A stretch of DNA of 40,892 nucleotides from a virus. The notes under the pieces are model-generated. The model did no database searches, had not been told where the DNA came from, and saw only the letters and a list, made by a program, of their open reading frames with translations. This document shows, one piece after another, positions 1-40,892 of the stretch. Within the stretch, counting starts at the first letter, position 1; every line of letters begins with the position of its first letter. The translations under genes and the position numbers were made by a program. The DNA lies in the IMG/VR virus record IMGVR_UViG_3300046499_000314, positions 1 to 40,892 of that record. One strand, given 5' to 3'.

Positions 1-321
1 CTGGTCGTTTGTCCACGAATAGGTATAGCCGTTGATGGTGAGCGTGCCCTTGGAGAAAGCGCTGTCCGTGTAATTCTGGTAGAGACTGTAGTCCGGCGTG
101 TTCGTGACGATCGGCAGCATGTTGGGATCGATCGTCAGCGACATGCTGAACTGTTGCCCAACCAGGTCGCCACCGGCGTGGAAGTAATTGATGTAATCGC
201 TTCCTTCGGTGATCTTGCCGGCGCTGGTGATCGTAATAATCGGCAAGATGTCCGCGTACGCGGGGGAGCTGAGCGCGGCGAACGAGCCGGCCAGGGCGAG
301 CAATTGAGGGATGAATTTCAC
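1..321 (-). CDS. secreted protein of unknown function, C-terminus missing
   Basis: The reading frame starts at a GTG (319-321) preceded by a GGAGG ribosome binding site and runs off the window edge after 107 codons. The first ~24 residues form a signal peptide: Lys near the N-terminus, a hydrophobic Leu/Ala stretch, then SSPAYA before DILP. The rest is polar, rich in Thr, Ser, Asn and Tyr, as in exported beta-rich proteins. Many betaproteobacterial proteins of this look carry a C-terminal sorting anchor, but that end is outside the window. It belongs to the host, not the phage. Confidence 0.6.
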   Translation of the reverse strand, partial: MKFIPQLLALAGSFAALSSPAYADILPIITITSAGKITEGSDYINYFHAGGDLVGQQFSMSLTIDPNMLPIVTNTPDYSLYQNYTDSAFSKGTLTINGYTYSWTNDQ

Positions 322-491
322 TGCGGCCTCCACAGGTGGGTGCATGGACTTGCAGTTGTATCACCTGCATGACCGAAAGCAGCGCACTGATGGGGCCGTC
401 TGTCGTGCAAGGGCAACTCAGCAGGCAGTTGATCCCGGGGCGAAAGCCGCCATGCGTATCCTGGTCTTTCTTCGACCTGTGGGCTCGAACT

Positions 492-1172
492 TTACCGATG
501 AACGCTGGTCATCTCCGCAGTCTTATCGGCCTTCGTCATGTCGGCCCGCAGGAGTTCAAGGTTGCCATCGACTGAGCCATAGGCGTTCATCATTTGGTTC
601 AGCACACGGGCAATGTCTTGCGCGCTCGCGCGGCCGAGCTGCAGGTCCGTGCTGATATTGACCATTTGGGCGCCGTCGAAAAACTTGTTGCTGCTGCCGT
701 TTTCGATCGCCTGGTTGTCGCGCATGTGGGCGTAGATGCCGGCATAGCGCTCCAACAGTTCCGGCTCCATCCAGCTCGCGGCTTGGCTGGCAACCGCGAC
801 GTCCCACGCCTCGCGCCGCAGGGTGGGCGAGTGGATGCTGAGCGCCAGGAAATTCTTTTGTTCCATGAGGTGCGCAATGGCTTCTTTCTCCGGGACGCCG
901 CGCCGAAGCTCGTCCAAAAAGCCATGGAACACCTTCGCGGTTTTCGCCTGTTCAGCGCGGTTATGGGCAAGCACGGTTTCCAGTTCCTTGAGGTTCTGCC
1001 GCAGCTCGGTCTCGATCCTCGCAGTCGCCTCGTGTGCCACGTGGCGGTGATGCCAGCTCTGCACGGCGTGCTCCAGTCCCAGCGCCGTGATGATGCTCAC
1101 GACAATCATTGTGTATTCGCCCGCGAACTCGCGGAAGCTGTGCAGCTTCTTTTTCGGTACCTCGACGTGCAT
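492..1172 (-). CDS. membrane-anchored protein of unknown function (host)
   Basis: A 226-residue protein starting at the ATG at 1172; an in-frame GTG at 1181 is the alternative, but GGTGAGG sits at ribosome-binding distance from the ATG. After a basic N-terminus (VPKKKLHSFREF) there is one hydrophobic segment of about 20 residues (TMIVVSIITALGLEHAV), followed by a long, charged, mostly helical region with several His and Arg residues. This is an N-terminal single-pass anchor with a cytoplasmic or periplasmic helical domain. I do not recognise a function. It lies in host DNA upstream of the tRNA-His locus. Confidence 0.65.
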   Translation of the reverse strand: MHVEVPKKKLHSFREFAGEYTMIVVSIITALGLEHAVQSWHHRHVAHEATARIETELRQNLKELETVLAHNRAEQAKTAKVFHGFLDELRRGVPEKEAIAHLMEQKNFLALSIHSPTLRREAWDVAVASQAASWMEPELLERYAGIYAHMRDNQAIENGSSNKFFDGAQMVNISTDLQLGRASAQDIARVLNQMMNAYGSVDGNLELLRADMTKADKTAEMTSVHR

Positions 1173-1293
1173 GATCCTCACCGGGGAAATTGAACAGAGG
1201 CAATCTATCCGAACTCGGGAGTTATGGCAATCGAAGTGCAGGCGAGGGAAACAAAAGGGGCTGCCGGCGTTAAGTGTGGGACTGGAAAGCCAC

Positions 1294-1401
1294 TGTCATC
1301 CCGGCGAACGCCGGGACCCATAGACCGCTTGCGCTGCCGACAAGGTTAAAGTCTCAGGCCGGCCCGCTCGGCATGGATCCCGGCGTCCGCTGGGACGACA
1401 T
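1294..1401. repeat. pair of inverted REP-like palindromes
   Basis: Two 28-base elements (1294-1321 and 1374-1401) each contain an internal palindrome around CCCGGCG...CGCCGGG. The second is the reverse complement of the first with about four mismatches, so the pair is a large inverted repeat with a ~52 bp spacer. Elements of this TCATCCCGGCG type are scattered between genes in many proteobacterial chromosomes. It marks the flank as host intergenic DNA. Confidence 0.7.
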
Positions 1402-1433
1402 GCAGTCGACACTCAACGCGGGCAGCCTCGATG

Positions 1434-1466
1434 AAAAAAGGGCCACAAGCTTGCACTTGCGGCCCA
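1434..1466 (-). terminator. native terminator of host tRNA-His
   Basis: On the minus strand a 10-bp stem begins GGGCCGCAAG, has a 5-base loop, and is followed by six T residues. It lies 16 bases beyond the CCA end of the tRNA fragment, so it is the host's own terminator for tRNA-His, now cut off from the 5' half of its gene. Confidence 0.8.
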
Positions 1467-1480
1467 TTTCTCGGGAATTC

Positions 1481-1607
1481 TTGGGGTGGCTGATGGGACT
1501 CGAACCCACGACAACAGGAATCACAATCCTGATCCCAAACGAGCATCCATGCGGGTTCCAGCCGGTTTTTGTGTAAAACGAAGCGCCCTTTTCAAAAAGT
1601 TCCACCT
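1481..1607. repeat. left copy of 127-bp repeat (attL core plus phage left end)
   Basis: These 127 bases recur identically at 40766-40892. Bases 1481-1531 are the 3' half of tRNA-His, shared by host and phage; 1532-1607 are phage DNA. The base before the repeat differs (C here, T in the right copy). Host terminator and chromosome lie to the left and phage genes to the right, so this is a true attL. Confidence 0.9.
1482..1531 (-). tRNA. tRNA-His(GTG), 3' fragment in attL
   Basis: Read on the minus strand, the 50 bases fold as an anticodon arm with loop TTGTGAT (anticodon GTG, His), a five-base variable loop, a T arm containing TTCGAGT, the acceptor 3' strand CAGCCAC, discriminator C and encoded CCA. 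The D arm and 5' acceptor strand are absent: the sequence to the right is phage DNA. It is a partial gene, the expected product of integrase crossover in or near the anticodon loop. Confidence 0.85.
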
Positions 1608-1632
1608 ATGGCGGATCGGCGTTTTTACACAG
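1569..1632. promoter_or_regulatory. putative integrase arm-type sites, left arm
   Basis: TTGTGTAAAAC at 1569-1579 is the reverse complement of GTTTTACACAA, which occurs twice at the right phage end (40680-40690 and 40699-40709). A variant with the TTTTACACA core lies at 1623-1631. Repeats of this kind flanking the core are typical arm-type sites of tyrosine integrases. Binding is inferred. Confidence 0.5.
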
Positions 1633-1744
1633 AATTTGAGCCTGCCGAGCTCGCCTGGTCGCACTCCCTCAATCGCACTTTTGCGCACCCGCAGCACCGA
1701 TTCTTGCCGAGTCGCCATGATGGTATTCCCGAGAAAGGATACCT

Positions 1745-2098
1745 ATGCGATACATATCAGCCTTCATTGCCGCCGCGCTGCCGGCGCTGGCTATCGGCGC
1801 GCAGCCCTACCAGTACGATCTGACCGGCGACCAGTTCGTGGCCGCGCTGTCAGGTCGACCAACGTCCGAGCAGGAGTTCCGCGCGCGCGATCGAGCCTAC
1901 AGCTACGTCGACGGCGCCAAGGATGCGACAGTCGGCAAGGTCTGGTGTCCGACGCGGCCGCGCAAGACGCACGAGCTGGCGTACGACGCCGCGGACTACA
2001 TCAAGGGCCTGCACGCCGATCTGCGCAAGGGGAATGCCGCGCAGTTGCTGCTGGCCTACCTTGCCGGCCAGTACCCGTGCAAAGGAGTCCAACAATGA
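1745..2098 (+). CDS. Rap1a/Tai-family immunity protein
   Basis: This 117-residue protein has a signal peptide (MRYISAFIAAALPALAIGA) and would be periplasmic. The mature part follows the Rap1a/Tai pattern: a YVDGAKDA segment, Cys68 in KVWCP, a helical segment (LAYDAADYIKGLHADLRKG) and terminal Cys112 in GQYPC. The two cysteines could form the disulfide known in this family. Tai/Rap1a proteins bind and block peptidoglycan amidases delivered by type VI secretion. The ribosome binding site AAGGA precedes the ATG. The stop overlaps the next start as ATGA, coupling it to the amidase gene, which it probably neutralises. It sits at the extreme left end of the prophage, a usual place for cargo genes. 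Confidence 0.75.
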   Translation: MRYISAFIAAALPALAIGAQPYQYDLTGDQFVAALSGRPTSEQEFRARDRAYSYVDGAKDATVGKVWCPTRPRKTHELAYDAADYIKGLHADLRKGNAAQLLLAYLAGQYPCKGVQQ

Positions 2099-2565
2099 AG
2101 CCGACCTACAACACCATGCGGATCAACTACCCCGACAAGGCGCTATACCCGCGGGGTCTGCTGCTCGAAATGTTGGGCTGGGACGATCTGCTGAACAACC
2201 AGGCGTACGCAGACACCTGCGCCATGCGGATGAGCTACGCGCTGGCGCGTTCAGGTGTGCACCTGTTCGGCGCGCGGATGAGGGGAAAGGGGAAGTACGT
2301 CACCGGCAAGCCGATCGAGCCGGGGCAGGCTGATCTGTCGCGGATCCTGCGGCGCATGTGGGGCGAGCCGGAGAAGTACAAAGGAGAGGATGCCGCCCGC
2401 AAGGGGATCGGGCAGCGCGCCGGCGTGGTGTCGTTCTTCAGGATCCACGAGAACGTGAACCAGGGCCATATCGACCTGATCGAACCGCGCCCGAACGGGT
2501 TCTCCGAGTGCGCAATGTCCTGCTACTTCTCGTCTCAGGAGATCTGGTTCTGGCCGCTGAAATAG
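2095..2565 (+). CDS. Tae4-type peptidoglycan amidase
   Basis: The 156-residue protein resembles Tae4, the type VI secretion amidase that cuts peptide cross-links in peptidoglycan. It has the NlpC/P60-like Cys in TCAMRMSYAL (Cys42) followed by an S-G pair, and the His in GHIDL (His125) with Asp127 next to it. The pair Cys139/Cys143 near the C-terminus recalls a disulfide reported for Tae4 structures (from memory). There is no signal peptide, as expected for an injected or lysis-released enzyme. The start is set by AAAGGAG seven bases upstream of the ATG at 2095. It ends 13 bp from the oppositely oriented holin gene. It could also have been recruited for lysis, but its coupling to an immunity gene fits an effector-immunity pair better. 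Confidence 0.75.
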   Translation: MKPTYNTMRINYPDKALYPRGLLLEMLGWDDLLNNQAYADTCAMRMSYALARSGVHLFGARMRGKGKYVTGKPIEPGQADLSRILRRMWGEPEKYKGEDAARKGIGQRAGVVSFFRIHENVNQGHIDLIEPRPNGFSECAMSCYFSSQEIWFWPLK

Positions 2566-2578
2566 CCGGCCAGGTGGA

Positions 2579-3001
2579 TCAGACCGCGCCCTTGATCTTC
2601 TCGACGGTGCGCAGCGTGCCGAGCCCTAACATGCCGAGTAGCAGGGGCATCAGCTCGCCCAGCTCGGCGGGCGGCAGCGATACGGGGCTGCCGTACATGG
2701 CCATGCCGGTCTGGATGGCTGGGCGAAGGATGAAGTTCCAGCCCAGCGCGGCGCCGCAAATCCAGCCGATGGCGGGACGCCAGCCGGACTTGAACAGGCT
2801 GTCGCTGGCCGCCTCGGTGTTGTTGACCGTGATCTGCGCCTTCGCCAGGTCGGTTTGCGCGGCCAGTTCCGCGAGCTCGCCGGTCTGCATGAGCTGCGCG
2901 AGCTTGAACTGCGCTTCGGCCTGCTGGGTAGGATCGGGCCAGATTTTGCCGACGACGCTCTTGATGATGTCGGCCAGTGGGCCGAGCAGAAGAGGGTTCA
3001 T
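2579..3001 (-). CDS. holin, 3-TM type
   Basis: About 140 residues. The N-terminal half is a helical stretch rich in Ala, Gln and Glu (PTQQAEAQFKLAQLMQ); the C-terminal half has hydrophobic segments (PAIGWICGAALGWNFIL and ELMPLLLGMLGLG). This is the layout of 3-TM holins in prophage and gene-transfer-agent lysis cassettes, which make the inner-membrane hole that releases or triggers the endolysin. ATG 3001 has TAGGAG at a good distance; a second in-frame ATG two codons upstream (3007) overlaps the endolysin stop as ATGA. It is the last gene of the late operon. Confidence 0.7.
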   Translation of the reverse strand: MNPLLLGPLADIIKSVVGKIWPDPTQQAEAQFKLAQLMQTGELAELAAQTDLAKAQITVNNTEAASDSLFKSGWRPAIGWICGAALGWNFILRPAIQTGMAMYGSPVSLPPAELGELMPLLLGMLGLGTLRTVEKIKGAV

Positions 3002-3003
3002 GG

Positions 3004-3486
3004 TCATACTCCTACGAGAAGGTTATGAGCGATGCGCCGGGCCCAGCCGCGTGCGTTCTGCGGCCAGTTGGCCAGCTCGGTGAGGTACATCAGCCGCTTG
3101 GCGTTGAACCGGGCGATTACCTCGCCCACGTTCGCAGCGCGCACCGCGGCGATGGTCTTGGCCCCAATCACGCCGTCCGGAGTGGCGCCGACGCATTCCT
3201 GCAGCCAGCGCACCGGATAGCCGCCGTTGTAGGCCGCGTCAAAGACCTGGTAGGCGATGCGCGCGTCAAACTGGTCGCACTGGTACTTGTCCCAGTAACC
3301 GGCCTTGGCGATGCTTTTGGCGGTCTCCAGCGGCAGATCGCGCATGTCGCCCTTGTAGCCCCAGGCGCGCGCGACTTTCTCGGTGATGCCGTACTTGGTG
3401 GCGCCGCCCGGGTCGGCCTGCCGGTCACGATCAGCGAAGCCGCCCTCGATTGCGGCGATGGTGGCGAAGGCTTGGTCGAAGCTCAT
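3004..3486 (-). CDS. endolysin, glycoside hydrolase 108 family
   Basis: A 160-residue N-acetylmuramidase. The GH108 signature is complete: EGGF with the predicted catalytic Glu14, then DPGGATKYGIT (residues 25-35). The C-terminal part (ECVGATPDGVIGAKTIAAV) matches the peptidoglycan-binding domain that follows in this family. No signal peptide or anchor segment is evident, so export depends on a holin. GGAG lies upstream of ATG 3486, and the start overlaps the upstream holin stop (ATGA). Confidence 0.85.
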   Translation of the reverse strand: MSFDQAFATIAAIEGGFADRDRQADPGGATKYGITEKVARAWGYKGDMRDLPLETAKSIAKAGYWDKYQCDQFDARIAYQVFDAAYNGGYPVRWLQECVGATPDGVIGAKTIAAVRAANVGEVIARFNAKRLMYLTELANWPQNARGWARRIAHNLLVGV

Positions 3487-3719
3487 TTGGAGGACTCCTT
3501 GCGCTTCCAGAACTCGCGCCGGACAAGGACGACGATTTGCAGGACGGTGAACACGAGCACGGCCAGCTGCACCCACTTGTCGATGGGCATGGCCGTGAAG
3601 TGGTTCCACGTGACGACGAGGACGCCGGGGGTAGCTCTGGCGCCGCCCTTGAGTGCGCCTTCGATGGTCTCGGGCGACACGCCAAGGGAGGCCGCGGCTT
3701 TCAGGATGGATTCGCTCAT
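3483..3719 (-). CDS. small single-TM holin-like protein
   Basis: 78 residues: a soluble N-terminus (ILKAAASLGVSPETIEGAL), one membrane segment (KWVQLAVLVFTVLQIVVLV) and a basic tail (RREFWKRKESSK). This is the build of small class II/III phage holins. It is coupled to the endolysin (ATGA overlap), so the cassette holds two holin-type genes, one on each side of the lysin. One may act as holin and the other as antiholin or pinholin; the sequence does not say which. No Rz/Rz1 spanin pair was found nearby. Confidence 0.65.
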   Translation of the reverse strand: MSESILKAAASLGVSPETIEGALKGGARATPGVLVVTWNHFTAMPIDKWVQLAVLVFTVLQIVVLVRREFWKRKESSK

Positions 3720-3735
3720 GGCGTCCTTTCAGGGC

Positions 3736-3760
3736 AAAGAAAAAGCCGCTCAGGCGGCTT
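3736..3760 (-). terminator. terminator between ejection-protein and lysis genes
   Basis: On the minus strand AAGCCGC / GCGGCTT forms a stem with a four-base loop, followed by TTTTTCTTT. It lies after the 3852-5303 gene and just before the lysis cassette, so lysis genes need read-through (antitermination) or their own promoter. Confidence 0.75.
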
Positions 3761-3783
3761 ATAATTGGTGTGACAACAGGGAG
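3760..3783 (+). promoter_or_regulatory. -10 box and ribosome binding site of a small antisense gene
   Basis: A perfect TATAAT (3760-3765) is followed by AGGGAG (3778-3783), seven bases before a GTG start. No good -35 is visible. The -10 overlaps the arm of the minus-strand terminator. Confidence 0.35.
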
Positions 3784-3790
3784 AACAGAT

Positions 3791-3871
3791 GTGACGACTT
3801 ACATGATTGCGAAATTCATCGTCTTCGTGATAGCGGCGTTCATTTTCGGGTTTATTCGTTCGCGCCGATAA
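3791..3871 (+). CDS. 26-residue hydrophobic peptide
   Basis: A GTG start with AGGGAG at a seven-base spacing opens a 26-codon frame: a short polar start (MTTYM), one membrane helix of about 17 residues (IAKFIVFVIAAFIFGFI) and a basic end (RSRR). It runs opposite to the surrounding late genes and overlaps the last 20 bases of the 3852-5303 gene. The build fits a small membrane regulator, an antiholin-like peptide or a type I toxin-like peptide. No homologue is recognised. Confidence 0.4.
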   Translation: MTTYMIAKFIVFVIAAFIFGFIRSRR

Positions 3872-5303
3872 CCAGCGCCGAGTTCCGTAGAACCGGCTTC
3901 GCCATCGCGTTTTCCAGAGCTGGCGCCGCTGCCCGCAAGCCGGAATTGCTCGAATTGAGCATCCTGGCAGTGAGCGACTTGAAGAGTGCGCTCTTGTCAG
4001 CCATGAATGCGGCCCAGCTAGCCGGGTTACTTGCCAACGACGCCAGCCCCATCGGGTTCTTGTTCATCTCCATCAGGGCGCGGCGCTCGGTCACATTCAA
4101 CGTCGTTATCAGTTTCGACTCCTGAGCATTCAGGCCAGCGATTTCCGGCACAGCATTCGCGATTTCCTCTTTCAGCCCACGGGCGAGCCCTTTCTGTGCC
4201 TCCACCTCCGCGCCGCCCATCTGGCCATACTTCTTGCTGAGCACCTTGTACGTACCCTGCTTCATATCCTGCGCGAGTTGGACGGGGATTTGGCTACCAG
4301 GGATGGACGGGTGCGCTAGGAAGTCGTCGGCCACGCCCTGAATCGCATTCAGATCGGCGGTCGGGCTGACTTGGTTGCCGAATGCCTTGCGCACATCGGC
4401 CAAGCGGTTGACCACGGCCTGTTTGTCGATAGTCGCGGGGGAGGCAGCAATCCTGTCTGTAATTTGCGTATTCAGGTCACCAATCAGTGACCGTAGCTTT
4501 TGAACGCCGCCCATAGTCGGATTGATGCCATAGTCGAGCAGCATGCGCACAGCAGTCGCGGCATCCCCTGTCTTGAGCTGTTTGATCGTCGGCTTGATCG
4601 CGCTCTGCATCAGACGCTCAGCGGCGCCATCGATCGCAGACGCAAGCCTTCCGCCAGCGACACCTGCAACCTTGACTGCGCCAGGAAGTGCGCCTCCAAT
4701 TAGGGCTCCAGCTCCCGCGTCATCCGGATTTACCAGCCCAGCGGTAGCGCCGCCAGTGATTGTGCCGCCTGCGGTACGCGTAGCTAGGTTCAGCAGCGGG
4801 TTGGCGATCGGTGCGCCAGTCGTAAAGCCGCCGCTGCGGATCGCCGCAACAAGGCCGGGAGTGGCTGCCGCGACACCGGGGATCATCGCGGCCAACTCGC
4901 CCAAAGCCCCGCCTACAGGCAACGTTGCCGCGATGTTGGCGCCGACGCGCGCGACCTTGAATGCGGTTGAGTCCTTATTCTGCTCGGTTAGCGCATCGAA
5001 GTCGGCATTGCGAGTGCGGTTCCATTGCGCAACTGCGGGCGAGACCTTGCCAGGGAGGTATGCCAGTGCGTTCAGGGCGGTGTTCCCGATGTCGGAAATG
5101 CCAAGTGCAGCACCAGCTGCTGACCTTCCTAGCGTGCTGTCACCTCCGGATGGGCCTGCCGTTGCTGGGATGCGTAGCGGCCCCGCCGCCATCTTGAAGC
5201 TACGTTGGGCGTACGCAAGCAAATCCGCTTCGCTCGCGCCATCCGGCGCCGTCACATCGTAGCTTTGGCCATCAGGAGCCGTGATACGGTATTTGGGCAT
5301 CAT
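3852..5303 (-). CDS. internal virion / DNA ejection protein
   Basis: 483 residues. The N-terminal module (YRITAPDGQSYDVTAPDGASEADLL...) recurs at the start of phage internal proteins. Residues ~60-220 are long Gly/Ala-rich stretches (GALPGAVKVAGVAGGRLAS) like the glycine-zipper membrane segments of podovirus ejection proteins; the C-terminal half is helical. Such proteins leave the capsid with the DNA and help build a channel across the envelope. It is the last of three large genes in the usual place for ejection proteins, between tail and lysis genes. Overlap with the upstream gene is ATGA. Exact homology to P22 gp7, gp20 or gp16 cannot be assigned. Confidence 0.6.
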   Translation of the reverse strand: MMPKYRITAPDGQSYDVTAPDGASEADLLAYAQRSFKMAAGPLRIPATAGPSGGDSTLGRSAAGAALGISDIGNTALNALAYLPGKVSPAVAQWNRTRNADFDALTEQNKDSTAFKVARVGANIAATLPVGGALGELAAMIPGVAAATPGLVAAIRSGGFTTGAPIANPLLNLATRTAGGTITGGATAGLVNPDDAGAGALIGGALPGAVKVAGVAGGRLASAIDGAAERLMQSAIKPTIKQLKTGDAATAVRMLLDYGINPTMGGVQKLRSLIGDLNTQITDRIAASPATIDKQAVVNRLADVRKAFGNQVSPTADLNAIQGVADDFLAHPSIPGSQIPVQLAQDMKQGTYKVLSKKYGQMGGAEVEAQKGLARGLKEEIANAVPEIAGLNAQESKLITTLNVTERRALMEMNKNPMGLASLASNPASWAAFMADKSALFKSLTARMLNSSNSGLRAAAPALENAMAKPVLRNSALVIGANE

Positions 5304-6814
5304 TCCACCTTCGTGATCGACCAGCCGTTATTGGAGCCGGGTGCTGCCGGTGCTGCATGGGCATTACCTCGCCCCGACACTTCCCCACTCAAGTCCTTGC
5401 GAACCTCTCTCGGGGCCTTCTGCGCCGCCCGAATTTCAGCCTGCAGCTGCTGCACCGCCGCCTCGTAAGACCGTTGGTCAAACGCCGTGGACAGCAACTC
5501 TTTGGCGTGCTCCTTGTCCGATACGCTCGCAACGCCACCGCGCGACATGACCTGACCATAGGCGTTCGCCAGTGCCGTGTTAGCCATCGCGAACTGGCGC
5601 AGGTTGGGGTCGTTGGTGTTCGAGTCGAACATGATCTGAGCTTTGCCGAACGGCAGGAATCCGCTGCGCGCCACATTGCGCGATGCGGCAATTGCCAGCG
5701 GGGCCAGCTGCGCCGCCTCGTTCGCGGCAATCTCGATGTTCGCGCTGCGCGTGCCTGCCGTCCGCTGCCCAGCCTTGATGCCGCCGAACTCCGCTACCTT
5801 GGCGGCGATGTCAGCGCCGTTCAACCCCTGCGCGTTTGCCAGTCTGCTAATCTCCAGGCGAACTGCGTTAAGGTTCTTCGCGCCCTGCGCCCCGCGTCCA
5901 AAGTTCTGCAAGGCGCTGGTATCGCCCGCAAGGTACTGCTGGGCCGTCATGCGGATCGCCAGCGGATCCATAACGGCATCCTCGCCGGCGGCTGCGCGAT
6001 CTGCTGCCGCGCGCTGGTCTGCGGCGATGGAATCGGGCGACTGCTTTTTCCTGATGCCCTGCCCGAGAAGCCCCCCGGTATATCCGTCGACCGGGATTGC
6101 CGTATTCGCGCCATCGTCAGCGAAGTGGATATTCGGCGTGGCGCCGAACTCGCTGACCTTCTGGGTGCCATCCTTGAACGTGATAACGTTGACCGGCTTG
6201 CCGCCGTACATGGCAACCTCGATCTTGTGTACCTCGGGCATGAACTTGGCGGCTTGCTCGAGCAGCTTGTTCGCGCCCTCGACGTCGCCCTCGTCGCTGT
6301 ACACGCCAGCAGCATGGGTCAGGCGCTCGACCAGCTGCTGCGTGGCCGAGGTCGCGCCACGGACAGGTGTCGAGGGGGCAGCAGGCGCCGGACGCGGAGT
6401 GCTTTGCTGCTGGGTCTGGAATGCCTGCATCCATGCCGGGCCGCCGATCCGTGGTGAGTTGTCGCCGCCGGGCATGAAGTTAGTAGGGCTGGCCGGCAAG
6501 TCGGCCGATGCGCCCGTCTGGGTCGCTGGATTTGCGGCGCCTGCAAGGCGGTCACGAATACGGTTCATGCGATCGACGCTGCCTTGCATCTGCTTGAGCT
6601 CAAGGCCAGCCTTCTGCATCTGCATGCCGCGCAGCGCCTGCTCCTGCGCCTGCGATTGCCCCTGCTGGAAGCCGAGCAGCCCTTGACCCATGACCTGGCC
6701 GAACGAACGCGGCGTGGTCGATGGGCCGGAAGCGTTGAGGATCGCGGCGGCTGCGGCGAGCAGACCCTGCTGCTGCGGGTCGTTGCCGTTGAACATATCG
6801 AGGAATCCAGGCAT
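5300..6814 (-). CDS. internal virion / ejection-type protein
   Basis: 504 residues, start preceded by AAGGAGC. The N-terminus contains FGQVMGQGLLGFQQGQ, then a Gln/Met-rich helical segment and a Pro/Ala/Thr linker (~110-160); the remainder is predicted helical, with a central segment GAQGAKNLNAVRLEISRLA. The pattern (short N-terminal motif, Gln-rich helix, long helical body) is common in podovirus DNA-injection proteins. It is translated in an overlapping series with its two neighbours. Confidence 0.55.
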   Translation of the reverse strand: MPGFLDMFNGNDPQQQGLLAAAAAILNASGPSTTPRSFGQVMGQGLLGFQQGQSQAQEQALRGMQMQKAGLELKQMQGSVDRMNRIRDRLAGAANPATQTGASADLPASPTNFMPGGDNSPRIGGPAWMQAFQTQQQSTPRPAPAAPSTPVRGATSATQQLVERLTHAAGVYSDEGDVEGANKLLEQAAKFMPEVHKIEVAMYGGKPVNVITFKDGTQKVSEFGATPNIHFADDGANTAIPVDGYTGGLLGQGIRKKQSPDSIAADQRAAADRAAAGEDAVMDPLAIRMTAQQYLAGDTSALQNFGRGAQGAKNLNAVRLEISRLANAQGLNGADIAAKVAEFGGIKAGQRTAGTRSANIEIAANEAAQLAPLAIAASRNVARSGFLPFGKAQIMFDSNTNDPNLRQFAMANTALANAYGQVMSRGGVASVSDKEHAKELLSTAFDQRSYEAAVQQLQAEIRAAQKAPREVRKDLSGEVSGRGNAHAAPAAPGSNNGWSITKVE

Positions 6815-6823
6815 GTTTGCTCC

Positions 6824-8371
6824 TTAGAAGTAGCCGCCGCCGGAGAAGCTGCTGTTCTTGCCGAACAGGTCGAGCAGGCTGCCCATGTTGCTGCCGCTGC
6901 CGCCGCTGCTGCCACCGAACAAGCCACCCAAGAGCTGTCCGCCCATCATCGCACCGCCGAGAATGTTGCCGGCCTTGTTGTTGTACAGCGGCTGGTTGCT
7001 GGTCGTGGTGCTGTTCAGGTTGGCATACGGGCCGATCAGCCCACTGACCTTTCCGGCCCGGTCTACGCCATAGTTCTGGTTGGTGTTCACGTTGTTCGCG
7101 GCCGATCCGAGCAGGCCGGACAGCAAGCCGGAGCCGCCCATGATCGCCGCGTTGTTCTGCGCGTTCGTCTGGAGCTGCGAGTTCATGTTGTCGCGGTTCC
7201 AGTTGGCCACGTTGCCGACGTTCATCAACTCAGCAGCATTGTCCGTGTCGTTGTTCTTGAACGCCGTGGCGTACTGCTGGGCGCCGAGGCCTTGGGTGGC
7301 TGCGAGCTGCCGGTTGCGGTCGGTGTCGTACGCGCCGGCCTGCGCGGCTACTGCGGCATCGGTGTTGTTCTGGCCGAACTGGCTGGTGGCTCGCGCCATC
7401 GCTGTGCCGAAGTCGCCCAGCGCGCGACCCTCTGCCAGACCCTGACGCGAGCCGCCGTACTGGCCCGACAGCACCGCGTTGCTTCGGATGCCCGGCAGCA
7501 CGCCTTCCATCAGGTTCTTGGTCGCGTCCTGCTGCATCCCCTGGAACGCATTCGTGCTCTGGTTGATGCCCTTCTGGATCGCGCCGGTCAGGTAGGGATT
7601 CGCGCCGGGAGCGCCATTAATCAGGCTGTCATAGGAGCTGGTGAGGTTGATGCCGTTCTGTGCCGGAGCCTGCACGTGGTTGCCCTGGGCCCAAGCGAGC
7701 TGTCCGGCGCCGGGCGCCTGATTGCCCTGCATGAGCTTGAGCGCGGCGTTGCGCATGTTGCCCATGTCGGGAGAGGTGAACCAGTCGAGGTAATTGCCGC
7801 TCGTGCTCGCCGTCCGCTGGAGCGAGTCGTTCTGCGGTTGGCCCATAAACGAGGCGAACTGGCCGAGCAGCCCCGGTTGACCATTCGCGCCGTAGACCAT
7901 CGCATCCATGCGCGGATCGAGCTGGTGCTGCACGGTCGTCGTTTGATTGTCCGGCTGCTTGTTCGAATCGACCGCGCCGAGAATCCCGCCGAGCAGGCTG
8001 CCCCAGCCACCCGAGCCGCCAAAGCTGTCAAATAGTCCCATGCCACCACCCCCTGATCCGGCAGCGCCGCCGCCAATGTTGTTAAGCCCCTTCATGCCGT
8101 AGTAGCTGGCAATCTGGTCCGCGATTCCGTGAAACTTGCCGGCCGCCCCGGTGTCGATGCCGTCCGCCGCCGCCTGCTCGTAGTACTGGTCGCCAGGGCT
8201 GCCGTACACGTTCACCAGCGGCTTGTCGTCGCGGCCCAGCGCGGCGTTCCATACCTTTGTCGACGCGGGGTCGATGCCGGTCAGCAGTCGGGTAGGGTTG
8301 TGGAAAATGTCCTTCGTGAAGTTCTTGGAGAAGGAATTTTCGAAGCCCAGCAGGTTTGATAAAAAGCCCAT
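6824..8371 (-). CDS. internal virion / ejection-type protein, Gly/Asn/Gln-rich
   Basis: 515 residues with AAGGA upstream of the ATG. The N-terminus begins GFLSNLLGFENSFSKNF. The centre has many Asn, Gln and Gly, and the C-terminus is very Gly/Ser-rich (LGGLFGGSSGGSGS and following). Residues ~300-420 are helical and Ala/Gln-rich. Low-complexity composition and position between tail and ejection genes suggest a minor virion protein that leaves with the DNA. No specific family is recognised. Confidence 0.5.
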   Translation of the reverse strand: MGFLSNLLGFENSFSKNFTKDIFHNPTRLLTGIDPASTKVWNAALGRDDKPLVNVYGSPGDQYYEQAAADGIDTGAAGKFHGIADQIASYYGMKGLNNIGGGAAGSGGGGMGLFDSFGGSGGWGSLLGGILGAVDSNKQPDNQTTTVQHQLDPRMDAMVYGANGQPGLLGQFASFMGQPQNDSLQRTASTSGNYLDWFTSPDMGNMRNAALKLMQGNQAPGAGQLAWAQGNHVQAPAQNGINLTSSYDSLINGAPGANPYLTGAIQKGINQSTNAFQGMQQDATKNLMEGVLPGIRSNAVLSGQYGGSRQGLAEGRALGDFGTAMARATSQFGQNNTDAAVAAQAGAYDTDRNRQLAATQGLGAQQYATAFKNNDTDNAAELMNVGNVANWNRDNMNSQLQTNAQNNAAIMGGSGLLSGLLGSAANNVNTNQNYGVDRAGKVSGLIGPYANLNSTTTSNQPLYNNKAGNILGGAMMGGQLLGGLFGGSSGGSGSNMGSLLDLFGKNSSFSGGGYF

Positions 8372-8379
8372 AGCAGTCC

Positions 8380-8652
8380 TTATCCGAGAAACTTCCAGGC
8401 AGCCGCGGTGGAGTCGTAGAGGTATGTTCCACGCACGCCGCCCGGCGCAATCGTGCCGTCCAGATAGCGCAAGTCACCGTCGCGCGGCTTCGCGGGCATT
8501 TGGTACGTCCGGTCGAGGCGGCCAGCAGCCAGAGCCGCAACGACGGCGCCGATCTTGGCCTCCATCTCGCGCACGTAGCGGGCCATCTGCGCGGGATCGG
8601 ACGGCGGCTCGCCGGGCTGGTAGGCGATGCTGTTGCTGTTGGTCGGGCGCAT
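8380..8652 (-). CDS. small phage structural protein, unknown function
   Basis: 90 residues. A helical segment (AQMARYVREMEAKIGAVVAALAAG) precedes a C-terminal part that reads like a short beta-rich tail-protein domain (DGDLRYLDGT...GTYLYDSTAAAWKFLG). The start codon overlaps the upstream stop by one base (TGATG), so translation is coupled to the tail protein. Such genes often encode a trimerising tail accessory. Function not established. Confidence 0.55.
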   Translation of the reverse strand: MRPTNSNSIAYQPGEPPSDPAQMARYVREMEAKIGAVVAALAAGRLDRTYQMPAKPRDGDLRYLDGTIAPGGVRGTYLYDSTAAAWKFLG

Positions 8653-10244
8653 CAGAATTCCCCTGCGTCGTTGATGAACGCGTCGAAGCCATCCATGCGC
8701 CACGAATAGGCTTCGTCGGTCTCGAAGCGGAAGTGCAGGTATCGGCCGGTGACGATCGCATCGCATTTCTGCGTCTGGCCAATCGTGTAGGTGGTCGTGA
8801 TCCAGACAGGTTCGTCGTCCGCCTTCTCGGTGGCCGCGACCTTGACCAGCACGGTGCCGCCGGCGTTGCCGGATATGCGCGGTCGCACGCCCATCAGGGT
8901 CTTAAGGCGTTCCGGCGCGTCGAAGTGCACGGCGCGGCGCTCGAGGTAGGCGAACGGCAGTGCACCATCCAACGATGCCGAGGCGTCCAACAAGTACAGC
9001 TTGGCGTCGGCGCTGCCCATCATCACGCGCGCCGCGTCGGGGGTGTAGTCAGGACCGTTCCACGACGAGTTGTCAGTGCTCCACGGGTCGCTGTCCTGAT
9101 TCCAGTTACCGCCCAGGGAGTTGTCCAGCGGGCCGCAGGCGGCGTGCAGGATATCCGGCAGGTCGCGGTAGGTCACCGTCTTGTCGACATAGTTGTAGAC
9201 CAGCGCGCTATCGCAATAGGTCGAACCGATACTCGGGTAGGCGACGTAGATTTCGTTCAGGAAGGGATTCTTGAACACGAACACCTTCTGCTTGTTCTCG
9301 ACGTCGATGTTATGGAAGAAGTGCCGGCGGCCCTTCTTGTCCAGTACCGAACTGGCGGCGTAGCCGTCGTGGATCACGATGTCGATGCCGGTCACCGCGA
9401 AGTGCATTTCAGCGAAACCGGCCACTTCGAAGGAGATGGCGCAATTCATATTGAGCAAGCCGCTCATGCCGGAGACCTTGCGCAGCTTAAGGATGAATGC
9501 CCCGCCGATGTAGTCGATGGCGTAGGTGCCCAACTTCTTGTAGACGATGAACGAATCTTTCAGCCCCAGCCCGTCGACAATCGCATCTTGCCCCTCCGCG
9601 ACATCGAAGCGCCCCGCGTCTTGTGTTGCGTCAGCCTTATCCCAGGTGGTTGGAAGCGCACCCGGGTCTGCGAGGCCGGACCACATGAGCAGTACCGGCT
9701 TATTGACACCGCCCTCGGTGATGTTCAGCGCGATCATGAGGCTCTTGTACTGGCGCAGCACCTTGCACGAGGTATTGGCTGGCCACGCGGGCAGGTCGGC
9801 AAACTTGTGCGCCAAGTTCTGATCCCAGCACATCGGGGGCTTGCCGTCGCCTGCGTTCAGGATTGGCACGCCTCCGAACACAAAGCCCGACCATGCGTTC
9901 TCGGTTCCGCTGCGCGGCGTCGCTGGCGTAATGTCCGTGTGCACCGACGTTCCGGTGACACTCGACACCGCAAACACCTTCGTCGCGGTCGAGTACAGCC
10001 AGTACCCATCCGGCCCGACATTCGCCTGCATCAGGTATTGCGGCGCGGCGCTCGGGCTGTTGAACACTTGGCCGTAGCCAAGCGCCTGCATCGCGGCGCC
10101 GTCGAGGAAGCGGATATTGCTGCCATCGCTCCAGACGGCCGGCACGGCGCCGCCGACCATCGAGGGCTGCGGTAGCTCGCTCGGCTCGATATCCTTGATG
10201 ATCCCGAAGGCACCGGCAGGGGTGAAGGATACTTTGGTGGTCAT
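8652..10244 (-). CDS. tail protein, nozzle / DNA-stabilisation-like
   Basis: 530 residues, nearly all predicted beta strand, with repeated short aromatic/Gly motifs (VWSDGSNIRFLDG, AWSGFVFGGVPILNAGDG, WNQDSDPWSTDNSSWNG). Size, composition and position downstream of the head-tail adaptor fit the beta-propeller type tail proteins of podoviruses (P22 gp10 or T7 nozzle equivalents), which close the portal after packaging. This is by context; no motif proves it. Confidence 0.5.
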   Translation of the reverse strand: MTTKVSFTPAGAFGIIKDIEPSELPQPSMVGGAVPAVWSDGSNIRFLDGAAMQALGYGQVFNSPSAAPQYLMQANVGPDGYWLYSTATKVFAVSSVTGTSVHTDITPATPRSGTENAWSGFVFGGVPILNAGDGKPPMCWDQNLAHKFADLPAWPANTSCKVLRQYKSLMIALNITEGGVNKPVLLMWSGLADPGALPTTWDKADATQDAGRFDVAEGQDAIVDGLGLKDSFIVYKKLGTYAIDYIGGAFILKLRKVSGMSGLLNMNCAISFEVAGFAEMHFAVTGIDIVIHDGYAASSVLDKKGRRHFFHNIDVENKQKVFVFKNPFLNEIYVAYPSIGSTYCDSALVYNYVDKTVTYRDLPDILHAACGPLDNSLGGNWNQDSDPWSTDNSSWNGPDYTPDAARVMMGSADAKLYLLDASASLDGALPFAYLERRAVHFDAPERLKTLMGVRPRISGNAGGTVLVKVAATEKADDEPVWITTTYTIGQTQKCDAIVTGRYLHFRFETDEAYSWRMDGFDAFINDAGEF

Positions 10245-10708
10245 TGCAGCCAGGTGATCGTGATCGAGCCGCCGGGCGGCACGACGATGTTGTAGGGGGC
10301 GCCAGGCGTTACCGGCACGTTGTTAAAAGTCGTGGTTGGCGCTGCGCCACCCGTTCCGCCCTTGAAGGTATTGCCGAACGCGGTCGCCGCTGCGCCAGTC
10401 GTTGCCGAATAACCCTGCGTCGCCGCCTCGAACACGTAGCAGACCATCGTGGACGACACGAACGGGTCGCTAGGCGTGCTCACGGGCGTGTCGCAGTAGT
10501 TGGCCGGAACTGCCCCTGCAAAGAAGCCGTTGAAGACCGGGTTCTGCGTTTGCGAGCCGTCCTTGTAGAACTTGTACGTGATCGTCGTTTTGTTGTAACC
10601 GCTGATCGAACCGGATGGCGAACCGGGCGCGCCGTGGCCGGAGGCGCTGACACTGTTTGTAGTGAGCGGTGCCGTCCACGTACCGTTGGCGGTAAAGGGT
10701 TGCGACAT
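10241..10708 (-). CDS. small Gly/Thr-rich tail protein
   Basis: About 155 residues from ATG 10708 (SQPFTANGTWTAPLTTNSV). In-frame TTG 10753 and ATG 10735 would add 15 and 9 residues; none has a strong ribosome binding site, so the start is open. The pattern FTANGTWTAP followed by glycine- and threonine-rich beta sequence is typical of phage tail-tip or fibre accessory proteins. Its stop overlaps the next start (ATGA). Confidence 0.55.
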   Translation of the reverse strand: MSQPFTANGTWTAPLTTNSVSASGHGAPGSPSGSISGYNKTTITYKFYKDGSQTQNPVFNGFFAGAVPANYCDTPVSTPSDPFVSSTMVCYVFEAATQGYSATTGAAATAFGNTFKGGTGGAAPTTTFNNVPVTPGAPYNIVVPPGGSITITWLQ

Positions 10709-10749
10709 TGGCTGCCGCTTGCGGAACAGCATCGCGAGCAAAGCGGGGC

Positions 10750-11601
10750 TCAACGCGCAGCCCCATAAACAATGCCGTCACCGTACGTGTACAGCGCGAA
10801 GAAACCCTCGCCGTTCACTGGGAACGTAATGCCCGTTTGGGAGAATGTCTGCGTCTTGGCGCCATCGGACTTGATCCACGTGATGCCCGTGGTCGTAAGG
10901 GCAAAAGCGCCCAGGTCCACGCCGCGCACCAGGACCGCGGCGAAACGCCCGACGGGGAAGCCGGTAGCCGACAGCGTGAAGTTGCCCGTTGCGGTCAGTG
11001 TCTGCCCCTCACCATCGGCGTAGTTGATTACCTGCGCCGTGGTGCCGGAGCTACCCTTGTCGATGATCGGTGCGCCGCGCCCATCGAGCGAGACGTACGT
11101 ACCGCCGCCGACAAGCGCCTTGCCGAGGTTGGCGGGGTCGCTGATGCCGGGGATCGTGGCCGAGAATACGAGCTGGTCGATATAGTTCTGCGTCACCGAC
11201 GAGAGCTGAAAGACCGAGCCGATGCGGATCGCCAGATACGGCCGCCCCGCCTGGAGGTCGTTCGCCACCACGTCGCTGCCATCGCGACGCTTGATAGCCG
11301 CAGCGCCCAGCGCCGAGATATTCAGCGTGGCCGCGCCGGTATTCGTCACGGTCGGCACGAACAGCACGATCATGCGGCTGCTGTAGCTCGGCAGCGGCGT
11401 GGCCGGGGTCAGCGTGTAAGCGTTGACCGCGCCGCCGTCAGTACCGGTGACGCACACAGCGCCAAGGAAGCCAGCGAACGCGTTCTTGACCGCCCGCTTG
11501 GTATTGCGGAAGTGGTCGTCGCCCTGGTTCTTGCGCTCCGAGCCGTCCGGTGCGGTCGGGTCCAGATCGGCAATGAAGGTAACGAAAGGTTCGAGTGCCA
11601 T
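10750..11601 (-). CDS. tail fibre / tail appendage protein
   Basis: 283 residues, start preceded by AGGGG. The N-terminus carries a motif common to many tail proteins (QGDDHFRNTKRAVKNAFAGF, residues ~26-45), which probably mediates trimerisation or attachment. The rest is beta-rich with repeated TNTGAATLNIS-like and TGNFTLSATG-like segments and ends in an all-beta domain. Likely a short tail fibre or needle-like component. Confidence 0.6.
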   Translation of the reverse strand: MALEPFVTFIADLDPTAPDGSERKNQGDDHFRNTKRAVKNAFAGFLGAVCVTGTDGGAVNAYTLTPATPLPSYSSRMIVLFVPTVTNTGAATLNISALGAAAIKRRDGSDVVANDLQAGRPYLAIRIGSVFQLSSVTQNYIDQLVFSATIPGISDPANLGKALVGGGTYVSLDGRGAPIIDKGSSGTTAQVINYADGEGQTLTATGNFTLSATGFPVGRFAAVLVRGVDLGAFALTTTGITWIKSDGAKTQTFSQTGITFPVNGEGFFALYTYGDGIVYGAAR

Positions 11602-11604
11602 GGA

Positions 11605-12276
11605 TTAGCCCCTGTTGATGTCGTAGCCGCGAGCGCACAGCACCTGCGGCAGGTCGGTACGCAGCGTCGCGGAGGTTCGCGCGCGAGCGGCGTTGGCGTT
11701 GATTTCCTTGATCGCTGCACTGAACATCTCGCTCCAGAGCGTGACCATGGCGACGTCGCGGATCCACGGCGCGGCGGCGAGCAGGGAGGCGCACAGGTAG
11801 AGGTCGGGGTACTGCATCAGCAGCGCGTTGGTCTGGTTGGCGTCGGACAGCTCGAACTTGCCGCGATAGCGCAGCGTGACCTGATGCGCGGCGTCTGCCG
11901 GACGCTCGAATGCGATATTCGTGCCGTCGATCGCGAAGAACGATGGCGGCCCGGCGTCCGCGGTCACTGCAAGCTGCTCGGGGACAGTCATCGTCAGCGG
12001 CTTACGCGGCTGAACGGTCTCCAGCCATGCGCCCAGCGGCACGCTAAAGTCGGTCGGCAGCGCGATGTAGCGCGAGCCCACCTCAGCCGTCAGCGCGGCC
12101 TCGACCTCCATCTCACGCACCTTGGCGAGCCGGTTCACGCGCTGCTCGCCCAGCATGATGAACGAAGGGATGCGCGCAGCTAGGTCTTCGCGGTGCAGCC
12201 AGCTGGCGATTTCCGACTGCAGCCATGCATAGTTGCGATCCGACGAGGGATCGATGGTTTTGACGACGATGGTCAT
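11605..12276 (-). CDS. head-tail adaptor protein
   Basis: 223 residues. Near the N-terminus a helical segment (YAWLQSEIASWLHREDLAARIPSFIMLGEQRVNR) is followed by VREMEVEAAL and a beta-strand section (RYIALPTDFSVPLGAWL). This arrangement is typical of podovirus adaptor / tail-tubular A-type proteins, which bind below the portal and carry the tail. It has the usual length of about 200 residues. Position between the coat block and tail genes agrees. Confidence 0.6.
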   Translation of the reverse strand: MTIVVKTIDPSSDRNYAWLQSEIASWLHREDLAARIPSFIMLGEQRVNRLAKVREMEVEAALTAEVGSRYIALPTDFSVPLGAWLETVQPRKPLTMTVPEQLAVTADAGPPSFFAIDGTNIAFERPADAAHQVTLRYRGKFELSDANQTNALLMQYPDLYLCASLLAAAPWIRDVAMVTLWSEMFSAAIKEINANAARARTSATLRTDLPQVLCARGYDINRG

Positions 12277-12578
12277 TTGCGCATCTCGGGCGGGCAGTTG
12301 TAGCGCGCCTTTTCCTTGTTGTAGGCGTTCACGCAGTGGTTCGGGCCTTGCCAGAGGCCGAAAACCGCGTCAATAACCTTTTTCCAAAACTTGTACGGGT
12401 AGCGGTGGCCCAGCCTCCCGCAGCGCGAGGACAGGGTTTCGTCGGCCCAGGTCTCGGTGCTCATCGGGTTGACCAGCACGTTGAGCAGCTGGTCGCACGC
12501 GATGAATAGCTGGAATGCCCAGTGCTTCAGGCCTTCCCACGTGAAGAATTGCAGCAGCCAGTTTTTGAAGGTGGTCAT
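12273..12578 (-). CDS. conserved small phage protein, unknown function
   Basis: 101 residues, rich in Trp, Phe and Cys. It starts with a hydrophobic, possibly membrane-associated helix (WLLQFFTWEGLKHWAFQLFIACDQLLNVLVN) and ends with a basic, Cys-containing part (SSRCGRLGHRYPYKFWKKVIDAVFGLWQGPNHC). Similar proteins are found among phage tail genes, but I know no assigned role. Overlaps the adaptor start (ATGA). Confidence 0.55.
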   Translation of the reverse strand: MTTFKNWLLQFFTWEGLKHWAFQLFIACDQLLNVLVNPMSTETWADETLSSRCGRLGHRYPYKFWKKVIDAVFGLWQGPNHCVNAYNKEKARYNCPPEMRK

Positions 12579-12586
12579 GTAGGCTC

Positions 12587-13054
12587 CTACGTGAGCGATT
12601 TGGCTTTGATGAACAGCGCGTCGAGGTCAAGGCCCAGCGCGGGGCCGATCTGCACGACGAGGGGGCGTTGGCGCAGGAATACCTGCGAGGCGCGAAACTC
12701 GACCAAGGCCAGATCGCGCTGTAGCGGGTCAGCGACCATTTCGGTGATCTTCTGCTCGACCATCGCCTCAGTGACGCCCTCAAGTAGCAACGCCTGGATG
12801 CCTTGGCGACGCGTGACTTCCTGCGGGACTCCCGGCTCAGGCGGCGGCATAATCGGCGCAAGCTCTACGCCATCGCGCGCTGCGTTTGCGCGGAATAGCG
12901 TCCAGCTCGGGGACAGGGCTTCGTCCGTGGTGCGGATATAGATCCCTTCATGCGCCGGCGGCGGCTCTTGAAAATAAGAGCCCGTCAGCTCGCCCGTGTT
13001 GGGGTCAAAGGTCACATACCGAAACGGCGACCACGCCGAGGCTTGCGCGCTCAT
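12587..13054 (-). CDS. tail fibre assembly-like protein
   Basis: 155 residues. The N-terminal half is a small Pro/Tyr-rich domain (TFDPNTGELTGSYFQEPPP). The C-terminal half (RRQGIQALLLEGVTEAMVEQKI...PLQRDLALVEFRASQVFLRQ...LDALFIKA) matches a helical region widespread in tail-fibre assembly proteins. It directly follows the fibre gene, where a dedicated chaperone is expected. Confidence 0.55.
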   Translation of the reverse strand: MSAQASAWSPFRYVTFDPNTGELTGSYFQEPPPAHEGIYIRTTDEALSPSWTLFRANAARDGVELAPIMPPPEPGVPQEVTRRQGIQALLLEGVTEAMVEQKITEMVADPLQRDLALVEFRASQVFLRQRPLVVQIGPALGLDLDALFIKAKSLT

Positions 13055-14197
13055 TTAGGCCACCTTCCTGAAACGAATTTCGGCGTAGACCTCGGTGACT
13101 CCAGTAATTCCCGTCGATTTGCCGAACGAGGAATTGTCAACCCCGGCGCTGGACACCGCCCAATGGCGAATGACGATGGCTTTGCTGGCCGCAAGCGTGA
13201 ACTTGCCGCGCAAGATAGAGCGCGACATAACACCGTCGCTGGTAGCTGACATTTCGGAGGTGCCGTAGTCGATGACAGCACTGTCGGTTTGGTTGTAAAG
13301 CTGGGTGATGTGTTGCTGCACCTCATAGGCGGGAGCCGAACCGTCGTACTCGTACGTACCAGCCGGAAGCGTGATCGCATTTGACGCGAGCGATGCGCCC
13401 GAAATATCGTTGTACTTTTGCTGGTTCAGCGAGCGCACTACCCACGATGCCGCTGTCATGGTGGTTGACGTTGACGTACCGCTCGCCCGCTCCTCCCGCA
13501 CGTACATGGTGGGGGTTGCGATGTCCGCAACCATCGCCACCGTCCCGTCCTTGTCAGGGAAGGTGTAGGTGCGCGCCGCCGTGTTCGCGTTGGTCAGGAA
13601 TGAGGTGAACGTGTTGGCCGCGTTCTTGAAATTGATCTTGAAGAGCGTCAGGCCCGCATAGCCGCCAGTCGCGTCCTTTGCGTTAATCCAGTCCGTGATC
13701 TGCTTTTGCAGCTTGCCAAACGCGACCAGGATCGAATCAGCCGTCGTGATCGCCGCATTGGTAGCCGTGGACAGGCCAGCCAGCAGAGTACCGAGGATCG
13801 TGTTGCTGTTCGATGCCGAAATCGAGTCGAAGGCCGAGGACACCGTGAGCAGTGCGCCATCGGACGGGCGCTTGTAGCCGATCATCGTCGCGCCCGAGAA
13901 TGCCGCGAGGTCGGATTTGACCACGTACGGATTGTCAGCCGGGTCTTCGAGGATGATCTCGCGCGTGAAGGTAGCGATCCGCGATCCAGAAAACGTGAGC
14001 AGGTACTTGCCGTCAGCCGCTTTGAAGGCGAAATAGCCGTTTTCGTCGGTCGTCAGCTGGGAAATCGGCGTCGCGCCATCGTCCGAGAACAGCAGGGCGG
14101 GCGCGCCGGTCATGTCGGTAACGGCAACCGACACGTTCTTCAGCGGGCGCGCAACGCCTTGCACAGTCCCGAGCAGGTTCTCTTCGTATTTCTGCAT
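13055..14197 (-). CDS. tail fibre, probable receptor-binding protein
   Basis: 380 residues with GAGG upstream of the ATG. Residues ~1-90 form a small beta-sandwich (NVSVAVTDMTGAPALLFSDDG...), likely the virion attachment domain. The middle is Thr/Ala/Asn-rich shaft sequence ending in an ARTYTFPDKDGTVA motif often seen in fibres. The last ~150 residues (from YVREERASGT) resemble a C1q/TNF-like trimeric head (SWVVRSLNQQKYN...ITLPAGTYEYDGSAPAYEVQQH...YAEIRFRKV). This is the probable host-recognition domain. Confidence 0.65.
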   Translation of the reverse strand: MQKYEENLLGTVQGVARPLKNVSVAVTDMTGAPALLFSDDGATPISQLTTDENGYFAFKAADGKYLLTFSGSRIATFTREIILEDPADNPYVVKSDLAAFSGATMIGYKRPSDGALLTVSSAFDSISASNSNTILGTLLAGLSTATNAAITTADSILVAFGKLQKQITDWINAKDATGGYAGLTLFKINFKNAANTFTSFLTNANTAARTYTFPDKDGTVAMVADIATPTMYVREERASGTSTSTTMTAASWVVRSLNQQKYNDISGASLASNAITLPAGTYEYDGSAPAYEVQQHITQLYNQTDSAVIDYGTSEMSATSDGVMSRSILRGKFTLAASKAIVIRHWAVSSAGVDNSSFGKSTGITGVTEVYAEIRFRKVA

Positions 14198-14209
14198 CGC
14201 GGGGCCTCG

Positions 14210-14662
14210 TCAGCCAGCGGCCGCTACCAGCTCGGCCAGCTTCTCGGTGGTGATGTTGCGCGGGAAGTCGATGCCGAGTTCGGTTGCGCGGGCTTTGAGG
14301 GCGTCGCGGTCGAGTTCGCCGGCGTCGGACGGGGCGAGCGCAGCTTCCCGGGCGGCCAGGTCGGCTTCGCGGGCGTCGAGCTGGGTCTGCATCTCATCCT
14401 GCTCGAGCGCTTGCGCATTCAGGCGTTCAGCCCTGGCATCGAGCTCGGCCTCTTTGGCTTGGAGCTGTTCTGCCCACTTCGTGAGATGGGCCTCGGCAGC
14501 GGCGAGCTTGTCGGCACCTTGCGAGACGCCCTGGGCTGCAGCGCGCGGCGCGTGATCGGCCGGGCTATCGACCCAGCCATCGCCAGCCGCGTCGAGTTCT
14601 TCTTCGCTCTGGAACAGGCGGGCGCCGTGCTCCGGGTGGTACATGTAGACGGGAAATAACAT
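14210..14662 (-). CDS. coiled-coil protein with C-terminal HeH/LEM-like motif
   Basis: 150 residues, GGAGG right before the ATG. The N-terminus (YHPEHGARLFQSEEELDAAGDGWVDSP) is a short module seen on small phage proteins. Residues ~45-115 are a coiled coil rich in Ala, Glu and Gln. The end (LDRDALKARATELGIDFPRNITTEKLAELV) fits a helix-extended-helix/LEM fold. It lies between the coat and fibre genes and may be a minor head or connector component. Function unknown. Confidence 0.6.
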   Translation of the reverse strand: MLFPVYMYHPEHGARLFQSEEELDAAGDGWVDSPADHAPRAAAQGVSQGADKLAAAEAHLTKWAEQLQAKEAELDARAERLNAQALEQDEMQTQLDAREADLAAREAALAPSDAGELDRDALKARATELGIDFPRNITTEKLAELVAAAG

Positions 14663-14671
14663 GCTTCCTCC

Positions 14672-14703
14672 AAAAGAAAACGCCCCACCGAAGCGGGGCG
14701 TTT
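14672..14703 (-). terminator. terminator after the coat gene
   Basis: On the minus strand CGCCCC / GGGGCG form a stem with an eight-base loop, followed by TTTTCTTTT. It is 18 bases beyond the coat stop codon and within the late operon, so coat message can end here unless polymerase is antiterminated. Confidence 0.75.
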
Positions 14704-14721
14704 GGTTCACAGGGCGGCGGG

Positions 14722-15936
14722 TTAGCCGAGCAGGCGGACGGCAAGGCGCGGATCGACTGCCTTGACGCCGTACAGGATGTCGAGGCGGATGATCTCCTCG
14801 TCGGCGTCGATGTCGTAGTCCTTGACCACGCGCACCGACATGCCGTTGTACGACTCGCGGGCCTTGAAGCCAGCCGAATCCGGCAGCTCGAGCGGGCACA
14901 TAACCAGGGCGAACGCGTTCTTGTGGAACGCCAGGTTGGCCGCGTGGTTCGCCACCACCGTGATGGCTGCGTTGTCGGCCGGCGCCGCGGTCACGGTTTG
15001 GAACACGCCCGAGGGGATGATCGGCGGCGACACGGCCAGCGTGGCGTTGCCAGTGCCGTCCGAGTTGACGTCCGAGATCACGGTGAACTGCTGCAGGGCG
15101 CCGGTCGAATCCTTGCTGATCGGGTTCACAGCAAAGACGCCAGCGATGGTGAAGACGTCGCCAGCTTTGAGGATGCCGGTCTGGCCAGCGGTCCAGCCAT
15201 CGGTGATCAGGTTGGACTGCCAGAAGCTGGAACCCGAGGTCAGCGAGGCGTAGGTGACACCCTGCGCACCACCGTTCACCAGAGGCGTGCCGGTCGCGAT
15301 GCCCTTGGTGTGGGCCTTGACGTTCTGGTCGCCCAGGATGTCGAAGTTGGCCATGGTGCCGAGGTAGCCGCGGCCGATGAAGTCTTCGACGCGCTTCTGG
15401 TTCTGGATCCCTTTCAGGCCATCAGCCAGCGACCAGTGGGCGGCGGGGTTCAGCACCAGGCGGCGCTGACCGTCGTCGGGCACGCCGACTTCGTCCATCT
15501 TCTGCGCAGCGGCGGCCAGGGCGGCGAAGGTTGCCGGGGTGGTGCCGGCGGTGCCTGCCGAGTGGTAGACCTTCTTGTACAGCGAGCACAAGTCGGCGTC
15601 CACCTGGTTGCCGAGGCGAATCATGGCCGGCTTGATGTAGCGCTCGCTGTACTCTTCGACCGTCAGCGTGAGGTCTTGGGTCGAGAACTTCCACGACACG
15701 TGCTTGCGCTTGTCGACCACGATGTTGCTGTTCTTCTCGACCACGTCCTGGTTCGAGCGGGTCGCGCCATCGGTCACGGTGAAGTCCACCGGCATGCGCA
15801 CGTTGACCGTGTCGCCCACCTTGACGAACTCCTTCTTGTACTCGCGATGGACGTTGTTGCCCATGACGAGGGTGTTTTCCAGCTGCATCAGCGCCTCTTT
15901 GGCGATGACGGTCGGATTGATGATTGCGTTTGGCAT
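14722..15936 (-). CDS. major capsid (coat) protein, P22 gp5-like
   Basis: 404 residues, AAAGGG seven bases before the start. The N-terminus (IINPTVIAKEALMQLENTLVMGNNVHREYKKEF) and the strands that follow (VKVGDTVNVRMPVDFTVTDGA) match the P22 coat family, HK97 fold; P22 gp5 is 430 residues. Late features include LVMCPLELPDSAGFKARESYNGMSVRVVKDYDIDADEEIIRLDILYGVKAVDPRLAVRL. It follows the scaffold gene, as in P22-like heads, and builds the T=7 shell. Confidence 0.85.
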   Translation of the reverse strand: MPNAIINPTVIAKEALMQLENTLVMGNNVHREYKKEFVKVGDTVNVRMPVDFTVTDGATRSNQDVVEKNSNIVVDKRKHVSWKFSTQDLTLTVEEYSERYIKPAMIRLGNQVDADLCSLYKKVYHSAGTAGTTPATFAALAAAAQKMDEVGVPDDGQRRLVLNPAAHWSLADGLKGIQNQKRVEDFIGRGYLGTMANFDILGDQNVKAHTKGIATGTPLVNGGAQGVTYASLTSGSSFWQSNLITDGWTAGQTGILKAGDVFTIAGVFAVNPISKDSTGALQQFTVISDVNSDGTGNATLAVSPPIIPSGVFQTVTAAPADNAAITVVANHAANLAFHKNAFALVMCPLELPDSAGFKARESYNGMSVRVVKDYDIDADEEIIRLDILYGVKAVDPRLAVRLLG

Positions 15937-15953
15937 TTTGAAGCCCTTTCAGG

Positions 15954-16808
15954 TCACGATTTTTGCGAGGAGCGCCATTTCCGGTACTCGGCCATGCTCA
16001 TGTTTTCCGGGTTGCGCGCCGCTTCGGCCTTGCCGCCGACAGTGCGCACCGGAGCCGGCGCGTTGGTGTTTTGCTTCGTGGTGTTGGCCATGAACATCTG
16101 CTCGATGCGGCCGATTTCGCGAACTGCGGCGAGAGGGGTGAGCAATGCCAGCTCTTGCAGCTTTACCGGGTTCTTCGCCAGGAAGTAGGCGATGTCGGGG
16201 CCGTGGTCGGAGTCGATCACGGTTTCCACGATGTCCGGCCGCGCCGCCAGGGTCTGCTGCACGTGCGGCGTGGTCACCGCCTGCTGGTAGTCCTGGTAGC
16301 GGCCAGAGGCGTCGATCTCGCGTGCCTTGAACTGCTCTTGGCGCGCCTGTCGATCGATGGCCTGCTGGTGCTGCGACTGCTCCGCTTTCTCCTGCTGGGT
16401 TTGCTCTTGGGTGCGCTGAGTGAAGCGTTGCTCGGCCTGTTCCAGTACCCATGCATCGCGGTCAGCCAGGAACTGGTTCAAGTCCTGATAGTCAGCGATG
16501 TTGGGCGCCGGCTTCGGCGCTGCGGCGGGCTGGGACTGCTGGGCCTTTTCAGCCTGCTGCCGCCAGTGATCCGCTTGCCGTTGCGCTTCGTAGCGTTCGC
16601 GCGTCAGTTCGTCGATGCGCTTCTGGACCCCGCCTTTCTTGGGCGTGTCCTGCGGTTGCGCGTCCGGGTTGTTCGGTTCTGCGTTTGCGGGGGGCTGGGT
16701 ATCCGCGGGTTGGGCAGCCGGAGCCTGCAGCACCGCTGGCTGGCCGTTCGAGGCTTCGTCCGGCAGCTGGGTGTTGGCAGTGTCGATTACTTCCTGATCG
16801 AGTGGCAT
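15954..16808 (-). CDS. scaffolding protein
   Basis: About 284 residues starting at ATG 16808, with AAAGG upstream. It is very rich in Gln, Ala, Pro and Glu: a disordered N-terminus (to ~60), a charged coiled coil (QKRIDELTRERYEAQRQADHWRQQAEKAQQ), another helical block (residues ~110-160) and a short C-terminus with NMSMAEYRKWRSSQK. The small basic C-terminal helix and length agree with P22 gp8-type scaffolds, which nucleate coat assembly and then leave. Position between portal and coat is diagnostic. Confidence 0.75.
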   Translation of the reverse strand: MPLDQEVIDTANTQLPDEASNGQPAVLQAPAAQPADTQPPANAEPNNPDAQPQDTPKKGGVQKRIDELTRERYEAQRQADHWRQQAEKAQQSQPAAAPKPAPNIADYQDLNQFLADRDAWVLEQAEQRFTQRTQEQTQQEKAEQSQHQQAIDRQARQEQFKAREIDASGRYQDYQQAVTTPHVQQTLAARPDIVETVIDSDHGPDIAYFLAKNPVKLQELALLTPLAAVREIGRIEQMFMANTTKQNTNAPAPVRTVGGKAEAARNPENMSMAEYRKWRSSQKS

Positions 16809-16886
16809 GAATTGCACCTTTCGGCGTGGTTGGCCCTGTGTAACGCACAGGTACGGGACTACTGGAACTGCTCGGGCGCCTGTGGG

Positions 16887-18920
16887 TCAGGCGAAAAAAA
16901 AACCGCCTTGCGGCGGTTCTTGTGGAACTGGTAGCTGATCGGGCGGCGGCATCGGCGGCATGGGCTCCATCGCCTGCTGTTCGCCTGGCATCGGGCTTGG
17001 GGCGGTCAGGAGCTGCTGCACGGTCTGCATGACCAGCGCCTGCACCTGTTCGGGGCCCATGCCAGCGCCGACGACCTTGAGGCGGTTGGTTTCGGCGTTG
17101 TAGGCGTCGATCAGCAGCTTGCGCAGCTCGTTTTGCTTGTCGTCTTCGACCTGTTGCAGCTTCGTGCCGAGATCGACCAGCTGCTGGTGCATCGCCTGCA
17201 TCTGCTGCTGGGCGGCCTGCATTTCCGGGTTCTGGCCGTTGACCTGCGGCGGGAGCAGGGCTTGCAGGCGCTGCGCGATCTTGTCGGCGTCCGGCCAGTC
17301 CATGTTCTTGGCCAGCAGGTCGCCCAGGACCGGTGCGGCTGCCGGGTAAGCGCGCAGGAACTCGATCATCGAGGTGCGGATTTCCTCGCGTTGGGTGGTG
17401 AACGACGGGCCAGTCTTGACCACCACGTCGTATTTGCCGGTCGAGAGGTCGAAATTGCGCGCCTTGCCGTCCGGGCCCATGAACATCTTGTTGATGGTGA
17501 CGATCTGCGGCTGTTCGTCGGCGCCGAGAATGCGCACCACGCGCGCGGTGTCGTACACGTTCGGGATCAGGTCAACCAGAATGCGGCCGGCGTGCTGCAG
17601 CGAGCGCGAGAGGTTGTCCACGAAGTTGAAGGTGGAAACATCGCCCTCCTGCTTGCGCGCGGTGATGGCCACGCCGCTGGTTTCGTTCGACCTGGCGCCG
17701 AGGGAGGCGTCGTACAGGCCCATGACCGACTTCATATCGTCCGAGGCGTTCATTGCCTCCTGCAGTGCGCCGGCGGGCACGCCTGCGAAGGGCTGGCGCT
17801 GCGGCGGCATGCCGTTCGCTTCCGGCACAACGTCGTATTCGATGAACGAGTGCGACTTCGAGTTTGCGGTTGCCCACTTGGCCGAGGCGGTCTCGAACGC
17901 GCCAACGGGACCGATATACGGGGCTTTGGGCGCCAGCGCCACCAGTTCCGTGCTTGCGGTGCGCCAGTAGTTGAACATGCGCGCCGGATCTTTCGCGTGC
18001 CGCACGAGGCCCATCAGGTAGCGCTTGCCCTCAATGTTGATCTCTTCGCCCAGCACCGGAATGATCGGGATCCACTTGCCAGCCCACTTCGATGGGTCGC
18101 CGGCGAACTCCTGCCCGGTCATCATGTACTGCTTGACCTTCGGGCACAGCACATCGCGTTCGCGGGCCACCTTGATCTGCATCTGGTCGGCCAGCGCCTG
18201 GTTGAACTGGTCGGCGTACACGGTCGAGCCGTCCGAGAGCAGCAGCAGGCGGCGCTGCTCCTGATCGACGCGCCAGTACTCGGCCACGCGCACGAGGTCG
18301 CCGTCGTACCAGCCCTGCATCGACTCGCCCTTGCCGCCGCCTTGCACTGGCTTCGGGTCGAATCCGTACTTGGCCTTGAACTTCGACCGCTTGACCATTT
18401 CCGAGACGAAGCCGAACTGCGGGTTGAACAGGTCTTCGGGGTCGAGGTAGACCGTGAAAGCGTTCGCCACCTCCTTGATCTTGATGTCCTGCTCGAATGA
18501 AGCGTCGTTCGAGTACTCGGTCAGGATGCGAAAGTAGCCGAAGCCCATGGTGACAGCATCATCGAACGCGACGTCATAGGCCTTGTCGGCGTTGCTGGCG
18601 ACCTGGATGTTGCGGATCAGGCCGTTGAAGATTTCGGCCGTCTCCGGGTCGCCCTGGTCGTCCACGGGGCGCACGATGATCGATGGCTTGTTCATCCGCT
18701 GGTCGTTGATGACCTGCTTGAGGAACTGCGGCATGCGGTTGACCGTCAGGCACGGGCGCCCGTCAGCCTTGCGCGCCTCGATGTCGGCTTTGTGCCACTG
18801 CTCGCCCAGCTTGGCAAAGCGCTTGTCCTCGAGCGCGGCTTCGCGGTTCTCGCTTTCAGCGGTTTCCGCGACTTGCCATTGCTCGAGCGCGTCTTTCAGG
18901 ATGTCGTTGTCAGTTGCCAT
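16887..18920 (-). CDS. portal protein, P22 gp1-like
   Basis: 677 residues, close to the 725 of P22 gp1. The start MATDNDILKDALEQWQVAETAESENREAALEDKRF and the CLTVNRMPQFLKQVINDQRMNKPSI segment are typical of the P22-type portal family. The C-terminal ~130 residues form a long helical barrel-like region (QAAQQQMQAMHQQLVDLGTKLQQVEDD) and a Pro/Met-rich tail. The ring of twelve portals is the DNA entry channel and tail socket. The last codons are part of a transcription terminator (see 16894-16918). Confidence 0.85.
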   Translation of the reverse strand: MATDNDILKDALEQWQVAETAESENREAALEDKRFAKLGEQWHKADIEARKADGRPCLTVNRMPQFLKQVINDQRMNKPSIIVRPVDDQGDPETAEIFNGLIRNIQVASNADKAYDVAFDDAVTMGFGYFRILTEYSNDASFEQDIKIKEVANAFTVYLDPEDLFNPQFGFVSEMVKRSKFKAKYGFDPKPVQGGGKGESMQGWYDGDLVRVAEYWRVDQEQRRLLLLSDGSTVYADQFNQALADQMQIKVARERDVLCPKVKQYMMTGQEFAGDPSKWAGKWIPIIPVLGEEINIEGKRYLMGLVRHAKDPARMFNYWRTASTELVALAPKAPYIGPVGAFETASAKWATANSKSHSFIEYDVVPEANGMPPQRQPFAGVPAGALQEAMNASDDMKSVMGLYDASLGARSNETSGVAITARKQEGDVSTFNFVDNLSRSLQHAGRILVDLIPNVYDTARVVRILGADEQPQIVTINKMFMGPDGKARNFDLSTGKYDVVVKTGPSFTTQREEIRTSMIEFLRAYPAAAPVLGDLLAKNMDWPDADKIAQRLQALLPPQVNGQNPEMQAAQQQMQAMHQQLVDLGTKLQQVEDDKQNELRKLLIDAYNAETNRLKVVGAGMGPEQVQALVMQTVQQLLTAPSPMPGEQQAMEPMPPMPPPDQLPVPQEPPQGGFFFA
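16894..16918 (-). terminator. terminator inside the 3' end of the portal gene
   Basis: AACCGCC / GGCGGTT with a four-base loop is followed on the minus strand by nine T residues. The hairpin and T-run encode the last residues GGFFFA, so the terminator is inside the open reading frame and any message ending here would lack the final two codons and the stop. Confidence 0.7.
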
Positions 18921-18926
18921 GTAGGG

Positions 18927-20444
18927 TTATCCCATCCAGCTGCCAGAGGGTCGGCCTTTCGGTTTCGGGGATGCCGGCTTGGCTGGAGCGGCGAACGTGA
19001 GCACGAACGCATCAGCCCTGTCTGGCGACTTGCCGTACATCGCCTTGTATTCCTTTTTCGACTGCATGAGCAGTAACCCGTCCTTGTACTTGTACTTGAC
19101 CGACGCGAGCTGCGACCGCAACTCCCCACACTTCGGCATCGACACAGGCACATCAGCCAGATAGTCGCGTGCATCGCGCCACATCTTGGCCTTCAGGTTG
19201 TAGTTTTTGCCGTCCGACTGCCTGGCACCGGTGTGCACGCCGTGAACGTACTTGGCGTAACGCCCCGCCTTGAGCTGGTCGAAGCACGAGACGCCCGGGC
19301 CGTCGAGCTCGATCACGATGGCGCCGATTTGCCCGCCGGCCGCAACCAAGTCGTCGCATTCCGACTCGACCACTGCAGCGAGCTGTATGCCGTCCAGCCC
19401 GCGCCGGGTCACCTGGGGCAGGCTCAGGCGCCCGCGGCGCTTGTGGATCACGCTCTCGTCGTCACCGAAGTGCGCGGCATCCACGCCGACGATCCAATCC
19501 CCCAGCGGCTGCACGTCTGCGGGGCCGTTACCTTGCGCCGCCGCGATGCTGTCACCATGAATCCATGAATCCGACACCGACGCGTTGTAGTCGATATCGA
19601 TCTCCTGCGCCACGATTACCGGGTCCAGCGTCTCGCGCTGCTTCTGGTACCAGTCGTCGTCCTTGCGCGGGTCCTGGCGCCAGTGGAAGGTGAAGACCTT
19701 GACCTTGCCGCTGTGGCGCTTGCGGTAGAACGGGTTCCCGTTGCCGTTGACCGTGGAGAGGTCGATCTTGCAGTTCGAGGTCTGCGACAGTGCCGCGTCG
19801 ATCGCTTCCGGCCGCTCATAGAAGGCCGATTCGTCCTTGAAGTAGATCGAGGTTCGGTTACCGCGACCGATGTTATCGCCCGCCTCGCCCACGATAGCAG
19901 CGCCGTTCTCCGGGTTCAGGATGCGCATGTGCGGCGCGTGGCGCGCCTCGTTGTAGCCTGCCGGCCGGAACTCCGCAGGCAGCAGCGACACAAACTGGCG
20001 TACCTTCCAGAACAGCGACTTCGGGTCGCCCAGCTTGTCGACGTATTCTTCCTTGCGGCTACCGAAGCCGATCACCACTCCCGGGTAAAACGTCCACATC
20101 CAAACCGCGATGCCGACGCAAAGCCACGAAATGCCCATATCGCGCGACTTCTCGGCCAGCCCATCCTCGCGGCCCAGCCAGCGCTCGCGCACCCAGGCAA
20201 CGAACTCTTCTTGCTTCGGGAACAGCAGGAACGGGATTGTCGTCGGAAGGCCGATTTCCGCGTTACGCGGGTCGAACGTCATACCCCAGTCGTTGATGAA
20301 GTCGACCGGGTTGGCCTTGTAGTGCTCACGCAGGCCCGGGATCAGGCCGGGGTCGGTGCGTATCCGCTGCAGCCGCTCGGCGCGCATCGCGTAGATGCGC
20401 TCGTAGTCGGGAGCCTTGAAGTCGAACCACTCAGGCACCGCCAT
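18927..20444 (-). CDS. terminase large subunit
   Basis: 505 residues, the ATP-driven DNA packaging motor and nuclease. A Walker A-like EKSRDMGIS at ~98-106 (deviant, as in many phage terminases), a Walker B segment with Asp204-Glu205 in SIYFKDESAF, and an RNase-H-type nuclease with GVDAAHFGDD (Asp322), ELDGPGV (Asp381) and KSPDRADAF (Asp475/Asp478). It overlaps the small subunit by 14 bases. With P22-type head genes, headful packaging is likely but not shown by the sequence. Confidence 0.85.
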   Translation of the reverse strand: MAVPEWFDFKAPDYERIYAMRAERLQRIRTDPGLIPGLREHYKANPVDFINDWGMTFDPRNAEIGLPTTIPFLLFPKQEEFVAWVRERWLGREDGLAEKSRDMGISWLCVGIAVWMWTFYPGVVIGFGSRKEEYVDKLGDPKSLFWKVRQFVSLLPAEFRPAGYNEARHAPHMRILNPENGAAIVGEAGDNIGRGNRTSIYFKDESAFYERPEAIDAALSQTSNCKIDLSTVNGNGNPFYRKRHSGKVKVFTFHWRQDPRKDDDWYQKQRETLDPVIVAQEIDIDYNASVSDSWIHGDSIAAAQGNGPADVQPLGDWIVGVDAAHFGDDESVIHKRRGRLSLPQVTRRGLDGIQLAAVVESECDDLVAAGGQIGAIVIELDGPGVSCFDQLKAGRYAKYVHGVHTGARQSDGKNYNLKAKMWRDARDYLADVPVSMPKCGELRSQLASVKYKYKDGLLLMQSKKEYKAMYGKSPDRADAFVLTFAAPAKPASPKPKGRPSGSWMG

Positions 20445-20856
20445 CGATCATCCGCTTGTACGCCTCCTCGGCGGTAATGGTCACTGTGGACTCTGTCTTC
20501 ATCGGTGGCAGATCGTCGGCGCCGCCGTGTGCGACCTTCAGGCCGTATTGCTTCGGCTTCAGGCGCTGCGCGGCTTCGATGCGGGCATAGATGCGCAGCT
20601 TGGCTTTGGCGACAGCATCCTTGTCGGTCTTGCAGTTGTCGGCAATTTCAACGATTTCATCGAACTGCGTATCGATCTGGGCGCTCTTGGCAGCCTCGTA
20701 CATTGCGGCGAACAGCGGCTGCTCGCTCTTCCAGCGGAACACGGTCGCCTTGCTCGGCATATCCTTGCGCTTGCAGATGGTCGCGATGCTGTCGGTTGTC
20801 GAGGCCATCGCGGCGCAGAACTTGGCGGCCTGTTCGGGATCGTATGCAGCAGTCAT
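20431..20856 (-). CDS. terminase small subunit
   Basis: 141 residues from ATG 20856 (a TTG two codons upstream is the alternative). It has an N-terminal helix-turn-helix-like segment (TTDSIATICKRKDMPSKATVFRWKSEQPLFAAM), then helical regions (AAKSAQIDTQFDEIVEIADN...IYARIEAAQRLKPKQYG) and an acidic C-terminus. This is the build of phage terminase small subunits that recognise the packaging site. It precedes and overlaps the large-subunit gene. Confidence 0.75.
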   Translation of the reverse strand: MTAAYDPEQAAKFCAAMASTTDSIATICKRKDMPSKATVFRWKSEQPLFAAMYEAAKSAQIDTQFDEIVEIADNCKTDKDAVAKAKLRIYARIEAAQRLKPKQYGLKVAHGGADDLPPMKTESTVTITAEEAYKRMIDGGA

Positions 20857-20858
20857 CT

Positions 20859-21050
20859 TCAATTCTTCGCTTTCGGCACCAGCCTGACCATCGCCACCAA
20901 GTCCATGCCGCTCGTGCCGTAGCCCAGGTTGCGCAGGATCTGCATCGCCTCGGCACCGTCAGCCATCCGATGCGCGATCGAGGCCAGCGTGTCGGTGTCC
21001 TCGTTCATGACCGCGCGCTCGATGGCTGCGATGTAGGCGGCTGGCTGCAT
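20859..21050 (-). CDS. small protein of unknown function, first late gene
   Basis: 63 residues from ATG 21050, which has TGGAG nine bases upstream. An in-frame GTG at 21077 would start inside a terminator and is less likely. Sequence (QPAAYIAAIERAVMNEDTDTLASIAHRMADGAEAMQILRNLGYG...) is mostly helical. It is the first gene after the late control region and ends next to the small terminase start. Confidence 0.5.
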   Translation of the reverse strand: MQPAAYIAAIERAVMNEDTDTLASIAHRMADGAEAMQILRNLGYGTSGMDLVAMVRLVPKAKN

Positions 21051-21063
21051 TGCGGCTGCTCCA

Positions 21064-21102
21064 AAAAAAGCCGCCACCGCGGTGAAGCGGCAGCGGCCCG
21101 AG
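21064..21102 (-). terminator. late-leader terminator 2
   Basis: A GC-rich stem-loop (GCCGC ... GCGGC with an internal CACC/GGTG stem) is followed on the minus strand by seven T residues. It is the second of two terminators between the late promoter and the late genes. Confidence 0.6.
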
Positions 21103-21137
21103 TTGCCCTTGCTAAAGGGGCCTTGGGAGACCAGCAG

Positions 21138-21172
21138 AAAAGGAAAAGCCCCGCGTCATTGCTGAGCGGGGC
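21138..21172 (-). terminator. late-leader terminator 1
   Basis: GCCCCGC / GCGGGGC with an 11-base loop is followed on the minus strand by TTTTCCTTTT. It lies ~75-110 bases after the predicted late start, where lambdoid phages have tR'. Confidence 0.75.
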
Positions 21173-21185
21173 TTCTTTCCTCCAG

Positions 21186-21224
21186 AGACGCCGAGGGCTG
21201 CCATCAGGCACCCTCTACGCGTCT
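21186..21224 (-). promoter_or_regulatory. long hairpin in the late leader RNA
   Basis: AGACGC / GCGTCT outer arms enclose AGGG / CCCT and TGCC / GGCA inner pairs with a four-base loop TGAT. It is not followed by T residues, so it is not a terminator. It lies ~23 bases after the predicted late start and may take part in antitermination or pausing. Confidence 0.5.
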
Positions 21225-21253
21225 TGAAGGACGGAAATTAGTTGTCAGGGCGA

Positions 21254-21282
21254 AATGTAGCCCTAGTCTTGCGCATTGTCAA
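21254..21282 (-). promoter_or_regulatory. late promoter
   Basis: On the minus strand a perfect TTGACA (21277-21282) is separated by 17 bases from TACATT (21254-21259). Predicted start near 21247. The -35 overlaps the end of the Q-like gene, as lambdoid late promoters follow Q. Confidence 0.65.
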
Positions 21283-21676
21283 CAATCTTCTCGATTTCGG
21301 CCTTTGCCTCGACCAGGGCGCGGTTGAAATGCGACGACGGCCAGATGGGCATATCGAGCTTCCGGCAGATTGCACCCGGTGCCGCGTTCCAGACGTAGTG
21401 CATCCGCAACACGGTTCGGGAGCGGTAGGTCAGCCTTGCGCAGGCGCGCTCGACCAGCTTGGCGTCGGCGTAGTTCAGGCTGGACGACCGGCTCGCCTGG
21501 GCGCCGAACGACGCCGAGCGCATGCGGTCGATCACGATGGCGGTCATAACGAGCGGGCTGCCTCCACGCCTCCCGCCACGCGAATCGGTGCCGCGCGCTG
21601 TGACGCCGCCGCCACCGGTGCGGTAACACTTGCCCCAGTTCTCAAGTCGCGCGCCGATGTCCTTCGGTTGGGTCAA
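21263..21676 (-). CDS. Q-like late antiterminator
   Basis: 137 residues starting at TTG 21676, with GGAGG five bases upstream and the stop of the previous gene overlapping the start (TTGA). The N-terminal RLENWGKCYRTG agrees with the start of PF06530-type Q proteins (LEnWGrW...). The C-terminal half (DAKLVERACARLTYRSRTVLRMHYVWNAAPGAICRKLDM...FNRALVEAKAEIEKI) is the helical DNA-binding-like region of the same family. It is last in the early operon and next to the late promoter, as for Q. It would let polymerase read through late terminators. Confidence 0.6.
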   Translation of the reverse strand: MTQPKDIGARLENWGKCYRTGGGGVTARGTDSRGGRRGGSPLVMTAIVIDRMRSASFGAQASRSSSLNYADAKLVERACARLTYRSRTVLRMHYVWNAAPGAICRKLDMPIWPSSHFNRALVEAKAEIEKIVDNAQD

Positions 21677-21912
21677 GTCACCTCCCTGTGCCTGCGCTTG
21701 AGTGCTTCGAGGAACACAGCACAGGTTCGCTCGACCGGATCCGCGCCGCTGACGCTGCAGCCCGTGATCTCGTTCAGCCGCTCGCGCACCCGATCCAGCG
21801 GCAGCGGGCCGAGCTCGCGGTCGAGTTCGGGCATGTGCTCGGCTACCCATGCCTTGAGGGCTTGGCCGTTCGGGCCGCCCATCTTCCCGCGCAGGAGGTA
21901 GAACGGAATCAT
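21673..21912 (-). CDS. small protein of unknown function
   Basis: 79 residues; start overlaps the upstream stop (ATGA). Sequence MIPFYLLRGKMGGPNGQALKAWVAEHMPELDREL then a helical region with VRERLNEITGCSVSG and a basic end (LEALKRRHREVT). Small genes of this type are common between RusA and Q. No function recognised. Confidence 0.55.
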   Translation of the reverse strand: MIPFYLLRGKMGGPNGQALKAWVAEHMPELDRELGPLPLDRVRERLNEITGCSVSGADPVERTCAVFLEALKRRHREVT

Positions 21913-22118
21913 CCGATCCTCCGCACCTGCATCTCCGGCCGGCGGGCGCGCACGTCGGCAGCCATCGCCTGGGCCTTGTGCAGCTTGGCAACAGCGGGCG
22001 GGACGTAGGCGTTTTGCAGGCCGTAGGACGACAGGCGGTCGGCATACACAGGGTTGACTGTGTTAGCCAAGACTGCATTCATAGCCGCAAGGTGCATGTC
22101 CAGCACAGGATCGCTCAT
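21909..22118 (-). CDS. small protein of unknown function
   Basis: 69 residues, ATG 22118 preceded by GAGGGGGTG. Helical, with DMHLAAMNAVLANTVNPVYADRLSSYGLQNAYVPPAVAKLHKAQAMAADV and a basic C-terminus. Part of the overlapping chain of the early left operon. Role unknown. Confidence 0.5.
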   Translation of the reverse strand: MSDPVLDMHLAAMNAVLANTVNPVYADRLSSYGLQNAYVPPAVAKLHKAQAMAADVRARRPEMQVRRIG

Positions 22119-22128
22119 CGTCACCCCC

Positions 22129-22569
22129 TCAAACCAACTCAGCCTGCCGCTGCTCAACCGCCAGCGCCGTAATCGTCACCACCACGCGCGCTTCGCCATC
22201 CGGCTCCATGCGTTCAGCAGTGAGTCGCCTGACCCAGCGGTCGTCCTCGATGGCCACGTCCTTGAGCGAGTCGAGCAGCACCTTGTTGGCGTTGTCGATG
22301 TCGATGCAGCGCACGGTGTCGTCCCACGTCGGGCCGTCCTGGCGCATGCGCTTCTGCCAGTCCTGGGGCCGCGCGGGGTACAGCTTCACGTCCACGTGCA
22401 CGCGGCCGGTGATCGGCGCCAGTACGCCCTGGCTGCGGCACAGCGCGGCGACGTCGGCACGGAACTGCTTGGCCTCCTTGGTCGGCACGATGCTGATGTG
22501 CGCGCCGAGCTTGACCGGGCGCCAGTAGCGGTTCGCGCTGATCGGGTAGGGCAGGGTGAGCTGGATCAT
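22129..22569 (-). CDS. rusA: RusA-type Holliday junction resolvase
   Basis: 146 residues. The RusA pattern is present: a hydrophobic strand start (MIQLTLPYPISANRYWR), the acidic triad region Asp90/Asp92 with Asn93 and Lys96 in IDIDNANKVLLDSL (Asp100), and Asp109-Asp110 in IEDDRW. RusA cleaves four-way DNA junctions, here to debranch recombining or packaging DNA. It overlaps the upstream gene by 4 bases. Confidence 0.85.
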   Translation of the reverse strand: MIQLTLPYPISANRYWRPVKLGAHISIVPTKEAKQFRADVAALCRSQGVLAPITGRVHVDVKLYPARPQDWQKRMRQDGPTWDDTVRCIDIDNANKVLLDSLKDVAIEDDRWVRRLTAERMEPDGEARVVVTITALAVEQRQAELV

Positions 22570-22937
22570 GCGCACCCCGCACGCTTCGACCACGCCGGCT
22601 CATCGTCACGCGGGATGCGCCTCGGCGGCGGAACGTAGGTCGGGCGATCGAACACGCTGAACTGGTTGGGCAGGGCCACGCTGCCAATGCTCTCCTGCTT
22701 CGGGACCGTACTGCCTTCGCTTTCCAGCTCCTCGAAGCAGCGCTGCGTCAGGTCGTACTTGCCGTCAGCGCGCACTTCGAGATAGCCCTCGCTGACCGCT
22801 TTTTCGAGTGTAGCGAGCCTCTTGGCGTTACCGGTGCCGAAGTTGATGGCGGTGAACAGCTCTTCGCGCGTCTTTGGGCCTTGGTTGAAGACCAGAAGCG
22901 CGGCGCTGCGCGCTGCGGATGGGCGGGTCAGGTTCAT
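22566..22937 (-). CDS. winged-helix-like protein, unknown function
   Basis: 123 residues. Residues ~10-65 (AALLVFNQGPKTREELFTAINFGTGNAKRLATLEKAVSEGYLEV) read as a winged helix-turn-helix. The C-terminal third is Pro/Arg-rich and probably disordered. A DNA-binding or regulatory part in replication is likely, but unproven. Confidence 0.55.
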   Translation of the reverse strand: MNLTRPSAARSAALLVFNQGPKTREELFTAINFGTGNAKRLATLEKAVSEGYLEVRADGKYDLTQRCFEELESEGSTVPKQESIGSVALPNQFSVFDRPTYVPPPRRIPRDDEPAWSKRAGCA

Positions 22938-22992
22938 TTTTCGGACTCCCTTATCGTTGTTATCGCCCGGCGCGCGGCCGGGCTGGTGGTGG

Positions 22993-23575
22993 TCAGGCAG
23001 CTTTCTGCTGTGTCGTGTGCGCCCTGGCTTTACGCGCCACCTCTACCAGCCACACAGCCAGGGCATGGGGGGGTGTGTTCGCGCTCGGCCTTCGTCACGG
23101 ACGGCAGACGCGGGTAGTTCTTGGTTGGCCGGATGCAGTGCGTCGGCCGACCTTCGCGGCGCTGGATCGGCGGCAAGTCGTCAGGATGCACGCCGACGAT
23201 GTACAGCCAGGTCGCCTTCTCGGCGCGGTGGCCGAAGTGGAACTGGTCAATCGCCATCGTCCAGCCGCCGAACCGATCCGGCGCGCGACCCGGCCACGGC
23301 AGCAACTGGTCTCCCCAAAGCGTCGATTCTGCCGGGTGCTCCAGCACGCCGCCCCACTGCCGAACCTGCGCCACGGCGAACCGCGCCAGCGCCTTTTCGT
23401 CGTCGCGCGGCTTGGCGAACTGGCGCATCCGACCCCACGCCCGGCACGGCGGGTGCGCCACCACCGGCATGCCGCCGGCGAACGTGCGTGCATCCCGCTC
23501 GATGTCGAACACGTCGCATTCCGGTATGACCTTGTAGTTGCTGTCGGCCCTGGCGAACAAAACTGCGATGTTCAT
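22993..23575 (-). pseudogene. conserved phage protein with a frameshift in a C7 run
   Basis: The open frame 23030-23575 begins NIAVLFARADSNYKVIPECDVFDIERDARTFAGG and contains VAHPPCRAWGRMRQFAKPRDDEKALARF, a well-conserved phage protein of unknown function. After KAEREHTP the frame passes a run of seven C (minus strand, around 23066-23072) and then reads a short odd tail (CPGCVAGRGGA). One base fewer gives ALAVWLVEVARKARAHTTQQKAA, ending at 22993, which looks like the authentic end of this family (KAEREHTPxALAVWLVEVAR). So there is either a real one-base insertion, a slippage site or a sequencing error. Confidence 0.7.
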
Positions 23576-23627
23576 GTGGTCCTTTCAGGTTGGTACTGCA
23601 ATTGGCGCTCGCGCGCGAAATGGTCTC

Positions 23628-24551
23628 CTACTCGGGTGCTGCCATCGGCACCGGCTGCTGTGCTGCCTTCAGGTTGTAGCGAACGGGCAGCGCGCTTGCC
23701 TGCTCGAGGTACTGCTGCGAGTCCTTGTCGAACCAGAACCCGAGCTTCCCCTCGAACTCACCATGCCGCTGCTTCTCGACCGCGACCTGGCAGCCCGGGT
23801 CGTCCTCGTCCCTCTCGCCAGCCCGCTTGTTCCGCCAAACGATGAACACGTTGTCGACGAGGTCCGTGATCGAGCTGGCGCCGCGGATGTCGAACTTGCC
23901 CGGCGCCTTAATCTCGCTCTCACCTTTGCGCACGTGGTGCACCAGGTGAACGTGGACTTGATTCGCCTGCGCGAACGAGCACAGGTCGTTCACGAAGTCC
24001 TTCTGGCCGTTGTAGTCGTCCTCGCCGCGCACGCACTTCATGAGGCTGTCGATGACGAACTGCGTGATGCCAAAGGTCTTGTGGGCGTAGCGCAGAACCG
24101 CCATCAGCTTTCGCCAGTCGATCGCGCCCATGTGGTCGTAAATCCACAGTCGGTTATCCGTCCATCGGTGCATCTCGGCCAGGTACGGCATTGGCGGCTT
24201 GTCGCCCGCGTAGGCCTGCCGGCACATGCGCTGCATCTGGCGCGGTGCCGTCATCTCGAACGATGCCGACATTACGCGCTCACCCTGATGGCACAGGTCC
24301 AGCGACACCTGCGAGAGGAACATCGACTTGCCGTGGCCGTTGACGCCAGCCCACAGTGACACCTCACCCGGGCGAAACTGGACCCGTGTGCGCGCCTTCT
24401 CCCACAGCATGGTCGCGAACTTCGGCTTGTCGGCCGGCGGGTAGAACAGCGCTGCGGTCTGCTCGAGGAACGAAGACGCCGGCAGCACTCGATGCTGCTC
24501 GGGCTCCTCCATGTACGCGGAGAAATCGATGTCGTCAGGGATTAACTGCAT
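23628..24551 (-). CDS. replicative DnaB-like helicase
   Basis: 307 residues, GAGGAA upstream of the start. Walker A GVNGHGKS (residues 69-76) and Walker B-like QFVIDSL with Asp168 define the RecA-fold helicase domain; VHVHLVHHVRKGE (~199-210) matches the H-motif/sensor region of DnaB and T7 gp4-type helicases. The N-terminal primase-interacting domain of full DnaB is absent; only ~60 residues precede the ATPase. It would unwind the phage replication fork, with the DUF1376 protein two genes upstream as partner. Confidence 0.8.
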   Translation of the reverse strand: MQLIPDDIDFSAYMEEPEQHRVLPASSFLEQTAALFYPPADKPKFATMLWEKARTRVQFRPGEVSLWAGVNGHGKSMFLSQVSLDLCHQGERVMSASFEMTAPRQMQRMCRQAYAGDKPPMPYLAEMHRWTDNRLWIYDHMGAIDWRKLMAVLRYAHKTFGITQFVIDSLMKCVRGEDDYNGQKDFVNDLCSFAQANQVHVHLVHHVRKGESEIKAPGKFDIRGASSITDLVDNVFIVWRNKRAGERDEDDPGCQVAVEKQRHGEFEGKLGFWFDKDSQQYLEQASALPVRYNLKAAQQPVPMAAPE

Positions 24552-24984
24552 GGGGAATTCCTTGAGGTGTGCGGGTATAGGTGCGGCCCACGGTGAAGTC
24601 GTCGTTCTGGAAGTCGAGCCAGGGCAGTACGTCGAGCTCGTACTCCCACTCGCGAATCGGCTTGGCGATGTCCTCTTCGGTCGGGATGAGGTACACGTTC
24701 GCGCCCCAGCAGTCGGCGCAGTTCCACAGCATCAGGTGCTCGGGCCGCTGGCGCGCAATCGCCTTCACGGTGTCGTACCAGTTCGGCGCATCGCCCACGT
24801 ACACGCAGACTTCGAGGCCATGCACCCAGCGCCAGTCGTACTCGACGCCGGGAGCGGCACGCACCACGTGGTTCTGCGCGTGCACATGGCCGACCAGCGA
24901 GACCAGCACCAGCTCGTCGGGCTTGAAGCCGCGCATGCGTGCGCTCACGATGGGTTGGGCGTTCAAGGGGAGTGGTGTCGTCAT
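24535..24984 (-). CDS. conserved phage protein, unknown function
   Basis: 149 residues; ATG 24984 overlaps the upstream stop (ATGA). It contains LVSLVGHVHAQNHVVRAAPGVEYDWRWVHGLEVCVYVGDAPNWYDTVKAI and MLWNCADCWGANVYLIP, with a conserved-looking Cys/Trp cluster (WNCADCWG). It overlaps the helicase start by 17 bases. Function not known to me. Confidence 0.55.
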   Translation of the reverse strand: MTTPLPLNAQPIVSARMRGFKPDELVLVSLVGHVHAQNHVVRAAPGVEYDWRWVHGLEVCVYVGDAPNWYDTVKAIARQRPEHLMLWNCADCWGANVYLIPTEEDIAKPIREWEYELDVLPWLDFQNDDFTVGRTYTRTPQGIPHAVNP

Positions 24985-25865
24985 ACCCAGTCCTTCACCT
25001 TCGGCGCAGCATCGGCAGTCGCCTTGGCCAGTAGGTCTACAATGATCGGCTTGACGTAGTTGACCTTGATCGGCTGGTCCGGCTTGCGCTGCTTCGCGAT
25101 CTCGATGGCCTCGATGATCAAGGCGTCGGTAGCCTTCGGATTCGTCACCCAAGCGCAGTCGTGCATGGCGCCCTGGCCGATGTTGATGCCCTTACGGCGA
25201 AGCACCTGGCAGATTTGCCCGAGACGTTCAGCTGGATCGATGGCCGGCGCGGCTGCTTCGGTCGAGTCGCCTGCTGCTTCTGCTTTTTCTTCTCCCTCTC
25301 CCTTCTTCTCTCCCTCTCCCTTACTCACCGTGACAGCGTCACGGGCTTCCTGTGACACGTAGGGTGCCGCGAGAGCACGCAAGGTTTTCGTCGACACGTT
25401 CCATTCCGGCATGACGCCGTGACTTTTCAGCAGATCGAACAGTGCTCGGCGGTCCTCGCGTTCACGGGCTTTTCGCTCCGCCTCGGCGCTCTTCTTGCTG
25501 TTGAATTCCTCGCGACCAGGCAACGCGGCTAGCGCTTTCTCGGCCACCACCGGGTGATACCAGCGGTCGTCCGAACACAGGACCCAGCCACGCATGGCGC
25601 CAGCCTTGATGCGCTTCCACTTCTCGGGGTTGCCCGAGAAGGCCTTGAGTACCTTGTCCTTGTTCGGCAAGCTGGCGGCCGGGACCTGCGTCCAGCTTTT
25701 GCACCACAGCGCGACCGCGGCCTTGAATTCGTCGCCGGTCGCTTCCGCGAACATGTCGGAATCGAGCAGGCGGGCTACGTCTAGGGGCATGAACGGGAGT
25801 CCGCGCAGATCGCAGTCGGCAGGCGTCAGCGGTGCCGGCAGGGTGTTGGTGTCGGGGGCTTTCAT
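24981..25865 (-). CDS. DUF1376 replication protein
   Basis: 294 residues. The N-terminal ~120 residues (LRGLPFMPLDVARLLDSDMFAEATGDEFKAAVALWCKSWTQVPAASLPNKDKVLKAF...) is a DUF1376 domain, found in phage replication-initiation proteins. The middle has a low-complexity Lys/Glu/Gly linker (SKGEGEKKGEGEEK), and the end (residues ~220-290) is a helical domain (AERLGQICQVLRRKGINIGQG). It is the probable O-type initiator or helicase loader, upstream of the helicase gene. Confidence 0.7.
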   Translation of the reverse strand: MKAPDTNTLPAPLTPADCDLRGLPFMPLDVARLLDSDMFAEATGDEFKAAVALWCKSWTQVPAASLPNKDKVLKAFSGNPEKWKRIKAGAMRGWVLCSDDRWYHPVVAEKALAALPGREEFNSKKSAEAERKAREREDRRALFDLLKSHGVMPEWNVSTKTLRALAAPYVSQEARDAVTVSKGEGEKKGEGEEKAEAAGDSTEAAAPAIDPAERLGQICQVLRRKGINIGQGAMHDCAWVTNPKATDALIIEAIEIAKQRKPDQPIKVNYVKPIIVDLLAKATADAAPKVKDWV

Positions 25866-26446
25866 GCGACCGCCTTTGCCCGCTCGTCTTCGAGCGCCTG
25901 GTACGTTTCCCACATGCGCAGACTGGCCAGCCTGGCGATATCGACCGCTGCGGCGGCGCTGATCGGCTCGGCCTCGCGGCTGGGGATCGCGCGCCGGATG
26001 CACTCCACGCGTACGTTGGCACCGGCTGGGCGCGGGTAGCCGTCGCGATCGAGGAGCAGGATGCCGCTAGCCGGGCTGGGCATGCTCCCAGCCAGCTCGG
26101 GCTTCCAGATTTCCTTGGGCATGGCGTAGTAGTGCTTCCAGACCTTTGGCGGGTGTGCGCGCGGCTGCGGCGGGTCGAGGCGCTCCCAGCGGTGACCTGG
26201 CGCTTCGACGTGGTGCTGCCACCACTTGAATTTCTTGGCGTCGGCCTTAAGATCGGCGCGACTGATCTTCACCTCGACGTCGATGATGCGCAGGTTCTCG
26301 GTGACCACCAGCAGGTCGCACTCGTTGCCAGTCCAGTTGCAGTTCGGGATCGCCATCAGGTAGCGGCGCTTGAACGTCTGGTGCGCGATCGCGCGGGCGA
26401 TAAGGCGCTCGTTCCACGGCACGAATTGGTCGCGCGCAGCGTTCAT
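25862..26446 (-). CDS. PD-(D/E)XK nuclease-fold protein (MmcB-like)
   Basis: 194 residues. A nuclease-like core is visible: Glu13 in WNERLIARAIAHQTFKRRY, Asp44 in NECDLLVVTE, and EVK (Glu58-Val-Lys60) in IIDVEVKISRADLK. These spacings fit the PD-(D/E)XK fold, as in MmcB-like DNA repair proteins. The function in the phage is unknown; a role in processing replicated DNA or in host DNA breakdown is possible. Coupled to the DUF1376 gene. Confidence 0.6.
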   Translation of the reverse strand: MNAARDQFVPWNERLIARAIAHQTFKRRYLMAIPNCNWTGNECDLLVVTENLRIIDVEVKISRADLKADAKKFKWWQHHVEAPGHRWERLDPPQPRAHPPKVWKHYYAMPKEIWKPELAGSMPSPASGILLLDRDGYPRPAGANVRVECIRRAIPSREAEPISAAAAVDIARLASLRMWETYQALEDERAKAVA

Positions 26447-26727
26447 CCCAGCTTCCCCTGCAACCCCTGCAGCGCGCGCAGATGGTCGACCGCGACCCGC
26501 TGCCCATACGGCTTGAGGCTCAGCAGCAACGCGACACCTTGAGCCACATCAACACCGTGCGTACCGCTGAGCGCATCATTGACGCTGGGGGAGCGCGTCG
26601 GCAGCGAAATGGGTGCGCAAAACTCGACGCACAGGCAGTCGGTCGGGTGGTCCTGCGAGCTGAGCCACGTTGCAACGGATTGGTGACGCGCCTCGGCCTC
26701 TTTCAGCCAGCCAGGGCGGGCGTTCAT
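26443..26727 (-). CDS. small protein of unknown function
   Basis: 94 residues; GGGAG before ATG 26727, which overlaps the upstream stop. Helical ends flank a Cys/Pro-rich middle (CLCVEFCAPISLPTRSP). No recognisable family. Confidence 0.5.
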   Translation of the reverse strand: MNARPGWLKEAEARHQSVATWLSSQDHPTDCLCVEFCAPISLPTRSPSVNDALSGTHGVDVAQGVALLLSLKPYGQRVAVDHLRALQGLQGKLG

Positions 26728-26924
26728 GCCAGCTCCCGGGGCGGCTGGCTATGCGAGACACGGAGACGGGCAGGGAGCATCGTGCACTCGTCCCAGCCGG
26801 CCTGCCATTCAGCGATCGCGGCGGCGCCCGGGTTCATGTTGTGGTCGTTGCGGCTCTTGCCAGCTGCGCGTGCTGCTCGGCCGCGGGCGCGGATCGCGTC
26901 CTTCGAGATGATCGGTTCGTCCAT
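26724..26924 (-). CDS. small protein of unknown function
   Basis: 66 residues, basic at the N-terminal side (ISKDAIRARGRAARAAGKSRNDHNM), then AAAIAEWQAGWDECTMLPARL. The W-x-A-GW-D segment is common to small phage early proteins of unknown role. It directly follows the Cro-like gene. Confidence 0.5.
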   Translation of the reverse strand: MDEPIISKDAIRARGRAARAAGKSRNDHNMNPGAAAIAEWQAGWDECTMLPARLRVSHSQPPRELA

Positions 26925-26972
26925 CAGGTTCCCTCGGTGGTTGCGGGCGCTCTACGGCGCCGCGGTTGAACG

Positions 26973-27203
26973 CTAGTTGGGTTGCTCGGTCGAACAGCCC
27001 GCTGGTGGCGGCTCGGTGCTGACCTTGTGTTTCTTAGCCAGCTTTTGCAGGTTGGAAACCAGCGTGAACGAGGGCCGCTTAGTTCCGCACCGACCGGCCT
27101 CCATCTGGCATACCGTGGGCTGCGAGCATCCGATTTCCTGACCAATTACCTTCTGGCTCAGGCCTTTTTGTCGCAGCTGGGAAATGGTGTATTGGATGTT
27201 CAT
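26973..27203 (-). CDS. Cro-like regulator
   Basis: 76 residues with a Cro/CI-type helix-turn-helix (SQLRQKGLSQKVIGQEIGCSQPTVCQMEAG) and a short tail with few features. It is the first gene of the early left operon, read away from the repressor gene. The start ATG 27203 lies at the expected transcription start of the promoter at 27210-27239 and has no ribosome binding site, so the message may be leaderless. A TTG two codons upstream is possible. It would repress the repressor promoter during lytic growth. Confidence 0.7.
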   Translation of the reverse strand: MNIQYTISQLRQKGLSQKVIGQEIGCSQPTVCQMEAGRCGTKRPSFTLVSNLQKLAKKHKVSTEPPPAGCSTEQPN

Positions 27204-27209
27204 AGGCAA

Positions 27210-27239
27210 ATTATAGGCATACCTATTTTATAAAGTCAA
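27210..27239 (-). promoter_or_regulatory. early left promoter
   Basis: Minus strand: TTGACT (27234-27239), 18-base spacer, perfect TATAAT (27210-27215). The two operators at 27213-27226 and 27239-27252 cover the -10 and touch the -35. Confidence 0.75.
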
Positions 27240-27252
27240 TTGGTATCCCTAT
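27213..27252. promoter_or_regulatory. twin repressor operators, left
   Basis: ATAGG-CATA-CCTAT at 27213-27226 is a perfect five-base inverted repeat. ATTGG-TATC-CCTAT at 27239-27252 differs by one base. Centres are 26 bp apart. The same 14-base element recurs twice at 29006-29044, so these are likely sites of one repressor, CI- or Cro-like. Confidence 0.7.
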
Positions 27253-27276
27253 GTGTTAGAAAGCGACAATATCGGG

Positions 27277-27675
27277 ATGACTATAGGAAGCAGAGTACGA
27301 GAGGCCAGAAAGGCCCGAGGGATGAGCCAGAAGGCGCTGGCCGACAAAATCGGCATCAAGCAGCCGTCGCTATCGCAGCTTGAAAGCGGGGAGTCGCACA
27401 GGACGACCTACATTTCGCGGATAGCTACAGAGCTGGGTGTGAATGCTCTGTGGCTGGAAACCGGGCGAGGGCCGCGCGATGCGGCAGGGGCAGGGCAGAG
27501 CACGCCATCCTCAGGCTCGCTGAACCTGAAAGCCGAAACGGCTACCGAATTGCAGATGCTGCTGGTCTACCGCTCAGCGAACGAGCGTGAGCGGGAGGCG
27601 GTTGACGACCTCATTGATGAGCTGCGTTTGAAGATCGAGGCCCGAGCGAGGGACCAAGTGAAGCTGACGGGGTAG
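27277..27675 (+). CDS. CI-like repressor without peptidase domain
   Basis: 132 residues. The N-terminal helix-turn-helix (TIGSRVREARKARGMSQKALADKIGIKQPSLSQLESG) is of the XRE/CI type; the C-terminus is helical (NEREREAVDDLIDELRLKIEARARDQVK), likely for dimerisation. There is no S24/LexA-like protease domain, so RecA-driven self-cleavage is not expected. A weak -10 (GACAAT, 27265-27270) would put the start at the ATG, with no ribosome binding site. It is divergent from the Cro-like gene over the twin operators. Confidence 0.65.
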   Translation: MTIGSRVREARKARGMSQKALADKIGIKQPSLSQLESGESHRTTYISRIATELGVNALWLETGRGPRDAAGAGQSTPSSGSLNLKAETATELQMLLVYRSANEREREAVDDLIDELRLKIEARARDQVKLTG

Positions 27676-27828
27676 TTGTACCGGGTGCTTTTCCGCTTGC
27701 TTGCGTCCGGTACTCAGGATCAGGTCACGACCGAAATCATCAGTCGCGAGATAGTACAAACAGAGCGCCTTGAGTTGCTCCCGAATCGCGCTTTGGTCGT
27801 CCCTCGATTGCAACACGGTCATCTTCAT
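27574..27828 (-). CDS. small protein antisense to the repressor 3' end
   Basis: 84 residues (MKMTVLQSRDDQSAIREQLKALCLYYL...), start overlapping the previous stop as ATGA. About 102 of its bases run antisense through the end of the repressor gene. Composition is protein-like and helical in the first 45 residues; the rest could be fortuitous. It may be a regulator or its transcript an antisense control of the repressor. Function unknown. Confidence 0.35.
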   Translation of the reverse strand: MKMTVLQSRDDQSAIREQLKALCLYYLATDDFGRDLILSTGRKQAEKHPVQLPRQLHLVPRSGLDLQTQLINEVVNRLPLTLVR

Positions 27829-27929
27829 AAGCTGGCCCAATCACTAACAGTCCCTCGTCTGACAACGCTTACTATCTTTTCCTCAGGGAACCAATATATG
27901 CCTGTCGGGTTCTGGTAGTCCAGCGTCAT
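27825..27929 (-). CDS. 34-residue protein, coupled to the antisense gene
   Basis: Sequence MTLDYQNPTGIYWFPEEKIV and a basic end (RRGTVSDWASL). Its stop overlaps the next start (ATGA), which supports both genes being real. No ribosome binding site is obvious, and an upstream TTG could add ~15 residues. Function unknown. Confidence 0.3.
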   Translation of the reverse strand: MTLDYQNPTGIYWFPEEKIVSVVRRGTVSDWASL

Positions 27930-27982
27930 TACCGGGATTCGAGTCGGAGATTGCAACCAAATATTTCCGTTCAATATCTTTC

Positions 27983-28080
27983 TATAATCGTGGCAACGAT
28001 TCTCATAGGGAGGTAAGGCTTTGGAATGGCGGTCACTTAACAAAGAAGTGTTGTTTTTTGGAGCCACCAACCTTGGTGGC
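27983..28080 (+). promoter_or_regulatory. -10 box and leader hairpin ahead of the Arc-like gene
   Basis: TATAAT at 27983-27988 (poor -35) precedes a GGGAGG-containing leader. GCCACC / GGTGGC with a six-base loop (28063-28080) ends two bases before the ATG at 28083 and could mask translation. Confidence 0.35.
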
Positions 28081-28082
28081 AC

Positions 28083-28346
28083 ATGGGCTTCGGCAATTTC
28101 TTGATGCGCAACAATCGCGCGATGGAAAAGAAGCCCAAATCTAGACACTTGAAGACCACTGTAAGGCTCCCGGCACCACTCCAAGAGGCGCTGAGAGAGG
28201 CGGCGATAGTGAACGACCACTCGATGAATGACGAGATCATCCAGCGGTTGCAGTTTTACCCGATAGCGACCCGCCTGGACGAGATAGAGCAGCAAAACGC
28301 CGAGCTGCGGCGCATGGTGCAACAGCTCATAGATCGATCGAACTAG
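28083..28346 (+). CDS. Arc-like ribbon-helix-helix regulator
   Basis: Up to 87 residues; internal starts at 28104 and 28122 (MEKKPKSRHL) are possible. The core SRHLKTTVRLPAPLQEALREAAIVNDHSMNDEIIQRLQ is a clear Arc/MetJ-type ribbon-helix-helix with strand TTVRLP and two helices; the end (TRLDEIEQQNAELRRMVQQLIDRS) is coiled coil. It probably binds DNA as a dimer or tetramer and regulates in the immunity region. The next gene starts ten bases later. Confidence 0.75.
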   Translation: MGFGNFLMRNNRAMEKKPKSRHLKTTVRLPAPLQEALREAAIVNDHSMNDEIIQRLQFYPIATRLDEIEQQNAELRRMVQQLIDRSN

Positions 28347-28355
28347 GAGGGCGGT

Positions 28356-28931
28356 ATGCTTAAGGCTTCGTGCTTGGCGGTGTTGATTCTTTCCGTTGCG
28401 CTTGCGGGCTGCGCGACCAATCGTGCTGCGAAAAACCTGCAGCGGTACGTGGCAACCCAAAAGCCGCGGGCTCAGGCTGGCGCCGTGAAGTGGTCGGAGT
28501 ACTACCGCGGGCTGTACAACCAGGGGAGCGCTGCCGGCCTGCCCGGCGATACCCTCGGGCGCATGAACGAAGCCATCCGCGATGCCGAGCAGTACGAGGC
28601 CGGCACCATCAGCGAGAGCGAATTCAACTACCGGCAGCGGGCGCTCAACGCTGCCGACAAGTCCGCCCAGCAGCAGCGCGCCCAGCAGGCACGCCAGAAC
28701 AGCATGGCGCAGATGGTAGCCGGCGCCCAGCTCATGCAGGCAAGCGGGCCCTACACGCTCCCGCAGCCGCAGCCAATCCCGCAGCCACAGCAAGTCGCGA
28801 CCCCTCCAGCCGTCATTATGGGCTTCCTGCAAGGTCAGTCCGTCAGTGGAGCTCTGCGCTACTGCCGCTACAGCAACGGCGTCGTCTCGACCGTCAGCGT
28901 GGCCGCGTTCTGCCCGATGAGCACGCAGTAA
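28356..28931 (+). CDS. lipoprotein, probable lysogenic conversion gene
   Basis: 191 residues, GGAGG upstream. The N-terminus has a lipoprotein signal (LKASCLAVLILSVALAGC, lipobox LAGC), so it is anchored via lipid in the envelope. The body is Ala/Gln/Arg-rich with a Pro/Gln stretch (LPQPQPIPQPQQ). It is expressed with the Arc-like gene from the immunity region and has its own terminator (28954-28976), as expected for a gene active in the lysogen. Superinfection exclusion by blocking a receptor is a fair guess, not shown. Confidence 0.65.
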   Translation: MLKASCLAVLILSVALAGCATNRAAKNLQRYVATQKPRAQAGAVKWSEYYRGLYNQGSAAGLPGDTLGRMNEAIRDAEQYEAGTISESEFNYRQRALNAADKSAQQQRAQQARQNSMAQMVAGAQLMQASGPYTLPQPQPIPQPQQVATPPAVIMGFLQGQSVSGALRYCRYSNGVVSTVSVAAFCPMSTQ

Positions 28932-28953
28932 TCCACTCCCAGCCCCGCCGCCA

Positions 28954-28976
28954 GCCCGCCTAGCGCGGGCTTTTTT
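28954..28976 (+). terminator. terminator after the lipoprotein gene
   Basis: GCCCGC / GCGGGC with a five-base loop is followed by six T residues. It closes the Arc-lipoprotein unit and insulates it from the early right promoter. Confidence 0.85.
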
Positions 28977-29005
28977 ACAACCGTTGCTTTTTGCTCGACA
29001 AAAAT

Positions 29006-29047
29006 ATAGGAATACCTATTGACACAATAAATAGGAACGCCTATAGT
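29006..29047 (+). promoter_or_regulatory. early right promoter with twin operators
   Basis: TTGACA (29019-29024), 17-base spacer, TATAGT (29042-29047). Operators ATAGG-AATA-CCTAT (29006-29019) and ATAGG-AACG-CCTAT (29031-29044), centres 25 bp apart, cover the -35 edge and the -10. The same layout as at 27213-27252, so the same repressor should control both. Confidence 0.8.
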
Positions 29048-29090
29048 TTGCTCCAACGAACCGAGCCCGACCGCCCTCTTGGAGACCCGA

Positions 29091-29273
29091 ATGACCACAA
29101 CCCGCTTCCTGCTCAGCCCCGACGCCACGTTCCCGGCGTACGTCGCACCGGCTGACGTTGCGAACTACCCCGGCTGGATCGACTGCACCGAGATGGCGCC
29201 GGAAGAGTTCCAGGCGCTCGTGGCCGAGAAGCTGGCCGTGCGTCCGTACATCGTCGGGATGGCGCTGGCATGA
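29091..29273 (+). CDS. small protein of unknown function, first gene of early right operon
   Basis: 60 residues, TTGGAG before ATG 29091. Sequence MTTTRFLLSPDATFPAYVAP...WIDCTEMAPEEFQALVAEKLAVRP. Small genes of this sort start many early operons. Overlaps the next start (ATGA). Function unknown. Confidence 0.55.
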   Translation: MTTTRFLLSPDATFPAYVAPADVANYPGWIDCTEMAPEEFQALVAEKLAVRPYIVGMALA

Positions 29274-29635
29274 AACGCGACCTCTCCACCGAAGAAGCCC
29301 GCGACCAGAAGATCGCCCAGCTCACCAACGCGCACCTGTCGCGCCGCCTGGGCGACTTGATCCGCGGCGACCAGAACGCGATCCGCACCGTGGACGAGGC
29401 GCTGTCGCACGAGCTCTGCAAGCCCGAGGTGATGGAGCAGCTGATCATGCTGGCCGTTACCGATCAGCGGCACGCCGGCGCCAAGCTCTGCTCCCTGATC
29501 GAGCAGGTCGTTCGCGCGGACGCCGAGTACGACGCGATCAAGGAAGTCGAGCAGATGGAGCGCGACTGCGCCGCCAGCGTGGCTGAGGCGTGCGCGGAGC
29601 AGAACGCGTTCGTGCGGCTGGTAATGAACCAATAA
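29270..29635 (+). CDS. helical protein of unknown function
   Basis: 121 residues, strongly helical and acidic (EEARDQKIAQLTNAHLSRRLGDLIRG...YDAIKEVEQMERDCAASVAEACAEQN). No family recognised. Located in the early right operon ahead of the recombination genes. Confidence 0.55.
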   Translation: MKRDLSTEEARDQKIAQLTNAHLSRRLGDLIRGDQNAIRTVDEALSHELCKPEVMEQLIMLAVTDQRHAGAKLCSLIEQVVRADAEYDAIKEVEQMERDCAASVAEACAEQNAFVRLVMNQ

Positions 29636-29650
29636 CCACAACAGGAGAAC

Positions 29651-30010
29651 ATGATGAAAGTCACGACAGCGATGCACGCATACATCCAGCCGCACAACTC
29701 GATTAATCCGCAAGACCTCCCCACTGAAAAGGGCGTGCGCTCGCTGTTCTTCACGGGCAACAGCAGCGGCAGCAGCGACAAGTTCTGGAACGAGCAGGGC
29801 TACACGTACGTCGGCCAGGCCACCGTGACCGTCGAAGTGCCGGACATGCACGTGCTGGTCGACAACAAGGTCGAGGCGCTGCGCCAGCAAGAGGTGGCAA
29901 TCCGCGCCGAGGCTGTCGCGAAGTGCACGGCGATTCAGGCGCAGATCCAGAACCTGCTGGCCATCGAGTACACGCCGGTGCCGGCCGAGCAACCGGGCGG
30001 GGAAGGCTGA
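29651..30010 (+). CDS. conserved phage protein of unknown function
   Basis: 119 residues, AGGAG upstream; start at 29651 or 29654. N-terminal beta-like part (HAYIQPHNSINPQDLPTEKGVRSLFFTGN...FWNEQGYTYVGQATVTVEVP), C-terminal helix (DNKVEALRQQEVAIRAEAVAKCTAIQAQIQNLLAI). Function unknown. Confidence 0.5.
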   Translation: MMKVTTAMHAYIQPHNSINPQDLPTEKGVRSLFFTGNSSGSSDKFWNEQGYTYVGQATVTVEVPDMHVLVDNKVEALRQQEVAIRAEAVAKCTAIQAQIQNLLAIEYTPVPAEQPGGEG

Positions 30011-30012
30011 CC

Positions 30013-30288
30013 ATGCTGACGATCCTCTACCAGGGCAAGCCGAGCGACGGCGACCACTGGCTTGTGCTGCCCGACGGCTTCGTGCCGACATACAAAACCC
30101 TCGGCTACGCCACGCGCGAGCTGGTGCTGCGCGATGACGCCGAGGCGGCGAAGAACGAGCACTTCAATGCGGCGCTCGAGCAGGCAGCGGCAGTGATCCG
30201 CGCGGAGCTGGGCGTGGTCGAGGGCGCAGCGCTGGTGACCAAGGTGCTGGCCAAGAAGCTGCCGGTGAAGGTCGAGGTGTCGGCATGA
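30013..30288 (+). CDS. small protein of unknown function
   Basis: 91 residues with a short beta start (MLTILYQGKPSDGDHWLVLPDGF) and helical remainder ending in KKLPVKVEVSA. Starts three bases after the previous gene's stop and overlaps the next start. Confidence 0.5.
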   Translation: MLTILYQGKPSDGDHWLVLPDGFVPTYKTLGYATRELVLRDDAEAAKNEHFNAALEQAAAVIRAELGVVEGAALVTKVLAKKLPVKVEVSA

Positions 30289-30461
30289 AGCGCCTCATCA
30301 AGTCCGCGCTGCTGTGGCTGAACGCCTGGCGCTTCAAGTGCAGCGAGGATGACGCGGCGCACTTCCAGTCGCAGCGCCTGAACCTGAGCGCGCACGAGAG
30401 CCGCGAGCGGATCAAGCAGCGCAAGCTCCGCATTCAGCGCGACCGGTTCAATCAGTGGTGA
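30285..30461 (+). CDS. 58-residue basic protein
   Basis: ATG 30285 overlaps the previous stop (ATGA). A 58-codon frame encodes a basic, Trp/Arg-rich helical protein (KRLIKSALLWLNAWRFKCSE... ESRERIKQRKLRIQRDRF). Such a protein could bind nucleic acid. Function unknown. Confidence 0.45.
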   Translation: MKRLIKSALLWLNAWRFKCSEDDAAHFQSQRLNLSAHESRERIKQRKLRIQRDRFNQW

Positions 30462-30481
30462 ATTCAAACAAGGGAGAGAGC

Positions 30482-30814
30482 ATGGAAGGGAAACATAACC
30501 CCGGGCCGTGGCGCGTTGGCCGCAATGGTTCCTGCGTCGTGGCGGACACGCCAGTTCCTGAGATGGGTGGCAGCGACGCAGTGGACTACTACGGCGGCCA
30601 CATGATCGCGGAATCGGTCGTGCCCCGCAACGCGCCGCCGCTGGCCGCTGCACCGGAACTGCTGGCGGCCCTTCAAGGCGAGCACCAGGCCATCGACTGG
30701 CTGATGGCGCGCTTGGTGGAACTCGACCCGAAGTTCTTCCCGAGCCAGTCGCCTGTGTGGGCGCAGGTCGTCGCGGGAAAAGACGCCATCGACAAAGCAA
30801 CCGAAGCCGCCTGA
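30482..30814 (+). CDS. small protein of unknown function (Ea22-like module)
   Basis: 110 residues, GGGAGAG before ATG 30482. It contains GPWRVGRNGSCVVADTPVP and APPLAAAPELLAALQGEHQAIDWLMARL, the GPW...APELL pattern of modules found in accessory proteins of lambdoid phages. Function unknown. Confidence 0.5.
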   Translation: MEGKHNPGPWRVGRNGSCVVADTPVPEMGGSDAVDYYGGHMIAESVVPRNAPPLAAAPELLAALQGEHQAIDWLMARLVELDPKFFPSQSPVWAQVVAGKDAIDKATEAA

Positions 30815-30915
30815 TGCTCCACTTCATCCGCACCCAACACCGTTTCTACCGCAGCGCCGGCTTCGGCCGGAAGGCAATGACGCGTGCGGTGCGCGTCTAT
30901 TTCATCGGTTTCTAA
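30814..30915 (+). CDS. 33-residue basic peptide
   Basis: ATG 30814 overlaps the previous stop (TGATG). The 33-residue peptide (MLHFIRTQHRFYRSAGFGRK...) is basic and aromatic, with a stop nine bases before recT. Coding is supported only by coupling and placement. Confidence 0.3.
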   Translation: MLHFIRTQHRFYRSAGFGRKAMTRAVRVYFIGF

Positions 30916-30924
30916 GGAGATTTT

Positions 30925-31926
30925 ATGAGTAACGCCCTTGCCATCGTAACCGGCGCCATCCAAGAAGCGCGCGACGACTTCTCGCGCGTGCTGGTCGACC
31001 GCTCGCTCAGCTTCGAGCGCGAGTCCGGTTTCGCTATCCAGCAGCTGCAAAAGAACGACTACACGCTCGGCGTGGCGATGAAGAACAAGCAGTCGGTGAT
31101 CAACGCGGTGACGAACATCGCGGCCATCGGCATCAGCCTGAACCCGGCGCGCAAGCAAGCGTATCTCGTGCCGCGCGACGGTCAAATCTGCCTCGACATC
31201 AGCTACATCGGCCTGCTCGACCTGGCTGTCCACTCGGGCTCCATCATGTGGGGGCAGGCCGAGATCGTGCGCACGAACGACGCCTTTATGCTCAACGGCT
31301 TCGACAAGCCGCCCACGCATACCTTCGACCCGTTCTCGGATGAACGTGGCCCGATCCGCGGCGCGTACGTGGTGGTCAAGACGCACAGCGGCGACTACCT
31401 GACCACAACGATGTCGCTGGAGGACATCTACAGCATCCGCGACCGCTCGGAAGGCTGGAAGGCATTCGCCGCGAAGAAGATCAAGAGCACTCCCTGGGCG
31501 AGCGACGAAGGCGAGATGATCAAGAAGACGGTCATCAAGCGCGCGTACAAGCTCTGGCCGAAGACCGAACGGCTGGATCAGGCGATGGAGCACCTGAACA
31601 ACAAGAACGGCGAGGGTCTGTCCGACAAGCCGGAAGACTGGATCGACGTGGCGCCGATGATTGCCGAGGCGCTGGCAACGCGCACCGATGCCGAAGCGCT
31701 GGCCTACTGGAAGGCCAATAACGGGCAGCTGGCCAACCAGCCGGCCGACCACAAGAAGCTCAAGGAAGAGATTGCGCGCCATCGCGCGAACCTGCGCAAA
31801 GCCGCCGACGAGTCGCGCACGGTCGATGTGCAGGCTAAGCCGGTAGCCGAACCGCAGCCGGGCGCTGGCGAAATGCCGCCGCCGCTGAGCGACGAAGAAC
31901 TTGATCTGCAGCGAGGCGCAGCATGA
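30925..31926 (+). CDS. recT: RecT-type single-strand annealing protein
   Basis: 333 residues. RecT core: LVDRSLSFERESGFAIQQLQKNDY near the start, then LNPARKQAYLVPRDGQICLDISYIGLLDLAVHSGSI (~residues 72-109) and DEGEMIKKTVIKRAYKLWPKTERLDQAMEHLN (~192-223), with an Ala/Pro-rich tail. It anneals single strands for recombination, replication and circularisation, with the exonuclease that follows (4-base overlap) as partner. Confidence 0.85.
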   Translation: MSNALAIVTGAIQEARDDFSRVLVDRSLSFERESGFAIQQLQKNDYTLGVAMKNKQSVINAVTNIAAIGISLNPARKQAYLVPRDGQICLDISYIGLLDLAVHSGSIMWGQAEIVRTNDAFMLNGFDKPPTHTFDPFSDERGPIRGAYVVVKTHSGDYLTTTMSLEDIYSIRDRSEGWKAFAAKKIKSTPWASDEGEMIKKTVIKRAYKLWPKTERLDQAMEHLNNKNGEGLSDKPEDWIDVAPMIAEALATRTDAEALAYWKANNGQLANQPADHKKLKEEIARHRANLRKAADESRTVDVQAKPVAEPQPGAGEMPPPLSDEELDLQRGAA

Positions 31927-32687
31927 AGTTCATCGAATGCCTCCAGGGTACGCCCGAGTGGTTCGCCGCGCGCTGCGGCAAGATCACGGCCAGCGAGTTC
32001 GCTACGGTTTGCGCACTGGTCGGCATGTTGACGCCACAGCAGGCAACCTACGCCGATGCTGTCCGCAAGGGCATCCCAACGAAAGATGCGGCGGTCATAG
32101 CTGGCTACAAGGCCGCTCCCAGCTCCGACATCATCCGCCGCGCGCTGGCCGGCGAGCGCACCGAGGACTGGTCGGACACCGCGAAGCGCTACGCCGCCGA
32201 CCTGTCGATCGAGCGGATCAGCGGCCAGCCCTACGGCGAGCCGCCGAAAGCATGGGTACTTGAGCGTGGCCACCAGATGGAAGCCGCCGCGCGCCGCATC
32301 TACGAAGGCCGCACGGGCGCGTTCGTCACCGAGGCTGGCATCTGCGTTACCGACGACGGCGTGTTTGGATACAGTTCCGATGGCCTGGTGGACGATGACG
32401 GCCTCATCGAAATCAAGGCGCCCATCGACAGCCTCAAGCTACTCGCCATGTGGCAGACCGGCGACACGTCCGAGTACGACCATCAGATGCAAGGTGGCAT
32501 GTGGATCACCGGCCGCAAGTACTGCGATTTCATCATGTACGCGCCTGATCTCGCGGCAGTCGGCAAAGACCTGTACGTGAAGCGCATCTTCCGCGACGAC
32601 GCCTTCATCGACGCCATGGTGGCGCGGCTGGCCGAGTTCGACCGGCTCGTCGCTGCGAACGTCGAGTTGTTCAGGAAGGCCGCGTAA
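31923..32687 (+). CDS. YqaJ-type (lambda Exo-like) exonuclease
   Basis: 254 residues. The start QGTPEWFAARCGKITAS and the catalytic block DGLVDDDGLIEIKAP (Asp153, Glu163, Lys165) with QMQGGMWITGRKYCDF (Gln188) are the YqaJ/lambda Exo hallmarks. It chews 5' ends to give the 3' tails that RecT anneals. Residues ~36-80 (LTPQQATYADAVRKGIPTKDAAVIAGYKAAPSS) read like an inserted helix-turn-helix of the small-terminase kind. Confidence 0.85.
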   Translation: MKFIECLQGTPEWFAARCGKITASEFATVCALVGMLTPQQATYADAVRKGIPTKDAAVIAGYKAAPSSDIIRRALAGERTEDWSDTAKRYAADLSIERISGQPYGEPPKAWVLERGHQMEAAARRIYEGRTGAFVTEAGICVTDDGVFGYSSDGLVDDDGLIEIKAPIDSLKLLAMWQTGDTSEYDHQMQGGMWITGRKYCDFIMYAPDLAAVGKDLYVKRIFRDDAFIDAMVARLAEFDRLVAANVELFRKAA

Positions 32688-32920
32688 TGCAGCGCTTGTC
32701 CGTCTGGTGCGCCCTGCGCTGCCGAGAACCCGAGTTCCAGCGGTTCCTGGGCGTCACCAACGAGCAGGCTGCAGCCGACAAGGTGCGCTCAGTGTGCGGC
32801 ATCGAATCGCGCGCTGAGCTGGACGCCGACGCCGAGGCGGCGCAGCGCCTGCATGACCGGATCCGCAAGCCGTTCATCGAATTCAACGAAAGGGAGCGCG
32901 AAGAGGCGTTCCAGCAGTAA
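32687..32920 (+). CDS. small protein of unknown function
   Basis: 77 residues; its ATG shares one base with the exonuclease stop (TAATG). Sequence LSVWCALRCREPEFQRFLGVTNEQAAADKVRSVCGIESRAELDADAEAAQRLHDRIRKPFIEF. The D-x-EAAQRLHDRIRKPF motif is common among small phage proteins near recombination genes. Function unknown. Confidence 0.55.
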   Translation: MQRLSVWCALRCREPEFQRFLGVTNEQAAADKVRSVCGIESRAELDADAEAAQRLHDRIRKPFIEFNEREREEAFQQ

Positions 32921-32950
32921 CAACACCACAACTACCCAAGACCAGGAGAA

Positions 32951-33523
32951 ATGATGTTCGAGATCGCCAACCTCAAGACCCAGCTTGCTTCCGTCAACCC
33001 GCGTGCCGAGTGCCACGGCAAAGAAAAGCGCCCGGCTTGCGACCTCAAGCTGATCTGCGCCATGCCGAACGACGTACTGATCGACTTCCACCCTGAGCTG
33101 CGCGGGCTGCTCTACAAGCGCAATGATGACCCCGACCTCGTGGAGCAGGCTGATCTGGACGCGCTGACCGCATTGCGCTTCCCGAAGCTGGGCAAGCTGA
33201 AATGGGATTTCGAGGCCGAAGGCTACAGCCTGCGCGTGGCGTACGGCATCGGCGGCCCGAGCGACATCAACCTGGGCGACTGCAAGGTGCACAAGGTTGC
33301 GTTCCTGCCTCAGCAGGGCGGCACGGTATCGGTCGAGTGCACGGTGATCGCGCATCCCGAGACTGCAGATTATGGCCGTCTGTGCGAAATGATCCAGCAG
33401 ACGGTGGAGATGGAACTGACGCCGCCGGCGCCGCAGACTGTGCAGGAGCTGTTCGGCGACGAGCCGAAGAAGGTGGTACTGGACCCCGCGGCTGCTTGGC
33501 CGTTTCCCGAGCGCACCCACTAA
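32951..33523 (+). CDS. conserved phage protein, probable DNA-metabolism accessory
   Basis: 190 residues, AGGAG upstream. Sequence includes MFEIANLKTQLASVNPRAECHGKEKRPACDLKLICAMPNDVLIDFHPELR and a beta-rich centre (GYSLRVAYGIGGPSDINLGDCKVHKVAFLPQQGGTVSVECTVI). It follows recT and the exonuclease in the usual place for an anti-nuclease or ssDNA-binding helper. No specific family is recognised. Confidence 0.5.
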   Translation: MMFEIANLKTQLASVNPRAECHGKEKRPACDLKLICAMPNDVLIDFHPELRGLLYKRNDDPDLVEQADLDALTALRFPKLGKLKWDFEAEGYSLRVAYGIGGPSDINLGDCKVHKVAFLPQQGGTVSVECTVIAHPETADYGRLCEMIQQTVEMELTPPAPQTVQELFGDEPKKVVLDPAAAWPFPERTH

Positions 33524-33544
33524 ACCACCACCAAGGGAGACAAC

Positions 33545-35017
33545 ATGGACAAGAACAATGCTGTGGGCGGGCTGACGGATAGCGCGATCCTGAAAATTTC
33601 CGAGGATGAGGCAATCAACTGCGTGACGGACGAGCGCCGCCCCGACAACGCCACAATTATCACCTTCGCCCGCGCCATCGAGCGCGAGGCACTCGCTACC
33701 CGCGCCCCAGCCGATCTGCGCTCGCAGGACACGATTAACGCAGCGTTCGAGGATCACCATTGCGGCTACGTGTTCCCGAGCGATGCCCTGCGCGGCGGCG
33801 CGCTGAATCAGTTCTCTTGGGGCTGGCATGCTGCGCTCAAGATGGTGCTCTCCACCACCAAGCAAGTAAGCGAGCCGGTCGAGTACCAAGGTCGCATGCG
33901 CCCGATGTGGAAGCCCGAGGGCGAGGGCTGGACGGAGTGGGCGAAGTGCTCGGAAGGCACGTACGACGACTACAAGCGCGTGCCGGTCAACAACGACTGG
34001 CAGTTTGAATCGAGGGCGCTCTACACCACCCCGCCGCATCCTGCCGAAGCGCCCGCGCCTGCGGCCCTGATCCGCGCCTACAACAGCGGATACAAGGCCG
34101 GGCATCACGATACGGTCGAAGCGCAGTACGCCGACATTTCGCAGCGCGACATGGACACGTACCACGCTGATGTCGTGGCCGATCTAATCGCTGACGGGAC
34201 GCTTGCAGCATCCCCCGTACCGGCCAATGATGTGCAAGGGGAGCGGAAGTCCACCGATCTGTCGAAGCAGTTGCGCGAGTACGCGAAAAATCCCGGCTAC
34301 AGCCACAACGATTATGCCGACACGATGCGCCAAGCCGCCGACGAAATCGAACGCTACTACGGCGGCATGCTCGCCTGGAAGCGCACGGCAGAAGCCAAGG
34401 ACCGCGAGTTCGCAGCGTCCCTCTCCACCCCTTCTCCTGTCTCGGCAAGCGAGCGAGTGCCGGAGGAGATGGTCGAAGCGGTCGTCATGGCAGCGCGCTC
34501 CATCCTGTACTCGCACAAGCTTAGCGAGTTCGTTGACAGCGATGGCGAGCAGCTTCCGCTGGTGGACCACCTTTCCAATCCAGCAGCGGTCACGATCCAT
34601 AGCGGGCAGGCCGAGATTGAGCTGATCGCCGACGCAATCGGCGACGAGTTCCAGCAGATTGCAAAGGCTTTTGTACAGCCAGCCGCGCCAGCCGACGACA
34701 GCCACGGGTTCAAGAACTTCCACCGGATGCTGTGCGAACGGTTCGGTTACGTGCATGACGAGCGTGATTGGCGGCGCGATCAGGTTTCGCTGATGGAGCA
34801 CATCGCAAAGCTGGCCGCGCCAGCCTCCCAGGTGCGGGATGATGAGCTCGTGCGCGACCGGGTGTTGGAGGAAGTAGCGCAAGAAATCGACAGTTACGCC
34901 GACTCCAGCCTCGAAGGTGCGCAACTTGAGGCTGCCATCACTTTCGTGAAGCTTATCCGCGCCCTCCGCACTCCCGCAAGCAATGGCAATGGCAATGGCG
35001 AGAAGGGAGGCGCGTAA
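33545..35017 (+). CDS. mosaic accessory protein, Ea22-like
   Basis: 490 residues. Built of recognisable blocks joined by Ala/Pro linkers: an N-terminal Glu-rich part (ISEDEAINCVTDERRPDNATIITFARAIEREA), a GYVFPSDALRGGALNQFSWGWHAALKM block, a RALYTTPPHP piece, helical parts (STDLSKQLREYAKNPGYSHNDYADTMRQAADEIERYYGGMLAWKR) and an end with a CAATGG triplet repeat coding Asn-Gly. Such mosaics belong to the rapidly shuffled, nonessential early region of lambdoid phages. Function unknown. Confidence 0.55.
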   Translation: MDKNNAVGGLTDSAILKISEDEAINCVTDERRPDNATIITFARAIEREALATRAPADLRSQDTINAAFEDHHCGYVFPSDALRGGALNQFSWGWHAALKMVLSTTKQVSEPVEYQGRMRPMWKPEGEGWTEWAKCSEGTYDDYKRVPVNNDWQFESRALYTTPPHPAEAPAPAALIRAYNSGYKAGHHDTVEAQYADISQRDMDTYHADVVADLIADGTLAASPVPANDVQGERKSTDLSKQLREYAKNPGYSHNDYADTMRQAADEIERYYGGMLAWKRTAEAKDREFAASLSTPSPVSASERVPEEMVEAVVMAARSILYSHKLSEFVDSDGEQLPLVDHLSNPAAVTIHSGQAEIELIADAIGDEFQQIAKAFVQPAAPADDSHGFKNFHRMLCERFGYVHDERDWRRDQVSLMEHIAKLAAPASQVRDDELVRDRVLEEVAQEIDSYADSSLEGAQLEAAITFVKLIRALRTPASNGNGNGEKGGA

Positions 35018-35018
35018 C

Positions 35019-35441
35019 ATGGGCCGTGAACTGGACGATATCTACTCGGCATTGCGGGACGGGCTGCGCGCTGCTGAATCCCTGATGACTTGGCAGCGCG
35101 GATGCGATGGCCGCGACAACGTGAACTCGATCATCAATAACATCAAGCAAGGCAACGAGGCGTATGAGCGGCTGAGCCGTGACCTTCGTGATGGGCGCAA
35201 ACATATCGCAGACCACAGCGACGATCACTATCCGACCGTGCGCGCGGCTAATCTTGAGAAGGCCGACGAAGGCTACAAGCTTTGCGAGTCCTGCAAGGGC
35301 GAAGGCACGACGATGATCGCCCGCATGTACCCCACCGGCCATACCGAATGCACGGAGGAATGCCCCGATTGCGACGGCGAAGGCCAGATCGAACTCGCCC
35401 CAGCCACCAATGGGACTGCCAGCCAGGAGGCGAACCAATGA
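35019..35441 (+). CDS. protein with DnaJ-type zinc-finger pair
   Basis: 140 residues. N-terminal half helical (LDDIYSALRDGLRAAESLMTWQRGCDG...). Near the end two C-x-x-C-x-G-x-G units (CESCKGEG and CPDCDGEG) match the zinc-binding units of DnaJ. Phage proteins with these short fingers are common and mostly unassigned. Stop overlaps the next start (ATGA). Confidence 0.6.
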   Translation: MGRELDDIYSALRDGLRAAESLMTWQRGCDGRDNVNSIINNIKQGNEAYERLSRDLRDGRKHIADHSDDHYPTVRAANLEKADEGYKLCESCKGEGTTMIARMYPTGHTECTEECPDCDGEGQIELAPATNGTASQEANQ

Positions 35442-35518
35442 CCGCGCTCGCAGCAATCATCGTGACCGGCATCGTGGGCGTTGTCGGCCTCATCGTCATT
35501 TACAAGATCGGGAAATAA
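35438..35518 (+). CDS. 26-residue single-TM peptide
   Basis: ATG 35438 has AGGAGG upstream and overlaps the stop of the zinc-finger gene (ATGA). The frame encodes one membrane helix (TALAAIIVTGIVGVVGLIVIYKIGK). Coupled translation and a good ribosome binding site support it. Small membrane proteins of phages often modify host membrane proteins; the target is not known. Confidence 0.5.
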   Translation: MTALAAIIVTGIVGVVGLIVIYKIGK

Positions 35519-35520
35519 CC

Positions 35521-36264
35521 ATGACCCAAGACCAAGACAAGAACCAGAGCGGCGATGCCGCGCCAGAATGCGCAAACTGCGGCGATACCGGCATTGGCTG
35601 CAAGACGTGTGACATGGCTACCCGCGCCGACCCCGCCACCCCAGCACAGCAGCATGTGGCGCTGGCAGATGGGCAGGCGAAGGGGGAGGTGCCGTATGCG
35701 GTATGGCAGGAGCGCGTAGCGTGCGCCCGTATTGCTGACGCTTTCGCTCACGAAGAGGGGCCAGGTGAGCGCCGCTATTCGGGCAATGTCATCAGCGCAC
35801 GCATTCTAGGTCGTACCAAGAGCCGCGTTGCCGACCCCATCACCGCACCAGCCCCAGGCGCACCGGCAGCGGGCGATGGCCACCCTAAAAGTCCTCACAA
35901 TATCTGTCGCCAAATCGAGAGCGGCCTTCGGGAACACATCGCAAAACTGGACGCCGAGATTGCCGACCTGCGCGCCGCCCTTGCAGCACAGGTGCCTGCT
36001 GTTGCGGTGGAGGCGTTGCGCGACGAAGGCGGCTGGCTTGTCGAGCGCGATTCCCCGGCATGGTACTTGACGGCGTGCTGTGATGGTCGCTTTGGCTGGA
36101 GCCCTATTGCGGCCGACGCGCTGCGCTTCTCGCGCAAGCAGGACGGCGAGGCCATCTGCCGTATCGTGAAAGAGGCCGAGCGGGTTTGCTTCCACGTATG
36201 GGATGCTACCCAGCCCGCCGCATCCGCTCCGGTGAGCGAGAAAGGCGGTGCAGATCATGGCTAA
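35521..36264 (+). CDS. mosaic accessory protein with Cys-pair N-terminus
   Basis: 247 residues. N-terminal Cys pairs (APECANCGDTGIGCKTC) could bind zinc. A central piece (VPYAVWQERVACARIADAFAHEEGPGERRY) and a DLRAALAAQVPAVAVEALRDEGGWLVERD-like piece recall the shuffled modules of neighbouring genes. Function unknown. Confidence 0.5.
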   Translation: MTQDQDKNQSGDAAPECANCGDTGIGCKTCDMATRADPATPAQQHVALADGQAKGEVPYAVWQERVACARIADAFAHEEGPGERRYSGNVISARILGRTKSRVADPITAPAPGAPAAGDGHPKSPHNICRQIESGLREHIAKLDAEIADLRAALAAQVPAVAVEALRDEGGWLVERDSPAWYLTACCDGRFGWSPIAADALRFSRKQDGEAICRIVKEAERVCFHVWDATQPAASAPVSEKGGADHG

Positions 36265-36451
36265 GCAATGGACGAAGAGCGAAGCGAGGCAGGAGGCGCG
36301 CCGCTTTGCGGTTGCCCAGCTCGAAAATCAAGACCAGCCCGATTGGTGTGATGACGCCGGAGTGCCGGAACACCTGTGGCCTGTTTTCAACGACGAGATG
36401 AAGCGCATCGCGGCGCGCATTCGCTCTACCATCAAAGGAGGTGCCCAATGA
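36257..36451 (+). CDS. small protein of unknown function
   Basis: 64 residues from ATG 36257, or 67 from GTG 36248. AKQWTKSEARQEARRFAVAQLENQDQPDWCDDAGVPEHLWPVFNDEMKRIAARI. Basic helix, then acidic loop and helix. Overlaps the following gene start (ATGA). Confidence 0.5.
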   Translation: MAKQWTKSEARQEARRFAVAQLENQDQPDWCDDAGVPEHLWPVFNDEMKRIAARIRSTIKGGAQ

Positions 36452-38091
36452 GCGCCGAACTGAAACCGTGCCCGTTCTGCGCAGCTCGCGCCGAATTTGA
36501 TAACGACGATCACGGCTATGTATGGGTCGTTTGCACCGGCTGCGGCGTCACCAGTGATACTGACAGGCATACCGACGAGGATGCGAGAACCCGGCTTGCT
36601 GCCGCCTGGAACCGTCGCGCCGCTCCGGTGAGCGCAGATCGGGTGGAGGGGGAGTGCGAGCTGTTCGAGAAGTGGGCGCGCAAAGACATTGGCATGCCGG
36701 ATTCGCTGCCGTTCAACTGGGACGCCGACTGGGTTAAGGCTGCATGGGAAGGCTGGCAAGCAGCCATTGCCGCAGATCGTGCGAGCCGCGAAGCTGCTGC
36801 TATCGCGCTGCGCGACCTCCTGCCACGAGAGCATTCCAGCGCCAAGGCCACCCCGCAGCCGGATCAAGCGCGCTTCGCTGGGGAGGCTGATAGCGCGTCA
36901 ATTGACGGTCAATTGACAGGTGCCCACTCGGAAATCAAGCAAGGCGCGCGCAGCGACGACGAGCCAAAGCTGCCGGAGCCAGAAGGCACGTATGCCGAAT
37001 TGGACGACTTTGGCAATGTGGTCAGCCATCCATCGGGCGATTACACCGAAAAGCAAATGCTCTCCTACGCCCGCACCTACCACGCCCACATGATGCGCAA
37101 GCTGGGCGGGAGCGTCGTTGTTAAGGTCGAACGCAACCGCGTATGGATCGTCAGCGGCAACCAGTCCTTCATGCTGGCATACGAGGCCGACACCGCCGAG
37201 GAGCTGAACTGGTACGCCGACCGGCTGCGCACCGCTCTTTCCGCGATTACACCTGATGTAAAGCTGGACGGGGCTGAGAGCGTGGATACGCCGGAGTCGA
37301 TGGCTGCAAGTAACGCGCGCCATGCCATCGACGGCGCGATCCAGTTCGGGCGCGAGAACCGCAACCCGCCGCCCAGCACTGAGCACTGGCTGTACGAATA
37401 TTGGAACATCGGACGGCAACTCGCCAAGTTGGGAGAAACCGGCTGGGATAACGTGACGCCGCTCGCACCGAAGTGCCGCGACGATGACCGCTGCCAGTAC
37501 GCCATCGACCACGGCGCAGAAGGCCTTGGCCACTGCCCTGCCGGGAAATGCTGTATGCCGCGAGGCGGCAGCGTGGAAGGCATCGACCTGGATATGCTCC
37601 AAGCGCTGGCAAAGGATGCGACGCCGGGGCCGTGGACGTACTGCCCGATGACTGAGACCGAAGACCCGGAGATTGGCGCTATGAACGGCAGCCGTGTCGC
37701 GGCACTGGTGTCTGCCGACATAACCAAGCAAAACAGCCGCTTCATCGCCGCCGCCAACCCTTCCAGCGTGCTCAAGCTGATCGCCGCCGCTCGCCGCGCT
37801 GCAAGCGGTGGGCGGGATGGTGAAGCACGCACCGATGCACAGATCGTTCAGCAGACCGAAGAACTGGCCGCTGAGCTGGCGCGCTACGACGGCTTTGCGC
37901 TTACCGCTGGGACGTTCCGCGAAAGCGCGAGTCCTACAGCAATCGCATACTGGAAACGTGCCTGCATCGCGCAGGAACTGCTGACGAATACCGATCCGAT
38001 GGACGCGGCAGTGGAGCTGATCGACCAGCAAGAAGCCGTCGCCCCTCTCGCAGACGAACAGGCGAACGAACAGGTGGGAGGCGGGCAATGA
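36448..38091 (+). CDS. Lar-type zinc ribbon fused to a mosaic accessory protein
   Basis: 547 residues; GGAGG before ATG 36448. The first ~55 residues (ELKPCPFCAARAEF...VVCTGCGVTSD...AAWNRRA) carry Cys8, Cys11, Cys29 and Cys32 and the AxxWNRR ending of Lar/restriction-alleviation zinc ribbons. The rest is mosaic, including a module ATPGPW...NSRFIAAANPSSVLKLIAAAR in the C-terminal part. Lar proteins counter type I restriction; whether this long fusion does is unknown. Confidence 0.6.
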   Translation: MSAELKPCPFCAARAEFDNDDHGYVWVVCTGCGVTSDTDRHTDEDARTRLAAAWNRRAAPVSADRVEGECELFEKWARKDIGMPDSLPFNWDADWVKAAWEGWQAAIAADRASREAAAIALRDLLPREHSSAKATPQPDQARFAGEADSASIDGQLTGAHSEIKQGARSDDEPKLPEPEGTYAELDDFGNVVSHPSGDYTEKQMLSYARTYHAHMMRKLGGSVVVKVERNRVWIVSGNQSFMLAYEADTAEELNWYADRLRTALSAITPDVKLDGAESVDTPESMAASNARHAIDGAIQFGRENRNPPPSTEHWLYEYWNIGRQLAKLGETGWDNVTPLAPKCRDDDRCQYAIDHGAEGLGHCPAGKCCMPRGGSVEGIDLDMLQALAKDATPGPWTYCPMTETEDPEIGAMNGSRVAALVSADITKQNSRFIAAANPSSVLKLIAAARRAASGGRDGEARTDAQIVQQTEELAAELARYDGFALTAGTFRESASPTAIAYWKRACIAQELLTNTDPMDAAVELIDQQEAVAPLADEQANEQVGGGQ

Positions 38092-38309
38092 GCTACCTCA
38101 TCGACACCTACGACGAGCACAACCCCGTGATGCGGATTACCACTGGCGATCGGGAAATCACGTTCAGCGTGGCGCGCGTGCAGCCGGACGCCCATGAATG
38201 GCTGGGCGAAGTGCTGGACCGCCAGATCAACGAAATGATCGACCGGCGCGTGCGCGAAGCTCTGGCCGCGCATAAGAAGCAACTCCGCGACTTGATAGGT
38301 GCCGCATGA
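38088..38309 (+). CDS. small protein of unknown function
   Basis: 73 residues, overlapping on both sides (ATGA). Beta-like N-terminus (YLIDTYDEHNPVMRITTGDREITFSVARV) and helical C-terminus (LGEVLDRQINEMIDRRVREALAAHKKQLRDL). Function unknown. Confidence 0.5.
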   Translation: MSYLIDTYDEHNPVMRITTGDREITFSVARVQPDAHEWLGEVLDRQINEMIDRRVREALAAHKKQLRDLIGAA

Positions 38310-39127
38310 CCGCGCTCGACATCGGAAGGGAGCGGGAGGAATTCGGCAAGTGGCTGGCGCTCGCCTATGAAGCCTTCGACAACGACGCTACGCAGACCAC
38401 GCAGCAGCCCGATATGTTTGAAGCATGGCTCGCCGCCAAGCGCTCCACCCAACCAGAGCACAGCACCACGAGCGGCATTTGGGAAAAGGACGCACTCAGC
38501 GCGTTCAGGGATTGGACGGATCGGCGCGGCGCGCTAGGCACTGGTGCAATCCCCGAGCGCATATTCTTTGCTGGCTTTTCGGCAGGTCGTCGCGCCGCTC
38601 GCTCCACCCAGCCAGCCGTATCGACAGATACCGCTAAGGAGCCAGCCGAGCGCACCATGACGGTCAAAGTCACGCAAGGGCTGCTGAATAACAGGTTCAA
38701 CAAAGCAGGGGCCAGCAACGGGCGGGATTGTTCCGAGGTGCCAGCCGTATCGTGTGGCGGGGATGGGGTGGCGCAGCAAGTGAAACGTGCGCTGCAAGAC
38801 GCCTGCAATCTGGCGATGCGCAACACGCTTGCAGCTCGGATTCCTGAGTGTGGGGACTTTGGTGCAATCGCCCAAGACCTGAGCTGGGCGCTGGATAACC
38901 TCGACGCCATTGCCATCGAGCGAGCAGCCGGGCAAGGCGGGGAGGATGCGATTACCGATGCAATGGCAGATGCCGGGGCTCAGGTTCTGTACGGCGCGAC
39001 TCGCGCACAAGCAGTCAATTGGGTCAAGCAGGACAAGTTCGACAGCGAGGCCGAAAGGGCGCGCAAGGTCTACGCCGCCATGCGCGCCGCCATCACAGCT
39101 AAGGAGAGCCAGGAATGCGACCGCTAA
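38306..39127 (+). CDS. mosaic accessory protein
   Basis: 273 residues. Opens with REREEFGKWLALAYEAFDNDATQTTQQPDMFEAWLAAKRSTQ, a block common in phage accessory proteins, continues with FRDWTDRRGAL and ends in a helical section (GGEDAITDAMADAGAQVLYGAT...). Same shuffled style as the genes before it. Function unknown. Confidence 0.5.
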   Translation: MTALDIGREREEFGKWLALAYEAFDNDATQTTQQPDMFEAWLAAKRSTQPEHSTTSGIWEKDALSAFRDWTDRRGALGTGAIPERIFFAGFSAGRRAARSTQPAVSTDTAKEPAERTMTVKVTQGLLNNRFNKAGASNGRDCSEVPAVSCGGDGVAQQVKRALQDACNLAMRNTLAARIPECGDFGAIAQDLSWALDNLDAIAIERAAGQGGEDAITDAMADAGAQVLYGATRAQAVNWVKQDKFDSEAERARKVYAAMRAAITAKESQECDR

Positions 39128-39387
39128 TCGAAACGTTCTTCTCCGCGCTATTCCTGGCGCTCGCCCCTTTCCTGTTCTTCTTCGGCGTTAAGGGCTTCGT
39201 GCTGGTTGGCCTGCCGTTCTTTTACGTGCCGGCCGAGTTACAGAACGGCGCTGCAGTTGCCGCGCTGGCTGTCGGAGGCTGGCTCGCCAGCGGCCTGTGC
39301 GGCGGCTACCCGGAGTGGCGAAAGCCGCTGGGCGCGCTCACTGGCTTGCTGCTGGCTGCGCAGGGCGTGCTGGCGTTTGTGGTGTAG
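39115..39387 (+). CDS. membrane protein of unknown function
   Basis: 90 residues with three likely membrane segments (FFSALFLALAPFLFFFGVKGFVLVGLPFF, AAVAALAVGGWLASGLC and LGALTGLLLAAQGVLAFVV). It overlaps the previous gene by 13 bases. Role unknown; envelope modification or exclusion is possible. Confidence 0.55.
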   Translation: MRPLIETFFSALFLALAPFLFFFGVKGFVLVGLPFFYVPAELQNGAAVAALAVGGWLASGLCGGYPEWRKPLGALTGLLLAAQGVLAFVV

Positions 39388-39398
39388 GGATTGACCAA

Positions 39399-39602
39399 AT
39401 GCTGTTGACGAAAGACGAGCTCGAGCAACTTAGTGGCTACAAAACGGCCGCAGGCCAGGTCAAATGGCTAAGGGATCGCGGCTGGCGATTTGAGGTCAAC
39501 AGGCTGGGCCAGCCGCAGGTCGACCGCGACTACTACCGGCAGCGGATGGGTGTCCAAACGGCTGATACCGAGCCGGCCGACATCGAGTTTAACTGGGACT
39601 GA
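39399..39602 (+). CDS. DUF4224 protein, possible excisionase-type partner of integrase
   Basis: 67 residues. LTKDELEQLSGYKTAAGQVKWLRDRGWRFEVNRLGQPQVDRDYYRQRM matches DUF4224, a small domain repeatedly found just upstream of phage integrase genes. The position, three bases before int, suggests a role in integration or excision, but this is context only. Confidence 0.7.
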   Translation: MLLTKDELEQLSGYKTAAGQVKWLRDRGWRFEVNRLGQPQVDRDYYRQRMGVQTADTEPADIEFNWD

Positions 39603-39605
39603 AAC

Positions 39606-40643
39606 ATGCCGCGACCACGAAGCAAGGCCACCGCCGCACTGCCGAAGTACATGGACGTGCGCCACGGGAAACGCACCACAACCTATTACGCGCTGCTCAA
39701 GGGTGCGCGCATCAACCTCGGGCACGATCGCGCGGCGGCGGAGCGCAGGCTGCGCGAGCTGATCGACGGCAAGCCGACAGCCGGCACCATTGCCGACATG
39801 TGCGCCCAGTTCATCGCCCACCACCGGGCTCTGATCGCCGCCGGCACGGGCGAGCTGGCCGAGATCACACTGGATGACTACGAGAACAGCCTGAACAAGC
39901 ACGTGCTGCCGCGGTGCGGAAGCTGGAAGCCGTCCCAGTTCAAGCCGACGCACAAGGCGCAGTACCTGAAAAAGCAGAAGGAGCTGGCGCGCGCGGTGCG
40001 CGGCAACCGCGAAATGGCAGCGCTGGGCAGCGCCTTCAACTTCGGCGTCAGCATGGGCATGATCGACAAGAACCCGTGCCACGGCGTGAAGCGCAACAAG
40101 GAGAAGCCGCGCACCCGCCGCGTGGAGACGTGGGAGGTCAACCGGCTGTCCCAGGTGGCCAAGGCCAAGGGCGAGTCGGCCTACATGATCATGCTGATCG
40201 GGATGATGGTCGCGATCACCGGCCGGCGCCGCGCCGAGGTGCGCGAGCTGCCCGACCTGGCGCTGCGCGAAGAGGGCATACGTGTGAAGGCGGCCAAGCA
40301 GCAGATGGATGATCCTGACCAGTGGTTCCTGATCGCCTGGTCGCCGCTGCTGCGCCAGTTGGTGACCGAGGCCCTGGCGATGAAGCGCAATGGGCGCGGC
40401 TATGTGTTCGCGACCGAGGAAGGCCGCCCGTACACCGACAGTGGGTTCAAGACGATGTGGGGCCGAACGATGGACGACTACGTAGCCCAGGGAGGCGTGC
40501 GGTTCACGGCGCACGACCTGCGCGCGTATTACGTCACGGAAATGTCGGAGAAGGGCGAGGATCCGAAGACCCACCGCAACCGTGCGACAACGGAGCGCGT
40601 GTACAACCGGAACCGTGTGCACAAGGTCAAGCCGCTCGCCTGA
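39606..40643 (+). CDS. int: tyrosine integrase
   Basis: 345 residues. Catalytic residues can be placed: Arg208 in ITGRRRAEVREL, Lys231 in VKAAKQQM, His303-x-x-Arg306 in AHDLRAYYV, His323 and the nucleophile Tyr333 in TTERVYNR. The N-terminal ~55 residues are basic and would bind arm-type sites; the core-binding domain follows (~60-160). It recombines attP with the 3' half of tRNA-His and lies beside its att site, with arm repeats starting 37 bases after its stop. Confidence 0.9.
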   Translation: MPRPRSKATAALPKYMDVRHGKRTTTYYALLKGARINLGHDRAAAERRLRELIDGKPTAGTIADMCAQFIAHHRALIAAGTGELAEITLDDYENSLNKHVLPRCGSWKPSQFKPTHKAQYLKKQKELARAVRGNREMAALGSAFNFGVSMGMIDKNPCHGVKRNKEKPRTRRVETWEVNRLSQVAKAKGESAYMIMLIGMMVAITGRRRAEVRELPDLALREEGIRVKAAKQQMDDPDQWFLIAWSPLLRQLVTEALAMKRNGRGYVFATEEGRPYTDSGFKTMWGRTMDDYVAQGGVRFTAHDLRAYYVTEMSEKGEDPKTHRNRATTERVYNRNRVHKVKPLA

Positions 40644-40679
40644 TCTACAGGAAGAAACCCCGGGAAATTCTGCGATGGG

Positions 40680-40709
40680 GTTTTACACAATTCCGCGAGT
40701 TTTACACAA
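40680..40709 (+). promoter_or_regulatory. putative integrase arm-type sites, right arm
   Basis: GTTTTACACAA occurs at 40680-40690 and again at 40699-40709 (19 bp apart, same orientation). An inverted copy is at 1569-1579 in the left arm. Confidence 0.55.
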
Positions 40710-40714
40710 ACGGG

Positions 40715-40740
40715 AAAAACAAAGGGCGCCTTGAGCGCCC
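40715..40740 (-). terminator. phage terminator placed behind the tRNA 3' end
   Basis: GGGCGC / GCGCCC with a five-base loop, followed on the minus strand by TTTGTTTTT. It lies 27 bases past the CCA end of the tRNA fragment, the same role as the host terminator at 1434-1466. After integration it would serve the rebuilt tRNA-His. Confidence 0.75.
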
Positions 40741-40765
40741 TAAGTCTTTGAATCTTCGAGAGAAT

Positions 40766-40892
40766 TTGGGGTGGCTGATGGGACTCGAACCCACGACAAC
40801 AGGAATCACAATCCTGATCCCAAACGAGCATCCATGCGGGTTCCAGCCGGTTTTTGTGTAAAACGAAGCGCCCTTTTCAAAAAGTTCCACCT
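40766..40892. repeat. right copy of 127-bp repeat (attP-type junction)
   Basis: Identical to 1481-1607. To the left is the phage right end; within the repeat, after the tRNA 3' half, comes the phage left end (as at 1532-1607), not the host 5' half of tRNA-His. It is therefore the junction of a circular or tandem phage. The window stops at the last base of the repeat. Confidence 0.85.
40767..40816 (-). tRNA. tRNA-His(GTG), 3' fragment in the phage junction
   Basis: Same 50 bases as 1482-1531 (anticodon arm through CCA). The 5' half is missing here too, so no complete tRNA-His exists in the window. Confidence 0.85.

Follow-up and report, generated by a model that had tools for sequence, protein, structure and literature searches.

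A phage-borne Tae4 amidase and Rap1a/Tai4-type immunity gene pair beside an attachment site, probable type VI secretion cargo of the lysogen

The window, by which we mean the whole 40,892-nucleotide stretch analyzed here, is the IMG/VR virus record IMGVR_UViG_3300046499_000314, and near its left end it carries two overlapping plus-strand genes. The first (1745–2098) codes for a 117-residue Rap1a/Tai4-type immunity protein, and the second (2095–2565) for a 156-residue Tae4 amidase effector with no evident signal peptide; both reading frames lie at 1745–2565 as the original prediction had placed them, sharing an ATGA at 2095–2098. The families it had named are borne out by profile searches, with the immunity protein matching Rap1a (PF18602; E = 1.5e-9, 38.7 bits, Pfam cut-off 27.7) and the effector matching Tae4 (PF14113; E = 3.1e-16, 60 bits, Pfam cut-off 27) over the full length of the profile (positions 1–125 of 125). 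By sequence, the nearest solved structures to the effector are Agrobacterium Tae4 (6ijf; E = 1.3e-26) and Serratia Ssp1, and phmmer places the immunity protein nearest to Rap1a. The predicted folds also match crystal structures. The AlphaFold model of the effector (pLDDT 94.3) has the papain-like Tae4 fold (Foldseek against 6ijf, E = 3.8e-17, TM 0.90), and that of the immunity protein (pLDDT 85.1) is all-helical and matches 6ije (E = 7.5e-5), 4bi8 (E = 8.4e-5), and also 3zfi; beyond Tae4 and Tai4/Rap1a structures, Foldseek gave no other good match for either model. The N-terminus of the immunity protein is hydrophobic and forms a helix at residues 4–18 of the model, and a signal peptide is likely at approximately residues 1–20.

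The effector had also been credited with a catalytic pattern of Cys42, His125, and Asp127, of which the first two residues stand and the third does not. Cys42 (2218–2220) and His125 (2467–2469) align with their counterparts in 6ijf and Ssp1 and match the Cys44/His126 dyad of Salmonella Tae4, whereas Asp127 is the D of a GHID motif. The third residue shown to be important in the Salmonella enzyme is Asp137, which lies between two cysteines (PMC3695027). In the window the corresponding cysteine pair is Cys139/Cys143 and, by the register of this CxxxC pair, the equivalent of Asp137 is Met141. This position is Ser in both Serratia Ssp1 and Agrobacterium Tae4; because these two also lack the aspartate, the window Tae4 belongs with their branch, and the residue is not family-defining. 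In a 32-row alignment of homologues, Cys42, His125, and Cys139 are invariant and Cys143 is nearly so, and the sole cysteines of the immunity protein, Cys68 and Cys112, form an invariant pair. Some divergent phage-encoded Tae4 proteins depart from this picture: GHID reads GHIA at loci L083 and L085, and at L086–L088 the CxxxC pair lacks its second member. The activity of these proteins may differ from that of the rest.

The window represents a temperate phage with a Burkholderiales host, and it also encodes portal, terminase, tail fiber, and repressor proteins, together with a tyrosine integrase at 39606–40643 on the plus strand (PHROG integrase, E = 8.7e-35; PF00589). An exact 127-bp repeat is present at 1481–1607 and 40766–40892, the record ending in the second copy; 127 is also a common k-mer length in assembly. 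Within the repeat, the attachment core occupies 1481–1531 (minus strand; the attL copy) and recurs exactly at 40766–40816 (minus strand), where it is followed by the phage sequence of 1532–1607 again, as in a closed attP. ARAGORN makes short or partial tRNA-His calls at 1482–1550 and 40767–40835. Host tRNA-His genes match the window only from about 1475 or 1482 to 1531, and a complete tRNA-His (L060) diverges from the window upstream of the core; the core is therefore the 3′ part of tRNA-His, positions 1–1480 are host chromosome on the 3′ side of that gene, and beyond the second core the record runs back into the left end of the phage and not into host sequence. We rejected the reading of 40767–40835 as attR of a normal prophage, as the bases past the core are phage sequence and not the 5′ half of tRNA-His. 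The flank at 1–1480 is unrepeated at the other end of the window and contains a host gene (492–1181, minus strand) whose product is 38% identical to a protein of Pseudoduganella rivuli; its relatives are Oxalobacteraceae-like, with identities of 54% or less, and a DNA search with the flank hit mostly the tRNA, together with short segments of the gene. We infer that the record joins attL to a 39,285-bp phage genome closed on itself, either circular or in tandem, which refines the earlier and correct description of a prophage. Integrated and circular (or tandem) forms of the phage seem to be present together in the sample.

Around the circle, integrase and core are followed by the immunity gene, which lies some 0.4 kb from the integrase, then by tae4, and then on the minus strand by a lysis module. 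The latter comprises a holin-like GTA_holin_3TM gene (2579–3007; PF11351, E = 2.3e-27), an endolysin with GH108 and PG_binding_3 domains (3004–3486; PF05838, E = 3.6e-23; PF09374), and a second holin-like gene (3483–3719; PF10746, E = 4e-4, below cut-off), so the pair does adjoin holin and endolysin genes as first reported. This proximity favors two of the roles originally listed: Tae4 could be an extra lysis enzyme that enters the periplasm through the holin and helps to burst the host, the immunity protein serving as its safety lock, or it could be freed at lysis to harm neighbors. As a peptidoglycan amidase that lacks a signal peptide, Tae4 does resemble a holin-dependent endolysin, but we regard such roles as improbable. 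The two genes, situated between attP and the lysis genes, run convergently to the latter on the other strand, an arrangement that places the pair outside the lysis transcription unit; the phage encodes a GH108 endolysin of its own; the lysis genes vary between phages while the cassette stays; and in seven relatives the partner is Hcp, not holin (see below). Nor does it behave as a standard lysis gene, since tblastn with either protein found nothing among 50,697 sequenced phage records and PHROGs gave no useful match; NCBIfam gave none either. For release at lysis, moreover, there is no known route by which a free extracellular protein would pass the outer membrane.

The nearest relative of the window is IMGVR_UViG_3300009092_000008, which we take to be a complete circle because of its 123-bp terminal direct repeat. 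The pair occupies the equivalent position there, with integrase, tRNA piece, immunity gene, tae4, and minus-strand lysis genes in succession, but the integrase of this phage is different, it uses the end of a different tRNA, and its holin is different. At the DNA level, positions 1646–2582 are 79.4% identical between the two phages; only this cassette and scattered pieces are alike, and most other genes are not. The 99 bp directly 5′ of the immunity gene (1646–1744, plus strand), a probable promoter or 5′ region of the cassette, are 83.8% identical to the same place in the relative. Such conservation would be expected of a cassette that travels together with its control region, and the pair is a portable cassette. 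We note that the upstream stretch is better conserved than the cassette as a whole, and that it is overlapped by a short minus-strand open reading frame (1521–1718) whose start is similar in both phages. A scan upstream of the pair found no consensus sigma-70 promoter, and a sigma-54 reading of the conserved stretch, considered by eye, was rejected with its spacing one base off. Estimates of dN/dS are about 0.3 for tae4 and 0.2 for the immunity gene against the nearest relative, and about 0.2 and 0.3, respectively, against a third phage (L041); both genes are by this measure under purifying selection. With this selection and the invariant residues of the homologues, the sequence record puts the pair far beyond chance.

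Single-sequence scans had yielded only one close relative, and an alignment-based scan of IMG/VR found Tae4 in 13 viral records besides the window, for a total of 14. A tyrosine integrase is encoded in 12 of these, and in 10 the module lies within about 2 kb of it (the window, as a circle, and L002, L078–L081, and L084–L087). Rap1a precedes Tae4, above the Pfam cut-off, in all 12 records scanned, with L041 and L088 judged by homology only, and both genes are kept in all 14. In seven (L081 and L083–L088), a type VI secretion system (T6SS) Hcp gene (PF05638, E < 1e-37) sits directly upstream of the pair, in most of them in the order integrase, Hcp, immunity, Tae4; one Hcp-bearing record, IMGVR_UViG_3300046694_000162, has a 127-bp direct repeat at its end and is therefore taken as circular. 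The window itself has no T6SS core gene that we could find, Hcp and VgrG included, in agreement with the earlier statement that it lacks a secretion gene. The tRNA-His core is common to three phages (the window, L078, and L084), and in L085 and L086 the integrase adjoins tRNA-Arg and tRNA-Leu. From these records, the phages appear to be repeat couriers of T6SS amidase–immunity weapons, and the phage-borne Hcp suggests that a part of the delivery apparatus travels with the warhead.

Two further genes recur around these modules. A small open reading frame of about 100 codons, divergent from the immunity gene, is found at L078 (8118–8411, minus strand), L079 (4432–4743, minus strand), and L107 (11265–11570, plus strand); this conserved neighbor of the pair, present in two of the phages and in one prophage, could encode a regulator. 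A related gene of about 238 codons lies between or near the integrase and the module at L080 (1403–2122), L087 (7605–8318), and L088 (1769–2482, minus strand); its product is ImuA-like by eye, and it may be an attachment-site gene or cargo.

Tae4 is also common on chromosomes, with PF14113 present in 92 of 394 genomes from the family of P. rivuli. The nearest cellular Tae4 genes (64% identity) are solitary among housekeeping genes, and a T6SS link is therefore not universal in this branch. Elsewhere, cellular Tae4 genes follow Hcp (L061, L062, L063, L075, L077, L101, L105, L106, L108, and L109) or lie beside VgrG (L073, L095, and L096). Four genomes have what look like old integrations: in G405 the pair adjoins tRNA-His; in G409 (L092, about 9692–10170) the immunity stretch and a tae4 with an internal deletion immediately adjoin tRNA-His, which looks like a decayed integration; in G127 there are integrase pieces and a tRNA-Gly near the pair; and in G304, with tail fiber and endolysin genes, the pair is at a prophage edge. 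Genomes G387 and G003 have four to eight Tae4 matches each, some of them broken and some adjoining VgrG. In a tree built from 45 Tae4 sequences, seven label changes are needed to account for the viral entries, at least five of them forced by supported branches, and tae4 has therefore passed between phages and chromosomes on several occasions; the window groups with L002 and L041, with support of 98/83.

Another reading is that the pair came from a host only recently and at present does nothing for either phage or host; in its favor, the viral records include unverified predictions and many cellular copies are isolated or damaged. We consider this quite unlikely in view of the repeated capture at a conserved position, the low dN/dS values, and the presence of the pair in two circular phage genomes. 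An unlikely explanation, too, is that selection acts on defense only, with the periplasmic immunity protein shielding the lysogen from the Tae4 of competing kin and the effector as a passenger. Orphan immunity genes have protective roles elsewhere, Tae4 is frequent in the family as described above, and G409 keeps the immunity stretch beside its internally deleted tae4. However, across three phages Tae4 is intact with its catalytic dyad and purifying selection on it is about as strong as on the immunity gene, and not one of the 14 viral records has lost either gene.

We favor the role listed first in the original prediction, a lysogen weapon that uses the host T6SS, and consider it likely that the pair is lysogenic-conversion cargo, loaded into the T6SS of the host to kill neighbors without the immunity protein. 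The presence of Hcp in half of the viral relatives, the Hcp and VgrG neighbors of cellular copies, and a T6SS-positive host group all favor the weapon role. Of the 17 genomes in which the host-flank gene also occurs, 16 carry the T6SS sheath gene TssC; the probable host group thus appears to be almost always T6SS-positive. In published work, Tae4 made in Escherichia coli is harmless in the cytoplasm and toxic in the periplasm (PMC3695027), killing by Salmonella Tae4 needs Hcp1 (PMC6099711), and Rap proteins are periplasmic (PMC3533786). Taken with the TssC distribution, these data make export of Tae4 by the lysogen's T6SS the simplest account. We infer that the pair is expressed in the lysogen, where its likely signal peptide would take the immunity protein to the periplasm and Tae4, having none evident, would remain cytoplasmic. 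Tae4 would be picked up by the Hcp tube protein, the host's own here and phage-borne in the seven relatives, injected by the T6SS into neighboring cells, and would there cleave peptidoglycan stem peptides by means of the Cys42/His125 dyad. Carriers of the prophage would be saved by the immunity protein, and cells without it, cured or uninfected kin among them, would be attacked; the phage would benefit from raised host fitness and from prophage loss being costly among siblings. Counting against the cargo role are the absence of a T6SS gene from the window, the lack of a consensus promoter, Met141 in place of Asp137, and the solitary closest cellular relatives.

With two overlapping genes and the antidote first, the pair also resembles a classical toxin–antitoxin addiction module that would kill the same cell upon prophage loss. 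This is highly improbable, as the characterized Tae4 is harmless in the cytoplasm of its producer and toxic only in the periplasm (PMC3695027), and a similar dependence on compartment holds for Ssp2 (PMC3533786); killing of cured cells could come only from neighbors, which is what the cargo role itself predicts. The alternatives first listed beside the weapon, namely lysis enzyme, release at lysis, and addiction, are all weakened by the opposite strand, the separate endolysin, the separable cassette, and the non-toxicity of cytoplasmic Tae4.

Comparison with known systems places the pair in a familiar class with some distinct features. Ssp1/Rap1a of Serratia marcescens and Tae4/Tai4 of Agrobacterium tumefaciens (6ijf) are alike in effector family, fold, Cys/His dyad, CxxxC pair, and adjacent Rap1a immunity gene, whereas the window pair is phage-encoded and without T6SS genes nearby. 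T6SS effector and immunity genes that temperate phages carry and transmit are known from Ralstonia solanacearum, where prophages carry T6SS auxiliary clusters and phiRSY1 virion DNA contains one (PMC11481896). Those clusters, phiRSY1-like and others, were found via vgrG and mostly encode toxins that act on lipids, on nucleic acids, or on unknown targets, and the paper does not mention Tae4 (PMC11481896); the window differs in having no linked vgrG and a Tae4/Tai4 pair, Hcp-Tai4-Tae4 in relatives, at the attachment end. Aux3 of Vibrio cholerae is similarly prophage-like, with an integrase, att sites, and the peptidoglycan-degrading effector TseH with its immunity protein, but its effector rides on the T6SS tip via a PAAR adaptor and production of phage particles by Aux3 has not been shown (PMC7721734). 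Prophage T6SS effector loci of Myxococcus xanthus likewise render kin that carry the element incompatible with kin that do not, by other effectors and in another phage lineage (reviewed in PMC10047993). Prophage T6SS effectors are thus already known; we found no report in the open-access literature of Tae4/Tai4 or Hcp-Tai4-Tae4 as phage cargo, and such VgrG-less modules at an attachment site are, as far as we searched, undescribed.

A broader proposal, which we put forward tentatively as a possibility, is that temperate phages of Burkholderiales have repeatedly captured self-contained T6SS modules of immunity gene and tae4, often with a dedicated Hcp, at the attachment end. The secretion system of the lysogen would thereby become a selection device under phage control, killing cells from which the prophage is absent or has been lost, in a contact-dependent, population-level form of addiction. 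The two- or three-gene layout is simple and should be easy to test. Phage-carried T6SS pairs link two arms races, and if phages routinely move effector–immunity pairs, then a lysogen and its uninfected sibling would differ in whom they kill and by whom they are killed, and the spread of phages would feed directly into kin recognition.

Follow-up and report, generated by a model that had tools for sequence, protein, structure and literature searches.

The window, by which we mean the whole 40,892-nt stretch of DNA analysed here, very probably holds the switch by which a lambdoid temperate phage turns on its late genes, one that would work by Q-type processive antitermination with a protein like Q21 and AlpA, loaded at a promoter-proximal sigma pause. 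A sequence-only reading had proposed a complete Q-like late switch at this place, and the proposal has strong support from the gene order, from the predicted fold of the Q-like protein, from profile matches that tie its family to known Q families, and from a conserved promoter and terminator that every testable relative has. The kind of system, a Q late switch, is textbook; what appear to be new are the assignment of a branch that includes gp47 of Burkholderia phage KS9, a candidate binding site, a near-invariant transcribed start and conserved leader hairpins. In a literature search with most subscription journals outside its scope, we found no paper describing this Q branch, its DNA site or its hairpins.

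From the anatomy described below, we infer how the switch would operate. The sigma70 promoter in which the Q-like gene ends would fire and RNA polymerase would stop at one of two terminators, T1 or T2, so that without the Q-like protein only a short leader RNA would be made and the late genes would stay silent. Once the early operon makes the Q-like protein, it would bind DNA in the promoter spacer and be loaded at a sigma-dependent pause, as for 21Q (the Q protein of phage 21) and AlpA, and the loaded protein would then give processive antitermination, with read-through of T1 and T2 into the late operon.

Gene order and elements of the switch

The window is an integrated lambdoid phage with its integrase at the right end. 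A cI-like repressor gene (27253-27675, plus strand) faces a cro-like gene (26973-27209, minus strand), and the minus-strand order is replication protein, DnaB-like helicase, RusA, Q-like gene and late genes. The Q-like gene sits between RusA and the terminase genes, that is, at the end of the early operon and just 5' of the late promoter; the Q gene of lambda has the same place in the gene order. The promoter TTGACA-N17-TACATT, long hairpin and two terminators that the earlier reading had listed after the Q-like gene are all present, on the minus strand. The elements are as follows:

21263-21676 (minus): gene for the Q-like antiterminator, 137 aa, starting at TTG, coordinates with the stop codon; phrog_19609, with family matches to phrog_79 and PF06530 and a predicted fold like Q21 and sigma region 4
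21277-21282 (minus): -35 element TTGACA, within the last codons of the Q-like gene, kept in relatives
21260-21276 (minus): 17-nt spacer, candidate Q-binding site, with conservation beyond the search pattern
21254-21259 (minus): -10 element TACATT
21230-21246 (minus): transcript start ACAACTAATTTCCGTC, +1 at about 21245, near-invariant in relatives, with a candidate -10-like pause sequence GACAAC (21246-21241) from comparison of its register with AlpA
21220-21233 (minus): hairpin Ha, CGUC-loop-GACG, paired in 50/50 distinct leaders with compensatory types
21179-21230 (minus): long leader hairpin, from fold and alignment; conserved part Hb 21215-21193, cap GGGUGCC-UGAU-GGCAGCCC
21138-21174 (minus): intrinsic terminator T1, hairpin of -20.4 kcal/mol with T-rich tail, release at about +105
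21063-21099 (minus): intrinsic terminator T2, -24.2 kcal/mol, 7 T, at about +180
2579-21050 (minus): late operon, with a small ORF, Sf6-type small terminase, large terminase, P22-like portal and coat, virion and tail genes, endolysin and holin
16902-16914 (minus): terminator-like hairpin inside the operon, close to where the portal gene ends, -13.7 kcal/mol
14678-14703 (minus): internal terminator 3' of the coat gene, -18.5 kcal/mol
3743-3760 (minus): internal terminator 5' of the endolysin gene, -10.4 kcal/mol

T1 was missed by a consensus scanner because its loop is too long, and is visible in the fold. The last three entries are the internal late-operon terminators of the earlier reading, which we recovered; terminator-like sites as a class do not exceed shuffles (9 vs 13 +/- 4.4), so each of the three rests on its own strength.

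Several further features of the window are recorded here as observations in their own right. The small ORF that separates T2 from the gene for the small terminase (20859-21050, minus strand) has no family match. An exact direct repeat of 127 nt (1481-1607 and 40766-40892), each copy with a tRNA-His gene and the second ending at the contig end, fits a phage of ~39.3 kb integrated at tRNA-His, though the exact 127 nt may be an assembler overlap rather than an att core. A strong promoter, TTGACT-N18-TATAAT (27239-27203, minus strand), lies so close to the cro-like gene, whose ATG follows within about 7 nt, that the early message may be leaderless. Finally, a 571-aa open frame (36376-38091, plus strand) matches the restriction alleviation protein Lar (PF14354) in its N-terminal part.

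The Q-like protein and its family

According to the earlier reading, the Q-like gene has only weak similarity to the known Q families, and profile searches agree. The HMM search suggested alongside that description did not place the window protein itself: searches of Pfam and NCBIfam gave no match, the cutoff of PF06530 was not reached, and the protein belongs to phrog_19609, listed as 'unknown function', while matching neither phrog_79 nor PF06530. Its family does make the connection. A search started from an alignment of four sequences found relatives encoded at 50 viral loci, and among the 35 members of alignment A2, 14 match phrog_79 ('anti-termination protein Q-like', best 1.6e-10) and 7 match PF06530; one relative, L081, scores 31.4 bits against a PF06530 gathering cutoff of 26 and has a promoter and leader of the same type as the window. 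Some family members also match phrog_248 and phrog_36, PHROGs called transcriptional activator/regulator. In the record of locus L009 (G002:C1:19670-20466), two adjacent Q-like family matches occur in one phage, one of them apparently shortened.

Neither phmmer nor profile comparison gave a direct sequence match between the window protein and solved Q structures, so a comparison of folds was needed. The AlphaFold model of the window protein has six helices, and its best PDB match by Foldseek is Q21 (6p18_Q, probability 0.99, with a weak E of 0.07); most of the next matches are sigma factors and region-4 domains, among them 3hug_K with a TM of 0.78 (by target length). In a second model, of the relative L070 and likewise with six helices, sigma region 4 ranks first and Q21 chains appear at ranks 8 and 18; the two models have a mean pLDDT of 72 and 77, with the lowest values in the part that corresponds to the ring of Q21. 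A search of a viral structure library returned mostly unnamed or automatically named proteins. The six helices of 21Q (PDB 6p18, 6jnx; PMC6606751), whose H3-H6 resemble sigma region 4, are matched in order by those predicted for the window protein. Kinship with Q21 thus has its support in the predicted fold and in the profiles of the family, and none from comparing the sequences directly.

The branch reaches well beyond the window. Burkholderia phage KS9 encodes a homolog, gp47 (annotated hypothetical; 42% over 72 aa), whose locus has the same promoter-hairpin-terminator layout and differs from the window in a C-terminal extension, a weaker -35 and other hairpin sequences. Genome contigs yielded no relative with the single Q-like protein as query, and two Massilia loci, both carrying the leader, with a profile query; a DNA similarity search against phage records gave only short chance matches. 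In VarioGold one gene, which need not be of the window's branch, has been called Q by HHpred (PMC9658991). The branch to which the window belongs is large and unrecognised; its members sit in temperate phages, with Burkholderia and Massilia among the sources.

Late promoter, candidate binding site and terminator

The window promoter (21282-21254) matches sigma70 at 10/12 positions and overlaps the 3' end of the Q-like gene. The combination of a promoter and an ACAA[CT] start after it is present in 46/46 relatives with enough downstream DNA, some of these loci being near duplicates, at -19 to +1173 nt from the Q-like stop codon; locus L003 also has promoter and start, with CACAAT as its -10. 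A loose promoter + ACAA[CT] pattern matched 53 distinct sites in the 1.24 Mb of DNA that was fetched (both strands) and 0 in shuffled DNA, and these 53 comprise 51 with the conserved transcribed start, L031, and one that is apparently spurious. The arrangement of promoter and start is far beyond chance. Separately, matches to a GGTGCCTGATGGCAGCC pattern in L007, L008 and L012-L016 were discarded on inspection as unrelated coding DNA.

Some hexamer positions and the opening bases of the transcript were set by the search patterns themselves, so the informative conservation is that of the part left free, the spacer. Across 44 promoters it carries GGAAA at positions 4-8 and CTCAGCAG at 10-17, with GAAA, C12 and G14 common to the Burkholderia group too; the window spacer retains 5/17 positions of the family consensus GCCGGAAATCTCAGCAG (G5, A7, A8, A13 and G14), and the window protein is also divergent. 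21Q and AlpA bind between -35 and -10 (PMC6606751, PMC9371919), and on the conservation seen here the GGAAA..CTCAGCAG motif is likely the Q-binding site. A 6-bp direct repeat as in the 21Q binding site was not seen by eye in the consensus. Downstream, +1 to +16 (ACAACTTAATTCCGTC) hardly varies across the window and soil groups, and -1 to +5 reads NACAA[CT], in the register of the AlpA -10-like sequence CACGAT (PMC9371919). The match is imperfect, and because most leaders have C instead of T at the last position, a pause here is something that we infer.

The earlier reading had suggested that the leader might contain a new recognition element. Conservation instead points to the spacer DNA together with +1 to +16 of the transcript, where known Q systems also have their elements, so that the recognition element is probably promoter DNA and not leader RNA. 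The suggestion thus holds only in part; the leader hairpins are conserved as well. In these respects the window resembles phage 21, where the Q gene likewise lies just 5' of the late promoter, the Q-binding site falls between -35 and -10 like the candidate site here and the leader has a terminator, and departs from it in the lack of an evident TGAGCA-type direct repeat and in the conserved leader hairpins and near-invariant +1 to +16 of its branch. AlpA of Pseudomonas aeruginosa (PMC9371919) has a site between the hexamers that is single rather than repeated, a -10-like sequence at -1 to +5 and an intrinsic terminator downstream, and the window has a candidate for each of the first two and a terminator likewise; AlpA controls host lysis genes, and the likeness is one of promoter layout.

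The terminator, too, keeps a nearly fixed place. All 52 leaders first collected have hairpins and an intrinsic terminator at +90 to +113; the relatives' terminators lie mostly at +90 to +116, and in the enlarged leader set a terminator is found within 140 nt in 45/47. Locus L003 also has a second terminator, 5' of its small terminase gene; we observe that the terminase gene follows it directly there, in place of the small ORF that intervenes in the window.

This regularity weighs against the strongest competing explanation, in which the Q-like protein would activate the late promoter in the manner of a sigma factor or of ArpU, and the terminators merely insulate the late operon. The matches to phrog_248 and phrog_36, a fold that is common to sigma region 4, and the poor -35 elements of the Burkholderia group (TTGCGA/TTGCGG) would all suit an activator. 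Against this, the window and soil group promoters have a near-consensus -35 and a good -10, phrog_79 and PF06530 are antiterminator families, and every leader has a strong terminator at a nearly fixed distance, past which an activator alone could not carry the transcript. We consider activation improbable, and antitermination the better account of the same protein.

Leader RNA and what the branch offers

Between the late promoter and the end of T1 lies a leader of ~105 nt with two hairpins, whose folding is far more stable than that of shuffles (z -5.96). Ha, at +13, and the outer stem of the long hairpin share the same bases and are alternatives. In the 50 distinct leaders the Ha pair types are CGUC/GACG in 43, CGGU/ACCG in 3, CAUC/GAUG in 3 and CGUC/GAUG in 1. 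In Hb the stem is conserved and one of its pairs covaries (C-G 25, G-C 13, U-G 3), the loop varies, and a G that is unpaired or in a wobble pair never changes; the pairing of its outer stem is 0.69, compared with a mean of 0.567 and a maximum of 0.641 in 2000 permutations, a control in which sequence relatedness remains. The Hb cap GGTTCCCTGATGGGAGCC occurs at 17 places in 2.9 million viral contigs, 16 of them leaders of the Q branch. The 17th (L018:437-530) is the leader of a phage whose promoter is different and whose Q-like gene is a distant relation (E 3.6e-4 to phrog_79; profile probability 91%), and terminase genes follow it. A different hairpin (GACGAGCGATTCCACCAGG...) occupies the place of Hb in L062, L068, L069, L070, L073 and L075, with position kept and sequence not.

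Judged by these pairing patterns, Ha and Hb look selected as RNA. A tentative and rather unlikely extension of the switch is that they form a functional RNA part, serving the loading or upkeep of the antitermination complex, or that the terminated leader acts in trans, so that a DNA-loaded protein and an RNA element would together make up the switch. Far less probable is that the leader is a stand-alone RNA, either put-like without a protein or a trans-acting terminated small RNA, with the late genes expressed otherwise. The near-invariant 5' end, covarying hairpins and U-rich end would fit such an RNA, as would the recurrence of the Hb cap beside a distant Q-like gene with another promoter; yet a Q-type gene, close or distant, lies upstream of the leader wherever the record is long enough, an Rfam search of the leader returned nothing at cutoff (BcKCsr2, ctRNA and CcsR1 scored weakly, below it), and a search within the window for an antisense partner of the leader 5' end gave one 12/16 match and none that convinces. 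The put RNA of HK022 (PMC9378689) is similarly a folded leader RNA linked to antitermination, but it is RNA-only and its sites are at early promoters, whereas the window leader is at a late promoter with a Q-type gene, and the structures differ as far as described. Leader-peptide attenuation, in which translation of a short frame would control termination, was rejected as having almost no chance: the window does have an ATG in the cap after AGAGGG with a frame open through T1, but the alignment puts this ATG in the variable loop, and it is missing in L031, L049, L056, L066, L079 and L081 while the stem is kept.

Q-type antitermination, as the preferred reading, suggests what a family of phage proteins filed under 'unknown function' is likely to do. 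It also lets late promoters, pause regions and leader structures be predicted in dozens of temperate phages, among them Burkholderia and Massilia prophages whose late control is unannotated. The near-invariant +1 to +16 and the covarying hairpins of this branch make a natural test set for the use of leader RNA by Q systems, which lies outside the current model.
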